From a virus: DNA of 61,169 bases. The notes below the pieces were generated by a model that made no database searches, was not told where the DNA came from, and was given only the letters and a program-made list of their open reading frames with translations. The stretch's first letter is position 1; each line of letters begins with the position of its first letter. Below, piece by piece: positions 1-61,169 of the stretch. The stretch lies in IMG/VR virus record IMGVR_UViG_3300046758_000288, positions 1 to 61,169 of that record; one strand, written 5' to 3'. A program made the position numbers and the translations under genes.

Positions 1-191
1 CAACAACGTGGGTGTTCGTAGGCTTACTTGCAGGTAGAGAACTAGCAATGGCTACTTACTTTGGTAAGCAAAAAACAAAGTCTATCTTTCCACTTGTGGC
101 AAAAGACTTTGGTAAGATGATGGTAGGGTTAGGTGCATCAGTTGCACTGGTACTTGCCATACACTATGTAATCCTACCAAACGGATTATAA
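1..191 (+). CDS. Membrane protein, C-terminal fragment
   Basis: The frame is open from base 3 and stops with TAA at 189-191; the start lies outside the window. The visible 62 residues contain two hydrophobic stretches, one at the left edge (WVFVGLLAG) and one near the end (GASVALVLAIHYVIL), separated by a Lys-rich loop. This fits a small integral membrane protein. I do not recognise the family. It ends 39 bases before a sigma-70 type promoter that drives the next gene. Confidence 0.6.
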   Translation, partial: TTWVFVGLLAGRELAMATYFGKQKTKSIFPLVAKDFGKMMVGLGASVALVLAIHYVILPNGL

Positions 192-229
192 AATAAGGGA
201 GGTGAGGTTCGACGGCTTCACCTTTTCTC

Positions 230-258
230 TTGACAAAAGTATCAAAGTCATATATACT
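230..258 (+). promoter_or_regulatory. Sigma-70-like promoter for prs
   Basis: TTGACA at 230-235 and TATACT at 253-258 are separated by 17 bases. The expected start of transcription lies about 35 bases before the prs start. Confidence 0.8.
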
Positions 259-298
259 CTAACAATAATATAACTTTTAACCTAGAAGGGACCACCGT

Positions 299-1258
299 TT
301 GAAAATGAAAATAATAACAGGAAATGCTAATCCTCAATTAGCGCAAGAGATTGCCGAGCATTGCTTCGCAACTCTAGTTCCAGCAACAGTATCAACTTTT
401 GCTGATGGCGAGTCGAGTGTAGAGTTTAATGAAAACATACGTGGCGAAGATGTGTTTATTGTGCAGAGTACAGCAACTCCTGTTAATGACAGTTTAATGG
501 AACTGTTGATTATGATTGATGCGGCACGTAGATCAAGTGCAAGTCGTATCACAGCAGTTATTCCTTACTTTGGTTACGCAAGACAAGATCGTAAGAGTGC
601 AAGTCGTACTCCTATTACAGCAAAGTTGGTTGCTAATTTGTTGGTAACAGCAGGTGCAGATAGAATTCTTACAATGGATCTACACGCAGGACAGATACAG
701 GGTTTCTTTGACATCCCAGTGGATGATTTAACAAGCCGTGTAGTGTTTGCTAAAGACATTAGACGTTCAATTGGGATTATTGATGACCCAGATGTTGAGC
801 AACAAGGTACAGTGTTTGTATCACCAGATGCAGGTGGCGCAGTTCGTGCTAGAAAGTTTGCTGATATGTTTAATGGCGACATTGCTATTGTTGACAAGAT
901 GCGTCCTGAAGCAGGCAAGAGCGAAGTTATGAACTTGATCGGCGATGTTGAAGGTAAACACGCCATTCTAGTTGATGACATTATTGATAGCGGAGGTACA
1001 TTGTGTAAAGCCGCAGAAGCAATTATGAAAGCAGGTGCTCTTTCAGTTCGTGCATATATTACACACGGAGTACTGTCAGGCGAAGCATGTCAAAAAGTTG
1101 AGAAGAGTGTTCTAGATGAATTAGTAGTAACTGATTCAATTGCCGATCGCTGTCCTAAGAATTGCAAAAAGACACGACAGGTTAGTGTCGCGCCTTTGTT
1201 TGGTGAAGCAATTAGACGAGTTACAAACGAAGAGTCTGTGTCTAGTCTATTTGTTTAA
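299..1258 (+). CDS. prs: Ribose-phosphate pyrophosphokinase (PRPP synthetase)
   Basis: Makes phosphoribosyl pyrophosphate from ribose 5-phosphate and ATP, the precursor for purine, pyrimidine and NAD synthesis. The 319 residues match the usual bacterial length (about 315). The ATP-binding segment PYFGYARQDRK lies near residue 89 and the PRPP loop ILVDDIIDSGGTL near 223. Two starts are possible: TTG at 299, about 8 bases after the ribosome site AGAAGGG, or ATG at 305; spacing favours TTG. It has its own sigma-70-like promoter and no co-transcribed neighbour, and its 3' end overlaps the opposing lipase gene by 17 bases. With nrdAB and guaC it suggests the phage boosts nucleotide supply. Confidence 0.95.
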   Translation: MKMKIITGNANPQLAQEIAEHCFATLVPATVSTFADGESSVEFNENIRGEDVFIVQSTATPVNDSLMELLIMIDAARRSSASRITAVIPYFGYARQDRKSASRTPITAKLVANLLVTAGADRILTMDLHAGQIQGFFDIPVDDLTSRVVFAKDIRRSIGIIDDPDVEQQGTVFVSPDAGGAVRARKFADMFNGDIAIVDKMRPEAGKSEVMNLIGDVEGKHAILVDDIIDSGGTLCKAAEAIMKAGALSVRAYITHGVLSGEACQKVEKSVLDELVVTDSIADRCPKNCKKTRQVSVAPLFGEAIRRVTNEESVSSLFV

Positions 1259-2003
1259 TATGTTTAATGTACTCAGTCATTGAATGATCACCAAAGCTAT
1301 CTATCTTACCTTGCTTTAGGCCCATCCATATACCACGCCACTTGTCCTTAAAGCGTTGCCAACCAGTAGGCTTTCTATACTTGCCATAGGCATTTAGATA
1401 GTGTTCATTGCCGCAGTGTCTGTAACCCATAACAGTAAGAGGAACAGTAGTGACAATGTCATTATTGTTCTTCCAACGATGATGCACAGTACCAAAGCTC
1501 TTAACATATGTTGGCCAACCTACTCTTGGACTACCATAAGTATAAAGCTCTTCTGGGTCATTTAGATTACTATCACACTCGCAACGATTAGCCATAATAG
1601 TCGCCATTGCCGCTCCTAAACTATGACCACACATCCATAACTTCTTGCCTAAGTTTACTTTACGATTGATGTCTTCACATATCATAGGCCAAAGATCATC
1701 TACTTCGTCTTTGAATCCTCTATGGACTCTGCTTACAGTTTCGGCAATAACAGGAAATGCTTTTAAGTCTGCTTTAATATCATTAAACTCTGCAGGTTGG
1801 GTTCCGCGACACGCTATGACTAAATCTTCTTTGTTCATAAAGCGATATGCCTGGGCACCTTCCTTATTATAAAATTCAATTGTTGTAAAACCTAACTTTT
1901 TTGCTTGCTTTTTAACATCAGATGTGTTATTATTATAAGCTAATGCACTTAGTTCGGCAAACAACAAGGAACGCTGTTTAAAATTCATGTTTGTAATTGA
2001 CAT
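1242..2003 (-). CDS. Class 3 lipase-like alpha/beta hydrolase
   Basis: Likely a serine hydrolase acting on lipid or another ester. The nucleophile elbow GHSLG puts the serine at about residue 128. GSPRVG follows near 157, then NNND near 182 and GYRHCGNEHY near 194, giving the Ser-Asp-His order of the Lipase_3 family. At 253 residues it is close to a bare catalytic domain, and no signal peptide is visible. It is the only minus-strand gene in the first 32 kb and converges on prs. Role is unknown: host membrane lipid breakdown or lysis are guesses. Confidence 0.75.
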   Translation of the reverse strand: MSITNMNFKQRSLLFAELSALAYNNNTSDVKKQAKKLGFTTIEFYNKEGAQAYRFMNKEDLVIACRGTQPAEFNDIKADLKAFPVIAETVSRVHRGFKDEVDDLWPMICEDINRKVNLGKKLWMCGHSLGAAMATIMANRCECDSNLNDPEELYTYGSPRVGWPTYVKSFGTVHHRWKNNNDIVTTVPLTVMGYRHCGNEHYLNAYGKYRKPTGWQRFKDKWRGIWMGLKQGKIDSFGDHSMTEYIKHIKQID

Positions 2004-2062
2004 AATACTCCCTCATATAGTACAAGTTAACTCATGTACTGCAATATTTATTAATTTGAACG

Positions 2063-2069
2063 CTAAATA
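2063..2069 (+). promoter_or_regulatory. Late-type promoter box
   Basis: CTAAATA lies 21 bases before the ATG at 2090 and resembles T4 TATAAATA. A run of co-oriented genes follows. Confidence 0.6.
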
Positions 2070-2089
2070 GTAATACGGAGAGTAGAGAT

Positions 2090-2353
2090 ATGAGAAAACG
2101 TACTAGAAGCATACTTGAAGAACTGAACAATTTAGATCGTTCTCGTAGAAGTCAAGACCATTTGATAGAAGCAAGTGGAAGCAACATCATTGAAAGTGCT
2201 ATTAATCTTTTAAATAAGATTTCAAAAACTTATGATGCAGATACAGCAAGTGAATTAGAAAGACGTTTTCTAAATAGTATTAGAACAGGCGATCCACGTA
2301 AATTTAAACGTAGTATTACAAAAGTAATTGAGAACAAACACAATGACCAATAA
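2090..2353 (+). CDS. Small conserved phage protein, unknown function
   Basis: 87 residues, strongly basic, mostly helical in appearance, with no known motif. It opens a late operon (box at 2063) and overlaps the next gene by 11 bases. It contains several L/I-x-E triplets (for example HLIEAS, NIIESA), the type of site cut by T4-like prohead proteases, but such triplets are common. A head-associated protein is possible. Confidence 0.6.
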   Translation: MRKRTRSILEELNNLDRSRRSQDHLIEASGSNIIESAINLLNKISKTYDADTASELERRFLNSIRTGDPRKFKRSITKVIENKHNDQ

Positions 2354-3248
2354 ATTGCTAGAAGGCGGATCTATGCCTAATGTAGGACCAATTCATATAG
2401 ATGAAATTAATCCTACTCTTGACGCACTAGAAAAAGATTTAGGTATTGACCTAAAGAACAATGTTCTAGGTAGTGTTGGAAAGAAAGAATTCAGCGGCGA
2501 CATTGATGTTGCCATACAAGTTGCACCAGAAGATATTCCAGAACTAATTAAAAAGTTAGAAGCTAGTTCATTAATTAAAGCTCTTCAAAAAACTAGTATT
2601 ATAATGACAAGTGTTGATATTATTGGGTTTGATCCTAACAAACAAAGTGATGATCCAAAACACGGCGAGCGAACAGGCACAGTACAGGTAGACTTTATGC
2701 CAGGCGACCCAGGTTGGATGAAAACTTATTACCACTCACCAAGTGCCGACGAAAGCAAATACAAAGGTGTGTTCCGTAACATTATGATTGCTACTATTTG
2801 TGCAATTTACCAACGTGATGCATCAGAAGAAAAGATTGACGATGGTCGTCCTGTAGAAGTAGAGCGTTGGATGTGGGCACCAGACAAAGGCTTAGTAAGA
2901 ATTAAACGTGTACCAAAACCTAAAGCAAAGGGCGACGGGTATACAAAAGCAAATTTAAACACAGTAATTGGGAATCCAATTCAAACAGCACCAGAAATTG
3001 CAAAAGCATTAGGTCTTAACGGACCAGAAGATTTAAACTCATACGAAAGTTTAAAAGCCGCAATTGAAAAAAATTATGCACCGGAGATGGTTGAAAAGAT
3101 TTTAGATAGTTTTGCAGATAATAAACAAGTGCAAGACATTGGCGTGCCAGATGATTTAGTTAAACAAGAAAGTTTAGCTGATGTACAACTTGAGCGTATT
3201 AAAGAACTAAGTGGTACCTTGTTAAACAGTACAAGGATGATTTGTTAA
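2343..3248 (+). CDS. Pol-beta-type nucleotidyltransferase
   Basis: The segment GSVGKKEFSGDIDVAI (G43-S44, D53, D55) matches the nucleotidyltransferase signature G-S...D-x-D, and VQVDFM supplies the third acidic residue (D117). The spacing around GS and SGDIDV is close to that of polymerase X. Members transfer a nucleotide to DNA, RNA, protein or a small molecule; the substrate here cannot be read. ATG at 2343 is preferred over an in-frame upstream start. The stop overlaps the start of the ligase-like gene (TAATG), so the two are probably translated together. The N-terminus contains KLLEGG, a possible prohead-protease site. Confidence 0.7.
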   Translation: MTNKLLEGGSMPNVGPIHIDEINPTLDALEKDLGIDLKNNVLGSVGKKEFSGDIDVAIQVAPEDIPELIKKLEASSLIKALQKTSIIMTSVDIIGFDPNKQSDDPKHGERTGTVQVDFMPGDPGWMKTYYHSPSADESKYKGVFRNIMIATICAIYQRDASEEKIDDGRPVEVERWMWAPDKGLVRIKRVPKPKAKGDGYTKANLNTVIGNPIQTAPEIAKALGLNGPEDLNSYESLKAAIEKNYAPEMVEKILDSFADNKQVQDIGVPDDLVKQESLADVQLERIKELSGTLLNSTRMIC

Positions 3249-4480
3249 TGAGATACACAGATTTTAAACTTGTAGAACGTAAGCAAAAAACTGGCAGTGC
3301 AGGACAAGCCAAAGGCAAAGATCCAATGCCAAAAGCAACACCAGGACGTAAAAAGCATCCACTACAAGATAAACTAGTAGGCGAAGCAATAGTCAACGAA
3401 GCAGAAGCTCGTATACAACACATGGAAGACTTAGTTTTCCGTGAAGGATCGCAAGGTGCAGTACGTGCTATTGAAAGTTTAAAAAGTTTAGAACAAGGTT
3501 CACATAAAGATGTAACAATTAAATGGGACGGCTCACCGGCTGTAATATTTGGACGTGACGCAGATGGTAACTTTGTTTTTACAGATAAGTCAGGCTTCAG
3601 TGCAAAAGGATACGATGGCAAAGCCAAATCAGCAAAAGAACTAGCACAGATGTTAAAGAACCGTCCAGGCTATGCAAAGAATCCAGAAGGGTATGGCCCA
3701 TTCATTGCTAACATGGTAGACGTGTACGACGAGTATGAAAAAGCAGTTCCTAAAGACTACAGAGGATTCTTTAAAGGTGACTTGTTATATTTTAACACAC
3801 CTGAAATACAAGACGGGCATTATGTGTTTACGCCAAACATTGTAACTTATTCAGTAAAACAAGACAGTGACATTGGCAAGCGTATTGGAATGAGCAAGAC
3901 TGGAATTGTTATACATAGAGAAGCAGACATATCAGGTGCTGAAGGACCATTAAGAGATACAAACATATTTCAAGGTAATGAAGTATTAGTGTTGCCACCG
4001 GTAGTAGCACAAGAACCGCCAAGTGTTGACGACTCACAACTTAAAACATTACAAGCAATGGTAACAAAGCACGGTCCTTCAATTGATGCTATACTTGAAA
4101 AGAGACAAGGACTATCAGACTTGTCACAAATATTTTATACCTATATGAATTCAAGAGTTGATTCAGGTATTAAAAACTTAGCACAAGACTTTGCAGGTTG
4201 GCTTGCAACATCTAAAGTCAGTAAGCCTAAACAACAAAAGGTTATTGAGATAATTAATAACAATGTTGAAGGGTTTAATGCTATGTGGGATCTAGTACAT
4301 GGAATAATGAAAGTTAAAGACAACATTATTAATCAACTAGAAGATCAAGAAGCTGATATTACGGCTACTATCAAAGGTGAAAAGGGCGGCGAAGGCTATG
4401 TACTTGCACATCCAGGGGGCGATATTAAACTTGTTCCTAGAGAATTTTTTACAAAACACAACAGAGCAGTGGAGAGATAA
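3248..4480 (+). CDS. RNA/DNA-ligase-like nucleotidyltransferase, possible head protein
   Basis: 410 residues. IKWDGSPAVIFGRD has the K-x-D-G signature of ligases and capping enzymes (K92). GFFKGDLLYF (173-182) could be motif III, KTGIVIH (217-223) a motif IV, and near the C-terminus EGYV (382) followed 12 residues later by IKLV looks like motifs IV and V of T4 RNA ligase 1. The stretch between is helical and may be an insertion. The first ten residues, MRYTDFKLVE, resemble T4 capsid-targeting peptides. The start overlaps the nucleotidyltransferase stop. Similar proteins are usually left as hypothetical in marine T4-like phages. Ligase activity is inference. Confidence 0.65.
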   Translation: MRYTDFKLVERKQKTGSAGQAKGKDPMPKATPGRKKHPLQDKLVGEAIVNEAEARIQHMEDLVFREGSQGAVRAIESLKSLEQGSHKDVTIKWDGSPAVIFGRDADGNFVFTDKSGFSAKGYDGKAKSAKELAQMLKNRPGYAKNPEGYGPFIANMVDVYDEYEKAVPKDYRGFFKGDLLYFNTPEIQDGHYVFTPNIVTYSVKQDSDIGKRIGMSKTGIVIHREADISGAEGPLRDTNIFQGNEVLVLPPVVAQEPPSVDDSQLKTLQAMVTKHGPSIDAILEKRQGLSDLSQIFYTYMNSRVDSGIKNLAQDFAGWLATSKVSKPKQQKVIEIINNNVEGFNAMWDLVHGIMKVKDNIINQLEDQEADITATIKGEKGGEGYVLAHPGGDIKLVPREFFTKHNRAVER

Positions 4481-4915
4481 ATGAAAAACTACATGAAAGA
4501 ATATGAAGCACATCTTAATGATATTACTAAAGATGTACTTGACGAAGGCTTTGAATCTTCGCCATTAGAAAAGAAATTAGCCAAGTACGGCAGAATACTA
4601 ATGGACCAGGCAGTGACACAAAAAGATGATGCACTATCAAACTTAATGTCAAAAGTTGGTGATCAACTTACAAACTATGGCACAACTTATGGTGCAAGCA
4701 GTTTGGAAGATCTAGTAAAGAAAACTGGAGCAACACCAAATGTAATTAAAAAGATGTTAGCATTTGCTGAGAAGATTGCACAAACTACCGGCGACTTCAA
4801 AGCAGATCATAAAGATGGCGGACTAGATGACGAAGGCGATGATGATTTTACATCAGGTGCTGACGACGAAATGGATGCAATGGCAGCAGATCAAGCGGCA
4901 AGAGACAAAATGTAA
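4481..4915 (+). CDS. Acidic conserved phage protein
   Basis: 144 residues, helical, with a very acidic C-terminal third (runs of D and E) and no known motif. It starts directly after the ligase-like gene and overlaps the next gene by one base (TAATG), so all belong to one late operon. The acidic tail fits a DNA mimic or a scaffold or core protein, but nothing decides between them. Confidence 0.6.
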   Translation: MKNYMKEYEAHLNDITKDVLDEGFESSPLEKKLAKYGRILMDQAVTQKDDALSNLMSKVGDQLTNYGTTYGASSLEDLVKKTGATPNVIKKMLAFAEKIAQTTGDFKADHKDGGLDDEGDDDFTSGADDEMDAMAADQAARDKM

Positions 4916-5268
4916 TGGAGTTTATCCAAGCTATAGAAAACGGTTCAGAAATACTTCTAGACGATGACATCAAACAAATGATTGAAAGTTTAGACTTAGA
5001 AAACCTTGACGAAGATGCGTTAGATAGAATTGAACAACGTGTAAGTCAGCGTGAAATTGCTCTGTACGGTTTCCTTGTAGGCAAGTCTAATGCATTAAAA
5101 GCTAAACTTGCAGTTGATAAGATACAAGCAGGCCAAACTGTGCCAACTAATATAGCAAATGGATACAAACCAGCTGTTGAAATGATACATGATATTGTAA
5201 AAGCAGGTCCTGGATACATAAATCTACTAAAAAGCCTACATCAACGAGCCAAAAGAGCATCTAATTAG
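4915..5268 (+). CDS. Conserved phage protein, unknown function
   Basis: 117 residues, acidic N-terminal half and basic C-terminus, helical. Its ATG shares a base with the preceding TAA, which implies coupled translation. No family recognised. It is the last gene of the run that begins at 2090. Confidence 0.6.
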   Translation: MEFIQAIENGSEILLDDDIKQMIESLDLENLDEDALDRIEQRVSQREIALYGFLVGKSNALKAKLAVDKIQAGQTVPTNIANGYKPAVEMIHDIVKAGPGYINLLKSLHQRAKRASN

Positions 5269-5287
5269 GGTATTTTTTGTCTAAATG

Positions 5288-5294
5288 GTAAATA
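5288..5294 (+). promoter_or_regulatory. Late-type promoter box
   Basis: GTAAATA followed by C, about 60 bases before the gene at 5354. The palindrome ATACATATGTAT overlaps the end of the box. Confidence 0.45.
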
Positions 5295-5353
5295 CATATG
5301 TATAACTTTACAGAGAGTAGAGTTGACCATTTAGAGAAAACAGGAGAAATAAA

Positions 5354-5605
5354 ATGGCAGTAGTATCAAACCCAAATGCGGCAGTAGTTGCAAAGAGTGG
5401 CATTGGCCCAACAACATACATCTATGCAGTAGCAACTGGAACAATTACAGTAGCGGCAGCATGTGATTCAATCACTACAACATACGGCGGAACAATCGCT
5501 GGTGTTGAAGGTACAGCAGACGGCAACCACGTTGCAGTACAAGGTGGGCCAGGTGGCGCAGAAGCAGTTAGTGGAATTTCACTAGTAGCAACATTTGCCG
5601 CTTAA
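5354..5605 (+). CDS. Small Ala/Gly/Thr-rich protein, possible virion protein
   Basis: 83 residues, almost free of charge, rich in A, G, T and V, with alternating beta-like segments (TYIYAVATGTITVAAA). It stands alone between a late-type box and a strong terminator, so it makes its own short transcript. That pattern fits an abundant late product such as a head decoration or tail protein. The ribosome site CAGGAGAA is well placed. Family not recognised. Confidence 0.55.
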   Translation: MAVVSNPNAAVVAKSGIGPTTYIYAVATGTITVAAACDSITTTYGGTIAGVEGTADGNHVAVQGGPGGAEAVSGISLVATFAA

Positions 5606-5626
5606 TTAACCTAATACCTTAGGACT

Positions 5627-5658
5627 AAAGGGTTCAGTTTTTACTGGACCCTTTTTTT
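5627..5658 (+). terminator. Rho-independent terminator
   Basis: Stem GGGTTCAG / CTGGACCC with a 6-base loop, flanked by AAA and a T run. It ends the transcript of the gene at 5354. Confidence 0.85.
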
Positions 5659-5675
5659 ATGACTGTAAATACAGT

Positions 5676-6068
5676 ATGAAATTTACTATCCAAACATTGA
5701 TAGACGTTACTAAGACAGATGTACGTAGACACGAGCATCCTAAACTTGTCAATCAACAAGCAAACTTTAATACCTTATACAATACACTTGGATTAAGAAC
5801 TAATCCAGATAGATTTACTGTTACTAATGAAAAAGTTGCAGTAGCAAATTTAGGATTCGGAAGTGAGTACAAAAACAAGCAAATGGTTTGGACCGTTGAC
5901 TTTGAAGTTGAACAGATAGATTCAACTAATACTGATTTAATGATTGAAGATTTTCATATGGTTCCGATTATTGCAGGTTTAGACGAAACTATTAAATTAA
6001 AGAATAAGATGTTTGTCACATTAGATAATAAATTTACTAATATATTATTTGAGCGTACGGATAAATAA
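5676..6068 (+). CDS. Conserved phage protein, unknown function
   Basis: 130 residues, mixed alpha/beta, no motif I know. It follows directly on a terminator with only 17 bases between, and a GTAAATA box sits 4 bases before the ATG, too close for an ordinary leader. The ATG at 5676 is the first in frame. Confidence 0.6.
   Translation: MKFTIQTLIDVTKTDVRRHEHPKLVNQQANFNTLYNTLGLRTNPDRFTVTNEKVAVANLGFGSEYKNKQMVWTVDFEVEQIDSTNTDLMIEDFHMVPIIAGLDETIKLKNKMFVTLDNKFTNILFERTDK
6061..6067 (+). promoter_or_regulatory. Late-type promoter box
   Basis: ATAAATA overlapping the stop of the preceding gene, 81 bases before the ATG at 6149. Confidence 0.45.
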
Positions 6069-6148
6069 CAGTGTACAAGGCAACTAATATAATACAACTT
6101 TAGGCATATGAAGGGCAACGTAGGAGTTTACTTTAACGGAGGAGTATT

Positions 6149-6388
6149 ATGGCGGATTTGCCAACTACAGATTTAGAAAGACAAAGTTTAGAAGCACACG
6201 TAGACTTATGCGCTTTGCGTTATGCCGCGTTGGATAAGCGTCTTATCACAGTCGAAGAAAAGATGGAACACATCCATCAAGATATTATTAACGGTCAATC
6301 ATCAATGACAAAAGTCTTAATTGGTACAGCAGGTACTATTATTGCAGGACTTTTATCTACTGTAATCGTAATAGTAATGCAGATGTAA
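6149..6388 (+). CDS. Small coiled-coil protein with C-terminal membrane anchor
   Basis: 79 residues. The first 50 form a likely coiled coil (LEAHVDLCALRYAALDKRL, then VEEKMEHIHQDI). A hydrophobic helix of about 22 residues (VLIGTAGTIIAGLLSTVIVI) ends the protein. This layout resembles XhlA-type hemolysin or holin accessory proteins. A role in lysis is only a suggestion. Ribosome site GGAGG is 6 bases before ATG. Confidence 0.6.
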   Translation: MADLPTTDLERQSLEAHVDLCALRYAALDKRLITVEEKMEHIHQDIINGQSSMTKVLIGTAGTIIAGLLSTVIVIVMQM

Positions 6389-6409
6389 TACTTGGAGCTA
6401 AATAGAAAC

Positions 6410-6697
6410 ATGCTATTAAGAGAGTTTTATACACAACCAACCCAAATAGACGAGAAACAAGTGTGGGCACGTTCAGGAAAGAACGTGGTGCGCAAGTATC
6501 GTTGTACTAGTGGCCGTAGAAAAGGTCGTGTAGTAGCAAAAATGTCACAGTGCTTTGCCGCTCCAAACATGAAACAAAGCAAAGTACTAAAAGTTATGAA
6601 AGCAAGACTTGGACCTAGACTAGCTAAAAAGATTAAACGTACAAAACGAATTAATCCTGCTAGTAAAAGAGTACAAGCATTGAACAAAAGAAGATAA
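6410..6697 (+). CDS. Basic phage protein, possible head or DNA-binding protein
   Basis: 95 residues, very basic toward the C-terminus (KKIKRTKRI, then NKRR), so likely to bind nucleic acid. A TTG in frame at 6392 would extend it, but CTAAATA lies in that extension, so ATG at 6410 is chosen. The N-terminus MLLREFYTQPTQIDE carries an E-F pair and an I-x-E triplet, reminiscent of capsid-targeting peptides. Function not known. Confidence 0.55.
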   Translation: MLLREFYTQPTQIDEKQVWARSGKNVVRKYRCTSGRRKGRVVAKMSQCFAAPNMKQSKVLKVMKARLGPRLAKKIKRTKRINPASKRVQALNKRR

Positions 6698-6699
6698 AA

Positions 6700-6942
6700 A
6701 TGAAAGTTTTCGAAGTCACACAAGCAAAGGTAAGCAGAGCACAGGGCAACGAAGTTGAGTTAGATCATGGTGATGGAACCAAGACCGTAATTGATACTAA
6801 GAAAAATCCTCAAGCAATCCAGCGTGACCAACAAGGAAAACTTAAAGTTACCAAGCCAAGCAACAGCTCAATGAAGCAAGGTAACAACAACCAACCCCGA
6901 ACACCTCGCCCAGGCGAGAAAATAGATATAGAAACTGATTAG
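6700..6942 (+). CDS. Small conserved phage protein
   Basis: 80 residues. The N-terminal half looks like a small beta unit (EVELDHGDGTKTVIDTKKNP). The C-terminal half is low complexity, rich in N, Q, S and P, and probably disordered. It lies 2 bases after the preceding stop. No family assigned. Confidence 0.55.
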   Translation: MKVFEVTQAKVSRAQGNEVELDHGDGTKTVIDTKKNPQAIQRDQQGKLKVTKPSNSSMKQGNNNQPRTPRPGEKIDIETD

Positions 6943-6944
6943 TA

Positions 6945-7154
6945 ATGAAGATCAACGAACTAATAAATTCGTTTGAAATTTTTATTACGAATGAAGAGCG
7001 AAGTATTTACGAAACTATGAACGAGAAATCGGCATTAGCTCAGTTTAATGAGAGAGAACAATTCATTATTCAGAACCTAATAAGAAAGAGTTTAGTAAGT
7101 AAAGTTATATCTAACGGACAGGTACTGGTTGTAAAAAATGATCACAAAATCTAA
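6945..7154 (+). CDS. Small conserved phage protein
   Basis: 69 residues, helical, possibly winged-helix-like near the end (REQFIIQNLIRKSLVSKVI, then a beta strand VLVVKN). It starts 2 bases after the previous stop and overlaps the next gene by 17 bases. Function unknown. Confidence 0.5.
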   Translation: MKINELINSFEIFITNEERSIYETMNEKSALAQFNEREQFIIQNLIRKSLVSKVISNGQVLVVKNDHKI

Positions 7155-7572
7155 GAATCTTCTTAGCGATTTAGAAAAAATCGTTAATGCGTCTATTGAT
7201 CCTTCGATGTTTCCTTATAAAAAAGGCAACTCGATAAGAATAGGAAAGTACGCAATACGAACAACAAAGTACGGACATAAAGTATTTGACTGTGAACTAA
7301 ACTGTATGATAGCAGAAACGTTCTCAAAAACTGCGGCAGTAGCACTAGCAAAGTATACATCGCAACACGAAGAAGACAGATCAGCACATGAATGTATTCT
7401 TAGGATAGATCGAAAGGTTGAAAAATGGTATAATGATTGTATGTTTTATCGCAATACTATACAACAAACAGATGATCCAATAAAAGCAGATGTTGCACAT
7501 ACTAGATATGATATTGCTAAAACAGAAACGGAACATGCCCGGAGTCAATTAGATAAATACATTTATAGCTAA
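7138..7572 (+). CDS. Conserved phage protein, unknown function
   Basis: 144 residues. A short beta-rich segment (SIRIGKYAIRTTKYGHKVFD) is followed by long helices that may form a coiled coil. No catalytic motif is seen. It ends the operon before the next late-type box at 7587. Confidence 0.55.
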   Translation: MITKSKNLLSDLEKIVNASIDPSMFPYKKGNSIRIGKYAIRTTKYGHKVFDCELNCMIAETFSKTAAVALAKYTSQHEEDRSAHECILRIDRKVEKWYNDCMFYRNTIQQTDDPIKADVAHTRYDIAKTETEHARSQLDKYIYS

Positions 7573-7586
7573 AGTAGTTAAAAAGG

Positions 7587-7609
7587 CTAAATAAATTATA
7601 AAGCATAAT
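7587..7609 (+). promoter_or_regulatory. Late-type promoter box with following hairpin
   Basis: CTAAATA at 7587-7593, then stem ATTAT (7595-7599) / ATAAT (7605-7609) with loop AAAGC. The next ATG is at 7627. Confidence 0.5.
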
Positions 7610-7626
7610 ACATTAGGAAGAATGTA

Positions 7627-8640
7627 ATGAACATAAGAGAAATTTCAAAACCAGTTACAGCAAAGAGCTTGAACGAAAGCCTTGCGAAGAAGTTTGGCCA
7701 GAAGCTAAACTTAGAAGCATATACGATAGAACAATTAGAAGACGTAAGAAATAAAATGCGTACTAAGATTTTCAATGTTGAAACAAATGAAAGTTTTGAC
7801 AGTGTACGAAATGAAGCATATCAAAAGTCAAAACTCTTCCTAGACGTATTGAATGCAGAAATAGCAGAGCGTGAGGAGCGCAACGTAAACGAAGCCAAAG
7901 CGGGATATTGTTCCGATGATTGCTGTGGTGCAGACGTAAAAGCAGAAGATTGCACATGTAAACCAACATGTGAAAGTTGCGATTGCAATTCAGTAAAAGA
8001 ATCAGCTAAGCCTGATTACATCGATATTGACAAAGATGGCGACAAGAAAGAGCCTATGAAGAAAGCAGTAAAAGACGCCAAAAAAGATAAGAAAACAGAC
8101 GAAGGCGCATACGGCAAGAAAAAGAAAAAAGTAAAAGAAGGCAAAGAAGACGAAGCAGAACTAGTAATGGCAGCCAAAGACATGGTAGACCGTGTTACAG
8201 GTTGGATGGAAGACACAGCAGAAATGCAAACTGAATCCATGCTAGAACTAGCAGACGCTATTCGTGACGAACATGGTCAAGAAAAAGCAGATCAGTTTTC
8301 GCAATCAGTTAAACCGTCGCTAGAAGGCATGTATGAAGCAATGGAAGCATGTCGTGGCACATTAACTGCTGGCGTACAAATACTAACTGGTGAAGGCGCA
8401 GGCGATATGATGATGGGCGATGAACCAGCAATGGACATGGAGCCAACTACTGATGATGACACAGTCGGCGGCGACTTAGACTTAGCTCTAGATAACGATG
8501 ACGAGTTTGCGGCAGCGGCACCAGCCGCAGGTGGCGAAGATGAAGCAGGTCGTGCTAAGAGAGAATCAAAACTACATAAGAAAAAATCCATTGTAGAGAG
8601 AAGTCGCAAATTAGGTACCATTCTTTCAAAAAAAAAATAA
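7627..8640 (+). CDS. Head-core-like protein with Cys cluster and EF-hand-like loop
   Basis: 337 residues in visible segments: a helical N-terminal domain (1-90), a cluster of nine cysteines (about 98-120, with CC, CTC and CESCDC), an EF-hand-like loop DIDKDGDKKE (about 133-142), a Lys-rich linker, a helical domain (about 180-260), an acidic Ala/Gly region and a basic tail ending KKKSIVERSRKLGTILSKKK. The Lys-rich and acidic alternation is typical of scaffold or internal head proteins of marine T4-like phages. The cysteine cluster suggests metal binding. Exact role is not known. Confidence 0.55.
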   Translation: MNIREISKPVTAKSLNESLAKKFGQKLNLEAYTIEQLEDVRNKMRTKIFNVETNESFDSVRNEAYQKSKLFLDVLNAEIAEREERNVNEAKAGYCSDDCCGADVKAEDCTCKPTCESCDCNSVKESAKPDYIDIDKDGDKKEPMKKAVKDAKKDKKTDEGAYGKKKKKVKEGKEDEAELVMAAKDMVDRVTGWMEDTAEMQTESMLELADAIRDEHGQEKADQFSQSVKPSLEGMYEAMEACRGTLTAGVQILTGEGAGDMMMGDEPAMDMEPTTDDDTVGGDLDLALDNDDEFAAAAPAAGGEDEAGRAKRESKLHKKKSIVERSRKLGTILSKKK

Positions 8641-8762
8641 GTGAGAATATTGACTCGCAGAAGTTGATACAAGTCTTGCGAACAGTAATAGGCAGTGCGG
8701 ATACTACTAAACAATCTGTCTTTTTACACTTCAATACTCCAACTACAAATACCAAATCTGGT

Positions 8763-9011
8763 ATGAAGAACTTAGATCTAAACAAACTAATGCAAAATGT
8801 AGGCGCAGAGCAATTTGACTACGAAACATTTAAGTCAGCATACGACAGCGATCCAAGAATTAAAACAATGGTCAAAGACTTTAATCAAGATGGCATTGAA
8901 CCAATGACTGCTATGAATAAAAGTCACCGCGATCCAAGTAAGCCAGATACAGGTGCTGACCCAGTTAGTACAATGGCTAAACGTGCTACAGACGTAGGCG
9001 CCAAACTTTAA
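8763..9011 (+). CDS. Small conserved phage protein
   Basis: 82 residues from the ATG at 8763 (MKNLDLNKLMQNVG). The frame is open back to 8664, but that extension is not protein-like, so the inner ATG is preferred. The middle (YDSDPRIKTMVKDFNQDGI) is polar and helical. A sigma-70-like promoter for the next gene follows within 12 bases. Function unknown. Confidence 0.5.
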   Translation: MKNLDLNKLMQNVGAEQFDYETFKSAYDSDPRIKTMVKDFNQDGIEPMTAMNKSHRDPSKPDTGADPVSTMAKRATDVGAKL

Positions 9012-9022
9012 TCAATAACTAC

Positions 9023-9051
9023 TTGACAAAATTACAACTTTAGTATATACT
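9023..9051 (+). promoter_or_regulatory. Sigma-70-like promoter
   Basis: TTGACA at 9023-9028, 17 bases, TATACT at 9046-9051. It shows that the next gene starts at TTG 9075, downstream of the likely transcription start. Confidence 0.8.
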
Positions 9052-9074
9052 ATAAGTTGAATGAGGAATTTATA

Positions 9075-9755
9075 TTGACTTTAATTATTGACAAGTACGA
9101 CTACAAACCAATTAATCGAAAACAAGTAAACGGAAAACGATTATATCAAACTCCGGACGGCAATGCTGTTGCGAGTGTTACAACTATTTTAGATGCTACT
9201 AAAGATAAAACGCATCTTATTGCTTGGAGAAAGCGTGTTGGAGAACAAAAGGCACAAGAGATTGTAACAGAAGCCGCAAGTGTAGGCACAAGGATGCACA
9301 AGTATCTTGAAGACTATGTTGAGTTTGGTGAATGGCCACAGCCAGGGTCCAACCCATATGCACAGCAAGCTCATATGATGGCAACTCAAATTAAAGAGAA
9401 AGCCATGAATGATGTTGATGAGATATGGGGTAGTGAAGTTAACTTGTATATGCCCAATATGTATGCAGGAACTACTGACCTTGTAGGTACTTATAAAGGT
9501 CAGCCTGCAATTATGGACTTCAAGCAAACAAACAAGCCCAAAAAACTAGAATGGGTAGTAGATTACTTCCTACAGTTAACAGCATATGCTGAAGCACACA
9601 ACGAAATCTATGGTACTAACATCCGTGAAGGACACATCTTTATGTGTAGCCGTGCAGGCGAGTATCAACAGTTTGATATTTGGCCAGATGAATATGACGA
9701 ATGGCGCAATGAATGGTACGATAGAGTCTACACATATTACGAGAAGTTCGCATAA
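9075..9755 (+). CDS. PD-(D/E)XK family exonuclease-like protein
   Basis: 226 residues. GTTDLVG followed by AIMDFKQTNKP gives the D...D-x-K core of the PD-(D/E)XK nuclease fold, and SVGTRMHKYLEDYV is the preceding helix common in RecB/Cas4-like phage exonucleases. It probably degrades or processes DNA during replication or recombination. The open frame begins at TTG 9057, but that position overlaps the expected transcription start. TTG 9075 sits 7 bases after GAGGAA and is chosen. The gene has its own early-type promoter. Confidence 0.75.
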   Translation: MTLIIDKYDYKPINRKQVNGKRLYQTPDGNAVASVTTILDATKDKTHLIAWRKRVGEQKAQEIVTEAASVGTRMHKYLEDYVEFGEWPQPGSNPYAQQAHMMATQIKEKAMNDVDEIWGSEVNLYMPNMYAGTTDLVGTYKGQPAIMDFKQTNKPKKLEWVVDYFLQLTAYAEAHNEIYGTNIREGHIFMCSRAGEYQQFDIWPDEYDEWRNEWYDRVYTYYEKFA

Positions 9756-9758
9756 ATA
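9752..9758 (+). promoter_or_regulatory. Late-type promoter box
   Basis: ATAAATA followed by C overlaps the stop of the nuclease gene and lies 27 bases before the fiber gene start. Confidence 0.6.
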
Positions 9759-9785
9759 CAATAATAATGCGTATAGGAGACACTC

Positions 9786-11669
9786 GTGGCAGTAGTACAA
9801 ATATCGAAAATACAAATAAGACGAGGTAGGAAAAATACCGGTAGTGGACTACCGCAACTATCCTCAGGTGAACTTGGGTGGGCAATTGACTCACAGGAAC
9901 TTTATATAGGTAATGGTGCAGTAGCAGAAGGCGCACCTACAGTAGGTAATACAAAGATTCTAACTGAAGAAGATGACTTATTTGAGATTGCAAAAAACTA
10001 CACATACAGAGAAGGCGACGGATCTATTGTTACAGGTCCAGACGCAACTAATCCTATTGTTAGAACTTTACAAGAAAGATTAGATGACAATGTTAATATT
10101 AGGTCTTTTGGTACTACAGGACAAATTACTCAAGACGCAACTGTACTTTTACAAAGAGCTATAGATCAATTATATCTAAACAATGGTGTAGAAGCGTCTG
10201 TAAACAATAGAGTTAAATTAGAACTTGCCGCTGGTATATATAAAATTACAGACACTATCTATGTTCCGCCACACGCTACAATTATTGGTGCAGGATCTGG
10301 CAAAACTGTTATTCAACAAGAAACAGCTGGCAAAAGTGTTTTCACTACAGTAAGCGACTCAAGTACTCCTGGTAACTATGTACTAGACGGAGAGTACAAC
10401 ACACAAGCAAGAAACATTCGTTTGCAAGGATTGACACTAAAATGTACGGTAAAAGCAAACGGACTTGTACTACAAAGTTGTAGAGATAGTTACTTCCAAG
10501 ATGTGCAGATTGCAGGCAGTTGGACAAGTACAGACGGAATCGACCTTGATAGTTCTACATCAACTAGTATTGGACTAGGAATAAACAGCAAGAACGGTGG
10601 AGTTGAAACTGTTCGAAACGAATTCACTAACTGTCACATTGACGGCTTTATGTACGGCATTGTATCTAATTGGGATACAAACGATAACGTATGGACAACA
10701 TCAAACTTTACTAATTTAGGTTATGGATTTACATTTGGTAAAGATATGCTAATTGACGGTAATAATGCAAATGGCACTTCAGTAGGTCCAACTAACAATA
10801 TTATTTCAGACTGTGTATTCACAAACGTATATAGAGAAGCTATACTTGTTGACGAAGGAACTTATAACGTAAGTCGTAACAATAAATTTAATACTTGTGG
10901 TAACGACGGTGCATCAGATGCGTCACCTCTTTATCCTATTATTAGATATACAAGACTAGGTAATACTAGTGATGGAGACTTCTTTAGTAGAACAAAAGTG
11001 TTATCATATACACAAGGTACTATTATTACAGCAAGTTCTACAATTACAGCAGGACAATCAACTATTACAGTTACAGATGCTTCAAACTTAGTAGCAGGAC
11101 AAATTGTTACTGTTGATAGCGGTATTGGAGAACTAGGTGCGGCAACTGTAGTCATTACTGATGTTGATCAACCAACTAACACAGTTACAGTTAACTTGCC
11201 ACATTTGACAAGCGGCTTAATTAATTTTAGTGTACTATCACCAATTATTACAAGTATTTCTTATATTCCTGAAGTAGACGGACCATGTCACTTTGTTTGG
11301 GGTTTTGAACACGAAATAACAATTAGAGACGGTCTAAACCAAACACTATTTAGACTTCCAAAACTTGCTAATCAAAGTTTTGATATTGACTATGTTGCAA
11401 AAGGAGCAACAGGTTACACAGGTATGCGATCAGGAAATATGCGAATAACGATGGATAACCAAGCCAACGTTACTGTTTCAGATGAATTTGATTTTGTTGG
11501 AGACGAAATATATGTTGACAACATTGCATTTGATGCTATAATAAGTGATATAGACGGAGACAGTACTGTTGACACAATCCTTGTAAAAGGTAATGTTAGT
11601 GGTTCACTTCCGGCAAATGCAACAACGAAGTTAAAGTTCAAAGTGAAAACAAAACAGATAAGCATATAA
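9786..11669 (+). CDS. Tail fiber or virion protein with right-handed beta-helix
   Basis: 627 residues, GTG start 4 bases after a ribosome site GGAGA. The N-terminus (IQIRRGRKNTGSGLPQLSSG, then ELGWAIDSQELYIGNG) is the short domain often seen at the start of phage fiber and host-recognition proteins. From about 95 to 400 the sequence looks like a pectate-lyase-type parallel beta-helix (IRSFGTTG...AIDQL, GAGSGKTVIQ, repeated N-x-hydrophobic turns). The C-terminal third is beta-rich. It likely forms part of the adsorption apparatus, binding or cutting host polysaccharide. A late-type box precedes it. Confidence 0.75.
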   Translation: MAVVQISKIQIRRGRKNTGSGLPQLSSGELGWAIDSQELYIGNGAVAEGAPTVGNTKILTEEDDLFEIAKNYTYREGDGSIVTGPDATNPIVRTLQERLDDNVNIRSFGTTGQITQDATVLLQRAIDQLYLNNGVEASVNNRVKLELAAGIYKITDTIYVPPHATIIGAGSGKTVIQQETAGKSVFTTVSDSSTPGNYVLDGEYNTQARNIRLQGLTLKCTVKANGLVLQSCRDSYFQDVQIAGSWTSTDGIDLDSSTSTSIGLGINSKNGGVETVRNEFTNCHIDGFMYGIVSNWDTNDNVWTTSNFTNLGYGFTFGKDMLIDGNNANGTSVGPTNNIISDCVFTNVYREAILVDEGTYNVSRNNKFNTCGNDGASDASPLYPIIRYTRLGNTSDGDFFSRTKVLSYTQGTIITASSTITAGQSTITVTDASNLVAGQIVTVDSGIGELGAATVVITDVDQPTNTVTVNLPHLTSGLINFSVLSPIITSISYIPEVDGPCHFVWGFEHEITIRDGLNQTLFRLPKLANQSFDIDYVAKGATGYTGMRSGNMRITMDNQANVTVSDEFDFVGDEIYVDNIAFDAIISDIDGDSTVDTILVKGNVSGSLPANATTKLKFKVKTKQISI

Positions 11670-12089
11670 ATGTTCAATAAAAAATATGAAGATCGGCTGG
11701 CCGCCTGGAGTGATTTTAGAAACACACTTGAAACAACAGACAACCCTTATCAAGATGTAATTGACTTTTATCAACAAGCACCTCTAGTTTCAATTCACAC
11801 TGACCCATTTGATCAAGCACAATGGCCTACGCCTTGGGAGTTAATTCAAGAGAACCAGTATTGTGAGTTCGCTCGTGTACTAGGATACTGCTTTTCTTTA
11901 CAGTTAACCGAACGCTTTTCAGGGGCCAATTTTGAGATACATATCGTTACAAGCAGAGAGAAATCGTACTTATATCTCTTAATAATCGACAGTAAAATTG
12001 TGCTAGGATATGATGAAACTTCACCAGTGTCATATCTTGATATCCAGTCAGATTTACAATCGCAAGTTATATACAGTATGGAAAATTAA
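11670..12089 (+). CDS. Conserved phage protein next to fiber gene
   Basis: 139 residues, starting immediately after the fiber stop, so co-expressed with it. Alpha/beta, rich in aromatic residues (QWPTPWELIQENQYCEFARV), no catalytic motif seen. A fiber assembly or baseplate role is possible from position only. Confidence 0.55.
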   Translation: MFNKKYEDRLAAWSDFRNTLETTDNPYQDVIDFYQQAPLVSIHTDPFDQAQWPTPWELIQENQYCEFARVLGYCFSLQLTERFSGANFEIHIVTSREKSYLYLLIIDSKIVLGYDETSPVSYLDIQSDLQSQVIYSMEN

Positions 12090-12090
12090 A

Positions 12091-12111
12091 ATAAATATTT
12101 CATTAATGAAA
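12091..12111 (+). promoter_or_regulatory. Late-type box followed by perfect palindrome
   Basis: ATAAATA (12091-12097) is followed at once by TTTCATTAATGAAA (12098-12111), able to form a 5-bp stem with a TTAA loop. nrdA starts at 12123. Confidence 0.5.
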
Positions 12112-12122
12112 GAGGAAAAAAG

Positions 12123-14423
12123 ATGATTCAAGTTACCAAGCGAGACGGGCGTAAAGAGCCACTAGATATAGAAAAATTACACAAAGTAGTTTTTCATGCA
12201 TGTGAAAATATAACAGGAGTTAGCCCAAGCGAGGTAGAGATAAAAAGTCAAATTAGTTTTGCAAACGGTATGACTACTAAAGAAATTCAAGAAACTTTAA
12301 TTAAGGCTGCCGCTGATCTTATCAGTGAAGAAACACCAAACTATCAGTTCGTTGGTGGTAGGCTAATTAATTATGCATTACGCAAAGAAGTATACGGTAA
12401 CTATACACCTTGCACAGTGAAAGAACTTGTTGAAAGGAATATAGATTTAGGCTTTTATGATCCTGACCTCATTTCATATTATAACGACGAAGAGTGGCAA
12501 CGAATCAATAGTTTTGTTAAACACGAACGCGACGAAAACTTAACCTATGTAGCAATGGAACAGCTACGTGGCAAGTACCTATGTCAAAACAGAGTAAACG
12601 GAGAGATCTTTGAAACACCTCAAATGTGCTATGTACTAATTGCGGCAACATTATTCCAAAGTTATCCAACAGAAACTCGACTACACTGGATTAAAGAATA
12701 TTATGATGCTATTAGTTTACACGATATTAGTTTGCCTACTCCTGTTATGGCTGGTGTTAGAACTCCACAGCGACAATTCAGTAGTTGCGTCCTTATTGAA
12801 AGTGACGACAGTCTTGATAGTATTAATGCTACTGCATCAAGTATTGTTAAGTACGTAAGTCAAAAAGCAGGCATTGGAATTGGCGGCGGCAAGATTCGTG
12901 CTATTGGTTCGCCAGTACGTAAAGGTGATGCTTATCACACAGGTATTATCCCGTTTTATAAACTATTTCAAAGTGCAGTAAAATCGTGCTCGCAGGGCGG
13001 AGTTAGAGGCGGAGCCGCTACAGTATATTACCCAGCCTGGCATTTAGAAGTTGAAGAAATGTTAGTGCTAAAGAACAACAAAGGTACAGAAGATAATCGT
13101 GTACGCCATATGGACTACGGTGTGCAGTTTAATAAACTAATGTATGAAAGACTTATTGCGGGCGCCGATATAACTCTTTTCTCGCCTAGTGATGTACCAG
13201 GACTGTATGAAGCATTTTATGCAGACCAAGACAAGTTTAAAGAATTATATGAAACAGCAGAACGCAATACAAAGTTGCGTAAGAAAACTATTCCAGCTAT
13301 TCAATTGTTTAGTACATTTATGGAAGAGCGTAAGAATACAGGACGCATTTATCTACAGAACGTAGACAATGCTAATGAGCATGGGTCATTCCTTCCTGAG
13401 GTTGCACCTATTCGTCAATCAAACCTATGTGCAGAGATTGACTTACCAACAAAGCCACTAAAAGATCTTAATGACCCTGAAGGTGAGATTTCCCTATGTA
13501 CACTTAGCGCAATCAATTGGGGCAACATTAAATCAGTTAGTGATTTTGAAAGAGTATGTCGACTTGCAGTTCGTGGACTTGATGCACTATTAAGTTATCA
13601 AGACTATCCAATACTAGCCGCACAGTTATCTACAGAAAAGCGTAGACCTTTAGGCGTTGGCATTATTAATTTTGCATATTGGATGGCAAAGAACGGACTC
13701 GACTATCAGAATATTGATGCAGAAGGACTAGAACTAATTGACGAATGGGCCGAAGCATGGAGTTACTATCTAATTAAAGCGAGTGCTGACCTAGCCGCAG
13801 AGCAAGGAGCACCAAGTGGCAACATGGAAACAAAATACGGACATGGTATTACACCTAATCAAACATATTCAAAAGCCCTTGACGAGATTGTTCCTCACAA
13901 AGAACGTATGCCTTGGGATAAATTACGTGAACAACTTAAAGAAACAGGCATTCGTAATTCAACACTAATGGCACTTATGCCAAGTGAAACAAGTGCGCAA
14001 ATTGCAAATGCAACTAACGGAATTGAGCCGCCACGTTCGCTTATATCTATTAAACAAAGCAAGCACGGTGTACTTAAACAAGTTGTGCCTGAATATAAAA
14101 GGCTTAAAAACAAATATGATTTACTATGGGAGCACCGCTCACCTGAAGGGTATATTAAAATTGTGTCTGTACTACAGAAATACATTGATCAAGGTGTAAG
14201 CGTAAACACAAGCTACAACCCAACATATTTTGACGATGAAAAAATTCCGCTAAGTACAATGCTACAACATTTATTGTTGTTTTATAAACTAGGCGGCAAA
14301 CAATTATACTATTTCAATACATATGATGGCCAGGGCGAATTAGATGTCAACAAAATGTTTGAAACAGAACTAGCACCAACTGAAATTGAAGACGACGAAT
14401 ATTGTGAATCATGCACAATATAG
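12123..14423 (+). CDS. nrdA: Ribonucleotide reductase class Ia, large subunit
   Basis: Reduces ribonucleoside diphosphates to deoxy forms with NrdB. 766 residues, close to E. coli NrdA (761). An N-terminal ATP-cone (about 3-90, KRDGRKEPLDIEKLHKVVFH) suggests dATP/ATP overall activity control. The active site is visible: the redox Cys in FSSCVL, NLCAEI with the radical Cys and Glu, a second redox Cys in SLCTLSA, and the YYFNTYDG tyrosines for radical transfer. The C-terminal CESCTI provides the Cys pair that is re-reduced by glutaredoxin, which is encoded two genes on. Ribosome site AGAGGA precedes ATG. Confidence 0.96.
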   Translation: MIQVTKRDGRKEPLDIEKLHKVVFHACENITGVSPSEVEIKSQISFANGMTTKEIQETLIKAAADLISEETPNYQFVGGRLINYALRKEVYGNYTPCTVKELVERNIDLGFYDPDLISYYNDEEWQRINSFVKHERDENLTYVAMEQLRGKYLCQNRVNGEIFETPQMCYVLIAATLFQSYPTETRLHWIKEYYDAISLHDISLPTPVMAGVRTPQRQFSSCVLIESDDSLDSINATASSIVKYVSQKAGIGIGGGKIRAIGSPVRKGDAYHTGIIPFYKLFQSAVKSCSQGGVRGGAATVYYPAWHLEVEEMLVLKNNKGTEDNRVRHMDYGVQFNKLMYERLIAGADITLFSPSDVPGLYEAFYADQDKFKELYETAERNTKLRKKTIPAIQLFSTFMEERKNTGRIYLQNVDNANEHGSFLPEVAPIRQSNLCAEIDLPTKPLKDLNDPEGEISLCTLSAINWGNIKSVSDFERVCRLAVRGLDALLSYQDYPILAAQLSTEKRRPLGVGIINFAYWMAKNGLDYQNIDAEGLELIDEWAEAWSYYLIKASADLAAEQGAPSGNMETKYGHGITPNQTYSKALDEIVPHKERMPWDKLREQLKETGIRNSTLMALMPSETSAQIANATNGIEPPRSLISIKQSKHGVLKQVVPEYKRLKNKYDLLWEHRSPEGYIKIVSVLQKYIDQGVSVNTSYNPTYFDDEKIPLSTMLQHLLLFYKLGGKQLYYFNTYDGQGELDVNKMFETELAPTEIEDDEYCESCTI

Positions 14424-14452
14424 TTGACAACAGAGCAATAACGTGTTAATAT
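14424..14452 (+). promoter_or_regulatory. Sigma-70-like promoter for nrdB
   Basis: TTGACA 14424-14429, 17 bases, TAATAT 14447-14452, directly after the nrdA stop. nrdB and grx can therefore be transcribed apart from nrdA. Confidence 0.75.
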
Positions 14453-14489
14453 ACATAGACACGCAGAGACATAAAGGAAGTAAAATATA

Positions 14490-15617
14490 ATGGGCGTATT
14501 TGACGTAGATAACAGAGTCGATCATACTAAAGTAAAAGCATTTTTAGATCCATCAGGCGGTCCTACTATACAACGATATGATAATCTAAAGTATAAACAG
14601 TTTGACGGGTTAACTGACAAACAGTTAGGATTCTTTTGGAGACCTGAAGAAGTTGATATCTATAAGGATTCGGCTGACTTCAAGTCACTTACTGAACACG
14701 AACAGCATATCTTTACTTCTAATTTGAAGAGACAAATTCTATTAGATAGTGTTCAAGGTCGTGCACCTGCAGAAAGTTTTGGTTCTATTGTTTCTTTACC
14801 AGAACTTGAAAATTGGATCATTACTTGGACCTTTAGTGAAACTATCCATTCACGTAGTTACACACATATTATTCGTAATGTATATTCAAATCCAAGTAAA
14901 GTATTTGATGAACTTATGGATGTAGGTGAAATTGTTGATTGTGCAGATAGTATATCTAAACACTATGACGATCTTATTGAAACTAGTATGTATTACAACC
15001 TGTTAGGTGCAGGAACACACACAGTTAATGGCAATAAAGTAGAAGTAGATATGTACGAGCTAAAGAAAAAACTTTGGCTTGCGTTAATGAGTGTAAACAT
15101 TCTTGAAGGTGTTCGCTTCTATGTGTCTTTTGCATGTAGTTGGGCATTTGCAGAACTTAAAAAGATGGAAGGCAATGCTAAGATTATTAAACTTATTGCT
15201 AGAGATGAAAACTTGCATCTTGCATCAACACAAGCACTATTGAAAGTGTTAAAAACTGACGACAAAGACTTTGCAAAAATTGCAAAAGAAACAGAAGCTG
15301 AATGTATTCAGATGTTTGTAGAAGCAGTTGATCAAGAAAAAGAATGGGCTAACTATTTGTTCAAAGACGGATCAATGATTGGACTAAACACAGAATTGTT
15401 AAGCCAGTACATTGAATTTATTTGTACACGTAGAATGACAAACGTAGGTCTTAAAAGTCCATACAACCAAAAACAAAACCCATTGCCGTGGACACAGAAA
15501 TGGATCTCAGGAGCCGAAGTTCAGGTGGCACCACAAGAGACTGAGATAACTAGTTATGTTCAAGGCGGCACTAAACAAGATGTGTCAGCTGACACATTTA
15601 AAGGATTTAGTTTATGA
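14490..15617 (+). CDS. nrdB: Ribonucleotide reductase class Ia, small subunit
   Basis: Carries the diiron-tyrosyl radical for NrdA. 375 residues (E. coli 376). The iron ligands and tyrosine are in place: LLDS (Asp), SETIHSRSYTHIIRN (Glu, His and radical Tyr), LEGVRFYVSFACSWAFAE (Glu) and RDENLHLA (Glu, His). It has its own promoter after nrdA, and its last codons overlap the glutaredoxin start (ATGA), so the reductant is made with it. No truncation or intron is seen. Confidence 0.96.
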   Translation: MGVFDVDNRVDHTKVKAFLDPSGGPTIQRYDNLKYKQFDGLTDKQLGFFWRPEEVDIYKDSADFKSLTEHEQHIFTSNLKRQILLDSVQGRAPAESFGSIVSLPELENWIITWTFSETIHSRSYTHIIRNVYSNPSKVFDELMDVGEIVDCADSISKHYDDLIETSMYYNLLGAGTHTVNGNKVEVDMYELKKKLWLALMSVNILEGVRFYVSFACSWAFAELKKMEGNAKIIKLIARDENLHLASTQALLKVLKTDDKDFAKIAKETEAECIQMFVEAVDQEKEWANYLFKDGSMIGLNTELLSQYIEFICTRRMTNVGLKSPYNQKQNPLPWTQKWISGAEVQVAPQETEITSYVQGGTKQDVSADTFKGFSL

Positions 15618-15868
15618 CAATTGAAATTTGGGGCAAGCCAGCTTGTCCATCATGCACAAAGGCAAAACAGTTTTGCGAAAGCAGATCGCTTCCTTATGTG
15701 TACAAAGAACTAGGTAAAGACTTTGACAGAGAAGAAGTGTTTGAAGTATTTCCTACAGCAAGGACATTCCCACAAATTATCGTTGGTGGTAATAAAGTTG
15801 GTGGGTATGAAAGTTTATTAGAATATGTTGATAACACAGGTTACAACGGCACAGGACATACATTATAA
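15614..15868 (+). CDS. Glutaredoxin
   Basis: 84 residues with the thioredoxin fold of a small glutaredoxin. The redox site is CPSC (about residues 11-14), with the conserved cis-Pro region TFPQIIVGG and the GGY glutathione-contact motif. Its overlap with nrdB and the C-terminal Cys pair of NrdA mark it as the likely electron donor for the reductase, like T4 NrdC. The stop overlaps the next ATG by one base. Confidence 0.92.
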   Translation: MTIEIWGKPACPSCTKAKQFCESRSLPYVYKELGKDFDREEVFEVFPTARTFPQIIVGGNKVGGYESLLEYVDNTGYNGTGHTL

Positions 15869-16155
15869 TGTTAATCGAAGCACCATATAAAATTGGAGAT
15901 ACCGTATCTCTAAAACTAACTTCAGGCGAAGAAATCATTGCACGTTTAGATGCAGAAGATTCTAACACCTATACACTTAAAAAGCCTATGGTGCTTATAG
16001 CACAATCAGAAGGCTTAGGACTTGCTCCTTTCATGTTTTCAGTGTCTCCGGACGGAAAATTTGTAATGAAAGCAAGTGCAGTAAGTTGTTTAGCAGTCAC
16101 ACAAGACGAAATTTCCAAGCAATATACACAACAAACTACCGGTATTGTTACTTAA
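15868..16155 (+). CDS. Small conserved phage protein, possible Sm-like fold
   Basis: 95 residues. GDTVSLKLTSGEEIIARLDA followed by TYTLKKPMVL resembles the first strands of an Sm/LSm barrel, where a ligand or RNA binds a ring. The similarity is only in pattern. It is the last gene of the nrdB operon. Function unknown. Confidence 0.5.
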   Translation: MLIEAPYKIGDTVSLKLTSGEEIIARLDAEDSNTYTLKKPMVLIAQSEGLGLAPFMFSVSPDGKFVMKASAVSCLAVTQDEISKQYTQQTTGIVT

Positions 16156-16170
16156 ATTTGTAAATATCGG

Positions 16171-16199
16171 TTGACAAGCCCGCACGAGTATTGTATAAT
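16171..16199 (+). promoter_or_regulatory. Sigma-70-like promoter
   Basis: TTGACA 16171-16176, 17 bases, TATAAT 16194-16199: a consensus promoter for the HAD-like operon. Confidence 0.85.
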
Positions 16200-16235
16200 A
16201 CTAGTATGAATAAGGCAAAAAGAAAAGGCAATAAA

Positions 16236-16829
16236 TTGTATAAAGTAATACTCACAGACGCTGATGGCGTACTATTGAACTGGGAATATGCATTTACATG
16301 TTGGATGGAACAACATGGACATACGAAAGTAGAAAATGCAAATTTCATTTATGACATTGGCGAACGTTTTGGAATAACCAAAGAACAAGGCAAACAATTA
16401 GTTAAGATTTTTAACGAAAGTGCCGCAATTGGTTTCCTTCCAGCACTACGTGACGCAATGTATTATGTAAAAAGATTACACGAAGAACACGGATATGTTT
16501 TCCGTTGCATTACAAGTCTAAGTTTAGACAAAAATGCATACAAACTTCGTAAGATGAATTTGGAGAAACTGTTTGGAAAAACAGCTTTTGAAGAATTAGT
16601 TTGTTTAGATACAGGTGCAGACAAAGATGAAGCTCTTGAACAATATAGAGATTCAGGTTTGTATTGGATTGAAGACAAACTATCTAATGCACAACTTGGT
16701 TTAGACTTAGGTTTAAAATCAATACTCATCGAGCATGGATTTAATATGAACGATGATATTCCAGAAGGTATGACTAAAGTAACTAACTGGAAAGAAATAT
16801 ACGAAAACATTACAGGAGAAAACGCATGA
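16236..16829 (+). CDS. HAD-superfamily hydrolase-like protein
   Basis: Likely phosphatase acting on a small phosphorylated compound. The catalytic motif DADGVLLNW places the nucleophile Asp at residue 8 and the general acid at 10. CITSLS fits motif II and the later WIEDKLSNAQLGLDLG fits motif III/IV. TTG at 16236 is chosen because it follows AAAAGG and puts the catalytic motif near the N-terminus as usual. ATG at 16206 is in frame but coincides with the expected transcription start. The promoter is at 16171 and the stop overlaps the next ATG. Confidence 0.7.
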   Translation: MYKVILTDADGVLLNWEYAFTCWMEQHGHTKVENANFIYDIGERFGITKEQGKQLVKIFNESAAIGFLPALRDAMYYVKRLHEEHGYVFRCITSLSLDKNAYKLRKMNLEKLFGKTAFEELVCLDTGADKDEALEQYRDSGLYWIEDKLSNAQLGLDLGLKSILIEHGFNMNDDIPEGMTKVTNWKEIYENITGENA

Positions 16830-17002
16830 CATTACATGACGAAATCGTACAAGCATTTAATAATTACTTGGCAGAGTCTGAAACATTTGAAGACAAAAGT
16901 GTCAAGGCAGCGGCCGCAAGAGCTCGTAAAGCATTGGGTGACCTAGGCAAACTTACAAAAGATCGCCGTAAAGAAATCCAAGACAAAAAGAACGCAATGT
17001 AA
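16826..17002 (+). CDS. Small basic helical protein
   Basis: 58 residues, ATG overlapping the HAD stop (ATGA). Acidic N-terminal half (NNYLAESETFEDKS), then basic alternating helix AAAARARKALGDLGKLTKDR. The pattern fits a small DNA- or RNA-binding protein. Family not recognised. Confidence 0.6.
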   Translation: MTLHDEIVQAFNNYLAESETFEDKSVKAAAARARKALGDLGKLTKDRRKEIQDKKNAM

Positions 17003-17211
17003 TGAGTGGGCAGAGACGCTGGCTCAAATTATGGGCTAGGACAGTTGGAATGCCCATAGGTATTACAGACGACGATAAGCCAGAATTCCTTCCTATATCA
17101 CAAGAAGATGTAAGAAGGGCACTGGCTTTTCGCACCTTTTGGATCGCGTTACACATTGTAACATGTGCTATGATCATCACAGGAAACGGCAGAACTTTGG
17201 GTTGGTGGTAA
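17002..17211 (+). CDS. Small membrane protein
   Basis: 69 residues, start overlapping the previous stop (TAATG). One hydrophobic helix near the C-terminus (TFWIALHIVTCAMIIT). No family recognised. Confidence 0.5.
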   Translation: MSGQRRWLKLWARTVGMPIGITDDDKPEFLPISQEDVRRALAFRTFWIALHIVTCAMIITGNGRTLGWW

Positions 17212-17224
17212 ACTACGCATTTAA

Positions 17225-17246
17225 CTAAATACTTGTAACAGACAAG
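17225..17246 (+). promoter_or_regulatory. Late-type box with following hairpin
   Basis: CTAAATA (17225-17231), then stem CTTGT (17232-17236) / ACAAG (17242-17246) with loop AACAG. The hairpin end overlaps the AAGGAG ribosome site of the next gene. Confidence 0.5.
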
Positions 17247-17258
17247 GAGATGTTAGTT

Positions 17259-17495
17259 ATGATGTGGGTCGACTACAATATTGACCAAATAGGTGAAAAC
17301 TTCAAAGTCAAAGGAGACTATGAAGGAGAAGTAATGGGTGTTTGTAGAGATGGCACACCTAGAGACCATTGGTTGTATAAACCAGGCGATGTTTTTGTTG
17401 TTAACGAACACGGTTGGTTAGTTAAAACAGACGAAGTAAGTGCTTTAATGCTAAAACACGAAAGTAATAAAAATGAACGTAAACAAGGGCGATAA
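17259..17495 (+). CDS. Small conserved phage protein
   Basis: 78 residues, beta-rich (GEVMGVCRDGTPRDHWLYKP, then VFVVNEHGWLVK), probably a small barrel. ATG at 17259 is chosen because AAGGAG ends 9 bases before it; the earlier ATG at 17250 directly abuts that site. It overlaps the next gene by 23 bases. Confidence 0.55.
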   Translation: MMWVDYNIDQIGENFKVKGDYEGEVMGVCRDGTPRDHWLYKPGDVFVVNEHGWLVKTDEVSALMLKHESNKNERKQGR

Positions 17496-17772
17496 AGCAA
17501 TAATTGTTTTTTCAATTAATCCTAGTAATATAGGACGCATTGTTAACGTATCAGAATACATTGGCAAGTTTGAGCAAAACGAACAGTTCGAAGCATTTGG
17601 TATGAAGTGTCATTGTGCTGTTCACGATCATTACTGGTGGATTGAAGGTGACGACATTGATATACAACTTGGACCAAGTCCTAAAGCATATATTGCTGAC
17701 AGTTGGTTGCGAAAAATACCAACTACTAAAAAGAGCAAAAAACTACAAAAAGAACTTGACATTCTAGCATAA
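17473..17772 (+). CDS. Small conserved phage protein
   Basis: 99 residues with an SH3-like opening (VNKGDKAIIVFSINPSNIGR). The Cys/His segment CHCAVHDHYWW could bind metal. The promoter for the tmRNA lies in its last codons. Function unknown. Confidence 0.55.
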   Translation: MNVNKGDKAIIVFSINPSNIGRIVNVSEYIGKFEQNEQFEAFGMKCHCAVHDHYWWIEGDDIDIQLGPSPKAYIADSWLRKIPTTKKSKKLQKELDILA

Positions 17773-17786
17773 GAGTGTTATAAATA
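17756..17786 (+). promoter_or_regulatory. Overlapping sigma-70-like and late promoter for tmRNA
   Basis: TTGACA 17756-17761, 17 bases, TATAAA 17779-17784; the same bases extend to the T4-like late box TATAAATA (17779-17786). The site could serve both early and late. Confidence 0.65.
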
Positions 17787-17796
17787 TACTCGTAAC

Positions 17797-18077
17797 GTTG
17801 AAGCAATTCAAACGCTATACAGGACCCGGGGGCGGTACCCGGCGACTCCACCAAAAATACATTCTGCTTACTGTATAGCAGAAGCAACAGGCTGATAAAC
17901 TGGGAATGTATTTTTGATGGGGTCGAAATAGGATCGACTGGTAGTTAATAGGAGAGTGGAGTTGCCCGGATGTAAGCTCGGTTAACGCGAACAAACTTAA
18001 TAATTGCAAACGCAAATTATTCATTAGCGGCTTAGGCTGTTACGAGGTAGTTAGGCCTTGTTACCAAACATAGCATT
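17797..18077 (+). ncRNA. ssrA: Circularly permuted two-piece tmRNA
   Basis: Rescues stalled ribosomes and tags the nascent protein. The acceptor piece comes first: T-stem CCGGG/CCCGG (17826-17842), then CGACTCC, A and encoded CCA ending at 17853. The coding piece begins GGGGTCG (17919-17925), which pairs with CGACTCC to form the 7-bp acceptor stem, followed by the D-like GATCGACTGG. Between the pieces, AAAATACATTC and GAATGTATTTT form a long processing stem. The tag frame from 18006 to the stop at 18033 reads ANANYSLAA. The bases before it, TAATAATT, parallel E. coli TAGTAGTC. This permuted layout is typical of alphaproteobacteria. The 5' end is approximate. Confidence 0.9.
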
Positions 18078-18112
18078 AAAGAGTGTTGTTTTTTAGCAAC
18101 ACTCTTTTTTTA
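18078..18112 (+). terminator. Rho-independent terminator of tmRNA
   Basis: Stem AAAGAGTGTTG / CAACACTCTTT followed by T residues, directly after the tmRNA coding piece. Confidence 0.9.
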
Positions 18113-18229
18113 TACCTGCTCGTTTTTGCACTAAAAGAGTGCGATAATGATAACTAATAGTGTGAACAACAAATTCCCACCCCAAAGTTCACACTAAAAA
18201 TTTAATAATAATAAAAAAAGGAAATAACA

Positions 18230-19030
18230 ATGCGTATTCTCGCGACAGCATTTGTGGCCGCAATGGCCGCAACAACAGCAATGGCTGATACACTAATAGT
18301 TAGTGAAGCACCTGCGCCAATCCTAAGTGGTGAAGTTTCTTTAGACTTCGCTGAAAAGGCAAACGAAAACTATGGCGGCACAATGGGTGTCGAACTAGAT
18401 ATCAATGCAGGAGAAATTGCAACTGTTGATTTAGGTTTTAAAGCAACAGACGGCAATGCTCTAACATTAGACACATGGACAGTAGGTACAGAAGTTAATG
18501 GTTTAGGTCTTGCATTTGGTGATGACAATGGCGTTATGCCAGAAGCTGAAAAGTCAGCATATAGCACACTAGCAACACCGGCAATGACTGAATCATTAGC
18601 ACTATCTATAGGCGATGCAACAGTTGCAATCGGACTAACTGATTGGACCGCAGATGTGTCTGATCTAAGCAACGTACAAGGTGCATATAGTTTTAATATG
18701 AATATGATAGATGTTACTGCTATGCTAGACTATAATTTAGATTCAGAAAATACTGTACTAGGTGCAGAAGTTGAAGGTTTAGATTTAGGTATGGTTGCAC
18801 TTGGTGGCGTAATGACATATGACACTGATGCAGAATCAATTGGCTACGAAGGTAATGCAAATGTTAACGGTATTACAGCGTATGTCAACGGTGACGATGC
18901 AAATAAACTACAGCATGTAGGTGCTGAAGTTGAAAGAACATTTGCCGAAGCTACATGGACAGCTGGCGTCAACTATGATACTGATGCAGAAGAATTTGCA
19001 CCAACAGCCGGTGTAAGTTTTAACTTCTAA
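18230..19030 (+). CDS. Porin-like outer-membrane beta-barrel protein
   Basis: 266 residues. A signal peptide (MRILATAFVAAMAATTAMA, cut before DTL) targets export. The mature part is acidic and built of alternating amphipathic strands joined by D/N/G turns (GEVSLDFAEKANENYGGTMG, GVELDINAGEIATVDLGF). It ends in GVSFNF; a terminal Phe is the usual outer-membrane insertion signal. This resembles small alphaproteobacterial porins. The gene is a single transcript between terminators. A phage copy could alter uptake or block adsorption of other phages. No T4-like virion role is apparent. Confidence 0.7.
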   Translation: MRILATAFVAAMAATTAMADTLIVSEAPAPILSGEVSLDFAEKANENYGGTMGVELDINAGEIATVDLGFKATDGNALTLDTWTVGTEVNGLGLAFGDDNGVMPEAEKSAYSTLATPAMTESLALSIGDATVAIGLTDWTADVSDLSNVQGAYSFNMNMIDVTAMLDYNLDSENTVLGAEVEGLDLGMVALGGVMTYDTDAESIGYEGNANVNGITAYVNGDDANKLQHVGAEVERTFAEATWTAGVNYDTDAEEFAPTAGVSFNF

Positions 19031-19049
19031 GTTAAAAACATAACAAACA

Positions 19050-19086
19050 AAAAAGGGTTGCTTTCTTGAATTGCAACCCTTTTTTT
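19050..19086 (+). terminator. Rho-independent terminator
   Basis: Stem AAAAAGGGTTGC / GCAACCCTTTTT with an 11-base loop and T tail, 20 bases after the porin-like gene. Confidence 0.9.
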
Positions 19087-19090
19087 ATGA

Positions 19091-19097
19091 CTAAATA
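19091..19097 (+). promoter_or_regulatory. Late-type promoter box
   Basis: CTAAATA between the terminator and the gene at 19124. Confidence 0.55.
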
Positions 19098-19123
19098 ATG
19101 TTAGCATATAAAGGGCAGGGCAA

Positions 19124-19465
19124 ATGCGAGAAAAATTACGCAAATGGTTTAACGTCGATAATGTTATCGACGCAAGTGTTGACCTGTTTTTAATATTGTT
19201 TGATGTGCTTAGTTCGCCTATCCTAATTGTAATGAGGTTGGCACGTTTTGTAATAGGAAACTATTTACTGGGCGGCGTAAAGAACAAAATTAAGCGAGTA
19301 GCACATTGGACAGAAGGCAAGCATCCATTACTACAAATTTGGGTATGGACACTTATAGTATGCGTAGGAGTAGTAATTCTTACATTAATGTGGCTCTTTG
19401 GAACAGCGTTTGGAGAGTTCATAATGGAAGAATGGGGCGATCAAGCATTAAACTTAGATGAATAA
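19124..19465 (+). CDS. Membrane protein, two predicted helices
   Basis: 113 residues. Hydrophobic stretches at about 21-38 (LFLILFDVLSSPILIVM) and 72-95 (IWVWTLIVCVGVVILTLMWL), basic loop between. Late-type box upstream. No family recognised; a holin-like role cannot be excluded. Confidence 0.55.
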   Translation: MREKLRKWFNVDNVIDASVDLFLILFDVLSSPILIVMRLARFVIGNYLLGGVKNKIKRVAHWTEGKHPLLQIWVWTLIVCVGVVILTLMWLFGTAFGEFIMEEWGDQALNLDE

Positions 19466-19477
19466 GAGGGAAATAAA

Positions 19478-19969
19478 ATGCAACAAAATGAATATGATGT
19501 AAAAGTTATAAAAGTAGTAGACGGTGATACAGTAGATGTAGATATCGATCTAGGATTTGGAGTAACACTAACAGACGAACGTGTAAGAATTATGGGCATT
19601 GATACACCTGAGTCACGCACGAGAGACAAAGTAGAAGACTTGTTTGGTGAAGCGGCTAAAGCACGATTGAAGGAACTTATGGAAGACGGTGGTAAACTTA
19701 TTACTACTGAAAACCGTAAAGGAGAAGATATGAAAGGCAAGTTCGGACGTATCTTAGGAGACTTCAAAGTAGAACGTTTTGAAAACGGTGAGCCAGAACT
19801 TGTAACAGATATTCTAATAGAAGAAGGACATGCAGTAGCATATTTTGGTGGAAGCAAAGAAGAAATACAGCTAAAACACGAAGCAAATAGGCAGAAATTG
19901 CTACGTGAAGGCGTGATCAAACAAGAAGATTACGATGCGGCTGTTAAATTAATGGAAGAAAAAGGTTGA
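19478..19969 (+). CDS. Staphylococcal-nuclease-like thermonuclease
   Basis: 163 residues, no signal peptide. Matches the SNase fold: VKVVDGDTVDVDIDLG (Ca-binding acids), RVRIMGIDTPESR (R37, D42, E45, equivalent to R35, D40 and E43 of nuclease A) and GKFGRILGD holding the second catalytic Arg. It probably cuts DNA or RNA inside the infected cell. It follows the membrane protein by 12 bases. A sigma-70-like promoter for the next gene overlaps its stop. Confidence 0.88.
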   Translation: MQQNEYDVKVIKVVDGDTVDVDIDLGFGVTLTDERVRIMGIDTPESRTRDKVEDLFGEAAKARLKELMEDGGKLITTENRKGEDMKGKFGRILGDFKVERFENGEPELVTDILIEEGHAVAYFGGSKEEIQLKHEANRQKLLREGVIKQEDYDAAVKLMEEKG

Positions 19970-19993
19970 CAAGATCTTAAAAGGTGCTATAAT
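19966..19993 (+). promoter_or_regulatory. Sigma-70-like promoter
   Basis: TTGACA 19966-19971, 16 bases, TATAAT 19988-19993, starting in the SNase stop codon. Confidence 0.8.
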
Positions 19994-20052
19994 ATACAAA
20001 TACTAAGGAATTAGTATGTTTTTTTAAACCTATATTTGGAGGCATAAACATT

Positions 20053-20298
20053 ATGGCATTTACTAAAATTAAAACAAACCAAAAGACCTTTTTAGAATCA
20101 TATCTTAGAGGCACCGGCAAATCATTGACTTCGGCAGACGCTAAAGCAAGATTTGGCATTCAGCAACTACCAGCAAGAATGAGTGAACTCAAAGCGGCTG
20201 GCTTGAATGTAAAAACATCAGTTGCAACTACTGGTAAAACACGTTATTCAATTACATCACGTGACGTTACTGGTTCAAGAGCAAAAATGTTTGCATAA
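20053..20298 (+). CDS. Winged-helix-like small DNA-binding protein
   Basis: 81 residues. TNQKTFLESYLRGTGKSLTS then DAKARFGIQQLPARMSELKA looks like a helix-turn-helix, with a hairpin wing (VKTSVATTGKTRYSI). It may be a phage transcription regulator. It has a consensus early-type promoter and is closed by the hairpin at 20318. Confidence 0.65.
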   Translation: MAFTKIKTNQKTFLESYLRGTGKSLTSADAKARFGIQQLPARMSELKAAGLNVKTSVATTGKTRYSITSRDVTGSRAKMFA

Positions 20299-20304
20299 AA
20301 CTGG

Positions 20305-20333
20305 TTGACAACCTACTAAACTCCTGCTATAAT
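20305..20333 (+). promoter_or_regulatory. Sigma-70-like promoter nested in a hairpin
   Basis: TTGACA 20305-20310, 17 bases, TATAAT 20328-20333. The minus-10 region overlaps the 5' arm of the hairpin at 20318-20364. Confidence 0.8.
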
Positions 20334-20368
20334 AGTTTTACTATTAACAGAATAGCAGGAGTTTTTTT
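20318..20368 (+). terminator. Terminator-like hairpin holding promoter and ribosome site
   Basis: Arms ACTCCTGCTAT (20320-20330) and ATAGCAGGAGT (20352-20362), an inner AATAG/CTATT stem, then a run of T. The 3' arm contains AGGAG, the ribosome site for ATG 20369. Confidence 0.75.
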
Positions 20369-20803
20369 ATGACTATGTCACTAGCCCGTGGGCTATCAAC
20401 TATCAATACAAAAAAGCCTAAACAGAAAAAACTAACACAGGCAAAACTAGACAAACTTAGAATTCAATGGCGTCAATATAATAAAGATATGCGGCGCAAG
20501 CATTTACATAGTCTTCAATATGATAACTTTGACGACTATGTAGCATACACACAAGGTACTGCAAAGCCTAGAAAGCAACAGTCTCGTGGCGTGTATGATC
20601 CAAACAAACACGGTCCTTACGTAAGAAAGTCACCAGATATTCCTAGCATGGGTGACGGTGTAGGTAGCTATGCACCTAGAAAAGAATCACAAAAGTATAC
20701 AGGCGACCTTATTGTAGGTATCGCAACTATGCATAAATCAAATGCAGTACCAGTAATGCGAGGCACAACACAGGCCAAAGACATTGCTAGTATGCGTCGA
20801 TAA
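20369..20803 (+). CDS. Conserved phage protein, unknown function
   Basis: 144 residues, basic, mostly without predicted order (KKPKQKKLTQAKLDKLRIQW; YDPNKHGPYVRKSPDIPSMG). Such proteins are common in marine T4-like phages but have no assigned role. Its ribosome site lies in the 3' arm of the upstream hairpin, so translation may depend on which promoter made the mRNA. Confidence 0.6.
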   Translation: MTMSLARGLSTINTKKPKQKKLTQAKLDKLRIQWRQYNKDMRRKHLHSLQYDNFDDYVAYTQGTAKPRKQQSRGVYDPNKHGPYVRKSPDIPSMGDGVGSYAPRKESQKYTGDLIVGIATMHKSNAVPVMRGTTQAKDIASMRR

Positions 20804-20806
20804 ATA
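20800..20806 (+). promoter_or_regulatory. Late-type promoter box
   Basis: ATAAATA overlapping the stop of the previous gene, 17 bases before ATG 20823. Confidence 0.5.
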
Positions 20807-20822
20807 GAGCGAGGGTAAATCA

Positions 20823-21344
20823 ATGCATAAACTAATTATTTGTGCCGCATTATTTGTGGCGACTATCTCTTCAACGTCATCTCTAGATGCAAAAGGATTG
20901 TTCACTTCGGAAGAACGAGCTGAAATGTGGTGCTTGGCACAGAACATTTATTATGAAGCACGTGGCAGTAATAGAGCAGACAGAGTAGCAGTAGCAGATG
21001 TAGTTCTTAATCGTGTAGAAGATACACGTTATCCAAATACAATCTGCGAAGTAGTAAAACAAGGCAAACAAAAGCCTAGTTGGAAAGATCCTACTGTGAT
21101 GGTAATGGTGCGTAATGCATGTCAGTTCTCATGGTATTGTGATGGCAAAGCAGATGATCCAAAGGATTTAGATTCTTGGGTTGATTCACAACAGATTGCA
21201 TATAATATTATAACATGGAATGACGGTCGAGGCTTAACAGAAGGATCAACACATTATCATGCAGATTATGTAAAACCGGAATGGGCCCGTGAGATGCAAT
21301 TGGTCGGACGCATAGGTGTTCATATATTTTATAGGTGGGAGTAA
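20823..21344 (+). CDS. SleB-type cell wall hydrolase (endolysin candidate)
   Basis: 173 residues. A signal peptide (HKLIICAALFVATISSTSS) leads into a Hydrolase_2 domain: AQNIYYEARG with the catalytic Glu, VADVVLNRV, CEVVKQGKQ, CQFSWYCDG and STHYHADYVKPEW are typical. These enzymes cleave peptidoglycan glycan strands. Export by a signal peptide suggests a secreted endolysin. It sits next to a membrane protein gene, and a CHAP-like lipoprotein at 40722 could act in the same process. Confidence 0.85.
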   Translation: MHKLIICAALFVATISSTSSLDAKGLFTSEERAEMWCLAQNIYYEARGSNRADRVAVADVVLNRVEDTRYPNTICEVVKQGKQKPSWKDPTVMVMVRNACQFSWYCDGKADDPKDLDSWVDSQQIAYNIITWNDGRGLTEGSTHYHADYVKPEWAREMQLVGRIGVHIFYRWE

Positions 21345-21375
21345 TCCGCTTAGTTAATTTACCATAGAAAAAGGC

Positions 21376-21382
21376 TTAAATA
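21376..21382 (+). promoter_or_regulatory. Late-type box close to start
   Basis: TTAAATA followed by C, only 4 bases before ATG 21387; if used, the mRNA would be almost leaderless. Confidence 0.3.
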
Positions 21383-21386
21383 CTAG

Positions 21387-23558
21387 ATGTTCTTAGCAAT
21401 TTTAACACTCATCACAGCATTGTGTATCAGTGCTGTGGCAATATATTACTCGGTCGCAGGATTGGTTGCAATCTTTGCGGCTGCCGCAATACCCATTATG
21501 ATTATGGGCGGTGTACTTGAAGTAGGTAAACTAGTTACCGCAGTATGGTTACACAAATATTGGAAACAAGCAACATGGTGGCTTAGAAGCTATCTAAGTA
21601 TCGCTGTTGTTGTTTTAATGCTTATTACATCAATGGGCATTTTTGGCTTCCTATCAAAAGCACACATTGAACAAACTAGTGCAAGCGAAGAAAGTATTGC
21701 TAGAATAGAATCTATTGATACTGAGACTGCAAGATTAATGTCAGTTATTGGTAGAGCCGAAAACAAGATACGTGATTTAGAAAACAGTGGTATGGGTGCA
21801 GATGCAAATATCCAATCACAAATTGACAAAGAACAAGAACGTATTGACAAAGCGTTTGAACGTATTCAACCTGCTATCCAACAACAGAATCAAATTATTA
21901 CAGATGCAAGAGCTTCTGATAACAATCGTACTAAACCGTATGAAGATCAACTTGCAAGTATTACAGCAGAGATCTTACGTTTAGAAACTAGTGCAAAAGA
22001 ATACGAAACTAAGATTGAAAATTTAGATACAGACTCAAGCGGTGTAGAACCTCTACTAGCACAGATAGCACAACTAGAAGAGGAAATTATACGTGTCACA
22101 AATCAACTCAACTCAAAAGAACAACAACAAATTAGAGCAGGTCAAGCAATCATTGGTGTCACAAGTGATGGGCTGTTTGGTGGCAACACTAGAACTGCTC
22201 TCGCTAAATGGGTTCAAGGACAAAGAGACAGAATTACACAAATCCAAGGCGAAGTCGCACAAGTACGCAAAGATGCAACAGCACAAGTAGATGCTGAAAG
22301 AGTAAGACTAGCAGACGTAGTTAAAGATATTCGCACAGTGCAAATACCTGCACTGAAAGATCGCGAACTTACTATGTTAGGTAAGATTGATGAAGTGCGT
22401 CAAACTGAATCTCCAGTTATACAAACAGCAAGAGACGAAATACAAAGACTACGTGAGAGTGCAGAATCGCAAGTTGCACAGTCACAAGCTCTTATAGAAA
22501 GATTACAACAACAATTAGCAAATAGAGATAACGCAGACGAAGTTCAAACGGCCATAGACGAACAACTAGAACGTGTTCGAACAGCGTCATTTGAAATTGA
22601 AACATTAACTGATGAGAAGTATGAGCTAGAAGCAGAGTACAGAAAATTAGAAGCAGAAGTAGGCCCTGTAAAATATATTGCAGAGTTTGTTTACGGTGAG
22701 GCCGCAGATAGTAATATGCTTGAAGAAGCAGTACGTTGGGTAATTATTATCATTATCTTTGTATTTGATCCACTAGCAGTCTTACTATTGATAGCAAGCC
22801 AATATACCTTTGAGTTTAGACGTAAACAACTTGAAGATGACGGCGGTGAACGTCTTCGGCTCGAGAGAGAAGAATACGAACGAGCAAGAGCACAACGCAT
22901 AATTGACAACCCTGGCTTTGATATTGATGATTCTGCGCCACCTGCGGAACAAAAGGAAGAAATAGATGACAGAAACGGAATCGAAACCGGAGGAACGGTT
23001 GAAGGCCCTATTGTGTCACCTACCGCTGGAACCGGAGATAGCGGAGGAGACGCTTCCGAGGGAGTGGCTTTGGCCGGAGAAAACAAAGGAGTACAGTTAG
23101 ATGGAGCAATGGATCAATCTACAGATGGCAATATACAAGATGACAATGTGGAATCTAATGAACGAGATAGAGAAGCCAATGATGAGGAAAGTCTATCAGG
23201 ACGGAGCGATGTGGAATCTGACGAAGAACAAGTTCCTAACAGTAGCGAAGCCCAAGAAAGAACTACTACCGAGCAGGACACCAGAGGAAGTGCTACAGCA
23301 TCTGAAGAGGTAGCTGTTAGAGAACTTGAGTATGCAGAAAAAGAAAAAGATGAAACCTACCAAATAAACAAAGAACAATGGAAACAGGATCATCCTAACG
23401 AAACTATTAAATTACAAAAAGCATTATATATTGAAGGCAAGATAGATAAATTGCCTTGGGAATCAGAAGAACCTTTAATCAAACAAGAAACAGGATATAT
23501 ACAGAACGAAGAACAAAATTCAGATAAACTGTGGAATAAGATTAAAGACAATGACTGA
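21387..23558 (+). CDS. Large coiled-coil membrane protein with PG-binding-like motif
   Basis: 723 residues. Three membrane helices in the first 90 residues, a long coiled coil from about 95 to 440, another helix at about 450-472 (VRWVIIIIIFVFDPLAVLLL), then a disordered acidic tail to the end. In the middle, IGVTSDGLFGGNTRTALAKW matches the peptidoglycan-binding repeat pattern (D-G-x-F-G-x-x-T). The layout suggests a protein spanning the inner membrane and reaching the wall. It may act in lysis timing or superinfection exclusion, but this is not shown. It overlaps the next gene by 8 bases. Confidence 0.65.
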   Translation: MFLAILTLITALCISAVAIYYSVAGLVAIFAAAAIPIMIMGGVLEVGKLVTAVWLHKYWKQATWWLRSYLSIAVVVLMLITSMGIFGFLSKAHIEQTSASEESIARIESIDTETARLMSVIGRAENKIRDLENSGMGADANIQSQIDKEQERIDKAFERIQPAIQQQNQIITDARASDNNRTKPYEDQLASITAEILRLETSAKEYETKIENLDTDSSGVEPLLAQIAQLEEEIIRVTNQLNSKEQQQIRAGQAIIGVTSDGLFGGNTRTALAKWVQGQRDRITQIQGEVAQVRKDATAQVDAERVRLADVVKDIRTVQIPALKDRELTMLGKIDEVRQTESPVIQTARDEIQRLRESAESQVAQSQALIERLQQQLANRDNADEVQTAIDEQLERVRTASFEIETLTDEKYELEAEYRKLEAEVGPVKYIAEFVYGEAADSNMLEEAVRWVIIIIIFVFDPLAVLLLIASQYTFEFRRKQLEDDGGERLRLEREEYERARAQRIIDNPGFDIDDSAPPAEQKEEIDDRNGIETGGTVEGPIVSPTAGTGDSGGDASEGVALAGENKGVQLDGAMDQSTDGNIQDDNVESNERDREANDEESLSGRSDVESDEEQVPNSSEAQERTTTEQDTRGSATASEEVAVRELEYAEKEKDETYQINKEQWKQDHPNETIKLQKALYIEGKIDKLPWESEEPLIKQETGYIQNEEQNSDKLWNKIKDND

Positions 23559-23949
23559 TATCAAATTAATTACACCACCTGATAGACTCTACACGAACGA
23601 AGCAAGTGTACTTGCTATATACCCAAGTAAGTTTGTAAAAGAAGAATTACAAACAGTGCTTCTAGATGTTGATGTTCCTATTCATTTATACTTGTATGAT
23701 CAAAAGGAAGACGATGACCAATACGAATGGTTAATTGATGTCTTTCAACAAGTTGATTATGTAATATTAGATATTGATAACTGTCCTTCAAATATTAGAG
23801 ATATGGCAAGCTATTTTATGTCAAGAGATAAAACTTTCTGGTTGACAAAAGGAGAGAACCTATTGTATAATATAATAAGTAAGAACCGGGTTTATTCATT
23901 AGAGTTTTTACCAATGCTGTTAGGAGGCAAATTTGAGACAGAACAATAA
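23551..23949 (+). CDS. Conserved phage protein, unknown function
   Basis: 132 residues, alpha/beta, resembling a receiver or Rossmann-like unit (ASVLAIYPSKF; VDYVILDIDNCPSNIRDMAS) but without clear catalytic residues. It overlaps the membrane protein at its start and the bS21 gene at its end, and it contains the bS21 promoter. Confidence 0.55.
   Translation: MTDIKLITPPDRLYTNEASVLAIYPSKFVKEELQTVLLDVDVPIHLYLYDQKEDDDQYEWLIDVFQQVDYVILDIDNCPSNIRDMASYFMSRDKTFWLTKGENLLYNIISKNRVYSLEFLPMLLGGKFETEQ
23842..23871 (+). promoter_or_regulatory. Internal sigma-70-like promoter for bS21
   Basis: TTGACA 23842-23847, 18 bases, TATAAT 23866-23871, inside the coding region of the gene at 23551. Confidence 0.65.
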
Positions 23950-24181
23950 AAGAAAAAATTACCAAAAAGGTACACAACCAGACGGTCTAACTGTTGAAGT
24001 ACGTAATGGTGATTTTAATGGTGCAATGCGTAGATTTAAAAAGAAAGTACAAGAAGCAGGCATCATCCAAGAAGTACGTGAAAGACAATTTTATGAAAAG
24101 CCTAGTGCTAAACGTAAGAAAGCAAAAGCCGCAGGCAGAGCCCGTTGGCTTAAAAAACAACGCAAATTAAACGAACTGTAA
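23933..24181 (+). CDS. rpsU: Ribosomal protein bS21 homolog
   Basis: 82 residues. GLTVEVRNGDFNGAMRRFKK and KVQEAGIIQEVRERQFYEKP, then the basic tail KRKKAKAAGRARWLKKQR, match bacterial bS21 throughout. bS21 sits near the anti-Shine-Dalgarno region of the 30S subunit and affects start-site choice. A phage version could replace the host protein and favour phage mRNA. bS21 is among the ribosomal proteins known from phages, including SAR11 phages. Start is TTG at 23933, 5 bases after AGGAGGC. It overlaps the preceding gene by 17 bases and has an internal promoter. Confidence 0.93.
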   Translation: MRQNNKRKNYQKGTQPDGLTVEVRNGDFNGAMRRFKKKVQEAGIIQEVRERQFYEKPSAKRKKAKAAGRARWLKKQRKLNEL

Positions 24182-24192
24182 GGTAACGCAAC

Positions 24193-24771
24193 ATGGCAAT
24201 GAATGCAGAACCTTGGTTTCCTAGTGTTATATGGAACGCTAACACACAAGGACTTGATAACAGTGTTTTAAAATCTTATGCATACGAACGTAAAAAAACT
24301 GATGTTGGCCGCAGTATTAGTAATTACGGCGGTTGGCAAAGTAGTGATGTTCGTCCCGGTGATTGTGCTGAACTAGATAAACTTGTTGAATATTTAGAAG
24401 CTGAACTAAATGAAATAGCAACTGGTGTTGGACTAAAACCAATTACTGTTTATAACTTATGGATAAACATTAATCCACCCGGTAGTTATAATGTTGAACA
24501 CAATCATATGAATTCTGTTTTAAGTGGAGTTTATTATATCGATGCACACGAGTCTCAAGGCAATATCAATTTTATGAGAAATGACGGTGCTGAATATCAT
24601 TTGCAAGATAATATAGTTGAGCAAGTTCATCACTTTAATTCTTCCAAAACAACATATCCTGCAAAGACCGGAGCATTGTATGTTTTTCCCGGATGGTTAA
24701 AACACAGTGTAGACGGTAACAGTACTGATAAAGACAGAATTAGTATATCGTTTAACACAGGTGTTAAATGA
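24193..24771 (+). CDS. 2-oxoglutarate/Fe(II) oxygenase-like protein
   Basis: 192 residues. WININPPGSYNVEHNHMN then SGVYYI, and later ALYVFPGWLKHSV followed by RISISFN, match the double-stranded beta-helix oxygenases often found in marine T4-like phages (2OG-FeII_Oxy_5 type). Iron-binding His residues lie in EHNH and KHSV, and the Arg of DRISIS would bind 2-oxoglutarate. The substrate is unknown. Overlaps the next gene by 4 bases. Confidence 0.75.
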   Translation: MAMNAEPWFPSVIWNANTQGLDNSVLKSYAYERKKTDVGRSISNYGGWQSSDVRPGDCAELDKLVEYLEAELNEIATGVGLKPITVYNLWININPPGSYNVEHNHMNSVLSGVYYIDAHESQGNINFMRNDGAEYHLQDNIVEQVHHFNSSKTTYPAKTGALYVFPGWLKHSVDGNSTDKDRISISFNTGVK

Positions 24772-24986
24772 GTGACGTAGCGGCAATATCACCAATCAAT
24801 GTTATAAGTGCATATACTAGGGTAACACCGACAGGTCCACATGAAACAGTAACACATGTTAAACACACACAGCAAGATGGCGGATCAGTCAAAGTACAAT
24901 CGATAAGTTATACAACTTACAATGTTAGAGGTGAACTACAAGCACCTCAAAAGCCAGTAGGCTCAAACTTAGATATAATGATATAA
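24768..24986 (+). CDS. Small conserved phage protein
   Basis: 72 residues, beta-rich, with His and Thr repeats ([20 protein letters not shown]). ATGA overlap with the oxygenase gene implies joint expression. Function unknown. Confidence 0.5.
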
Positions 24987-24997
24987 AGGTAAAAAAA

Positions 24998-26149
24998 ATG
25001 CGTATTGAAGAAGATATGAAACTTGACTACAAGGATGTTCTTATTCGTCCTAAGCGAAGCACACTAGGTAGTCGTAAGGAAGTAGATCTTGAACGTGGAT
25101 TTACATTTCGTAATTACAAACCAGAGTTTCCAGATAACGCAGTATACAGACACTATCGTGGTGTTCCTATTATGGCTTCTAATATGGATGGTGTCGGCAC
25201 ATTTGAAATGGCTGATACACTTGCTAAACAAAAGATTATGACTTGTTTAGTTAAGACATATGCAGTAAATGAGTTAGTTAATTTTTTCGATAGTGTGATG
25301 CACGAGCGTACAGAATATGTTGCAATGAGCATTGGTATTACAGATGCAGATCATCTAAAGTTTAGAAATGTATACGAACAAACAGGCAATCAATTGAAGT
25401 ATGTTTGTATTGATGTAGCAAATGGTTATTCCGAGAGATTTGCTACGTTTGTAAAAGAATTTAGAAACCAGTATCCTAACATCGTTATTATTGCAGGTAA
25501 TGTAGTTACTGGTGAAATGACAGAGGAGTTAATTCTAAGTGGAGCAGATATTGTTAAAGTTGGTATTGGCCCTGGGAGTGTTTGCACTACTCGTATCCAA
25601 ACTGGCGTTGGTTACCCTCAGCTTTCTGCTGTTATCGAATGTGCAGACGCCGCTCACGGCCTTGGCGGTCACGTTATCGCTGATGGTGGCTGTACTTGTC
25701 CTGGTGATGTGGCTAAAGCATTTGCTGGAGGTGCTGATTTCGTTATGCTAGGAGGCATGCTTGCTGGGCACGATGAAGGCGGTGGCGAAGTAATCACTAG
25801 ACATTATGTAACAAATGAAATAGAATATGAAGTTGGCAATCATTTAGATAATCGCAAACAAAAAGTAGAAGAAAAAAAGTTTGTACAGTTCTACGGAATG
25901 TCAAGTGAAAGCGCAAATGACAAGCACTTTGGTGGCTTGAAGGAGTATAGAAGCAGTGAAGGAAGAACGGTTCTTGTGCCTTACAGAGGCTCAGTGGAAA
26001 CCACTACTCAAAATATATTGGGTGGTGTGCGTAGTACTTGTACTTATGCTGGCGCAGTGCGATTGAAACACCTAATGAGATGTGCAACATTTGTACGTTG
26101 TACACAAACTCACAATGGCGTTTATGAAAAATCAACAATAGGTAACTGA
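24998..26149 (+). CDS. guaC: GMP reductase
   Basis: Converts GMP to IMP and ammonia with NADPH, moving guanine nucleotides back to the purine branch point. 383 residues. The core [11 protein letters not shown] with the catalytic Cys, then [37 protein letters not shown] and [10 protein letters not shown], follow GuaC and differ from IMP dehydrogenase, including the absence of CBS domains. [13 protein letters not shown] and [12 protein letters not shown] correspond to the flap. The stretch 25560-25790 appears richer in G+C and GCT/GGT codons than its neighbours. Start ATG with weak ribosome site; stop overlaps the next ATG. Confidence 0.93.
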
Positions 26150-26823
26150 TGATTTATTATGAACCTGTTCCAATAGAAGAACACAGTAATCTTATTGGTG
26201 ATAATTTTAGCAAAAGATTCGCAGAAGAAATGTATGAATACTATCGTCCTTTTATTAAAAAAGGTAGGACTATTCAACTTGCAAAAGAAACTTGGGAGTA
26301 TGCTGTTGCTGATAGTATTGATAGCGGAGAGTGGGTTGGCGCAGGAAAAAACATTATTGATGTAAAAGCACCTAACCTTGACATTGATGTTAAAGGTTTG
26401 AGTTGCGGGCATATTGCTGGCACTACTACAGAAGCAAGTATTTTACAAAACAATAAATTAGAAAACGATAACTTTGCAACTTTGTTTGAAAACAAAGACT
26501 TTCAGAGTTTAAAGGATATGTTTGTTGATCCGTTTGTTGAAAAAATAAAAGGAACAACTAATTTACACATACTTTGTGCAGTAAGAGAAAAGAAAGCACA
26601 CAAGGTACACTATTGTTTGTTAAAAGTTGTAGAAAAGCCTAACAAAAACTTTGTGAAAGAAATGTATATGGATGCAAAACGCAGTGTAAGCGTACCAATG
26701 ATAGATCCTAAGTATGGCCGAACATACTTATATATTCCTAAAAGAAGGTTAGAGATTAGACTAAAAATGGACGAAATGTCTAAGTTTAGTGTCTTTTCAC
26801 ATTCAATAGATTTAGAAGAATAG
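26149..26823 (+). CDS. Unknown protein, weak restriction-nuclease-like pattern
   Basis: 224 residues, start overlapping the guaC stop. NIIDVKAPNLDIDVKGLSCG has acidic residues followed by D-V-K, similar to the D...(D/E)-x-K core of restriction-type nucleases, and HILCAVREKK could be the next strand. This is a weak pattern. The C-terminal part is basic (IPKRRLEIRLKMDE). Function not assigned. Confidence 0.5.
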   Translation: MIYYEPVPIEEHSNLIGDNFSKRFAEEMYEYYRPFIKKGRTIQLAKETWEYAVADSIDSGEWVGAGKNIIDVKAPNLDIDVKGLSCGHIAGTTTEASILQNNKLENDNFATLFENKDFQSLKDMFVDPFVEKIKGTTNLHILCAVREKKAHKVHYCLLKVVEKPNKNFVKEMYMDAKRSVSVPMIDPKYGRTYLYIPKRRLEIRLKMDEMSKFSVFSHSIDLEE

Positions 26824-26827
26824 CATG

Positions 26828-26834
26828 GTAAATA
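26828..26834 (+). promoter_or_regulatory. Late-type promoter box
   Basis: GTAAATA 28 bases before the groEL start; an AAGGAG ribosome site lies between. Confidence 0.5.
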
Positions 26835-26861
26835 ATTTTATAAACAAGGAGATAGAGATAC

Positions 26862-28514
26862 ATGTCTGAAGCAGACTTAACTTCAAAAATGGTACGGTTT
26901 GGTGAAGAGAATCGTACTGCTTTATTAGAAGGTGTTAACATACTTTCAAACGCTGTTAGGACTACACTAGGTCCTAAAGGTCGTAATGTAATTATTCAAG
27001 TACCGTTGAAACAACCAGTAGTTACAAAAGACGGTGTTACAGTAGCTCAAGAAGTTATGTTAGACGACCCATTAGAAAACATGGGCGCACAAATGGTATT
27101 AGAAGCCGCAAGAAGAACTAATACTGATGCTGGTGATGGCACTACTACAGCTACAGTTTTAACACAAGCAATTATCACTGAAGGATTAAAACTTGTAACA
27201 GCTGGTATGAATCCTATGGATTTAAAAAGAGGTATTGATGCAACTGTAGAAGTTATTGCTGATAACTTAGATAAGCAATCACAACCTTGCACATCTAAAG
27301 AAGATTTAGAAAATGTCGCTAGTTTATCTGCAAACTCTGATAGAGCCATTGGTGAAAAAATTGCTGATGCTTTAATGAAAGTCGGAACTAATGGTGCAGT
27401 ATCAGTTGATATACACGCTGATAGAAAAGACCATGTTGAAATTGTTAAAGGTTGTAGATTTGACAGAGGCTATATGAGTCCTTATTTTTCTAACAACTTA
27501 GAAGATATGACTATTGTTCATGAAAATGCATTAATATTATTATACGATAAAAAGATTACTACTCTTAATCCTTTAATTAAATTATTTGAACAAGTAGCAA
27601 CTACAGGATTAGCATTGATAATCATTGCAGAAGATATTGAACCTGATGCATTAAATGTTTTAGTACAAAATCATACGAGTGGTGCATTTAAGGTAGCCGC
27701 AGTTGTTGCTCCAGGATATGCTGATAGAAGACTTCCGATACTAGAAGACATTGCAACACTTACAGGTGGTAATGTTATTTCAGATGAACTTAATCGAAGT
27801 TTAGAAGATGCACAAGTTACTGACTTAGGTAAAGCAGAACGAGTTGAAATTGGTAATCTGTTTACTACAATTATCGGTGGCCGTGGTGATCCAGAAAAAA
27901 TAAAAGAACGTATAACACTTATTAAAAATCATTTATTTTCAGCATCAAATGATCATAACGCAAACAAATTAAAAGAAAGACTATCATCAATGGATGGCGG
28001 AGTTGCAATTATTAAAGCAGGCGGCTCATCAAAAATAGAAGCCATGGAAAAGAAAGATAGATATGTAGATTCATTACATGCGACAAGTGCGGCAAGAGAA
28101 CAGGGCATTGTACCTGGCGGTGGTGTTGCACTACTTAACGCAGTAAAGGATATCCAAGTAAGTGATCTTAACTTAGTAAACTTGGATCAAGAAGCAGGTG
28201 CTAAAATTGTACTAAAAGCAGTTGAAGCACCTATTCGACAAATAACTAGCAATGCTGGCGGAGCGCCTGATGTAGTAGTTGATAGTATATTTAAATCAAC
28301 AGAAAATACATTTGGCTATGATGCGGCAACTGATAGTTATGGTAACATGTACGACTTAGGAATTATTGATCCTGTTAAAGTAACACGAAGTGCATTACTA
28401 AATGCATCTAGTGTAGCAGGCTTGTTAATAACTTCTGAGTGCAGTCTTACTGACATTATGCCTGTACATGAACGTCTCGGAAGAATAAAAAACGAAAAGA
28501 CGGTTGTTCTCTGA
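26862..28514 (+). CDS. groEL: Chaperonin GroEL (Hsp60)
   Basis: 550 residues, full length (E. coli 548). The ATP site is intact: TTLGPKGRNV, TKDGVTVA, GDGTTTATVL (catalytic Asp), VDSLHATSAAREQGIVPGGG with the second ATP-hydrolysis Asp, and YDAATDSYGNMYDLGIIDP near the end. It lacks the Gly-Gly-Met tail and ends NEKTVVL. T4-like phages usually supply only a co-chaperonin (gp31) for host GroEL; here a whole GroEL is encoded and no GroES-like gene is seen in the window. Divergence from bacterial GroEL is visible throughout, so it is an old phage gene or diverged quickly. Confidence 0.95.
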   Translation: MSEADLTSKMVRFGEENRTALLEGVNILSNAVRTTLGPKGRNVIIQVPLKQPVVTKDGVTVAQEVMLDDPLENMGAQMVLEAARRTNTDAGDGTTTATVLTQAIITEGLKLVTAGMNPMDLKRGIDATVEVIADNLDKQSQPCTSKEDLENVASLSANSDRAIGEKIADALMKVGTNGAVSVDIHADRKDHVEIVKGCRFDRGYMSPYFSNNLEDMTIVHENALILLYDKKITTLNPLIKLFEQVATTGLALIIIAEDIEPDALNVLVQNHTSGAFKVAAVVAPGYADRRLPILEDIATLTGGNVISDELNRSLEDAQVTDLGKAERVEIGNLFTTIIGGRGDPEKIKERITLIKNHLFSASNDHNANKLKERLSSMDGGVAIIKAGGSSKIEAMEKKDRYVDSLHATSAAREQGIVPGGGVALLNAVKDIQVSDLNLVNLDQEAGAKIVLKAVEAPIRQITSNAGGAPDVVVDSIFKSTENTFGYDAATDSYGNMYDLGIIDPVKVTRSALLNASSVAGLLITSECSLTDIMPVHERLGRIKNEKTVVL

Positions 28515-28525
28515 GATAAATAAAG

Positions 28526-28554
28526 TTGACATTATAGTAAAAAGAGTTTATTAT
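28526..28554 (+). promoter_or_regulatory. Sigma-70-like promoter for hsp20
   Basis: TTGACA 28526-28531, 17 bases, TATTAT 28549-28554. A late-like ATAAATA (28516-28522) precedes it. Confidence 0.7.
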
Positions 28555-28612
28555 AATGTTGTAGTGCCGAAAGGGCTACAAATTAAATCTTGCTTAATTA
28601 AGGAGAAAAAAT

Positions 28613-29071
28613 ATGACAAGACTAACAACTCTAGACCTACCCAACTTTAACAGAGCTACTATTGGCTTTGATAGACTATTTAATGAACTTGAAAGAGGTT
28701 TTGCAAATAGCCCAAACGGAAACGGGTATCCTCCATACAACATTGCACAAATTGACGAAGATGAGTATATGATCTCATTGGCTGTTGCCGGCTTTGGTAT
28801 GGACAATCTTTCAATTGAAAAAGATGGAAACACTTTAAAGATTGAAGGTACTGCTCCTAAAGGAGACGATGATGTCAATTACCTACACAAAGGTATTGGC
28901 GGACGCAACTTCCGCAGAGAGTTTACACTTGCAGATCACGTAGATGTAGTTACTGCAAACTTAGAACTAGGTATGCTAAATGTACACCTAAAGCGTGAGC
29001 TTCCAGAAGAGCTACAACCTAAGAAAATTAAGATCAATGACGGTCTTACAATCGAGGGAGAAAGCAAGTAA
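28613..29071 (+). CDS. Small heat-shock protein (Hsp20/IbpA family)
   Basis: 152 residues. The N-terminus (FDRLFNELERG) is the IbpA-type opening. The alpha-crystallin domain follows (PPYNIAQIDEDEYMISLAVA, GFGMDNLSIEKDGNTLKIEG, RREFTLADHVDVVTANLELG) with the closing ELGMLNVHLKRELPEE. It holds unfolding proteins for refolding. Hsp20 genes are common in marine T4-like phages. It has its own promoter; a strong GC hairpin separates it from clpS. Confidence 0.92.
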   Translation: MTRLTTLDLPNFNRATIGFDRLFNELERGFANSPNGNGYPPYNIAQIDEDEYMISLAVAGFGMDNLSIEKDGNTLKIEGTAPKGDDDVNYLHKGIGGRNFRREFTLADHVDVVTANLELGMLNVHLKRELPEELQPKKIKINDGLTIEGESK

Positions 29072-29079
29072 AGCGTCTA

Positions 29080-29099
29080 GGGGGGTGGTAACGCCCCCC
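29080..29099 (+). promoter_or_regulatory. GC-rich intergenic hairpin with GTAA tetraloop
   Basis: Arms GGGGGGTG / CGCCCCCC around a GTAA loop between hsp20 and clpS. No T run follows, so RNA stability or processing is more likely than termination. Confidence 0.55.
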
Positions 29100-29118
29100 A
29101 TTTACTTAGGAGAAACAA

Positions 29119-29433
29119 ATGACAGACATAGACCTAGAAGAAGTTATTAAGATCGATGAAAAGATTGAAGAAAAGATTACTGAGCCTTTAAAGCACAAAG
29201 TAGTATTTTTGAATGATGATCAAACTCCAATGGAATGGGTAATTGATGTATTAACTAACATTTTCAATCACTCGCAAGAAACTGCTGAAAAGATTACACT
29301 TCAGATTCATGCAGAAGGTTCCGGTGTTGCAGGTATATACAGTTACGAGATAGCTGAACACAAGGCTATTGAAACTGTAAATGCTAGTAGAGACAAAGGG
29401 TTTCCGCTAAATGTGAGGATTGAACAAGAATAA
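29119..29433 (+). CDS. clpS: ClpS adaptor protein
   Basis: Delivers N-degron substrates to ClpAP. 104 residues: acidic N-terminal extension, then KHKVVFLNDDQTPMEWVIDV (the N-D-D substrate-binding site), VLTNIFNHSQETAEKITLQI, HAEGSGVAGIYSYEIAEHKA and FPLNVRIEQ, all as in ClpS. clpP lies at 52479, but no ClpA or ClpX ATPase is seen in the window, so it would act on the host ATPase. Phage ClpS could redirect or inhibit host proteolysis. Co-directional with the heme oxygenase gene one base downstream. Confidence 0.92.
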   Translation: MTDIDLEEVIKIDEKIEEKITEPLKHKVVFLNDDQTPMEWVIDVLTNIFNHSQETAEKITLQIHAEGSGVAGIYSYEIAEHKAIETVNASRDKGFPLNVRIEQE

Positions 29434-29434
29434 C

Positions 29435-30001
29435 ATGAGTAATTTAAAAGAACTAACCTGGGAACATCATAAGAATGCAGAAAGGCAAGAATTTGCTAGT
29501 TTAATGATGTCTGGTAAAATTAATCCAGACTTGTATGCTACATACTTGTGGAACCAACATAAAAAATACGATCTACTTGAAGCTATTGCGGCACCTATGG
29601 GATTGTTTTCAACACTAGGTGACATTCGTCGTAAACTTTTAATTGAAGAAGATTTTAGAGAACTTTGGAAACATACTGAAGAGCCTATTATTACTCAAAG
29701 TACACACGAATATATAATGCATATGCGAGACCTTATTGGCAATGCTGACAAACTAACTGCTCATATGTATGTATTATACATGGGTGACCTTAGTGGTGGC
29801 CAGATGATTAAGAAACGTATACCGGGTGCAGGTAAAATGTATGACTTTGAAGGCGATACAAAAGCTATCAAAGAAAGCATTAGAGCAATGTGCAATGACG
29901 ATATGGCAGAAGAAGCAAAATATGTGTTTGACTCTGCAACAAAATTATTTCAAGAATTGATGGAGTTAAATATTGAGCCTTATATGGAACAAACTAATTG
30001 A
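29435..30001 (+). CDS. Heme oxygenase
   Basis: Opens heme to biliverdin, Fe(II) and CO. 188 residues. The proximal His lies in EHHKNAERQEF and the distal helix is YMGDLSGGQMI, the G-D-x-S-G-G-Q signature. The preceding aromatic stretch ATYLWNQHKKYDLLE is also family-typical. ATG 29435 lies one base after the clpS stop. It overlaps the bilin reductase gene by 29 bases, which fixes its product's next step. Electrons would come from a ferredoxin not seen here. Cyanophages carry ho1 for phycobilins; this copy is in a phage with alphaproteobacterial signs. Confidence 0.93.
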   Translation: MSNLKELTWEHHKNAERQEFASLMMSGKINPDLYATYLWNQHKKYDLLEAIAAPMGLFSTLGDIRRKLLIEEDFRELWKHTEEPIITQSTHEYIMHMRDLIGNADKLTAHMYVLYMGDLSGGQMIKKRIPGAGKMYDFEGDTKAIKESIRAMCNDDMAEEAKYVFDSATKLFQELMELNIEPYMEQTN

Positions 30002-30665
30002 ATGTCAAAATGAGATTATTTCAATCTTTGACGAGCAAGCTAAAGAAATTAATGAACCCGGACTTGATTATTTTAACCGCCCCGATGGTGGTTGGGTTAA
30101 CCGCGTTTGGGCTAATGATAATGTTAGACGAGCTCACATTGATGTAGTCGATGCACGTGAGTCTAAAGGCTTGTGGATGATGCATGTATGCATCTTTCCA
30201 ACACTAGACAATCCAGCACCTATTTACGGCTTTGATGTCATTGCCGGCAAGAACAAAATGACTGGAGCCTTCCACGACTTTAGTGCAAGTGCTGATCCTA
30301 ATCATCCTATGATACAAGGTTACTTTGAAAGTGTAGAACATTTTGTTCCTAAGAAAAGACGTGAACTACCAGAATGGGCTACAAATATTTTTACAGAAAA
30401 AATGCTTGCCGCTAGTAATGTAAACACAGACGAAGAAGCAACAGAAATTATTCGTATTGCACTAGATAACTTGCGAGCATACTTTGATGAAGTAGGATTA
30501 TCAAAAGGCGAAGGCGATAGAGCAATAGTTGCCGCAAGTCAAGACTATTACTGTCATAACCAGCAACAGAATCCGCATACTCCTAATGTAATGAAGTCAT
30601 TAGGTCTCAACGAAGATGATGTAGACAAGTTCTGCACAGACATGTTGTTTCCTAAACTTGCATAA
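29973..30665 (+). CDS. pcyX: Ferredoxin-dependent bilin reductase (PcyX/PebS type)
   Basis: Reduces biliverdin from the overlapping heme oxygenase gene. 230 residues, the family length. NVRRAHIDVVDARESKGLWM, MHVCIFPTLDNPAPIYGFDV and IAGKNKMTGAFHDFSAS are the conserved core, with the His of MMHV and the Asp of GFDV as likely catalytic residues; SQDYYCHNQQQNPHT follows near the C-terminus. PcyX was described from oceanic phage metagenomes as a phycoerythrobilin-forming enzyme paired with a heme oxygenase; that pairing and the host signs favour PcyX over PebS, but a tree is needed. Start TTG at 29973 after GGAG. Confidence 0.85.
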   Translation: MSLIWNKLIECQNEIISIFDEQAKEINEPGLDYFNRPDGGWVNRVWANDNVRRAHIDVVDARESKGLWMMHVCIFPTLDNPAPIYGFDVIAGKNKMTGAFHDFSASADPNHPMIQGYFESVEHFVPKKRRELPEWATNIFTEKMLAASNVNTDEEATEIIRIALDNLRAYFDEVGLSKGEGDRAIVAASQDYYCHNQQQNPHTPNVMKSLGLNEDDVDKFCTDMLFPKLA

Positions 30666-30668
30666 ATA
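30662..30668 (+). promoter_or_regulatory. Late-type promoter box
   Basis: ATAAATA followed by C overlaps the pcyX stop, 20 bases before ATG 30689. Confidence 0.55.
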
Positions 30669-30688
30669 CATTAACGGGAGTAGATAAA

Positions 30689-32341
30689 ATGCGTTTCAAT
30701 GACTTTAAACTAGTAGAATCAAAAAAATTATACGAAACGGCTAATGCTGGGCTTGAAGCTCAACATGCCATTCATGATATTGAAGCTATTAGTGATGCTG
30801 TACCTGCAATGGATCCACAGTTGAAAGCAAGCATTTTATCTAACTTACAAAATCTTGCTTCAAAGGTTGGAGATTTTGTTGCTAAGAATATAAAGCAAAC
30901 TCAACCTACTCAACAAGCACAACCACAAGCACAGCCTAACGATCCAAATGCTACAGTAGAAGAAGCAGTAGCAGAAGTAAACAGTGAAGATCAAGAAGCA
31001 CAAGCGGCACTTGCAAAACTAAAAGCTGACATTGCCGCAATTGAATCAAGTAACATTGATGACAGTATCAAAGCAAGTTTCTTAGCAAGTCTAAATGAAA
31101 CACTAGATAAACTTACACAAGCATCAGAAAGAATAACTGCTTCACGTGATACAGCACGTAGCGAACGTGACGAAGCAATTAACTTTGTTAAAGAAGTTAC
31201 AGGAGTACTTGTAACACTAGGTAACAAGGTACAAGGCTTCCAAGAAGACACTGATACAGAATCAATGACAGCCAAAGATAGAGCATCATTTAAAAAGATG
31301 GCTGTTAATGCAGAGAAGTTTACTAAAACACTAAAGCAAGCTCTGTTTGGTAAAATACTTGACATGCAAGAAGGCAGTGATGTTACTGGACAAGAAATAA
31401 AAGAATTTTTAGAAGCATGTGTACGTGGCGATGTAATTAACATGCTACAAGTTATTGGCACAAGCCAAGGTAATATTAAAGATCATGTTAATCCAAAATA
31501 TCAAAAAGTGTTTGATGTATTTGTAGAAGAAAACATCTTTAGTTATGCGCCAGGCACAACATCAGGTGCTATTGGTCCAGGCGAAATGGCTCTGTCAATG
31601 ATGGGTAACCCTGCTGAAAAAGGCAAGAAGGGCGACTTGAAGATTGGTGACGAAGAAGTTGAAATCAAAGCGAGTGCAAAAACAGGTGGACGCTTTAACA
31701 GTAAAGCTATTGCTAAAGCAACTACAGGTTGGCAAACTTGGGCTCAAAAGATTAACGACATAATGACTCAAGCACCAGAAGATGCAACTATATCAGTTAC
31801 ACAAAAAGATGGTTCAGAAAAACTTATTCCTGCACGTGAGTACAATGGTAACAGACACAATGTAATCAAAGGCAAAGCCAAAGAAGGTAGCAAGTACAAT
31901 TGGAATGCATCAGGCTTTAAAGCTCTAAACATTGAAGTATTACAACCTTACTCAAACTTACGACAAACGTTTGACTTGTTTGAATCTACTATACGAGCTC
32001 TTGTACAGAACTATGACAAACTAAGTAAACCACAACAAGGTAATTCACATCACAAGCCATTTAATCCAGGTGACTTGATTGAAGCCGCTATCAACGATGA
32101 CGGCACAGTTGATATGAAGAAAATGAATATTGCGTATTCTAAAATTGCATATGCAAGTTATCACTTAGCAGATGGTATTACAACTGTTATGCTTCTAAGA
32201 ACTGATAACTTAGAGTACACTATATTTAGAAACGCAGACGAACTAGTTGATCAAATGAACAGCGACAGTATTATTACTGGCGGTGGATTTAACTGGAATG
32301 ACGATCAACAAACACCTACTCCAGGTTATATAGCTTCCTAA
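30689..32341 (+). CDS. Large late protein with nuclease-like core and capsid-targeting-like N-terminus
   Basis: 550 residues. MRFNDFKLVE at the start is nearly the same as in the ligase-like gene at 3248 and resembles the cleaved peptide of T4 internal head proteins. A Gln/Pro linker (about 69-90) and a coiled coil (100-170) follow. GPGEMALSMMG (296-306) then KGDLKIGDEEVEIKAS (314-329) gives E299, D316, E325 and K327, the E-D-ExK pattern of PD-(D/E)XK nucleases. The rest is unassigned. It may be a nuclease delivered with the phage DNA or acting in the head. Confidence 0.6.
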   Translation: MRFNDFKLVESKKLYETANAGLEAQHAIHDIEAISDAVPAMDPQLKASILSNLQNLASKVGDFVAKNIKQTQPTQQAQPQAQPNDPNATVEEAVAEVNSEDQEAQAALAKLKADIAAIESSNIDDSIKASFLASLNETLDKLTQASERITASRDTARSERDEAINFVKEVTGVLVTLGNKVQGFQEDTDTESMTAKDRASFKKMAVNAEKFTKTLKQALFGKILDMQEGSDVTGQEIKEFLEACVRGDVINMLQVIGTSQGNIKDHVNPKYQKVFDVFVEENIFSYAPGTTSGAIGPGEMALSMMGNPAEKGKKGDLKIGDEEVEIKASAKTGGRFNSKAIAKATTGWQTWAQKINDIMTQAPEDATISVTQKDGSEKLIPAREYNGNRHNVIKGKAKEGSKYNWNASGFKALNIEVLQPYSNLRQTFDLFESTIRALVQNYDKLSKPQQGNSHHKPFNPGDLIEAAINDDGTVDMKKMNIAYSKIAYASYHLADGITTVMLLRTDNLEYTIFRNADELVDQMNSDSIITGGGFNWNDDQQTPTPGYIAS

Positions 32342-32421
32342 CTTTTTATATCTAAACCCATACTTTTGCTAGGTTGTATTCTCACGACTCTAATGCTATA
32401 TTAGTACAAAGGAGAAACTCT

Positions 32422-32508
32422 ATGGAACTATTAATAATGATTATAGTAATTGGTTTAACTATCCCGTTTGTAGGATTGCTTTGGATGTTCTATGATATGT
32501 TCAAGTAA
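32422..32508 (+). CDS. Short single-helix membrane peptide
   Basis: 28 residues, nearly all hydrophobic (LLIMIIVIGLTIPFVGLLWM), ATG preceded by AAAGGAGA at good spacing. Its last 8 bases overlap the opposing Fis-like gene. Too small to name. Confidence 0.55.
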   Translation: MELLIMIIVIGLTIPFVGLLWMFYDMFK

Positions 32509-32761
32509 CGCTAGGAAATCCGTACTTTTTCATTTTAGCAATTAAATTGGTTCTGCCTATCTTTAATAGTTTGGCAGCCTTAGTTTGATTGCCTTCAGAT
32601 CTTGCAAGTGCATCACTAATTCTATCACGTTCAAGCATTTCAACTTCATCAGGTAATGCAGTTTCAAATTTAAGTTGCTCGTGATATTCGGCAAGTTCTC
32701 CGCATATGTTCCAAAGTGCTTCTTGTTCTTCTCGGTATTTTTGAGTTTCTAAATCATTCAT
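32501..32761 (-). CDS. Fis-type helix-turn-helix regulator
   Basis: 86 residues. The C-terminal ERDRISDALARSEGNQTKAA followed by KLLKIGRTNLIAKMKKYGF is the Fis/NtrC DNA-binding helix-turn-helix. The N-terminal half is a helical, probably dimerising segment. It is on the minus strand just upstream of the curli-like operon and reads away from it, so it may control that operon or its own promoter. Alternative: a nucleoid-type protein like host Fis. Confidence 0.75.
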   Translation of the reverse strand: MNDLETQKYREEQEALWNICGELAEYHEQLKFETALPDEVEMLERDRISDALARSEGNQTKAAKLLKIGRTNLIAKMKKYGFPSVT

Positions 32762-32829
32762 ATTGTATTTATTACTGTATAATTTTTGGTGTAGTTATTA
32801 TGTAGGTGTAAAAATATTTACACTTAACG

Positions 32830-32863
32830 CTAAATACAAACGCAGGGCACAGAATAATAAATA
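32830..32863 (+). promoter_or_regulatory. Tandem late-type boxes before curli-like operon
   Basis: CTAAATA (32830-32836) and ATAAATA (32857-32863), each followed by CAAACG, 21 bases apart, upstream of csgF. Confidence 0.6.
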
Positions 32864-32878
32864 CAAACGGAGGATCTT

Positions 32879-33337
32879 ATGAAAAGATTATTATTATTAG
32901 CGGCTATATTTATTACCTTTGCTCCCAACATTGCGGCTAGCGAACTAAATTGGGGTTTCAAAAATCCTAGTTTTAGTGGACAAGGCTATTCATCGCACGT
33001 ATTAAGTGCTGAACAGCTACAGTTTAATCGCAAGCAAGACATTGAAAAAGAGGCAGAAGCAGAGGCAAGAAGAATAGAACGCGAACTAGAAAACAGTACT
33101 CTTAATAAGTTTTTAAAGAACGTAGAGAGTAGAATATATGCACAAATATCCAAACAGATGGTTGATGCAATGTTTGCAGATTGTACAGATACGTGTTCTA
33201 ACACAGGCACAGCAGAGATTGAAGGTTCAACAATAACTTGGATAAAAGCAGACGGGATGATAACTTTGACTATTGTAGGTGAAGACGGTACAGTAACAGA
33301 GATAGCAATACCGGCAGATGGAGATTTTAGCTTTTAA
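32879..33337 (+). CDS. csgF: Curli assembly protein CsgF-like
   Basis: 152 residues. Signal peptide to about residue 20 (AAIFITFAPNIAA). The mature start SELNWGFKNPSFSGQG matches the N-terminal peptide of CsgF that plugs into the CsgG pore (F-x-N-P-x-F-G-G). A helical segment and a beta C-terminus (TITWIKADGMITLTIVGEDG) also fit. It lies one base before csgG. Acidic/basic helix EAEAEARRIEREL is an insertion relative to E. coli CsgF (138 residues). It probably helps anchor exported curlin at the outer membrane. Confidence 0.85.
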   Translation: MKRLLLLAAIFITFAPNIAASELNWGFKNPSFSGQGYSSHVLSAEQLQFNRKQDIEKEAEAEARRIERELENSTLNKFLKNVESRIYAQISKQMVDAMFADCTDTCSNTGTAEIEGSTITWIKADGMITLTIVGEDGTVTEIAIPADGDFSF

Positions 33338-33338
33338 C

Positions 33339-34346
33339 ATGAAAGTACTCATTGCCCTATTATCACTAGCATTGCTAGGCGGGTGTGCTATGAATCCTAG
33401 TTTACAAACGTTAAGAGATTCAGAGACGTCACCTGTAGTACAGGAATCACCAATCGCAGAACGATTAGAAGATGTACCTGTAATTGATGGACCCAAGATT
33501 ACAATAGCTGTTTATAGTTTTAGTGATAAAACAGGACAGCGAAAACCAAGCGATGCTGTATCAAATTTGAGTTCAGCAGTAACACAAGGTGGTGAAGTTT
33601 GGGTAATCAAAGCTCTGCAAGATATAGGAAACGAAGGGTGGTTCGAAGTAGTTGAACGAGTAGGGATGGATAATCTCATTAAAGAAAGACAACTTATTCG
33701 ACAAACACGTGAGCAGTACGAAGGCAAAGAAGCTACTAATTTACAGCCGTTGTTATTCGCAGGGCTTATTTTAGAGGGAGGCATAATTGGGTATGACAGC
33801 AATGTTGCTGTTGGAGGTGCAGGCGCAAGATGGCTAGGCGTTGGTTCTCAAACTCAATACAGAATAGATACCGTTACTATAGCATTAAGAATTGTTAGTG
33901 TAAGTACGGGGAAGGTGCTTTTAAGCATAGCAACTGAAAAAACGATTGCAAGCCATCAGTCCGGAGCGGACATATTTAAGTTCCTAGATATGGGGACTAG
34001 ATTGTTAGAAACTGAGATAGGATTTTCAGTTAACGAACCGGTAAACTACGCTACAAGGGCTGCCATCGAGCAGGCAGTAGTTGAGTTAGTTTACGAAGGA
34101 GAAAAAAAGGGACTTTGGAAGTTTAAAGATAGAACATACACAGGAACATTACCTGCAACTAGACCATTAAAACTAAGCGAAGCATTAGAAAAATGGCCAG
34201 ATCAAAGATTGTATTGTGATGCAACTGATATGTGTTATCCGGCAACGGCTAAAGATAACAACCAAATGAGGGATAATAATGAAGTTAAAGATGTTAACAT
34301 TGTCGTTGATGACACTGCTAATGACGACTCCGGCTCTGGCGAATGA
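33339..34346 (+). CDS. csgG: Curli export lipoprotein CsgG-like
   Basis: Outer-membrane channel of curli (type VIII) secretion. 335 residues from ATG 33339. Lipobox LLGGC places the lipid-bearing Cys at 16. ITIAVYSFSDKTGQRKP, WFEVVERVGMDNLIKERQLI, LQPLLFAGLILEGGIIGYDS and TVTIALRIVSVSTGKVLLSI follow CsgG closely. The C-terminal extension (from about 275, acidic and low complexity near the end) is longer than in E. coli (277 residues). Its end overlaps the signal peptide of the first curlin-like gene by 68 bases. Confidence 0.92.
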   Translation: MKVLIALLSLALLGGCAMNPSLQTLRDSETSPVVQESPIAERLEDVPVIDGPKITIAVYSFSDKTGQRKPSDAVSNLSSAVTQGGEVWVIKALQDIGNEGWFEVVERVGMDNLIKERQLIRQTREQYEGKEATNLQPLLFAGLILEGGIIGYDSNVAVGGAGARWLGVGSQTQYRIDTVTIALRIVSVSTGKVLLSIATEKTIASHQSGADIFKFLDMGTRLLETEIGFSVNEPVNYATRAAIEQAVVELVYEGEKKGLWKFKDRTYTGTLPATRPLKLSEALEKWPDQRLYCDATDMCYPATAKDNNQMRDNNEVKDVNIVVDDTANDDSGSGE

Positions 34347-35031
34347 TATCTATATTACACAAGTAGGTGATAATTTAGATTTAGACATTACACAAGACGG
34401 GTCTGATAACCAGTTTGGTGATAGCACTACCGGTGTTTCACTAGCAGGTGACGGCATGGTGTTCTCAATTACACAAACGGGCGACAGCAATGATATTGCG
34501 GCAGTTATTAATGGTGATTCATATACTGGTACATGGGTATTTACTGGTAACACAAACGTAGTAGATTTTAAATGTGACAGTCTAGGTACCGCAGGTGCAG
34601 GCAACTGTGAATCTGTTGATCTTGATATTACTACTACAGGTGATGACAATACTTTTAAATTTTATATAGGCGAAAACTCAGACGCTGAAGGGGCTGATGT
34701 AACATTTACTGTTACTGGCGACGACAACGTAGTTGATGCTGATATAGATGGTATAGATTCAACTGTAACCGTTGTAGTAAACAACAGTACTAGTTTACAC
34801 TCTGGTGGTGCTACTAGTGCAACTGACAATACCTTAAGTTCAACTAATGCAGGTAACATTATTGATATAGACGTAGATGGTGCTGGTGATGCAAACGGAC
34901 ACTTGATAGACTTAACAGTCACAGGTGGAGGTAATGTATTCACTATTACACAAAGCGGCACAGGCGATAACGTAATTGATGCAACTTTTACAACTGAAGG
35001 TAGTACAGTAGACATTACGCAGAGCGATTAG
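34279..35031 (+). CDS. Curlin-repeat secreted protein (first copy)
   Basis: 250 residues. Signal peptide ending ALA before NDIYITQVGD. Repeats of the curlin type (I-x-Q-x-G-D/S-x-N): ITQVGDNLDLDITQDGSDNQ, ITQTGDSNDIAAVI, VTGDDNVVDADI, ITQSGTGDNVID. Very acidic and Asn/Gly/Thr rich, as expected for an extracellular beta-solenoid. It is longer than CsgA (151 residues) and has irregular repeats. Probable substrate of the CsgG channel. The start overlaps csgG by 68 bases. Confidence 0.8.
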   Translation: MKLKMLTLSLMTLLMTTPALANDIYITQVGDNLDLDITQDGSDNQFGDSTTGVSLAGDGMVFSITQTGDSNDIAAVINGDSYTGTWVFTGNTNVVDFKCDSLGTAGAGNCESVDLDITTTGDDNTFKFYIGENSDAEGADVTFTVTGDDNVVDADIDGIDSTVTVVVNNSTSLHSGGATSATDNTLSSTNAGNIIDIDVDGAGDANGHLIDLTVTGGGNVFTITQSGTGDNVIDATFTTEGSTVDITQSD

Positions 35032-35032
35032 T

Positions 35033-36169
35033 ATGAAAATACTAATTCTCGTTTTATCCGTTTTTCTGGCTAGTTCAACGTTGGCGAATGCCCAAATAGG
35101 CACCGTAACAGAACTTAACGGAGTTGGACAGATAAAACGTGACAAGGATATAATAGGCAACGACACAGGCACGTCTGTTGAACAAATGGACGAAGCAATT
35201 ACAGAAAAGGGCAGGATGCGTATTGACTTTGTTGATGACACACGATTAGATGTTGTTGATCATAGCAGAGTAGTTATTGACGAATTTATATACGATCCTG
35301 CTACAGGCACAGGGAAACTAGATATTAGAGCAAGCATTGGTGCTGTTCGATATGCTAGTGGACAGATTGCCAAAAACTCAAGACAGCAAGTAAGATTAAG
35401 AACTCCAACAGCAACTATTTCTGTACGTGGCACAGACTTTGCTATGATTGTAAATGAAATTGGCGAAAGTTATGTAACATTACTACCTAGTTGCGAATAT
35501 GACGGAATGGGCAACGAGCTCGAATGTGTAACCGGAGAAATTAAAGTAGAAAATGACGGCGGCTATGTTATTATGAATCAAGCATTTCAAATGACTCGTG
35601 TTAATAGTTACAGCCAGCGTCCTAGTCCTCCTGTTATTGTTGACCTTACCGAACCACAGATTACAGGTATGCTTATAGTAAGACGCAAAGATCCTATTAC
35701 TACAGCACAAGAAAAAGTATATCTAGAACAAAGAAAAACAGACATATTAAGTTTTGATTTTTTAAAGTTTGACGAATTAGAACAAGATGAACTTGTAGAC
35801 AGCATCAAAGACATATGGGTAACAGAGTTAGATAGAGGTGCTGACTATTATCTACGTGAACAGTTGCTAAATATGATTGACGAGTTAAACAAGGCCTTAT
35901 TAAAAAGTTTTCAAGATGAGCTACAAAAACAAAACGAAGAATTTTTTAAAGATAGAGCGTTAGGCTACGATGAAGATACAGGCATGTTTATAGATTTTGA
36001 AGATCCGATGTGGCACATACGCAGACAGGATGTTAGTATAGAGAATACAATAGACATATATCTACACAACGAGTATGGATATAAACTTAATATAGAGCAG
36101 GGTGATGAAGCAGTATACGATTATATGCTTGGCGTTGGCAACAACAATATTAATATCAAACAACGCTAG
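35033..36169 (+). CDS. Secreted FecR-domain protein
   Basis: 378 residues. Signal peptide (LILVLSVFLASSTLANA), then a FecR-type domain: DTRLDVVDHSRVVIDEFIYD, LDIRASIGAVRYASGQIA and TPTATISVRGTDFAMIV. Two Cys residues (PSCEYDGM, ELECVTG) may pair. The C-terminal half is helical and charged. Such periplasmic FecR proteins bind ligands or wall polymers and differ from cytoplasmic anti-sigma FecR. It lies between the two curlin genes and ends by overlapping the second, so it is part of the curli-like operon. Confidence 0.8.
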   Translation: MKILILVLSVFLASSTLANAQIGTVTELNGVGQIKRDKDIIGNDTGTSVEQMDEAITEKGRMRIDFVDDTRLDVVDHSRVVIDEFIYDPATGTGKLDIRASIGAVRYASGQIAKNSRQQVRLRTPTATISVRGTDFAMIVNEIGESYVTLLPSCEYDGMGNELECVTGEIKVENDGGYVIMNQAFQMTRVNSYSQRPSPPVIVDLTEPQITGMLIVRRKDPITTAQEKVYLEQRKTDILSFDFLKFDELEQDELVDSIKDIWVTELDRGADYYLREQLLNMIDELNKALLKSFQDELQKQNEEFFKDRALGYDEDTGMFIDFEDPMWHIRRQDVSIENTIDIYLHNEYGYKLNIEQGDEAVYDYMLGVGNNNINIKQR

Positions 36170-36818
36170 GGCAAATGACATTTATATCAACCAAGTAGGT
36201 GACAACTTGGAAATGCAAGTTATACAAGATGGCGATAACAACTATTTCCAGTATTGTACAAACGGCAATGATTCAAATTGTAAAGATGTAAACGGCAACG
36301 CACACGGTCGGGCAGACGGATTTACTAGTGACGATGCTATAGTGAATAGTGGTACAGTTGGCAACGATAATAAAGTTGTTGTAGCACACGCTACTGGAAC
36401 AGGCAATAATAACATCAATGAAACAAACATTGGAATCATAGGTGATCGCAACAAAGTACAAAACTTCTTTTCAAACCACAGTAGTGGAAGCCACAATTAT
36501 AGTAATCAAGATTGGGGCGGTACTAAAGAAACTAATATTATGATTACAGGCGATGACAATTATGTAAAGGTTGACAGCGATAGTTATGGAGAAGTATATA
36601 GTGAGATTGAAGTAACTGGTGATGACAACAGTGTAATACTATGGCAAAGGTCAATGAATAATAGTGCTTCAATAGACGTAACCAATGCAGGCGGCCCTAG
36701 TACTGTTACTGTTCATCAACTTGGTAGTAGTTACCAAGACACAGGATTAAACACATACGGTATTTCACAGACATGCGCTAATGCCAATGGTTGTTCAGTC
36801 ACTGTGACGCAAAACTAA
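36105..36818 (+). CDS. Curlin-repeat secreted protein (second copy)
   Basis: 237 residues from ATG 36105 (GTG 36102 is the codon before). Signal peptide ending ARA before NDIYINQVGDN, the same mature start as the first copy. Repeats include QVIQDGDNNYF, GTVGNDNKVVV, ITGDDNYVKVD, VTGDDNSVILW. Cys residues occur in two places (YCTNGNDSNCKD, CANANGC). Its signal peptide is encoded inside the end of the FecR gene, as for the csgG/first curlin pair. Probably forms mixed fibers or a nucleator/subunit pair with the first copy. Confidence 0.8.
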   Translation: MKQYTIICLALATTILISNNARANDIYINQVGDNLEMQVIQDGDNNYFQYCTNGNDSNCKDVNGNAHGRADGFTSDDAIVNSGTVGNDNKVVVAHATGTGNNNINETNIGIIGDRNKVQNFFSNHSSGSHNYSNQDWGGTKETNIMITGDDNYVKVDSDSYGEVYSEIEVTGDDNSVILWQRSMNNSASIDVTNAGGPSTVTVHQLGSSYQDTGLNTYGISQTCANANGCSVTVTQN

Positions 36819-36851
36819 ATAAATACTACTGACAGAGGGCAATACTGTCAG
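36815..36851 (+). promoter_or_regulatory. Late-type box with following hairpin
   Basis: CTAAATAAATA overlapping the curlin stop, then stem CTGACAG (36829-36835) / CTGTCAG (36845-36851). The next gene starts at GTG 36865. Confidence 0.55.
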
Positions 36852-36864
36852 AAAGTAGGGCGTA

Positions 36865-37347
36865 GTGATAGATCCAATTACAGCGATTGCTGGAGCAACC
36901 GCGGCGTTCAACACAATAAAGCAAGGCTTTGCAGTTGGACGTGACATAGAATCAATGGCTGGCGATCTCGGAAGATGGATGGGAGCAGTCAGTGATATCA
37001 AAAAAGCAGAGGAACTCAATAAAAAACCTCCGCTATTCAAAAAACTTTTCCAAGCAGGTAGTGTTGAAGAAGAAGCAATGCAAATCTTTATGGCTAAAAA
37101 GAAAGCCCAAGATATGCGAGAAGAACTGAAACAGATTATTAGTTTTACTAGAGGTCCAAGTGCTTGGGAAGAACTTCTAAAAACAGAAGCAGACATCCGT
37201 AAGAAAAGACAAAAAGCAATATACGATCAAGAAGAAAGACAAAGAGCATTTATTGAAGGAACTGCCATTGTTATAGGACTTTTGATATTAGTTGGAGGAG
37301 TATTAGCGTTATTTTGGTTTGTAGCAAAAGCGAGGGGCATGATATAG
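36865..37347 (+). CDS. Conserved phage membrane-anchored protein
   Basis: 160 residues, GTG start after AGGGCG. N-terminus MIDPITAIAGATAAFNTIKQ is weakly hydrophobic; a long helical middle follows; a C-terminal membrane helix (AIVIGLLILVGGVLALFWFV) ends it. Similar proteins are common in marine T4-like phages with no assigned role. A late-type box with a hairpin precedes it. Confidence 0.6.
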   Translation: MIDPITAIAGATAAFNTIKQGFAVGRDIESMAGDLGRWMGAVSDIKKAEELNKKPPLFKKLFQAGSVEEEAMQIFMAKKKAQDMREELKQIISFTRGPSAWEELLKTEADIRKKRQKAIYDQEERQRAFIEGTAIVIGLLILVGGVLALFWFVAKARGMI

Positions 37348-37350
37348 ATA

Positions 37351-37572
37351 ATGGTATACAAATACCAAGACTACATATACGTACACGATTATGGTCGCGG
37401 CAAACTTTACAAAGGAGATCATTTACTTTTTAAAGGAAATGCTTGGAGCGGCATTATAGAGTTTCTCAATGCTACAAACAATGCTTCAGAAGTAAGAGAA
37501 ATGTTCAAAGCTCAACTTGAACAGCGCGAAGTAGTAAAATTTAGACAACATCAAGGAAACATAGAAAAATGA
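37351..37572 (+). CDS. Small conserved phage protein
   Basis: 73 residues; beta N-terminal half (YKYQDYIYVHDYGRGKLYKG) and helical C-terminal half. Starts 3 bases after the previous stop and overlaps the next gene by 4. Function unknown. Confidence 0.5.
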   Translation: MVYKYQDYIYVHDYGRGKLYKGDHLLFKGNAWSGIIEFLNATNNASEVREMFKAQLEQREVVKFRQHQGNIEK

Positions 37573-37787
37573 TACACGCATTTATGCTAGTAGTACTATT
37601 AGGTGGTGAGATACAACCGAGCCCTATGTATTTTAGAAGTATTGATGTTTGTCAATATTATGCTAAACGTATACCGAGACAGTATGGTAACTACGGATCA
37701 AAGTATCTAATACCGGCAGAGCATAGAATTACAGCATATTGTAAGCCTGTAAAGGTTCAAGATGGTCCATACATATACGATCACTAA
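37569..37787 (+). CDS. Small exported or membrane protein
   Basis: 72 residues. Hydrophobic N-terminus (HAFMLVVLLGGEI) could be a signal; the rest has Cys residues (DVCQYYAKRI, AYCKPV) suited to a periplasmic disulfide. ATGA overlap with the previous gene. Family unknown. Confidence 0.45.
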   Translation: MIHAFMLVVLLGGEIQPSPMYFRSIDVCQYYAKRIPRQYGNYGSKYLIPAEHRITAYCKPVKVQDGPYIYDH

Positions 37788-37793
37788 TAAATA
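37787..37793 (+). promoter_or_regulatory. Late-type promoter box
   Basis: ATAAATA overlapping the previous stop, 34 bases before the cyclase start. Confidence 0.5.
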
Positions 37794-37827
37794 GAGTTAT
37801 AAAACAAAAGTTAATAGGAATTTAAAA

Positions 37828-39882
37828 ATGAAAAGATTACTAAGCCCTTGGTGGGCATTATTAACACTAGGGGTATTAGTATATGCGTTTGCAAATCCTA
37901 ATAATTTTTTGCAAAGTATCAAACTAAATTACTTTGATCAACTGATTATTAATCAAGAACCAACGCAAAACAATATCTTTGTAGCAGAAATTGACGATGC
38001 TACTATAGACAAGTTTGGACAATATCCTTTTCCAAGACACATATACTCAAACATTATTATTGACTTATATGACAAAGGAGCAGGGCTAGTTGTATGGAAT
38101 ATAATGATGCCCGAAGCAGACCGATTAGGTGGTGACGCTGATCTTGCAACAACAATGAGTCAGCTACCAGTTATACTAGCAAGTCGTCCCAGCGACAAAA
38201 CAAAGAACGAACCTATAAATCCTGGGGCCGCAATATTACAAGCACAGTTTTTAGATCGCATATTACCATACGGCGGTATTATTGCAAATATTCCAGAACT
38301 TGAAAATAATAGTGTTGGGGCAGGAATCGTTTCAACTGAGCCGGAGATAGATGGTGTTGTAAGACGCATGCCAACTGTCGCTGTCGTAGACGGTACACTA
38401 TATCCTAGCCTAGCATTAGAAACTCTACGTGTTATTGCAGGCGATCCTAATTTCCAAATTAAACTTAATCAGTTTGGTATTGAAAAAATGCGTATACCAA
38501 ACTTTGGTCCAATACCTACTGACTCAGAAGGGCGTGTATGGATAGACTGGAGTCAACGTTCTAATCGTATAAGCGTAACTGACTTATATAAAGAAGATGG
38601 TATAATGTCATTTCAAGGTGCAATAGTAATAGTAGATGTTACAGCAACAGGTGTAGCAAACCCTGTTCCAACAGCAATAGGCGCACAATATGCAGGAACT
38701 ACACAAGCGGCTGTACTAGGTACAATGTTTAATGGTACAAATATACAGCGTCCTGATTGGGCACCTGATGCAGAACTGTTAGCACTAGCTATAGGTGGGT
38801 TATTGCTTATACTACTCAGCCGTTGGATGTGGTTAGGTCTTGTTACAACAGTTGTAATGATAGGCGGAGTTGTACCTTACAGCATATATGCGTACACAAC
38901 AGAAAAGTTTCTTTTAGATGTTACAGCACCTGTTATAGTATTTGTAATAATTGCATTGCAAGTATATGGTATCAAATTTGTACGAGAATTCTTAGAAAAG
39001 CAAGCAATAAAGAAACAGTTCGCAGGATACGCATCACCTACTGTAGTACGCTTATTACAGGAAAATCCGGCACTTATTAAAGACGGTATGAAACGAGAAG
39101 TAAGCATACTGTTCTCAGACTTGCGTGGCTTTACTCCACTAGGTGAATCATTTGGTGATGACGTAAAAGGACTTACCAAAATAATGAATGGCTATATGGA
39201 TGCGATTACACAACCGGTGCTAGACGCAGACGGAATGATAATCAAGTATATTGGTGATGCTAGTATGCACATACACAACGCACCTATAGATGATCCTCAT
39301 CATCCACGAACCGCAGTGGAGACAGGATTATTAATGTTAAAAGCGGTGGAGAAGTTTAATGATAAAATTACAGCAGAAGGACGACCACCTGTCGGTATGG
39401 GTGCGGGAATCAATACAGGACTGGGCTATCTTGGAGAAATGGGTAGCACCGCAAGACATTCGTACGATGTACTTGGAGACGCAGTCAGTACCGCCGCAAG
39501 AATCGAAAGCAAATGTAAAGAATACGGATGTCTACTCTTAGTTGGAGATGCAACTTATCAACAAACTAAAGACAACTTCTTTTACTTAAAGGTAGATGAC
39601 TTGCAAGTAAAAGGTAAAAGTGTAGGATTAAGTATATACACTGTACTTGATGTTAAAGGAACACACGCCCAAAAGAAAAGTCAAGAAATGCACGAGCGTA
39701 TGCACGATGCATATAGATCACAGAAGTTTGATGAAGCAATATATATTTGCGAAAGATTAAAACGTCATTTTGATGGCAAGATGGAAGGCTATTATGACAT
39801 GTGGATTGAACGTTGTGAGTTCCAAAAAACTCAAGATTTACCGTCTGATTGGAATGGTGTGTTTATTGCTACAAGTAAGTAG
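37828..39882 (+). CDS. CHASE2-domain class III nucleotidyl cyclase
   Basis: 684 residues. An N-terminal helix, a CHASE2 sensor (about 40-300; FVAEIDDATIDKFGQYPFPR, VVWNIMMPEADRLGG), three membrane helices at about 314-385, then a class III catalytic domain. VSILFSDLRGFTPL and IKYIGDASMHIHNAP give both metal-binding Asp residues and the adenine-selecting Lys. DVLGDAVSTAARIESK has the transition-state Arg but Ser where Asn is usual. It would make cAMP (or another cyclic nucleotide) in response to a periplasmic signal. It follows the curli-like genes. A membrane cyclase is very unusual for a phage. Confidence 0.88.
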   Translation: MKRLLSPWWALLTLGVLVYAFANPNNFLQSIKLNYFDQLIINQEPTQNNIFVAEIDDATIDKFGQYPFPRHIYSNIIIDLYDKGAGLVVWNIMMPEADRLGGDADLATTMSQLPVILASRPSDKTKNEPINPGAAILQAQFLDRILPYGGIIANIPELENNSVGAGIVSTEPEIDGVVRRMPTVAVVDGTLYPSLALETLRVIAGDPNFQIKLNQFGIEKMRIPNFGPIPTDSEGRVWIDWSQRSNRISVTDLYKEDGIMSFQGAIVIVDVTATGVANPVPTAIGAQYAGTTQAAVLGTMFNGTNIQRPDWAPDAELLALAIGGLLLILLSRWMWLGLVTTVVMIGGVVPYSIYAYTTEKFLLDVTAPVIVFVIIALQVYGIKFVREFLEKQAIKKQFAGYASPTVVRLLQENPALIKDGMKREVSILFSDLRGFTPLGESFGDDVKGLTKIMNGYMDAITQPVLDADGMIIKYIGDASMHIHNAPIDDPHHPRTAVETGLLMLKAVEKFNDKITAEGRPPVGMGAGINTGLGYLGEMGSTARHSYDVLGDAVSTAARIESKCKEYGCLLLVGDATYQQTKDNFFYLKVDDLQVKGKSVGLSIYTVLDVKGTHAQKKSQEMHERMHDAYRSQKFDEAIYICERLKRHFDGKMEGYYDMWIERCEFQKTQDLPSDWNGVFIATSK

Positions 39883-40063
39883 TAGCAAGACACACAGTGG
39901 TTGCTAATAAACTTAGTATCAACGCACCAATACCAATACCACACACCCAATCACTATTGGCCCGTACCATTTCGCTAATAGTTTCCAAGGCACTGTTGAC
40001 CGGTGTGGGTAATTGTAAATTACTTTTTTCCACTTTTATTCCCCGTAGAGTTGAAGGTGTCAT
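39869..40063 (-). CDS. Small membrane protein (minus strand)
   Basis: 64 residues, C-terminal hydrophobic helix (VCGIGIGALILSLLATTVCL). Converges on the cyclase (14-base overlap) and overlaps the upstream minus-strand gene by 44 bases, so the start is uncertain. A later ATG near 39967 would leave mainly the helix. Confidence 0.4.
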   Translation of the reverse strand: MTPSTLRGIKVEKSNLQLPTPVNSALETISEMVRANSDWVCGIGIGALILSLLATTVCLATTYL

Positions 40064-40385
40064 TATCTAAATCAGTGTATTTTTGAACTATTTCTTCTAA
40101 CTCTTTTCGTTTCTCTTTGTTAAGTTTTGCTTCATTTTCTAAAACCATACTTAACTTGGTATTCATTCTTATCATGTCATTGTCTAACATACGCACACGA
40201 TCAACAAGTTTGATTAATGTACCCATTGTTTCTCCTATAACAGGATCAATTACAGTTGTTACCCATTGCCAGATAAAGTAGATAAAATAACCCATGCCTA
40301 TAGCGGCAATAATAGGAAATCCATAGTCACTTACCATTGAACCAATTGTGGTTCCTTGTTCTATAACTACTGTTGGATTTTCCAT
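40020..40385 (-). CDS. Membrane protein with cytoplasmic coiled coil (minus strand)
   Basis: 121 residues. One hydrophobic helix at about 22-44 (YGFPIIAAIGMGYFIYFIWQ), then a long charged coiled coil. Layout matches the preceding gene in this minus-strand group, suggesting duplication. Small proteins of this plan include phage holins of the BhlA type, but that is only a suggestion. Confidence 0.55.
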   Translation of the reverse strand: MENPTVVIEQGTTIGSMVSDYGFPIIAAIGMGYFIYFIWQWVTTVIDPVIGETMGTLIKLVDRVRMLDNDMIRMNTKLSMVLENEAKLNKEKRKELEEIVQKYTDLDNDTFNSTGNKSGKK

Positions 40386-40664
40386 CTAGTCTCTCCTAGC
40401 ATCGTCTTTACCTTCATTGGCAGCGATTCTATCTACATTAGGTTTAATGTCTAAAGCATGGCTTAGGAGAGCATCAATTTTTACTAAATCATTATTCATA
40501 GTCTGTACTCGGTTGTCGAGTTGACCTATAATGTTTTTTAATGTTGTTACTGAGTCGGTTACACCTGCTAGGATAAATTTTAGGGTTAGAAAAACAAACC
40601 CACCTGCGGCTAGTGCTCCTGCTATAGGAAAACCGACTTCCCCAACAAGTGTTAGAAAGTCCAT
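40386..40664 (-). CDS. Membrane protein with coiled coil (minus strand)
   Basis: 92 residues from the ATG ending at 40664; a TTG two codons earlier is possible but too close to GAGGG. N-terminal helix (EVGFPIAGALAAGGFVFLTL), then a coiled coil (LKNIIGQLDNRVQTMNNDLV). The shared GFPI motif links it to the next gene on this strand, whose start lies directly after its stop. Confidence 0.6.
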   Translation of the reverse strand: MDFLTLVGEVGFPIAGALAAGGFVFLTLKFILAGVTDSVTTLKNIIGQLDNRVQTMNNDLVKIDALLSHALDIKPNVDRIAANEGKDDARRD

Positions 40665-40710
40665 ATTCAAACGCCCTCACGCTTTGCTTATATAACAGTA
40701 TTTATGTTAG

Positions 40711-40717
40711 ATAAATA
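40711..40717 (+). promoter_or_regulatory. Late-type box
   Basis: ATAAATA 4 bases before ATG 40722; spacing is tight for a promoter of this gene. Confidence 0.3.
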
Positions 40718-40721
40718 TTTT

Positions 40722-41300
40722 ATGAAGCACACTTATACATTTTTTTTCACAATATTATTCACTGGATGCAGTACATATCTACTTTCCGATCCTACTACAG
40801 AAGCCGCAACAATAGAAGTTAATAAAAATAATCCTTTAATACAAGCAAATGACTATTTAGGTTATCATGAAGATACGCACCGAGCTGAAATAGAAGAATT
40901 TACAGGAGTTGATCCTGTTTATACTCAATGGTGTGCGGCATTTGTAAATGCCGTACTAGAAGAAAGTAACTTAGCAAGTCTAAACACTCCCGGTGCTAGT
41001 CATTGTCAAAGTTGCAAGGAAAATTTACCACACCCTTATCCTTTGACTGCACGAAGTTTTTTGCACTACGGTATTTCTATATCTAAAGAAGATGTAATGC
41101 CCGGCGACCTAGTTATATTTCCTAGAGGTAATGAAGTATGGAAGGGACATGTTGGATTTTATTTACGTACAGTAGAAGTAAACGGAGTTGAATACTATTG
41201 GATACTAGGTGGAAATCAAAGTAACAAAGTTAGTGTAGTATTATATAGATCTTCAAAAGCCTTAGGTATTAGACGCCCAGTAAAATTAATTAATGGTTGA
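40722..41300 (+). CDS. CHAP-like cell wall peptidase lipoprotein
   Basis: 192 residues from ATG 40722. FFFTILFTGCS is a lipoprotein signal with Cys at about 13. TQWCAAFVNAVLEES has the catalytic Cys of CHAP/NlpC-type proteins (TIGR02594-like), and MPGDLVIFPRG with GHVGFYL contains the catalytic His. An in-frame ATG at 40704 would hide the signal. It likely cleaves peptide cross-links in the wall from the outer membrane side. Could help lysis together with the SleB-type enzyme at 20823. Confidence 0.75.
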   Translation: MKHTYTFFFTILFTGCSTYLLSDPTTEAATIEVNKNNPLIQANDYLGYHEDTHRAEIEEFTGVDPVYTQWCAAFVNAVLEESNLASLNTPGASHCQSCKENLPHPYPLTARSFLHYGISISKEDVMPGDLVIFPRGNEVWKGHVGFYLRTVEVNGVEYYWILGGNQSNKVSVVLYRSSKALGIRRPVKLING

Positions 41301-41325
41301 CATATCTCTAAAAAGGTGTTAGTAT
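41297..41325 (+). promoter_or_regulatory. Sigma-70-like promoter
   Basis: TTGACA 41297-41302, 17 bases, TAGTAT 41320-41325, overlapping the previous stop and upstream of the peroxiredoxin gene. Confidence 0.7.
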
Positions 41326-41351
41326 ATACATATTGACTAAGGAGAATATAT

Positions 41352-41900
41352 ATGATCGAAGGTTTTAAGTTACCTCAGGTAACATTTAAAACACGGGTCC
41401 GAGATGATAGTATTGACGGCCCAAACCCTTTCCGTTGGGAAGACAAAACTACTGATGATTATTTTAAAGGAAAACGAGTAGTACTTTTCAGTTTACCAGG
41501 TGCATTTACACCTACCTGCTCAACATATCAATTACCAGGTTTTGAAGAAAACTACAATAAGATTAAATCTTTTGGAGTTGACGAAATCTATTGTATGAGT
41601 GTTAATGATGCATTTGTTATGAATGCATGGGCAAAAGCACAGTGTATTGAACGTGTGAAAGTTATTCCAGATGGCTCAGGAAACTTTACAAGATTCATGG
41701 GTATGCTTATTGGTAAAAACCATTTAGGCTTTGGTTTACGCAGTTGGCGATACATGGCAATTATCAACGATGGTGTTGTAGAGAAATGGTGGCAAGAGCC
41801 AGGCATCAACAACGATGGGGTTGACGATGATCCGTATGTGGCATCAACACCTGAAAACTGTATTACATATTTAGATAACGAAGAAATAACAATTGACTAG
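41352..41900 (+). CDS. Peroxiredoxin (Prx5-like)
   Basis: Reduces peroxides through a reactive Cys. 182 residues. LFSLPGAFTPTCSTYQLPGF contains the peroxidatic Cys (C56) in P-x-x-x-T-x-x-C. A second Cys in WAKAQCIERVKVIPDGSG may be the resolving one. The end of the domain (RYMAIINDGVVEKWWQEPG) fits Prx5. The early-type promoter suggests expression soon after infection, perhaps to protect the host during takeover. It overlaps the next gene by 8 bases. Confidence 0.9.
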   Translation: MIEGFKLPQVTFKTRVRDDSIDGPNPFRWEDKTTDDYFKGKRVVLFSLPGAFTPTCSTYQLPGFEENYNKIKSFGVDEIYCMSVNDAFVMNAWAKAQCIERVKVIPDGSGNFTRFMGMLIGKNHLGFGLRSWRYMAIINDGVVEKWWQEPGINNDGVDDDPYVASTPENCITYLDNEEITID

Positions 41901-42435
41901 TTATCGGTATTATGATTGGAGTGCGCTCATTAACAATGACTCAAGAGAGCATTGTGCTAGAGACATTAAGGATACTGTTGCTCAAGGTAGATTTTGGCAT
42001 AACAGTCCTCCCTATCAGACTAACATAAACATTTTTACTTTGCCAGGACAGCACTGGACTAATTTAAAAATGAGTTTTATTTGGAGTTGTTTTGCATATA
42101 TGCAAAAAGAAGTTCAAATACGAGCTGTTAAGAGCTGGGGATATATGACATCACTTCAACGTGCTGAAAATAGAGATAAACTTTGGCACAATCATATACG
42201 TCCTGATGCACAAGTGTTAAGTGGTGTATTCTACTTGTATATGCCACCTAACATTAACTTGGATACAGCAGGAACAGAATTTGCACCTAACGGTGTAAAT
42301 GATCCAGATAGTTTTCACTTTGCACCTGCAAAGATAGGACACTGGATAATATGGCCGGGTAAGGAATGGCACCGCCCGGGTATCTTACAATCAGAAAAAG
42401 ATCGGTTCATTGTGGCAGCCGATATGGAGTATTAA
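41893..42435 (+). CDS. 2OG/Fe(II) oxygenase-like protein (second)
   Basis: 180 residues, TTG start inside the end of the peroxiredoxin gene. KLWHNHIRPDAQVLSGVFYL and IGHWIIWPGKEWHRPG then DRFIVAADMEY follow the pattern of the oxygenase at 24193 (His before a sheet, His near the end, then Arg). A different paralog from the same fold. Substrate unknown. Confidence 0.65.
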   Translation: MTSYRYYDWSALINNDSREHCARDIKDTVAQGRFWHNSPPYQTNINIFTLPGQHWTNLKMSFIWSCFAYMQKEVQIRAVKSWGYMTSLQRAENRDKLWHNHIRPDAQVLSGVFYLYMPPNINLDTAGTEFAPNGVNDPDSFHFAPAKIGHWIIWPGKEWHRPGILQSEKDRFIVAADMEY

Positions 42436-42436
42436 A

Positions 42437-43168
42437 ATGGCAACAACTGAAGAAAAAACAGAACTAGTAGAAACTCTCAAAGGTCCTCGCTTTTATCGAC
42501 TTTCAGTAAATGGGTACGGCGGCGAAGGTGCATACATTAATATTTCAAAAGAAGCACACGACTTTTGGAACAACCATATTGATGAAAATGGTGATGGAGA
42601 CTTTGTACAGTATCTAGTAAACGATGATCCTGATGATATTGAATACGAAGATCTCGACGAAGTTCCGCCAGAAGCAGATTTCTTAAAAGTAAAAGGCGAA
42701 GACTACAAACAACAGTGGTTTGAAGCAGAGGATGAGTTTTGTCACCAGTACGGTGTTGAATACGGAAGTGCTTGGTTGACTGTTGACGAAGTTGCTTCGG
42801 ACGATTATTCAGCGGCACATATTGCTGACGTTATCGAAAGTAAAAATGTTTCTGAGCTAATTGATGAAATTGGTGAAGAAACAGACTGGGAAGTTGAATT
42901 ACAAGATAGTACCGAAGACGACTGGTATGAGAAACAAGGTGACTATGTATGTCAAATGTATTCGAGTGAAAAAGGTTCTTTTATTGATGCTGTAATCGAA
43001 ACAGTAGGCGACTTTGATCCTAAAAAACTAAAGTTTTATATTACTGAATATCCAAACGGTGAAGACATTATCGATAGTATATCTTACGACGGCGAAGAAT
43101 TAGAAAACAACGGCGGTGATACTAACGGTAAAGGATACTATGGACATGTTTGGAGCAATGTAGAGTAA
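42437..43168 (+). CDS. Acidic conserved phage protein
   Basis: 243 residues, strongly acidic, mixed alpha/beta (GPRFYRLSVNGYGGEGAYIN; YCVEYG-type aromatic pairs). Starts one base after the oxygenase stop. No catalytic motif seen. Similar proteins occur in marine T4-like phages. Acidic surface fits a DNA-mimic or inhibitor, but nothing shows this. Confidence 0.55.
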   Translation: MATTEEKTELVETLKGPRFYRLSVNGYGGEGAYINISKEAHDFWNNHIDENGDGDFVQYLVNDDPDDIEYEDLDEVPPEADFLKVKGEDYKQQWFEAEDEFCHQYGVEYGSAWLTVDEVASDDYSAAHIADVIESKNVSELIDEIGEETDWEVELQDSTEDDWYEKQGDYVCQMYSSEKGSFIDAVIETVGDFDPKKLKFYITEYPNGEDIIDSISYDGEELENNGGDTNGKGYYGHVWSNVE

Positions 43169-43171
43169 ATA
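43165..43171 (+). promoter_or_regulatory. Late-type box
   Basis: GTAAATA followed by C, overlapping the previous stop, 4 bases before ATG 43176. Confidence 0.3.
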
Positions 43172-43175
43172 CAAT

Positions 43176-43367
43176 ATGGATGATAAACCACTAATTTTTA
43201 AAGCAGAAGAAATCTTCACAGATATACCCGGTGATGACAAAAACATCAATATGAAAATACCTGATGAAATAATGGAGTCACAAGGATGGAAACCAGGCGA
43301 TACTATTAAAGTAGAGATCGGAGACCAGGGTACTATCATTATAACTAAAGTAGACGAAAAGGAGTAA
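43176..43367 (+). CDS. AbrB/MazE-like small protein
   Basis: 63 residues. [20 protein letters not shown] then [15 protein letters not shown] is the swapped-hairpin AbrB pattern used by antitoxins and transition regulators. It may bind DNA near its own operon. No toxin partner is visible next to it. IF-1 follows after 2 bases. Confidence 0.65.
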
Positions 43368-43369
43368 CA

Positions 43370-43588
43370 TTGGCAAAGAATTCAGACTTACTAGAAGTCG
43401 AAGGTATAATAGTAGACGTTTTACCTAATCAAATGTTCAAAGTAAAGATACATAATGAACATATCATAACTTGTTATACAGGTGGCAAAATGCGCCAGTT
43501 TAGAATTAGACTAATATTAGGCGACAAAGTACGAATAGAAATGACACCATATGATCTCACAAAAGGACGTATAACATATAGACTTTAA
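43370..43588 (+). CDS. infA: Translation initiation factor IF-1
   Basis: 72 residues, the same length as bacterial IF-1. [40 protein letters not shown] and [20 protein letters not shown] align along the whole OB fold, including the ribosome-contacting loop and the final basic strand. IF-1 occupies the A site of the 30S subunit and helps start-codon choice. TTG start at 43370, 5 bases after AAAAGGAG. A phage-coded copy suggests control of translation initiation, in line with bS21 at 23933. Confidence 0.9.
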
Positions 43589-43623
43589 TTTGTAAGTCAT
43601 TGATTTTGCTAATCTTTTAGTTC

Positions 43624-43652
43624 TTGACAATCTTGCCTTTTGAGTGTATTAT
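43624..43652 (+). promoter_or_regulatory. Sigma-70-like promoter
   Basis: TTGACA 43624-43629, 17 bases, TATTAT 43647-43652. It places the start of the next gene at ATG 43685. Confidence 0.75.
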
Positions 43653-43684
43653 ATACATATACACTAAAAAAGCAGAGGCACAAT

Positions 43685-44158
43685 ATGAACATTACTATTA
43701 AAGGCGGTTCAGCAACACAAAAGAAATACACAAAAAGTATCGTAGAATTTTGTGTGAAAAAAATGATGCCTCGCATGAATGACTTAGATATCATTATACG
43801 ATTAAAAAATATCAAAGAAAATGCATACGGATATTGTCATGCTGATCCCGAAGGTGGCGCAGAGAGACTAGATCGTCCTCGTGAATTTGAGTTAGAAATC
43901 CACAACAAAATGAAGTTACGTAAGTTATTACTAACTGTTGCACACGAAATGGTACATGTAAAGCAATATGCTCGTGGCGAGTTGTATCAAGGTACACGCA
44001 TAGCTAAACATCGCTGGCAGGGTAAGTGGGTAAGTAATAATTTAGATTATTGGGATCAGCCGTGGGAAATTGAAGCGGCAGGTCGCGAAGTAGGATTATT
44101 TGTACAGTGGGCAGAAAAGAATAAAATTGGCCACTTGAAATGGACTCATGACGAATAA
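43685..44158 (+). CDS. SprT-like zinc metallopeptidase
   Basis: 157 residues. LTVAHEMVHVKQYARGEL is the zinc-binding H-E-x-x-H (H87, E88, H91) of SprT-like proteases; WEIEAAGREVGLFV has the glutamate-rich helix that follows. SprT-like proteases cleave DNA-bound or other proteins. The frame is open upstream to 43640, but that region holds the promoter. Ribosome site AGAGGC precedes ATG 43685. Confidence 0.75.
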   Translation: MNITIKGGSATQKKYTKSIVEFCVKKMMPRMNDLDIIIRLKNIKENAYGYCHADPEGGAERLDRPREFELEIHNKMKLRKLLLTVAHEMVHVKQYARGELYQGTRIAKHRWQGKWVSNNLDYWDQPWEIEAAGREVGLFVQWAEKNKIGHLKWTHDE

Positions 44159-44171
44159 TTTAAAAAAGTGG

Positions 44172-44200
44172 TTGACACTTAACTTAAAGTAGTGTATAGT
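44172..44200 (+). promoter_or_regulatory. Sigma-70-like promoter
   Basis: TTGACA 44172-44177, 17 bases, TATAGT 44195-44200, upstream of the lipoprotein gene. Confidence 0.75.
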
Positions 44201-44235
44201 ATAACTATAATGAACTTAAGGCTTAGGAGGCACTT

Positions 44236-44757
44236 ATGAAAAGGCAACTAATACTAGCAACAATCGGAGCAATCGCACTTAGTGGTTGTTCATCAATGAA
44301 CCCATGGTCTGCCAATAGAATGGTAGAACTTGATAAAATTGAAGCAGAAGACGGCTTCAAAGTACCTAAGTATATTACTGAACCACAAGACGATGATATT
44401 GGTGTAGGCATTGGTAGAGCTACCGATCCAGAAGCAAGTATCAACATGGCAACTCACTATGCTATTGTAGACTTGTGTCGTAAACTTTCACAAGAAGCAA
44501 AAAGTAAGACTAGATCTACTGCAACACAAAACTCTAAAGGTGGTAGTAGTTTAACATCAGTTACTGGTGCGATTGTGTCTGAAACATCTTGTTCAGCTAG
44601 AGTAGGTACACCTAAAGAACTTAACAAAGATATGTTTCAAAAAGGTAACGAGTTTGTTACATTTGTAAGACTTGAATCGTCTAATGTTGAGCAAAGCCTA
44701 ACTAACCAGTTTAGTTCCGCTGACCAAAATATTGCTGACTCTTTGGATGTAAACTAA
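44236..44757 (+). CDS. Secreted lipoprotein, LPP20-like
   Basis: 173 residues. Signal with lipobox ALSGCSS (Cys at about 18). GVGIGRATDPEASINMATHY and AIVDLCRKLSQEAKS resemble the short alpha/beta unit of LPP20-type lipoproteins. Polar, Ser/Thr-rich C-terminus. It has its own promoter and a good ribosome site (AGGAGG). Surface or periplasmic function, perhaps exclusion of other phages; no direct evidence. Confidence 0.6.
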   Translation: MKRQLILATIGAIALSGCSSMNPWSANRMVELDKIEAEDGFKVPKYITEPQDDDIGVGIGRATDPEASINMATHYAIVDLCRKLSQEAKSKTRSTATQNSKGGSSLTSVTGAIVSETSCSARVGTPKELNKDMFQKGNEFVTFVRLESSNVEQSLTNQFSSADQNIADSLDVN

Positions 44758-44960
44758 TGTTTGGTCAAGGAGTCGCAACAGGATTCTTTATCGCGGTAAT
44801 CGGTTTGCTTTTTTTAGCACCCGAGAGTGAAGAAAAAATCGTTGAGGTACTACCAGAAGAGTACTTTATGGAAACAAACATTCAAGACACTGTATGTATG
44901 GGTCCATTTCGTACTGAGGTAGTTGGCAGTCACATACAAAGTAGACGAATCACAAATTAA
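44757..44960 (+). CDS. Small membrane protein
   Basis: 67 residues, start overlapping the lipoprotein stop (TAATG). One N-terminal helix (ATGFFIAVIGLLFLAP) and an acidic external part. Likely works with the lipoprotein. Family unknown. Confidence 0.55.
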   Translation: MFGQGVATGFFIAVIGLLFLAPESEEKIVEVLPEEYFMETNIQDTVCMGPFRTEVVGSHIQSRRITN

Positions 44961-44963
44961 AGG

Positions 44964-44991
44964 TTGACATCTACCTTAAAGATGTTATATT
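44964..44991 (+). promoter_or_regulatory. Sigma-70-like promoter
   Basis: TTGACA 44964-44969, 16 bases, TATATT 44986-44991, upstream of the ParB-like gene. Confidence 0.65.
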
Positions 44992-45050
44992 AAAAGTACA
45001 GCTGAAAATAGAAGTAGGCTAATGTTGAAATTAAGTAAACGGAGTACAAC

Positions 45051-46214
45051 ATGATAAAGACGAAAGTCAACAAGAAACAAGCCATTCGAGCATTTGTTTC
45101 AAAATTCAAAACTCAATTTGATATGAAGGATGATGCTATTGATCTACGGACAATGGCTGATAACTATGACAACGGTATTATTCCGTTAGAGGATATTCAT
45201 CAAGCAATTCTAACAGTACTAGGTCCTAACTTTGAACCACAGGCGTTTGATTACGATCCGAGTGACGGAGTAGAAATTGTAATGGGCAACGGAACAGCCC
45301 GAAATCCAAAATTCACATACATTGATTGGAGCCAGGCATATCTTTGGCCTATCTTCCAACGTGATGTAGCACCAAATCACACTAGCAAAATTTATTCAGA
45401 TTTTGATCCTACATGTGTAATTGTACCTTGTGCAATTAAATTTACAATTAAAGGCAAAGAATATTATTGTATCTGGGACGGACACCATACTATCCAAGTA
45501 TGCCGCTTAAAAGGATATAATAAGTTTCCTGTATGGTTTATTGATACAGATATTATTGAAGACGATGCTATTGCAAAAGCAGGGTTTGATCCTAAAACAG
45601 AACGAATTGAATACGGTTGTTGGCTTGCAGGGCACAACATGATCCGTATTAACTCTAAGAACAAGCGTAAACTTTCTCCGTATGATGAGTTTATGATCAA
45701 ACTAGAAACTCGTGATGCAGACGCTGTTGCTATGATGAACATTTTACGCAAAAGCAACTGTACGCCTAAGCGTCATGCAACTATGGCAGGTGCGTTTACA
45801 CAGATTAAAAGTGGGCAAGAGTGTTTTGAACTTGCTGACACATATGGCAACAAAGGACAGTATTGGGATCGTGCATTAAACTTCCATCGCACAGTATGGC
45901 CTAAGGCTCCGCTAGAGTTGGAGGTGTTTCGTCCGTTAAGTATCTTGTATCACAAAGCGGCAACACAAGGACTTGCATTAGATGCTAACTTTGATAAAGA
46001 GCTAGAATCATTGTTAGTTGATACATACGGCGATCCAACAACTGTACAAGAAACTATCAAGGAAAGCTACTGGGATGCCTACTACAATAGCAAAGGCACA
46101 GGCCGTCCTGCAGAACACGACAAGACTCGTGTTGTTGACGGGTTAGTTAACTTGTACAATCAAAAAGTTAATCGTGCTACACTTCCGCCGGCAGACTATG
46201 TTTGGAAAGTATAA
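45051..46214 (+). CDS. ParB/Srx-fold-like protein
   Basis: 387 residues. YYCIWDGHHTIQVCRLKGYN then FPVWFID (about 136-162) matches the ParB-like nuclease/sulfiredoxin motif (D-G-H-H). The N-terminal part contains GIIPLEDIHQAI. The rest is helical. Phage proteins with this domain can be nucleases, kinases or partition factors; the class here is not clear. TAATG overlap with the next gene. Confidence 0.65.
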   Translation: MIKTKVNKKQAIRAFVSKFKTQFDMKDDAIDLRTMADNYDNGIIPLEDIHQAILTVLGPNFEPQAFDYDPSDGVEIVMGNGTARNPKFTYIDWSQAYLWPIFQRDVAPNHTSKIYSDFDPTCVIVPCAIKFTIKGKEYYCIWDGHHTIQVCRLKGYNKFPVWFIDTDIIEDDAIAKAGFDPKTERIEYGCWLAGHNMIRINSKNKRKLSPYDEFMIKLETRDADAVAMMNILRKSNCTPKRHATMAGAFTQIKSGQECFELADTYGNKGQYWDRALNFHRTVWPKAPLELEVFRPLSILYHKAATQGLALDANFDKELESLLVDTYGDPTTVQETIKESYWDAYYNSKGTGRPAEHDKTRVVDGLVNLYNQKVNRATLPPADYVWKV

Positions 46215-46603
46215 TGCATTTACTATACATCTTCCAAGATCCGCTTGGCGCAGATGATAGCAAAGCAGGTAAAACAAGTCACCCAGATGTACGTTTGGGT
46301 GTCTATCAAAACAGTTACTCTGCTCGCAGTCATTTAGCACAATTTGACTATGCGTTTTATGGTTCAAAGAAAGCTGTGGATAACTTAGAAAAAGCAATCA
46401 AAACAGACTTTGACTGGGATATTGAACAAGACGGACGAGGCTTTTCGGAATGGATCGGGCATCATACTAGTGCGCAAGTACTTGAAAAAGTTGAGGATAT
46501 CATTGATGGATATCGTTCTAAAGTAACTAAAGTACCAGATGAGTTCTTACCGTTAAACATCAATAACTTACAAGCATTTAAAGAATGGTTGACAAATCAG
46601 TAG
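46214..46603 (+). CDS. GIY-YIG/T5orf172-like protein
   Basis: 129 residues from ATG 46214. LLYIFQDPLGADDSKAGKTS followed by HPDVRLGVYQNSY resembles the start of T5orf172/MUG113 domains (Y-I-x...K-x-G-x-T...R), a GIY-YIG nuclease relative. FYGSKKAVDNLEKAIKTDF gives the later Glu. Weak match. It shares an operon with the ParB-like gene. Confidence 0.55.
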   Translation: MHLLYIFQDPLGADDSKAGKTSHPDVRLGVYQNSYSARSHLAQFDYAFYGSKKAVDNLEKAIKTDFDWDIEQDGRGFSEWIGHHTSAQVLEKVEDIIDGYRSKVTKVPDEFLPLNINNLQAFKEWLTNQ

Positions 46604-46616
46604 TAGATGCTATAAT
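46589..46616 (+). promoter_or_regulatory. Sigma-70-like promoter
   Basis: TTGACA 46589-46594, 16 bases, TATAAT 46611-46616, beginning in the last codons of the previous gene. Confidence 0.75.
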
Positions 46617-46651
46617 AGTTATAATAATTAGGCAAATGAGAGGCACAGAAT

Positions 46652-47392
46652 ATGACAACAACAATTTATAATCCAATTGGTTGGGCAAATAGAGTAAACA
46701 AGGATATAGTTCCTTTGAAAACAGTATCTACACAAGAAGCACTTGCAGTGGCTTGCGCCGCACAACGTATCAATGGTGGCTACATCAAGGACACCAGACG
46801 CTTTTCAGAGCCCGATAATAAAACACAATTTAGTAACAAAGACATTGTAAAGTTTGCATATCACGGTGACCCTGATTACTTGCCTATGGACTATGTGGCT
46901 CCTATTCCAACAGAAGAGGACTATGAGCAAGTTGCTGAAATACAAAAGTGGATGCGTCGATATGTAATGCTAGGACTTGCTGACTTAGACGGCTTCAAAC
47001 GTGATATGATTAACAGCGTATCAGCAGATGTTGTGCCAGTAAACAACCTAGGCCGTGTTGCGTTTATACCTGAGTTTGTAAAACGTGATCAGCATGAAAC
47101 AGGACTTACAAAAGAGATTCGTGTAGAGTATCGTGACAGTCAATACCTAGGCAAAGAGAAAGATGTTGTTGAAGGTGTTATTAAGATACTAGACAAGCGT
47201 TACAGCACACAGTGGGAGAGCTATAACTACACAGCAGTTATGGACGGCAACCTTTTGTCGTTTATGAACAAGTTCGAACACGAAGTAGGTACTATGAAAC
47301 GTATCAAAGCAAAAGTAAAAGCACAAGGCAAGAATAAACTGTTTAGTGCAAACGAAACACGTCTTAACTACGTAAAACTATATAAGGTGTAA
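46652..47392 (+). CDS. Conserved phage protein, unknown function
   Basis: 246 residues. ALAVACAAQRINGGYIKDTR and a basic C-terminal part (KRIKAKVKAQGKNKL) suggest nucleic-acid contact. No motif known to me. It has its own early-type promoter and heads a long operon of small genes up to clpP, with many 1-4 base overlaps. Confidence 0.6.
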   Translation: MTTTIYNPIGWANRVNKDIVPLKTVSTQEALAVACAAQRINGGYIKDTRRFSEPDNKTQFSNKDIVKFAYHGDPDYLPMDYVAPIPTEEDYEQVAEIQKWMRRYVMLGLADLDGFKRDMINSVSADVVPVNNLGRVAFIPEFVKRDQHETGLTKEIRVEYRDSQYLGKEKDVVEGVIKILDKRYSTQWESYNYTAVMDGNLLSFMNKFEHEVGTMKRIKAKVKAQGKNKLFSANETRLNYVKLYKV

Positions 47393-47393
47393 C

Positions 47394-47642
47394 ATGGCTA
47401 AGTTCAAACAATCATATTTCAAACCTGACTTTGACTTTGCACGTGATCTATTTGAAGGTCTAACGTGGAAAGAACCTAACTCAAAAGGCACAGGTACATA
47501 TGACATCACACTAGAGCCTAAAGGCTTTACTTGTGACTGTCCCGGCTTTACCTTTCGTGGTAAATGTAAACACACCTTAAACGTAAACAATCGAATCAAG
47601 GAGGCTGTACATGGCCAAGTCCCCGAATACTACACCCTTTAA
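47394..47642 (+). CDS. SWIM-type zinc finger protein
   Basis: 82 residues. CDCPGFTFRGKCKH (C47, C49, C58, H60) is the C-x-C-x(n)-C-x-H pattern of SWIM zinc domains. The preceding YDITLEPKGFT is the beta strand usual before it. It likely binds nucleic acid or protein. Begins one base after the previous stop; overlaps the next gene by 32 bases. Confidence 0.75.
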   Translation: MAKFKQSYFKPDFDFARDLFEGLTWKEPNSKGTGTYDITLEPKGFTCDCPGFTFRGKCKHTLNVNNRIKEAVHGQVPEYYTL

Positions 47643-47853
47643 TGGCATTAGTGCTAGTTTCACATATTCATATCCAGATTGGAATAATAGTTTTGCAAAT
47701 GCATTGTTTAATGCGGCAGACAAAGAACGTAATGAAGCCGTTCAGAATGAACTAGCATGGCTTGACTATGTTGAAGATGAATTCATATCAGAAATGACTG
47801 AATATCCAGAAGCAGAACAAATTATAAAAAATATTCTTGATAAAGGAGTGTAA
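47611..47853 (+). CDS. Small acidic phage protein
   Basis: 80 residues, aromatic N-terminus and acidic helical C-terminus. Ribosome site AAGGAGG lies 8 bases before ATG, within the previous gene. Function unknown. Confidence 0.55.
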   Translation: MAKSPNTTPFNGISASFTYSYPDWNNSFANALFNAADKERNEAVQNELAWLDYVEDEFISEMTEYPEAEQIIKNILDKGV

Positions 47854-47854
47854 T

Positions 47855-48073
47855 ATGGAATTGTTCACAGCAAATACAGGCTGGTTGTTATTTACATATA
47901 TTGTAGGAACAGGAGCAGGACTATACATGGGATACCGGTGGCAGTTACATAATGTTGCTGAATCAGTTATCGACAGTTTAATTGAACAAAAGTATCTTAA
48001 AACTCGTGGGGTTGGACAGAATGTTGAAATCCTAAAGCACACGGAATGGTGCGATGATCAAAATTCAAAATAA
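47855..48073 (+). CDS. Small membrane protein
   Basis: 72 residues from ATG 47855 (AAGGAG upstream). One N-terminal helix (GWLLFTYIVGTGAGLYMG), then a polar helix. Overlaps the TilS-like gene by 20 bases. Confidence 0.5.
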   Translation: MELFTANTGWLLFTYIVGTGAGLYMGYRWQLHNVAESVIDSLIEQKYLKTRGVGQNVEILKHTEWCDDQNSK

Positions 48074-48659
48074 ACTTCCTCGCGAAATTTATCTTGCATG
48101 TTCAGGCGGTATTGATAGTATGGCCGCACTTGACTTCTTAAGTAATAATCACGATGTTACAGTTTGCTTTTTTGATCATGAAACTGGTCATAGTAGAGAA
48201 GCATTAGAATTTGTTAGTAAACAAACAAAAAGATACAACTGTGGATTCATATACGGCAAAATAAATCGTAAAAAGCATAATAGAGAAAGCCAAGAAGAAT
48301 TTTGGCGGGCAGAACGATACAAGTTCTTTCACAGTATTAATGCTCCTGTTGTAACAGCACATCATTTAGACGATTGTGTCGAAACTTGGGTATGGTCAAG
48401 TATGCACGGCACCGGCAAAATTATTCCTTATGCTAATAAAAATGTTATTCGTCCGTTCCGTCTAAACAAAAAACGAGAATTAGAGCTTTGGGCAAATTTA
48501 CACGGAGTTGAATATATTGAGGATGACAGCAACGCTGATACGTGTTATACTCGTAACTATATTAGACATGAGATGATGCCAAACGTACTCAGGGTAAATC
48601 CTGGGATTCATAAGACTATTGCTAAGAAGGTAAAAGATGAAAGTTGGATTAAGCCTTAG
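48054..48659 (+). CDS. TilS-like PP-loop protein (tRNA-Ile lysidine synthase domain)
   Basis: 201 residues. The PP-loop SGGIDSM (17-23) binds ATP. Further TilS motifs are FWRAERYKFF, VTAHHLDDCVETW, VIRPFR and DDSNADTCYTRNYIRHEMMP. Only the N-terminal catalytic domain is present (E. coli TilS has 432 residues), as in some short TilS forms. TilS changes C34 of tRNA-Ile(CAT) to lysidine so that it reads AUA. No tRNA-Ile(CAT) is in the window, so the target would be the host tRNA or one elsewhere in the phage. Overlaps genes on both sides. Confidence 0.82.
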   Translation: MIKIQNKLPREIYLACSGGIDSMAALDFLSNNHDVTVCFFDHETGHSREALEFVSKQTKRYNCGFIYGKINRKKHNRESQEEFWRAERYKFFHSINAPVVTAHHLDDCVETWVWSSMHGTGKIIPYANKNVIRPFRLNKKRELELWANLHGVEYIEDDSNADTCYTRNYIRHEMMPNVLRVNPGIHKTIAKKVKDESWIKP

Positions 48660-49035
48660 TCGCTGTATGCGAGATATCGTAGAAGCACGGGTAGACTACG
48701 ATGATGTACTAGTAATTATTGCTCGCACAGACTTTGATCCGCACGATGATGCACATTGGGGAGCAATCTGGGACGGATATCGCTACGGTGGAATGAGCAA
48801 TGCCGAGTGGGCAGAAGCGGAGCCTAATGCAACAGACGAAGAAGCAAGCGAAATTTATCGCAACGTAGCTATTCGATTGTACGAAGGCGGCAAGTTTCAT
48901 CAGCCGCGACAGTTTGGAGCTCATCCTCCGCGGATGCCCTACTATTGGTTGGAATGTGTTGTGCCTGAAGAAGAACATAATCCCGCACAACAGAAAGCGT
49001 GGGATAACTATAAGATGATTACAGGACTATCTTAA
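48637..49035 (+). CDS. Conserved phage protein, unknown function
   Basis: 132 residues, acidic, with an ordered beta/alpha start (DDVLVIIARTDFDPHDDAHW) and a Pro-rich end (HPPRMPYYWLECVVPEEE). Overlaps TilS-like gene by 23 bases. No family recognised. Confidence 0.55.
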   Translation: MKVGLSLSRCMRDIVEARVDYDDVLVIIARTDFDPHDDAHWGAIWDGYRYGGMSNAEWAEAEPNATDEEASEIYRNVAIRLYEGGKFHQPRQFGAHPPRMPYYWLECVVPEEEHNPAQQKAWDNYKMITGLS

Positions 49036-49358
49036 TGAGTGAAGAAGATAAAAAGCGTAGCAAGGCACTAGACGGTCTCGCTGACCTCTCACAAGAGATG
49101 GAAAAGTCTCGCAAGATTTACGAGCACGATAATGACACTTGGTGGAACGGCTTAACTGAACAAGAACGTGAAGATGCGTTCTATGCTGTTGTGAAGCGTA
49201 TTCATCAAGCCGAACTGAAAGATAAAGGCTCTTATCGTTATGCATTATATGATGTATTTGGATTCGACCCTGGTATGTACATGAAAGGTATGGATTGCGG
49301 TTATATGGCAATTCACAATGCTATTGTTAATGGTGAAGAAGATGACACTACCAATTGA
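49035..49358 (+). CDS. Conserved phage protein, unknown function
   Basis: 107 residues, helical, charged N-terminus and aromatic C-terminal half (YALYDVFGFDPGMYMKGMDC). ATG overlaps the preceding stop by one base. Function unknown. Confidence 0.55.
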   Translation: MSEEDKKRSKALDGLADLSQEMEKSRKIYEHDNDTWWNGLTEQEREDAFYAVVKRIHQAELKDKGSYRYALYDVFGFDPGMYMKGMDCGYMAIHNAIVNGEEDDTTN

Positions 49359-49548
49359 AAGAACAAATGCAGTTCTAAATGTAGAACAATTTCTAATGGA
49401 TCTAAGTAATCCAAGGAAGACACCGCGAGTACCCAGTGAAGTTCGCAAACAAGCACGTAACCTACTCAGGCACTATCCTCGCAAGTTTGACATGATGGAT
49501 CCTGCGGAAAGTTTTGAACCTATCAAGGAATGGTCATATGAAAGTTAA
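49342..49548 (+). CDS. BPSL0761-like small protein
   Basis: 68 residues from ATG 49342. LPIERTNAVLNVEQFLMDLS then VPSEVRKQARNLLRHYPRKF resembles the bacterial BPSL0761 family (P-x-E-R-T..., R-x-x-A-x-x-L-L-R-H-Y-P). That family has no established function. Overlaps both neighbours. Confidence 0.6.
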   Translation: MTLPIERTNAVLNVEQFLMDLSNPRKTPRVPSEVRKQARNLLRHYPRKFDMMDPAESFEPIKEWSYES

Positions 49549-49966
49549 TATCGAAGAATACACAGACAACGGTGAAGATCAAAAAGTAGAAGTGCATATT
49601 GATCCTTGGGACACTTGGAGTATGGATCATACCCTTGCTCCTATTATCTTGCCTATGCTGATTCAACTTAAAAAAGAAACGCACGGTGCTCCTTGTGTTG
49701 ACCTAGAGGATGTTCCAGAAGAGTTGCATCCTACTAATACAGAAGAATGGCAAAAGTTGTACAACGAAGGCGGCGAGACTGACGATAAGTTCTTTAAACG
49801 TTGGGATTGGGTCTTGGACGAAATGATCTATGCTTTTGACTGTAAAGCAAACAAAGATGATGTGATTATGCGATTTGAAGATCGAGAAGAAATACAAAAA
49901 GAACAAGACCGCATTTCGAACGGGTTCCTACTTTTTGGCAAATATTATGAAAACTTATGGGATTAG
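49538..49966 (+). CDS. Conserved phage protein, unknown function
   Basis: 142 residues from ATG 49538. DPWDTWSMDHTLAPIILPML and KRWDWVLDEMIYAFDCKANK are distinctive, and similar proteins recur in marine T4-like phages without assigned role. ATG 49538 follows AAGGAA at 8 bases. Confidence 0.6.
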   Translation: MKVNIEEYTDNGEDQKVEVHIDPWDTWSMDHTLAPIILPMLIQLKKETHGAPCVDLEDVPEELHPTNTEEWQKLYNEGGETDDKFFKRWDWVLDEMIYAFDCKANKDDVIMRFEDREEIQKEQDRISNGFLLFGKYYENLWD

Positions 49967-49968
49967 AA

Positions 49969-50406
49969 ATGAATATACAACACGAGAATTTATTTGACAT
50001 TGAAAAGGTGACAGCTCACTACACTGAAAAAGACGGTGAGCCTGTACACTATGTTTGCACTACAGACTTGAATGCAAGTGATGTGCCTGTAGACGTTTAC
50101 TATAGAGCTACACCTCATCCTCAGTTTGGCAATCGTTACTTTGGTTTATACCACGATCATGTGCGCGGACACATGATGATTACAAACGCTGATATCGTAG
50201 AGTCACTTGAGTTCGGTATGATCGAAGTAGAAGGTAAGTATTATTATAGTCAATCACACCATGATTATAAAGTTGTAGGTGATAAAATGATTGACGGTGG
50301 AAGAGCATATATTAAAAGTAGTGGTGGTGCCGTTGCAATGCGTATCAAAGACGGCAAATTTTATATCAAAGAGTTGGAGGATATGATAGAACATTATGAA
50401 AAATAA
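49969..50406 (+). CDS. Conserved phage protein, unknown function
   Basis: 145 residues from ATG 49969; ATG 49957, four codons earlier, is also possible. Beta-rich first half (GEPVHYVCTTDLNASDVPVD) with several His (HPQFGNRYFGLYHDHVRGHM), which could bind metal. Overlaps the next gene by 11 bases. Confidence 0.55.
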   Translation: MNIQHENLFDIEKVTAHYTEKDGEPVHYVCTTDLNASDVPVDVYYRATPHPQFGNRYFGLYHDHVRGHMMITNADIVESLEFGMIEVEGKYYYSQSHHDYKVVGDKMIDGGRAYIKSSGGAVAMRIKDGKFYIKELEDMIEHYEK

Positions 50407-50608
50407 AAAAGTTACTTTCGAAGAAACCCTCGACGACGATGATTGGGGTTTAATTATTGACTCAAACGGTAAACTAAAAGGATTGTTTATACCTGACGGC
50501 GCAGACGAAGATGATGTGCCTGAAAGTATTGTTGATCTCTGTGTTGCAGTGTTTGGAATTGATCCGTCAGAATTTGATGAAGACGAAGGACCTAGAGTGT
50601 ATCACTAA
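50396..50608 (+). CDS. Small acidic phage protein
   Basis: 70 residues, very acidic (TLDDDDWGLIIDSNGKLKGL). Stop overlaps the next ATG by one base. Function unknown. Confidence 0.55.
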   Translation: MKNKKVTFEETLDDDDWGLIIDSNGKLKGLFIPDGADEDDVPESIVDLCVAVFGIDPSEFDEDEGPRVYH

Positions 50609-50844
50609 TGCAACCTATAGAAATTTTTGAATATAAAAAACGTTGGCAACGTAAAGGTGCTCACAGTGTAAGACTACACAGTGACCTAAGACGCCAAGGT
50701 AAAGAATATTGTAAAGTGCAAATGATGCCTCAACAATGGGACATATCAGAATATACTAACGTATATGAAGACACATTTCATTTTGAATACAAACAGGACG
50801 CAGATGCATTTTCTCGTCAATGGCCGGAGTACATAAATCAATGA
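50608..50844 (+). CDS. Small conserved phage protein
   Basis: 78 residues, ferredoxin-like alternation of strands and helix possible (HSVRLHSDLRRQGKEYCKVQ). ATGA overlap with next gene. No function assigned. Confidence 0.5.
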   Translation: MQPIEIFEYKKRWQRKGAHSVRLHSDLRRQGKEYCKVQMMPQQWDISEYTNVYEDTFHFEYKQDADAFSRQWPEYINQ

Positions 50845-51038
50845 AGTGGGTATTAGTATTAATTTTCATTACTAACGGAGAATCAAACTCAGATTATATT
50901 GGAGAGTTTGATTCTATGTATGACTGCTTTTATGCAAGAGAAGACCTTGCAAGACAAACAGGTTCCGATCGAACTGGATATTTTTTACCCGGAATGCAAG
51001 GAATATGCATAGCAACACAACAAGAGGAGTTGAAGTGA
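50841..51038 (+). CDS. Small secreted or membrane protein
   Basis: 65 residues from ATG 50841. Short hydrophobic N-terminus (KWVLVLIFITNGES) and paired Cys later (YDCFYAREDL, MQGICIA). Could be periplasmic. ATGA overlap upstream. Confidence 0.5.
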   Translation: MKWVLVLIFITNGESNSDYIGEFDSMYDCFYAREDLARQTGSDRTGYFLPGMQGICIATQQEELK

Positions 51039-51039
51039 G

Positions 51040-51291
51040 TTGGAACAAGAAGCGAAACTTATTCTTATTACAGACTTTATTGAACAAAAGTTACGTAAAG
51101 AACAAGAACTTGATTTCTATCTAAAAGAATTAGAAGAACTACAACGTAAGATTGGTTGGTTACGTAGAGAAGTTGATCTTACAAATACAATTATTAGTAT
51201 GATAAAAACAGAAACTGTATACGACATAAAAGAAGAAATGATTGCCAATAATGAAAACAGGGTAATTAAATTACCCGAGGATAATAAATGA
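51040..51291 (+). CDS. Small coiled-coil protein
   Basis: 83 residues, TTG start. Heptad-like (FIEQKLRKEQELDFYLKELE) for most of its length. Overlaps the next gene by 4 bases. Confidence 0.5.
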   Translation: MEQEAKLILITDFIEQKLRKEQELDFYLKELEELQRKIGWLRREVDLTNTIISMIKTETVYDIKEEMIANNENRVIKLPEDNK

Positions 51292-51530
51292 GCGATATGT
51301 TTGAAATAACAAACGAAGCAATAGCAAATTTAGTTATGCTTGCTAAAGAAGGTGAAACAATGGATCCTATTGATTGGGGCGATTTAAACATCTCAGAAGA
51401 CCAAGCATACGTAATGATGGCAGCCCATGTTTTAGAAATGGAAAGAAATCACTTGACAGATGGCGCAATTATTGTTAAACTATTAGTAGAGAACTTTGTA
51501 TTAAACCTTAAACTGTTAGGAAAAAAATGA
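51288..51530 (+). CDS. Small conserved phage protein
   Basis: 80 residues, helical, acidic; ATGA overlaps on both sides show tight coupling. Function unknown. Confidence 0.5.
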   Translation: MSDMFEITNEAIANLVMLAKEGETMDPIDWGDLNISEDQAYVMMAAHVLEMERNHLTDGAIIVKLLVENFVLNLKLLGKK

Positions 51531-51757
51531 ATATAATATATGAAAAAACAGCAATGCTAACTAACACACGTAGTGAAGTTGCAGTTGAAGCTGAAGTTGA
51601 TAATATACAAGAACACAAATCACTAGATGCATTTATTGCAACTAATAAGATTCATATGCGTTGGAACGGGAAAGTATATGTGGGCAACGCACACGGCATG
51701 GAGTTTACTACGGCTGGACCAACTCAACGTGTAATTAACAAACAACGAGGTTTTTAA
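51527..51757 (+). CDS. Small conserved phage protein
   Basis: 76 residues, beta C-terminal half (IHMRWNGKVYVGNAHGMEFT). ATGA overlap upstream. Function unknown. Confidence 0.5.
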   Translation: MNIIYEKTAMLTNTRSEVAVEAEVDNIQEHKSLDAFIATNKIHMRWNGKVYVGNAHGMEFTTAGPTQRVINKQRGF

Positions 51758-51759
51758 TC

Positions 51760-52479
51760 TTGAAGGTATATTACACTAACGATGAAGCAGTATTGCAAGA
51801 CAGTGTCAATGTCAAGCAAGATATGTCTATGGCATATCTACCGCCAGAGTTGTTAGGTAAACATATACCAGAAAAGATGAAACTAAGTGACTATGTACAA
51901 TGTCCAGCGTTTACTGGCACTATTAGAAATACATATGCACTTAGATTTCCTTTTGATTTTACACTTAAGATAAACACACAAACTTGGAATATAGAATCAA
52001 ATCGACCTGAGTTTGTAAAAACATATCTTACTCCACCTTACGATAATAGCGGAGTGTTACAGTTACACTTAGGAACATTATTTTTTGCAGACAAGTCGTG
52101 TGTAGCAGAGCAAGTACATCCTTATCTACACAGTAATAGCTTAACACAAAACGCAAACGTATTACAAGGTCAATTTGATATAGGAAAATGGTTTAGACCA
52201 ATAAATCTTGCATTTCGTATCAACTCTACAGATAAAGAAGTTGTTATTGATTTTAATCGAGGTGATGTGTACAGTTATTTAAGACTTCATACTAACGAAA
52301 AAGTAAACATGTATGAGTTTGAAAACACACCAGATATAAACACAATAATGGCTCGTTGCGTAAGTTTTAAAAATGCAAAAACACAACCTCTAAAACAAAT
52401 GTATGATAGTTTCTTAAGAAAAAAGTACAATAAGAAATTATTAAAATTAATCCAACAAAATAAAATAGGAGAAATATAA
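51760..52479 (+). CDS. Conserved phage protein, unknown function
   Basis: 239 residues, TTG start 2 bases after the previous stop. Beta-rich ([20 protein letters not shown]) with a basic helical end ([18 protein letters not shown]). Aromatic and polar pattern resembles a small barrel domain. Stop overlaps the clpP start by one base. Confidence 0.55.
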
Positions 52480-53096
52480 TGCCTTTAATTCCAATGGTAG
52501 TAGAACAGGAGAGTCGAGGCGAACGCTCTTGGGACATTTATAGTCGTCTAATGAAGGACCGCATTATTATGCTTAATGGTCCAGTTGAAGATGTAATGGC
52601 TAATGTAGTCGTTGCACAAATGCTTTATTTGGAGAGTGAAAATCCTGACAAGGATATTAACTTATATATTAATTCACCTGGTGGGCAAGTAACAGCCGGA
52701 CTTGCGATCTATGATACAATGCAATACATCAAATGTGATGTTAAAACTATTGTAATGGGTCAAGCATGTTCAATGGGTTCGTTCCTAGCACAAGCAGGTA
52801 CAGCAGGTAAGCGTATTGTACTGCCCGAAAGTCGTACAATGATTCATAGAGTAAGTTCAGGCACACCAGGTACAAGTGGTAGTGTACATATTCAAGAACT
52901 ACAAATTGAAGACATCAATCGACATTATGAAGAGTCACAAAAAATTAACAAGCGTCTTACAGAATTGTATGTCAAACACAATACCGCAGGTAAGTCCTAT
53001 GAAGAACTGTTTGAAACAATGAAGTTTGATACTTTCTTGACAGCGCAAGAAGCAGTAGAAAATGGACTTGCTGATAAAGTAGTAGAGAAAAGATAA
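52479..53096 (+). CDS. clpP: ATP-dependent Clp protease proteolytic subunit
   Basis: 205 residues, usual ClpP length. [40 protein letters not shown] and [14 protein letters not shown] hold the catalytic Ser (S98); MIHRVSSG holds the His (H123); [17 protein letters not shown] holds the Asp (D184). It forms the proteolytic chamber served by ClpA or ClpX; neither is in the window, so it would dock on host ATPases. ClpP homologs occur in some phages as prohead proteases, but the sequence here is the bacterial Clp type. With clpS and an LAA-ending tmRNA tag it suggests phage control of protein turnover. Confidence 0.93.
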
Positions 53097-53287
53097 TGGA
53101 AGTAGCAAGTAAAGATCCAGGCAAGTTTCACTTTTATGTGAGTCTTGTAAAAAGTGCAGTACGTATAGCCGCAGGTATTGCATTAATGATAGGCGGCTGG
53201 TACCTTGAAGAGTGGGGTACATGGATTATGGCAAGTGGCGGATTATTAATTGCCGCAGAAGTTTTAGGTATTGTGGAGGAACTATGA
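53096..53287 (+). CDS. Small membrane protein
   Basis: 63 residues, two short hydrophobic stretches (AVRIAAGIALMIGGWYL, WIMASGGLLIAAEVLGI). Starts at the last base of clpP (TAATG). Function unknown. Confidence 0.55.
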   Translation: MEVASKDPGKFHFYVSLVKSAVRIAAGIALMIGGWYLEEWGTWIMASGGLLIAAEVLGIVEEL

Positions 53288-53613
53288 ACCAAGTTGCAGA
53301 TAAAGTTGCCGACCTTAAAGGCATTCCTACTAGAAACGAACTGTTAAAGTTGTTAAAAGAAAACGTGGTGGAAGTTACGTTTACCAAATTAAATGGCGAT
53401 GAGCGTATAATGCCCTGTACGCTTGTCGAATCGTACCTTCCGCCCGCTCGCAAAGACGATGCAATTACTCAAAAGAAAGTTCGAGAGATATCTGATGCTG
53501 TTGTTGCAGTATGGGCTATCGAGTCTAAAGGTTTTCGTAGTTTCCGTTATGATAGAGTCAAAAAAGTTACAGTGTTAGATAACTTTTCAGTTGACAATAA
53601 TACAAAAACGTAG
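53284..53613 (+). CDS. DUF2693/WYL_2-like small protein
   Basis: 109 residues from ATG 53284. VVEVTFTKLNGDERIMPCTL and SDAVVAVWAIESKGFRSFRY fit the small SH3-like barrel of DUF2693, common in marine T4-like phages. May bind nucleic acid. The promoter for the tRNA cluster overlaps its end. Confidence 0.65.
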   Translation: MNQVADKVADLKGIPTRNELLKLLKENVVEVTFTKLNGDERIMPCTLVESYLPPARKDDAITQKKVREISDAVVAVWAIESKGFRSFRYDRVKKVTVLDNFSVDNNTKT

Positions 53614-53619
53614 TAGTAT
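53591..53619 (+). promoter_or_regulatory. Sigma-70-like promoter for tRNA cluster
   Basis: TTGACA 53591-53596, 17 bases, TAGTAT 53614-53619, 13 bases before the first tRNA. Confidence 0.65.
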
Positions 53620-53631
53620 AAGTAATAAGCT

Positions 53632-53721
53632 GGAAGATTGGCTGAGTGGTTTAAAGCGGCGGATTACTAATCCGTTGTACGTGAGAGCGTACCGTGGGTT
53701 CGAATCCTACATCTTCCGCCA
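53632..53721 (+). tRNA. tRNA-Ser (anticodon ACT)
   Basis: Acceptor stem GGAAGAT / ATCTTCC, discriminator G and encoded CCA. The long variable arm (GTACG / CGTAC) marks a class II tRNA. The anticodon loop TTACTAA lies on stem GCGGA/TCCGT, giving anticodon ACT for Ser AGU. Bacteria normally use GCT for AGU/AGC, so A at position 34 is unusual. Confidence 0.85.
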
Positions 53722-53725
53722 AGAA

Positions 53726-53799
53726 GCGGGTGTTGTGTAATGGTAAGACCTTAGCCTTCCAAGCTAATGATAGGAGTTCGATTCTCCTCACCCGCTCCA
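53726..53799 (+). tRNA. tRNA-Gly (anticodon TCC)
   Basis: Acceptor GCGGGTG / CACCCGC, discriminator T, encoded CCA, T-loop TTCGATT. The anticodon loop CTTCCAA on stem TTAGC/GCTAA gives TCC. It reads GGA/GGG. Four bases after the Ser tRNA. Confidence 0.93.
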
Positions 53800-53817
53800 A
53801 AAGAAAGGAGTCGCATT

Positions 53818-53967
53818 ATGCGACAAACAAAAGAACAACGTGAAGCAATTATTGCAGGTGCAGTAGCTCAGATAAAAGCAAACGTTGAAAAACTAAATAG
53901 TGGACCTATGGAACATACGTTAAAACGTAGAGCCGCACTTGAAAAGAAAGCGAATAAACGCAGATAA
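53818..53967 (+). CDS. Small basic protein between tRNAs
   Basis: 49 residues from ATG 53818, after AAAGGAG. Basic and helical (QREAIIAGAVAQIKANVEKL; RRAALEKKANKRR). An in-frame upstream extension runs through the tRNA-Gly gene and is rejected. Function unknown. Confidence 0.55.
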   Translation: MRQTKEQREAIIAGAVAQIKANVEKLNSGPMEHTLKRRAALEKKANKRR

Positions 53968-53972
53968 AAAAT

Positions 53973-54149
53973 ATGAATAATCCTGTTGTAAAAGTTGTTT
54001 ATAGGCATTGGAAGACTGGTAAAGAATTAGAAGTTACTGGTAAAATAATTCCAATAAACGAGAACAGTGATCGAATAGTAGTATTGTGTGAAAATGGTGT
54101 GTACGAAGATATCATACGTGATACTATAATAAGTCAAACGCCGGCATAG
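53973..54149 (+). CDS. Small protein overlapping tRNA-Thr
   Basis: 58 residues, beta-rich (VVKVVYRHWKTGKELEVTGK, then RIVVLCENGVYED), resembling a small SH3 barrel. The stop at 54147-54149 lies inside the tRNA-Thr acceptor region (overlap 10 bases), so tRNA processing would cut the end of the message. Confidence 0.55.
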   Translation: MNNPVVKVVYRHWKTGKELEVTGKIIPINENSDRIVVLCENGVYEDIIRDTIISQTPA

Positions 54150-54215
54150 CTCAGTTGGTAGAGCAACTGATTTGTAATCAGTAGGTCCCGAGTTCGAATC
54201 TTGGTGCCGGCACCA
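54140..54215 (+). tRNA. tRNA-Thr (anticodon TGT)
   Basis: Acceptor GCCGGCA / TGCCGGC, discriminator A, encoded CCA. Anticodon loop TTTGTAA gives TGT for ACA. T-loop TTCGAAT. Confidence 0.95.
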
Positions 54216-54222
54216 TATTATT

Positions 54223-54307
54223 GCGCCTGTGGTGAAATTGGTAGACACGCTAGATTTAGGTTCTAGTGCTTTACGGCGTGGGGGTTCAAGTCCCTCCAGG
54301 CGCACCA
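54223..54307 (+). tRNA. tRNA-Leu (anticodon TAG)
   Basis: Acceptor GCGCCTG / CAGGCGC, discriminator A, encoded CCA, long variable arm (TGCTTTACGGCG). Anticodon loop TTTAGGT on stem CTAGA/TCTAG gives TAG for CUA/CUN. Confidence 0.94.
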
Positions 54308-54329
54308 AACAAAAAGAAAGGACCCTAAG

Positions 54330-54635
54330 ATGAGAGAATGGGTATTCAATTGTTGGAATGTAGTAATGGATCATAATATGAATCCGCTGAGTAACATTCC
54401 AGACTTCAGTACACGACATATGATTATGCAAGTCCTTGCATGGATGTGGTGTATTGTATTTGCTATTATTGTAGGTAGTATGTGGGCAGGAGTGTTTAGT
54501 ATGATGCTACATACATTATTACTAGGTGCTATCGCAATCACAGTAGCAACATTCGAAACAGCTAAACGCAATCCAAAAGCATTCCGTAGAGACAACGGTA
54601 TTAATTCACGTGGATACGGTGGTGAACACGAATGA
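54330..54635 (+). CDS. Membrane protein, two predicted helices
   Basis: 101 residues. Hydrophobic segments at about 36-54 (AWMWCIVFAIIVGSMWAGVF) and 57-74 (MMLHTLLLGAIAITVATF), then a basic tail. Ribosome site AAAGGA. Overlaps the next gene by 4 bases. Confidence 0.55.
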   Translation: MREWVFNCWNVVMDHNMNPLSNIPDFSTRHMIMQVLAWMWCIVFAIIVGSMWAGVFSMMLHTLLLGAIAITVATFETAKRNPKAFRRDNGINSRGYGGEHE

Positions 54636-54790
54636 GTGAACAAACTAATTATTGTACCACAAAAGGATTGTTACCAGCATTCCTTATCATTGCTTTCTTT
54701 ATTGTAGGCATTCCGTTATTAATGGTAGACAATGCAAAATATTGTAAGCAGAGTATTATTCCTTGTTATCCTTGGGTAACACCGGAGTAG
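54632..54790 (+). CDS. Small membrane protein
   Basis: 52 residues, one helix (LLPAFLIIAFFIVGIPLLMV), Cys residues outside it (YCTTK, YCKQS, CYPW). ATGA overlap with the preceding membrane gene, so the pair is likely expressed together. Confidence 0.55.
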   Translation: MSEQTNYCTTKGLLPAFLIIAFFIVGIPLLMVDNAKYCKQSIIPCYPWVTPE

Positions 54791-54791
54791 G

Positions 54792-54798
54792 CTAAATA
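54792..54798 (+). promoter_or_regulatory. Late-type box
   Basis: CTAAATA followed by C, 8 bases before ATG 54807. Confidence 0.4.
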
Positions 54799-54806
54799 CT
54801 TTTACA

Positions 54807-54980
54807 ATGTTTAGTGCAGTCAAAGAAATAATTTGGCATTTAACGTGCAAGGGTTGTAGCAATTGGTTTACATATGCTACAATGGAAGATAAGTATTGCA
54901 TTGAACGAACAACATTTCATTGTCCACACTGCGGGAAAAAAGGCAGAGTAGATAAAAAAGATGTTGACATAACAGAATAA
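54807..54980 (+). CDS. Small zinc-ribbon protein
   Basis: 57 residues. CKGC (about 14-17) and CPHC (about 41-44) form a zinc ribbon of four Cys. No other domain. May bind nucleic acid or protein. Late-type box just upstream. Confidence 0.65.
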   Translation: MFSAVKEIIWHLTCKGCSNWFTYATMEDKYCIERTTFHCPHCGKKGRVDKKDVDITE

Positions 54981-54997
54981 AGAGTGTATTATAAATA
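54964..54997 (+). promoter_or_regulatory. Overlapping sigma-70-like and late promoter
   Basis: TTGACA 54964-54969, 17 bases, TATTAT 54987-54992, with TATAAATA at 54990-54997. The same arrangement precedes the tmRNA. Confidence 0.6.
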
Positions 54998-55023
54998 CAT
55001 AATAAGAAATAAGGAATACTAAC

Positions 55024-55092
55024 GTGTTAAGAACTGTACAACAATCGTCATTACAGAATTGGTGCCCAATACATGGAAGGGGTATGTCTTAA
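55024..55092 (+). CDS. Very short ORF in a short transcript
   Basis: 22 residues, GTG start after AAGGAAT. It lies between a strong promoter (54964) and a terminator (55122), so a transcript of about 155 bases is expected. It may be a leader peptide, a small protein or simply part of a small RNA. Confidence 0.35.
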   Translation: MLRTVQQSSLQNWCPIHGRGMS

Positions 55093-55121
55093 CGCGACTT
55101 TATAAAAAAGTTATTTTAAGC

Positions 55122-55156
55122 AAGCCCCTAGTGTTAATTCATTAGGGGCTTTTTTT
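55122..55156 (+). terminator. Rho-independent terminator
   Basis: Stem AAGCCCCTA / TTAGGGGCTT with a T run that ends at the first base of tRNA-Trp. Confidence 0.85.
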
Positions 55157-55230
55157 GTCGGTGAAGTGTTATGGTAGCACGGCGGTCTCCAAAACCGCAA
55201 GCGGGGGTTCGACTCCCTCCACCGATGCCA
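55157..55230 (+). tRNA. tRNA-Trp (anticodon CCA)
   Basis: Acceptor GTCGGTG / CACCGAT (first pair G-T), discriminator G, encoded CCA. Anticodon loop CTCCAAA gives CCA for UGG. T-loop TTCGACT. It begins directly after the T run of the terminator. Confidence 0.9.
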
Positions 55231-55235
55231 ATTAC

Positions 55236-55310
55236 TGGGGAATAGTCTAGAGGTAGGACGACTGTTTTTGATACAGTAGATCGTAGGTTCGAATCCTACT
55301 TCCCCAGCCA
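55236..55310 (+). tRNA. tRNA-Gln (anticodon TTG)
   Basis: Acceptor TGGGGAA / TTCCCCA, discriminator G, encoded CCA. Anticodon loop TTTTGAT on stem ACTGT/ACAGT gives TTG for CAA. T-loop TTCGAAT. Confidence 0.94.
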
Positions 55311-55311
55311 A

Positions 55312-55385
55312 CACTAAGTGGCAGAGTGGCTATGCAACGGACTGCAACTCCGTGTACGCCGGTTCGATTCCGGCCTTAGTGTCCA
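55312..55385 (+). tRNA. tRNA-Cys (anticodon GCA)
   Basis: Acceptor CACTAAG / CTTAGTG, discriminator T (the usual Cys identity base), encoded CCA. Anticodon loop CTGCAAC on stem ACGGA/TCCGT gives GCA. One base after tRNA-Gln. Confidence 0.93.
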
Positions 55386-55392
55386 TTTTCGG

Positions 55393-55421
55393 TTGACATA
55401 GTATCAAATATGTCGTATAAT
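55393..55421 (+). promoter_or_regulatory. Sigma-70-like promoter
   Basis: TTGACA 55393-55398, 17 bases, TATAAT 55416-55421, upstream of the phosphoesterase operon. Confidence 0.85.
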
Positions 55422-55455
55422 AGTTGTATAATTAGGCACACAAGGGCATAAGGCT

Positions 55456-55974
55456 ATGGCAATATTCGTAATCAGTGACACACACTTTAACCACGCAAAC
55501 ATCCTTGACTTTAAGGATTACGTTGGTAAGCCGTGTAGAGAGTTTGATAGTGTTGATCAAATGAACCAGTGTATGTTAGACAACTGGAACGATACAGTTG
55601 GTCCTAACGACACTGTTATTCACTGTGGTGACGTTCTTTTTGGTATGGACAAAGTTGATTGGTTAACAGCAAACTTTGCAAAGTTGCCTGGTAAGAAAAG
55701 ACTTGTTCTTGGTAACCACGACAATGTAAAGCACCTTGCACCGTTCTTCAAAGATATCCAGTTATGGATTGATATGAGTGATAAAGGTTTAATCTTTACT
55801 CACACACCTTTGCACCCTAGCACACTTGCTGAGAAGCATAGGTTTGGTGACGGCGACTTGTTGAACGTACACGGACATATCCACACTAATCCTTCACCCG
55901 AAGGACCTTACAAGTGTGTTTGTGTTGAGCAGATCAACTTTACTCCGATAGACATAGATAGTTTGAGGGCGTGA
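55456..55974 (+). CDS. Metallophosphoesterase
   Basis: 172 residues of the calcineurin-like type. VISDTHFNHANI (D-x-H), HCGDVLFG (G-D), LVLGNHD (G-N-H-D), FTHTPLHP (H) and NVHGHIHTN (G-H-x-H) form the two-metal site. It hydrolyses a phosphoester; substrate unknown. Early-type promoter; overlaps the next gene by one base. It heads the operon containing DNA ligase. Confidence 0.9.
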   Translation: MAIFVISDTHFNHANILDFKDYVGKPCREFDSVDQMNQCMLDNWNDTVGPNDTVIHCGDVLFGMDKVDWLTANFAKLPGKKRLVLGNHDNVKHLAPFFKDIQLWIDMSDKGLIFTHTPLHPSTLAEKHRFGDGDLLNVHGHIHTNPSPEGPYKCVCVEQINFTPIDIDSLRA

Positions 55975-56126
55975 TGGCTAAGAAGGTTAGGCGCCCTCAA
56001 GCACCTAAGGTTAGGAATTGGGTAGCAAAACAAGTTCGTGATTTAGACGGACCTTTTCGTCCAAAGGTAATTAAAAACAAGGTTAAGAAGAAACCTAAGT
56101 ATAACAGAATAGATTGGGATGATTGA
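55974..56126 (+). CDS. Small basic protein
   Basis: 50 residues, very basic (AKKVRRPQAPKVRNWVAKQV; KNKVKKKPKYNR), overlapping both neighbours. Likely nucleic-acid binding; not recognised. Confidence 0.55.
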   Translation: MAKKVRRPQAPKVRNWVAKQVRDLDGPFRPKVIKNKVKKKPKYNRIDWDD

Positions 56127-56313
56127 ACATCGTATGTACGAATTAGAAAAGTGGAAGAACGGTAAAATCGTTGAAAGACATATTGTCCTTGCCACACCCA
56201 AAAAAGCAACGTGGTATGCTTTACAAGGATGGGACGTATTTGATTACCACAAGAACTTAGATATGGAGCCAGAATATTATGAAACTGAAGGACTTTCAAT
56301 TATTGGAAACTGA
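56119..56313 (+). CDS. Small conserved phage protein
   Basis: 64 residues, beta-alpha (YELEKWKNGKIVERHIVLAT) with aromatic C-terminal half. Overlaps the previous gene by 8 bases and the next by 35. Function unknown. Confidence 0.5.
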   Translation: MIEHRMYELEKWKNGKIVERHIVLATPKKATWYALQGWDVFDYHKNLDMEPEYYETEGLSIIGN

Positions 56314-56563
56314 TGTACCAAAAGGTGTACAAGCTATTGTTAACTTTGGTAAGTATGAACTTAGCATCGTTAACAACGAAGCGTCATACGGCAACAAACA
56401 GGGCTTGTTTGAAATTGCTGTATTCAAAGATGGTGAACAAACCGAACTTCCTGGTATTACCCAGCCTGGTGATACAGTAAAAGGCTTCTTGACAAGTGAA
56501 GAAGTTGATGCTATACTAACTAAAATGTACACAATAACAGGCAAAGAAGGCAAACAGATATGA
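56279..56563 (+). CDS. Small protein with capsid-targeting-like N-terminus
   Basis: 94 residues. MKLKDFQLLE at the start matches the pattern of the proteins at 3248 and 30689 (basic residue 2, D-F at 5-6, L-x-E at 8-10). The rest is a beta-rich domain (VQAIVNFGKYELSIVNNEAS). Might be a small internal head protein. It overlaps the ligase gene by 4 bases, so expression is tied to early genes, which argues against. Confidence 0.5.
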   Translation: MKLKDFQLLETDVPKGVQAIVNFGKYELSIVNNEASYGNKQGLFEIAVFKDGEQTELPGITQPGDTVKGFLTSEEVDAILTKMYTITGKEGKQI

Positions 56564-57867
56564 GAACACAACCACAGGACATTATTGCACGTTTAGAAGC
56601 AGACAATAGTCGACTTGCAAAAGAAGCAATTCTAAAAGAAGCACACGAGGAAGGACTTCCAGAGTTCTTTGAAGGTCTTACAATGGCCCTTGACCCACTT
56701 GTTACATTTGGAGTTAAGCAAGTGCCTGAACGTTCAGATGTACTAAGTGGTCAAGGTCTTGAATGGCCCGTGTTCAAAGAATTGTGCCGTAAGTTACAAG
56801 ACCGTAGCCTTACTGGTCACGCCGCTCGTGATGCAATTATTTTGTGTAAAGATACTGCTACTGAAGAACAATGGAACGGATGGTACCGTAGGATTCTTAT
56901 CAAGGATTTGCGTTGCGGCGTTTCAGAAAAAACTGTAAACAAGATTGCACCAGGTACAGTACCTATGTTTACTTGTAGTCTAGCACATGACTCTGCTAAC
57001 CACGAAAAGAAGATGGTTGGTAAAAAGCAAATTGAAATTAAACTAGACGGTGTTCGTGTACTTACAGTTATTCAAGGTGATAAGGTTGAGATGTTTAGTC
57101 GTAACGGTAAACAGTTTCACAACTTTGGTCACATCATTGCAGAGATTGAAGCAGTAATTAAAGAACACCCTGTGCCTTATCCGCTTGTACTAGACGGAGA
57201 AGTAATGAGTGCTAACTTCCAAGACCTTATGAAGCAAGTGCATCGTAAAGACGGTAAGCAATCAACTGATGCTGTACTACACTTGTTTGATACTATTCCA
57301 TTAGGTTGTTTCAAAGCAGGTAGTTGGGACAAGCCACAGAGCTTTAGGAGCCTTATTACTAACCATTGGGTACGTGATCATCAAGACGCCTTAGCGCACG
57401 TACAAGCGTTGGATTGGGAAGATGTTGACTTGGACACACCCGAAGGTCAAGAACGCTTTGTAGCGTTAAATAAAGCGGCTGTAGACGGTGGTTATGAAGG
57501 TGTTATGATTAAGGACACTGATGCACCATACGAATGTAAGCGTACACACGCTTGGCTAAAGGCAAAACCATTTATAGAAGTAACATTGGAGGTAGTAGAT
57601 GTTGAAGAAGGTACTGGCCGTAATGAAGGCAGACTTGGAGCGATTGTCTGCAACGGAGTCGACGACGGTAAGACTATTAGCGTTAATGTCGGTAGTGGCT
57701 TCACTGATGTTCATAGGGACGACTATTGGAATAATCGTGATGCTCTTATTGGCAATCTTGTAGAGGTGCGAGCAGATGCAATTACACAAAATCAAGACGG
57801 TACTTACTCGCTTCGTTTCCCAAGGTTCAAAACCTTCCGAGGATTCGAAGTTGGTGAAAAAGTCTAA
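56560..57867 (+). CDS. ATP-dependent DNA ligase
   Basis: Seals DNA nicks during phage replication; the T4 counterpart is gp30. 435 residues (T4 487). After a helical N-terminal domain come motif I EIKLDGVRV (adenylated Lys, K161), motif Ia FSRNGKQF, motif III LVLDGEVM, motif IV YEGVMIK and motif V HAWLKAKP, then the OB domain. It starts by overlapping the gene at 56279 (ATGA). Confidence 0.94.
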   Translation: MRTQPQDIIARLEADNSRLAKEAILKEAHEEGLPEFFEGLTMALDPLVTFGVKQVPERSDVLSGQGLEWPVFKELCRKLQDRSLTGHAARDAIILCKDTATEEQWNGWYRRILIKDLRCGVSEKTVNKIAPGTVPMFTCSLAHDSANHEKKMVGKKQIEIKLDGVRVLTVIQGDKVEMFSRNGKQFHNFGHIIAEIEAVIKEHPVPYPLVLDGEVMSANFQDLMKQVHRKDGKQSTDAVLHLFDTIPLGCFKAGSWDKPQSFRSLITNHWVRDHQDALAHVQALDWEDVDLDTPEGQERFVALNKAAVDGGYEGVMIKDTDAPYECKRTHAWLKAKPFIEVTLEVVDVEEGTGRNEGRLGAIVCNGVDDGKTISVNVGSGFTDVHRDDYWNNRDALIGNLVEVRADAITQNQDGTYSLRFPRFKTFRGFEVGEKV

Positions 57868-57940
57868 AATACAAAGATACACCAAGAGCAAGGCAAACGA
57901 AAATGCTCGTTGCGTATGGGACTTAGAGCATGAAGGCTGA
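57854..57940 (+). CDS. Very short basic ORF after ligase
   Basis: 28 residues from GTG 57854 (SKIQRYTKSKANENARCVWD). It overlaps the ligase end by 14 bases and the next gene by 11. Its protein-like composition and tight packing make coding plausible. Function unknown. Confidence 0.4.
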   Translation: MKKSKIQRYTKSKANENARCVWDLEHEG

Positions 57941-58169
57941 ATATGTTCTCTACAAGTTTAACATGGCTGATGTAGAAGATCCCGACATCTATGCCGCCGC
58001 ACCATTATACGAATGGCAACAAACACCAGAGGGAAAATGGTGTATGGAATATGCCGAAGATCCTAAGTATCATATTGCTGTAGATGACCACTCATATGGA
58101 TACATAGTTACCGTTACAGGAACACTCAAAGACAAGTACGCAACATACTATGCTCTCAAAAAGCCTTGA
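57930..58169 (+). CDS. Conserved phage protein, unknown function
   Basis: 79 residues, acidic with many aromatics (FNMADVEDPDIYAAAPLYEW). Similar short proteins occur in marine T4-like phages. The next promoter overlaps its stop. Confidence 0.6.
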   Translation: MKAEYVLYKFNMADVEDPDIYAAAPLYEWQQTPEGKWCMEYAEDPKYHIAVDDHSYGYIVTVTGTLKDKYATYYALKKP

Positions 58170-58194
58170 CTTTTTTAAAACTTGGCTATATACT
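58166..58194 (+). promoter_or_regulatory. Sigma-70-like promoter
   Basis: TTGACT 58166-58171, 17 bases, TATACT 58189-58194, upstream of the gene at 58230. Confidence 0.7.
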
Positions 58195-58229
58195 AAAAAT
58201 AATTGTTAATTGCTGTTAGGAGATAACAA

Positions 58230-59519
58230 ATGGCACTGCCAAAGACAAAACGTAAAAAGCCTAGAGCCGCACCCCGTATTCAACGAGGAGCAAAACTTAC
58301 AGAACCAAGTTGGGAAGGCTGGGAAGAGTGGGACGGACAGACAATTCAACGGCATCGCCGATCTACACATGAATTTTATTACGAACATTTTAAGCCTGCA
58401 GACTTATATGGTTATGTCCCGGAGTGGATGGAAGCAAACGATTATTCAAAAGAAGAAATTTCTGCACTAAAGGCAGCCCCTAATCATGTGTTAAGTATTA
58501 CAGCAAGTATTGTTGCACGTATGGATATGAAAGGTGCGCCTCGTTACAGTAAGAAAGAAGCAGAATACTGGCATTCACTTCCTGGTACATCAGGTGAGCT
58601 AAAAAGTACAACAATATTTTTAGAAAAACGTGTAAAAGAGGCAATCGAAGCAGGTAGAAAAGCCGCACTAGAAAAGAAGGAAGTTGAAGTAGAAAAGAAA
58701 AAAGTATATGTTCCAACTATTCAAGAACGTATACGAGATCAATCAATTGCAATGTCTGAAGGAATTGATGAATGGCTAGAAGGTTGGATAGAAAACCCAA
58801 AGTCATTTGATCCTAAAGGATTTGATATCAAAGCACACTTTAAAAAAGTACAGCCTACACAAGCACACGCTCGTAAGATGCGTACAATGTGGGAAATGGA
58901 ATTAGTAGATTTTGACGATTTAGAGCGTATGCCAACAAAAGGACAGTTGTCTAAAATGAGCGAATTAGATGCTGATTTGTGGGCACAGCTCAAAGAAGGT
59001 TACTCACATCTTAAAAAAGCAGACATCGCTAAAAAGCGAAAAGCAATTGATTCTATAAATGCAGAATTAGACTTTATTATTGAACAAGCAAAGGCAACAC
59101 GTAAGCCACGTAAGCCTAAGCAACGTTCAGCAAGCAAAGTAGTGGAGAAACTAAAGTACAACAAAGCAGATTCTAAATATTCACTTGCATCAATTGATCC
59201 TACACTTATTGTAGGCGCAAACGAGCTTTGGGTGTTTAATGTTAAGACACGTAAACTAGGAAAGTATATTGCAAGTAATATTGATCCTAAAGGTCTGCAA
59301 CGTGATGGTACAGGTCTAAGTGTTAAAGGCACAACTATTATTGGGTTTGACGAAACAGCAAGTATACAAAAAACATTGCGTAAGCCTGCAGACCAGTTAA
59401 AAGACTTTAAATCATCAGGTAAAGTTGCTTTGCGTAAATTCTTAGATGAGATACCTACTACAGACACAAAACTTAATGGTCGATGTAATCCTGACACAGT
59501 ACTTCTCAAGGTAGTCTGA
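58230..59519 (+). CDS. Conserved phage protein, unknown function
   Basis: 429 residues. Basic N-terminus (PKTKRKKPRAAPRIQRGAKL), a helical, charged middle, a second basic stretch (ATRKPRKPKQRSASK), then a beta-rich C-terminal domain (LIVGANELWVFNVKTRKLGK) with a Lys-rich end. The domain order suggests a nucleic-acid-associated protein. Common in marine T4-like phages, no function assigned. AGGAG ribosome site is flanked by the TTGTTA/TAACAA inverted repeat. Confidence 0.6.
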   Translation: MALPKTKRKKPRAAPRIQRGAKLTEPSWEGWEEWDGQTIQRHRRSTHEFYYEHFKPADLYGYVPEWMEANDYSKEEISALKAAPNHVLSITASIVARMDMKGAPRYSKKEAEYWHSLPGTSGELKSTTIFLEKRVKEAIEAGRKAALEKKEVEVEKKKVYVPTIQERIRDQSIAMSEGIDEWLEGWIENPKSFDPKGFDIKAHFKKVQPTQAHARKMRTMWEMELVDFDDLERMPTKGQLSKMSELDADLWAQLKEGYSHLKKADIAKKRKAIDSINAELDFIIEQAKATRKPRKPKQRSASKVVEKLKYNKADSKYSLASIDPTLIVGANELWVFNVKTRKLGKYIASNIDPKGLQRDGTGLSVKGTTIIGFDETASIQKTLRKPADQLKDFKSSGKVALRKFLDEIPTTDTKLNGRCNPDTVLLKVV

Positions 59520-59525
59520 TAAATA
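59519..59525 (+). promoter_or_regulatory. Late-type promoter box
   Basis: ATAAATA followed by C, overlapping the previous stop, 24 bases before the fiber-like gene. Confidence 0.55.
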
Positions 59526-59549
59526 CTGTATAACGAACAGGAACCTCAG

Positions 59550-60638
59550 ATGACCATACGTGATAGTTTAAATAATGTTGCAAATGCAATAGAAGAATTA
59601 CAAAATAAACCTGCACCAAGGGTTGAAATTGCCGATAGAGAACTTAGCGGTAATAAGATACACGGTGGGAGAATCACAAAGTTCTCTAGTCAGGGTATAG
59701 TAGACAATGCTACAGAACAACTTCTTAAAGTTGAAAATGATGGCATCCATATAAGTGTTATACACACTGCTACATTAAAAGGACCTGTAAGCGTTGAAGG
59801 TAATTTAAATGTAACTGGTGAAATACATGCTACAAAGTTGTTTGTTGATGAGATACAAGCAGATGTGCGTAATAAACGTTCTGAGCCGTTGTCATTTACT
59901 ACCGAAGATAATAACGGAGTTGCATATAGTAAGGGGCTTTTATGGCCTGGAGGCGATTATACTAAGCAGTTTGTTTTACAGCAACGTCCGGATAGATTCT
60001 TTTCAACAGAAAGTATCGAAGTTGCCTCAGATAAGTTCTTTATGGTTGGTCAAAATGAAGTACTTAACAGCAACACATTAGGATCTACAGTAGTAAACAG
60101 TAGCCTACGTACTCTTGGTACGTTATCTAAACTAAATGTAGAAGGTCCTCTTAACGTAGATGATTTTGTAATTTATGATGCTAATATGCAACGACTTGGT
60201 ATTGGCACAGACGAACCCAATGGCACACTGTCTATTGAAAATTTTGATAACGAATTTATAATTGACAGTAATAACGAAAATGAATTTGTTATTGGCGCAT
60301 ATACTAACACTTCAGTTAATATTATTACTGATAATACTGAACGTGTAACAGTTACTCAAGCAGGAACTTTGATTGTACGCAACAAAGCATTATTTAAAGG
60401 TAAGATCGGAGTAGGAGTAACAAACTTTGCTGAAGATGCTGATATTACAACAGCTGGACCAGTAAGGTTCCAAAATAAAAAGTTTGAAGTTAATGACAAT
60501 ATACCCGGTAGTGGACAATACCACAAAGGAGATATTGTTTGGAATAGTGACCCATCTCCATCAGGTTACGTTGGTTGGATTTGTATTAAGACCGGCACAC
60601 CAGGAGAATGGAAATCATTTGGTCCAATTTCAGCTTAA
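59550..60638 (+). CDS. Fiber-like virion protein
   Basis: 362 residues. A helical start (IRDSLNNVANAIEELQNKPA) leads to repeated beta units typical of fibers (LKGPVSVEGNLNVTGEIHAT, LNVEGPLNVDDFVIYDANMQ, RLGIGTDEPNGTLSIENF). The C-terminal domain (KGDIVWNSDPSPSGYVGWIC, then TPGEWKSFGPI) is the small Trp/Gly domain often found at fiber tips. It is likely a tail fiber or baseplate-attached fiber. Late-type box upstream. Confidence 0.75.
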   Translation: MTIRDSLNNVANAIEELQNKPAPRVEIADRELSGNKIHGGRITKFSSQGIVDNATEQLLKVENDGIHISVIHTATLKGPVSVEGNLNVTGEIHATKLFVDEIQADVRNKRSEPLSFTTEDNNGVAYSKGLLWPGGDYTKQFVLQQRPDRFFSTESIEVASDKFFMVGQNEVLNSNTLGSTVVNSSLRTLGTLSKLNVEGPLNVDDFVIYDANMQRLGIGTDEPNGTLSIENFDNEFIIDSNNENEFVIGAYTNTSVNIITDNTERVTVTQAGTLIVRNKALFKGKIGVGVTNFAEDADITTAGPVRFQNKKFEVNDNIPGSGQYHKGDIVWNSDPSPSGYVGWICIKTGTPGEWKSFGPISA

Positions 60639-60667
60639 ATCTGTATATAATAATTTACTAAAAACTC

Positions 60668-60695
60668 TTAAATACTGTTGTACACTTAGTACAAC
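60668..60695 (+). promoter_or_regulatory. Late-type box with following hairpin
   Basis: TTAAATA (60668-60674), then GTTGTAC (60677-60683) / GTACAAC (60689-60695) with loop ACTTA. No T run, so not a terminator. Confidence 0.55.
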
Positions 60696-60738
60696 GGAGT
60701 TTGTCACGAGCCTCCGATAACAAAAGGCAGGAAAAATA

Positions 60739-61065
60739 ATGAACAAAGAACAGGCTGAACAGGCAAAAAAACAACATGACATAGAAGCACAAGTAGAACG
60801 TTGGGATATGTTCGCACGATTAGTTCCAACATTATTCTTACTAATTAACGTAATGCTAGTAGCAACTAACGTAATTGACTTTAAAACAGCATTTTGGACA
60901 GGGCTTGGTCTATTTGCAATGACAGCAGTTACCTGGTGGTTTTGGACCATTTATACTATTAAATTATTAGTAAAAACTTTAACTAGAGCAAGTAAAAACT
61001 TAGGCGAAGTAAGAGAAGAATTTAAAAAAGTTAGTAAGGAAGTTGAGGCATTAAGAAATGAATAA
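60739..61065 (+). CDS. Membrane protein, two helices and coiled coil
   Basis: 108 residues. Charged N-terminus, helices at about 28-46 (LVPTLFLLINVMLVATNVI) and 50-75 (TAFWTGLGLFAMTAVTWWFW), then a coiled coil (KNLGEVREEFKKVSKEVEAL). Overlaps the next start by 8 bases. Confidence 0.55.
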   Translation: MNKEQAEQAKKQHDIEAQVERWDMFARLVPTLFLLINVMLVATNVIDFKTAFWTGLGLFAMTAVTWWFWTIYTIKLLVKTLTRASKNLGEVREEFKKVSKEVEALRNE

Positions 61066-61169
61066 TAGTAGATATAAGATAATAAAGGCGGCTACGAATG
61101 TCGTAAGTGGACTTAGTATGGTAACACTAATTACACTAGGTGTTATGTATATGAGTTTTGACAATGCTT
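61058..61169 (+). CDS. Membrane protein, N-terminal fragment
   Basis: 37 residues to the window edge. A polar start then a hydrophobic helix (GLSMVTLITLGVMYMSF). Starts inside the preceding gene. Cannot be named. Confidence 0.45.
   Translation, partial: MNNSRYKIIKAATNVVSGLSMVTLITLGVMYMSFDNA

Follow-up and report, generated by a model that had tools for sequence, protein, structure and literature searches.

The synthesis of bilin pigments by phages whose hosts lack phycobilisomes is an acknowledged puzzle. The cassette of heme oxygenase (HO) and the bilin reductase PcyX, its biochemistry and the riddle of its purpose have already been published (PMC11480375 and work cited there). Here, we ask what kind of phage carries such a pair, and to what end, in a 61,169-base virus record of IMG/VR (the window, i.e. 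the whole stretch of DNA analysed), where HO, PcyX, hsp20, clpS and groEL are all located on the + strand. As the whole explanation we propose, with a probability of roughly 85%, a HO–PcyX cassette of a non-cyanobacterial phage that would lead from host heme to the pink pigment phycoerythrobilin (PEB); its purpose may, with clearly lower confidence, be a managed heme turnover. The pair itself is already known; new are a second PcyX lineage and its operon.

Gene organisation of the locus

The region comprises the following features:
24998–26149, +: IMP dehydrogenase/GMP reductase (IMPDH; PF00478), conserved upstream neighbour
26862–28514, +: groEL (PF00118, E 1.7e-65), often missing in relatives
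28526–28554, +: sigma-70-like promoter match TTGACA-17-TATTAT (11/12) before hsp20, possible operon promoter
28613–29071, +: hsp20 small heat-shock protein (PF00011, E 2.6e-15), first gene of the conserved block
29080–29099, +: GGGGGG..CCCCCC hairpin in the hsp20–clpS gap, possibly acting as attenuator or stabilising an mRNA 3' end
29119–29433, +: clpS, Clp protease adaptor (PF02617, E 1.3e-26)
29435–30001, +: HO, 188 aa from ATG 29435, the ORF being also open from TTG 29420
29962–29965, +: GGAG within the HO gene, likely ribosome-binding site of pcyX, 7 bases before TTG 29973
29973–30001, +: overlap of the HO and PcyX reading frames, 29 bases
29973–30665, +: PcyX-type ferredoxin-dependent bilin reductase, 230 aa, TTG start

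The HO start codon lies one base past the clpS stop. The overlap of HO with the reductase amounts to exactly the 29 bases given in the original prediction, as follows from the TTG 29973 start with its upstream GGAG and from the conservation of the first PcyX residues (M-S-L-I-W) in relatives. The same 29-base overlap recurs in 24 related loci and overlaps of 1–41 bases occur in 55 of the 75 loci having both genes. It had also been read as fixing biliverdin as intermediate; this follows from the enzyme chemistry and not from the overlap, which, as far as gene arrangement can tell, shows tight co-expression. The promoter match has to be taken as tentative because sigma-70-like matches in the region (19 observed, 21.2 expected) are no more numerous than by chance, and terminator-like sites number 3 compared with 2.9 expected. 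The T4 late-promoter motif TATAAATA was rejected, being rarer than its chance expectation. A short Fis-type HTH_8 protein (32501–32761, −), kept in 26 loci between the PcyX operon and a curli block further downstream, represents a candidate regulator.

Identity of heme oxygenase and bilin reductase

HO matches PF01126 (66 bits, E 4.5e-18) and the heme oxygenases of the PDB (E 6e-11), and the reductase matches PF05996 (60 bits, E 3.7e-16). Both Pfam scores are well over the curated cut-offs, which excludes chance matches. The window HO possesses the two features of a canonical heme oxygenase, namely the proximal heme ligand histidine (H17 of the 193-aa ORF, kept in 80 of 81 rows) and the distal GDxSGG signature, found here as GDxSGGQ on the distal helix with G122, D123, G126 and G127 kept in 80–81 of 81 rows. 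Purifying selection acts on both genes, dN/dS being 0.23–0.30 for HO and 0.07–0.15 for PcyX, and HO diverges faster.

The best solved relative of the reductase is PcyX_EBK42635 (PDB 5owg; E 1.7e-78) with 266 bits versus 48 bits for PcyA. A structure model built from 28 viral sequences (mean pLDDT 94.6) gave 5owg as the top Foldseek match, too (E 1.1e-16, TM 0.95 by target length). The catalytic residue that marks PcyX is Asp55 in place of Glu76 in PcyA (PMC11480375), and its counterpart in the window, D57, is Asp in all 67 rows of the PcyX clade and Glu in all 8 PcyA rows. H71 and D88, corresponding to H88 and D105 of PcyA, are invariant in the alignment. In the tree the PcyA rows form one side of a branch (support 98–100) and the window together with the PcyX rows the other (99). 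Identity to cyanophage PcyA is 21–27% (E about 1e-8 to 1e-6); PebS gave no match by sequence to the window reductase and a weak fold match only (E about 1e-4). The reductase thus shows neither the close kinship nor the Glu76 of the cyanophage PebS/PcyA enzymes, and by its primary structure and modelled fold it is a putative PcyX, i.e. a phage phycoerythrobilin synthase, and neither cyanophage PcyA nor PebS. The original prediction of a HO–PcyX type pair is borne out by family matches, structure, Asp57 and tree; a firm position within cyanophage PebS with cyanobacterial host signals, named there as the outcome that would speak against it, was not found.

Judged from characterised relatives, the chemistry of the pair in activity and product is near-certain. 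HO would convert host heme and O2 to biliverdin IXalpha, CO and Fe2+, and PcyX would reduce biliverdin via dihydrobiliverdin to PEB with four electrons from host ferredoxin. Gene searches for photosystem, phycobilisome, PHY, GAF and Fer2 covered the window and 26–29 relatives. Among these no Fer2 ferredoxin gene was detected; a phage ferredoxin was therefore dropped as electron donor and the host protein presumably supplies the electrons.

Two sub-clades of viral PcyX in two gene contexts

The scan with the window protein yielded 218 viral contigs and that with the protein of the Pelagibacter phage Mosig 194. Viral PcyX divides into sub-clade J (window group) and sub-clade P (Mosig group, pelagiphage), and all counts below refer to the best 80 of the 218 (J) and the best 80 of the 194 (P), two sets without overlap. 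Mean identity is 73% within J, 80% within P and 53% (maximum 60%) between them. Each sub-clade forms one side of a branch with modest support (J 70, P 89), so the root position within PcyX is unsure. As a mixture-model tree gave absurdly long branches to PebS and PcyA, identities and a simpler tree were used for the definition of the sub-clades.

The neighbourhood of PcyX differs between J and P. HO is found near PcyX in 75 of the 80 J loci. The same holds for clpS (75/80) and hsp20 (72/80), both with 0/80 in P, as well as for IMPDH (69/80) and csgF/csgG (about 40/80), both with none in P; the P contigs are short, hence distant neighbours could escape, but clpS and hsp20 would fall within 2 kb. 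The order hsp20–clpS–HO–PcyX is strictly contiguous in 60 of the J loci and a 2OG oxygenase homologue is present near PcyX in 44. T4 neck genes flank the cassette in 64–73 of the 80 P loci and in none of the 80 J loci, i.e. clade J lacks what is typical of pelagimyophages of the Mosig/HTVC008M type. Originally groEL and clpS had been described as upstream neighbours. Both are indeed present in the window and hsp20 between them was overlooked; among the relatives it is hsp20 and clpS that accompany the pair as fixed neighbours, groEL being found in just 11/80. In four loci (L068, L069, L070 and L082), PcyX is surrounded by a different set of phage genes and HO is missing from its vicinity. Among open-licence papers none was found that links jumbo phages to bilin reductases or ClpS to a phage HO.

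Phage lineage and probable host

At 275 kb (37% G+C), L021 is the largest J record and carries a tail sheath. Its terminase comes closest to that of PA5oct-like jumbo phages of Pseudomonas (54%) and then to that of Sinorhizobium phage Phosso (50%), which is the result of one record only, as the window contains no terminase. A window protein (58230–59519) present in 13 of 15 relatives has its best matches in PA5oct-like, Stenotrophomonas, Sinorhizobium and Caulobacter phages and one weaker match in a Synechococcus elongatus phage. The ribonucleotide reductase (RNR) of the window is closest to that of a Stenotrophomonas phage. Photosystem (psbA/psbD; Photo_RC) and Phycobilisome genes were detected in 0 of 27 and 0 of 30 records with a positive control genome, the records being fragments in which absence is no proof. 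From the kinship of terminase, marker protein and RNR, together with the lack of Photo_RC and Phycobilisome genes, the host is likely a non-cyanobacterial, probably proteobacterial marine bacterium.

Two further host clues were discarded. The T4-type Gp23 capsid marker gave no match in the searched records and was silent in the controls as well, hence it is uninformative on the host. Bacterial homologues were confined to two small MAG-binned contigs (Pirellulales, Halobacteroidaceae) with the same phage synteny, and are therefore read as mis-binned phage DNA.

Possible purposes of the cassette

What the phage gains from this pathway can be proposed tentatively: a managed heme turnover within a hsp20–clpS stress operon, with iron release and a protective bilin. 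HO would free iron for Fe-dependent phage enzymes such as 2OG-Fe(II) oxygenases and class I RNR, two of which are encoded in the window:
24193–24771: 2OG oxygenase, Fe-dependent
12123–15617: RNR, Fe-dependent
PcyX would clear biliverdin, pull the HO reaction forward and leave a stable quenching bilin. Iron supply is mentioned as a discussed role (PMC11480375). This purpose deserves low confidence because PcyX is not needed to release iron and is better conserved than HO; a faster-diverging HO is the reverse of what is expected if HO were the main and PcyX the accessory enzyme. The four loci without nearby HO count against heme turnover as well. Moreover, 5-aminolevulinate synthase (AlaS) scores over its curated cut-off in 5 of 30 relatives and would build heme, which is more than merely stripping it and argues against the iron purpose. 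Heme supply and heme breakdown can consequently coexist in one phage, as was reported for other phages (PMC11480375).

A less probable explanation is that PEB enters a bilin-binding protein of the host, i.e. a phytochrome or a bilin-binding globin, and could jam host light sensing. PEB has no photoisomerisable 15,16 double bond and could therefore lock phytochromes, as it is known to do. No phage-encoded partner would be necessary, and a phytochrome or bilin-binding globin was proposed for the related PcyA phage CB_2 (PMC11480375). The search for a phage photoreceptor suggested originally came back empty, since PHY, GAF and Phycobilisome domains are all missing in the window and the relatives searched. 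A pigment receptor encoded by the phage is thus not evident, such a role would depend wholly on a host protein, and the hsp20–clpS linkage is silent on light.

Less probable still is that the bilin serves as building block of a modified tetrapyrrole, with HO and PcyX being part of a longer cluster in some relatives. Between HO and PcyX, a flavin-dependent enzyme of the tryptophan-halogenase family (PF04820, 301 bits) is inserted in L049, L058 and L078–L080, a CN_hydrolase in L031, L038, L039, L043, L044, L049, L058 and L076, and a 2OG-Fe(II) oxygenase in L045 and L076; on the tree these genes were gained repeatedly (halogenase at least 2 changes, CN-hydrolase 4). The window itself has no insert between HO and PcyX and no halogenase at all, inserts are found in just 12 of the 80 J loci, the CN_hydrolase match is barely above its cut-off, and halogenases also occur elsewhere in the L081 record. 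Accordingly, the inserts may modify the bilin or the locus may merely gather metabolic genes. Halogenase-family genes are found in L049, L058, L078, L079, L080 and L113 (the L081 record), and the L081 record has three copies outside the HO–PcyX interval. In L076 a second heme-oxygenase-like paralogue (2629–3255) between HO and PcyX has GDxSGG changed to GNLEHGD and is perhaps a heme- or bilin-binding pseudo-enzyme.

It is very improbable that the window reductase forms phycocyanobilin as PcyA does. A PcyX-like viral sequence of the freshwater phage CB_2 has true PcyA activity (PMC11480375), but this exception is devoid of the PcyX-specific Asp55, which is present in the window and throughout the PcyX clade. 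PEB is a phycobilisome chromophore, and HO as well as bilin reductases are known from many cyanophages, yet a cyanophage origin of the window, with the pigment feeding host phycobilisomes, is hardly credible, given the low identity to cyanophage PcyA in a separate clade, the lack of Photo_RC and Phycobilisome genes in window and relatives, and a lineage terminase and window marker with best matches in Pseudomonas, Sinorhizobium and Caulobacter phages.

Managed heme turnover is the tentatively preferred purpose. A broader scenario appears rather unlikely in its full extent: apart from the pelagiphages, another lineage of large marine phages would have fixed bilin synthesis in a protein-quality-control operon (hsp20–clpS–HO–PcyX), in some cases together with AlaS and with a halogenase, a CN-hydrolase or a 2OG oxygenase for tailoring, thus making and in some forms modifying a bilin for non-photosynthetic use. 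Several leads arise from the divergent sub-clade of PcyX in this lineage, with its more than 200 contigs and fixed operon partners: the proteostasis or stress context, host ferredoxin as donor, and the halogenase-containing forms, which may disclose a modified end product.

Other genes near the cassette

The slot directly after PcyX (window 30689–32341) is occupied by unrelated or barely related proteins in the relatives (clusters 19, 21, 22 and 40). All of them begin with MR(Y/F)xxFK(L/I)xE, which resembles the T4 capsid-targeting sequence with its cleavage site, and a window protein at 3248 (DUF6267) begins alike. Members of clusters 40 and 19 contain an invariant D...ExK (D316, E325, K327) as in PD-(D/E)XK nucleases, and the predicted fold of the 30689–32341 protein gave no PDB match. 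Possibly, these proteins are nucleases that the phage head takes up as a variable cargo.

Further downstream lies a curli block (32879–36818), which about 40 of the 80 relatives likewise have after PcyX. Beside csgF, csgG and a FecR-domain protein it encodes two curlin-repeat proteins, one scoring just above its Pfam cut-off (34279–35031) and another with a weaker match (36102–36818). Pelagimyophages were reported to be without recognisable curlin subunits (PMC7029224), hence the phage group of the window may hold a more complete curli system. Next to the FecR and curli genes lies one (37828–39882) whose product combines a membrane CHASE2 sensor with an adenylate/guanylate cyclase domain; it is found in 21 of 80 relatives as well.

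Comparison with known systems

The original prediction correctly described the role of such pairs in oceanic phage metagenomes as unexplained; a cultured phage of a non-cyanobacterial host and the published work were left out. This phage is Mosig EXVC030M (Pelagibacter phage, MT647606) of a SAR11 host, in which Mosig_00054/00053 show the same HO–PcyX order and both sets of catalytic residues. Its frames overlap by 14 bases compared with 29 in the window, and the proteins of both phages are 51% (PcyX) and 47% (HO) identical. Next to the Mosig cassette lie 2OG oxygenases together with T4 neck genes, next to that of the window hsp20–clpS, and Mosig is a pelagimyophage of about 141 kb whereas the window group represents a larger lineage.

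The cyanophage enzymes PebS (P-SSM2, PDB 2vck) and PcyA (P-SSM4) belong to the same FDBR superfamily and are phage-borne, too, but distant from the window PcyX. PcyX_EBK42635, a PEB synthase from a marine metagenome, is the closest structure by sequence and fold; the equivalents of its Asp55 and Asp86 are kept in the window, but it falls in the pelagiphage sub-clade P and the window in J. With the vHemO–vPcyA/X–vAlaS cassette of aquatic phages (PMC11480375) the window shares the hemO and pcyX pair, AlaS being located elsewhere in some of its relatives. In that paper, the text of which does not mention hsp20, clpS or halogenase, gp13 served to place the marine contigs among pelagiphages, while clade J is devoid of Mosig-like neck genes. 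With a second phage lineage carrying PcyX, the idea of a pelagiphage oddity is removed.
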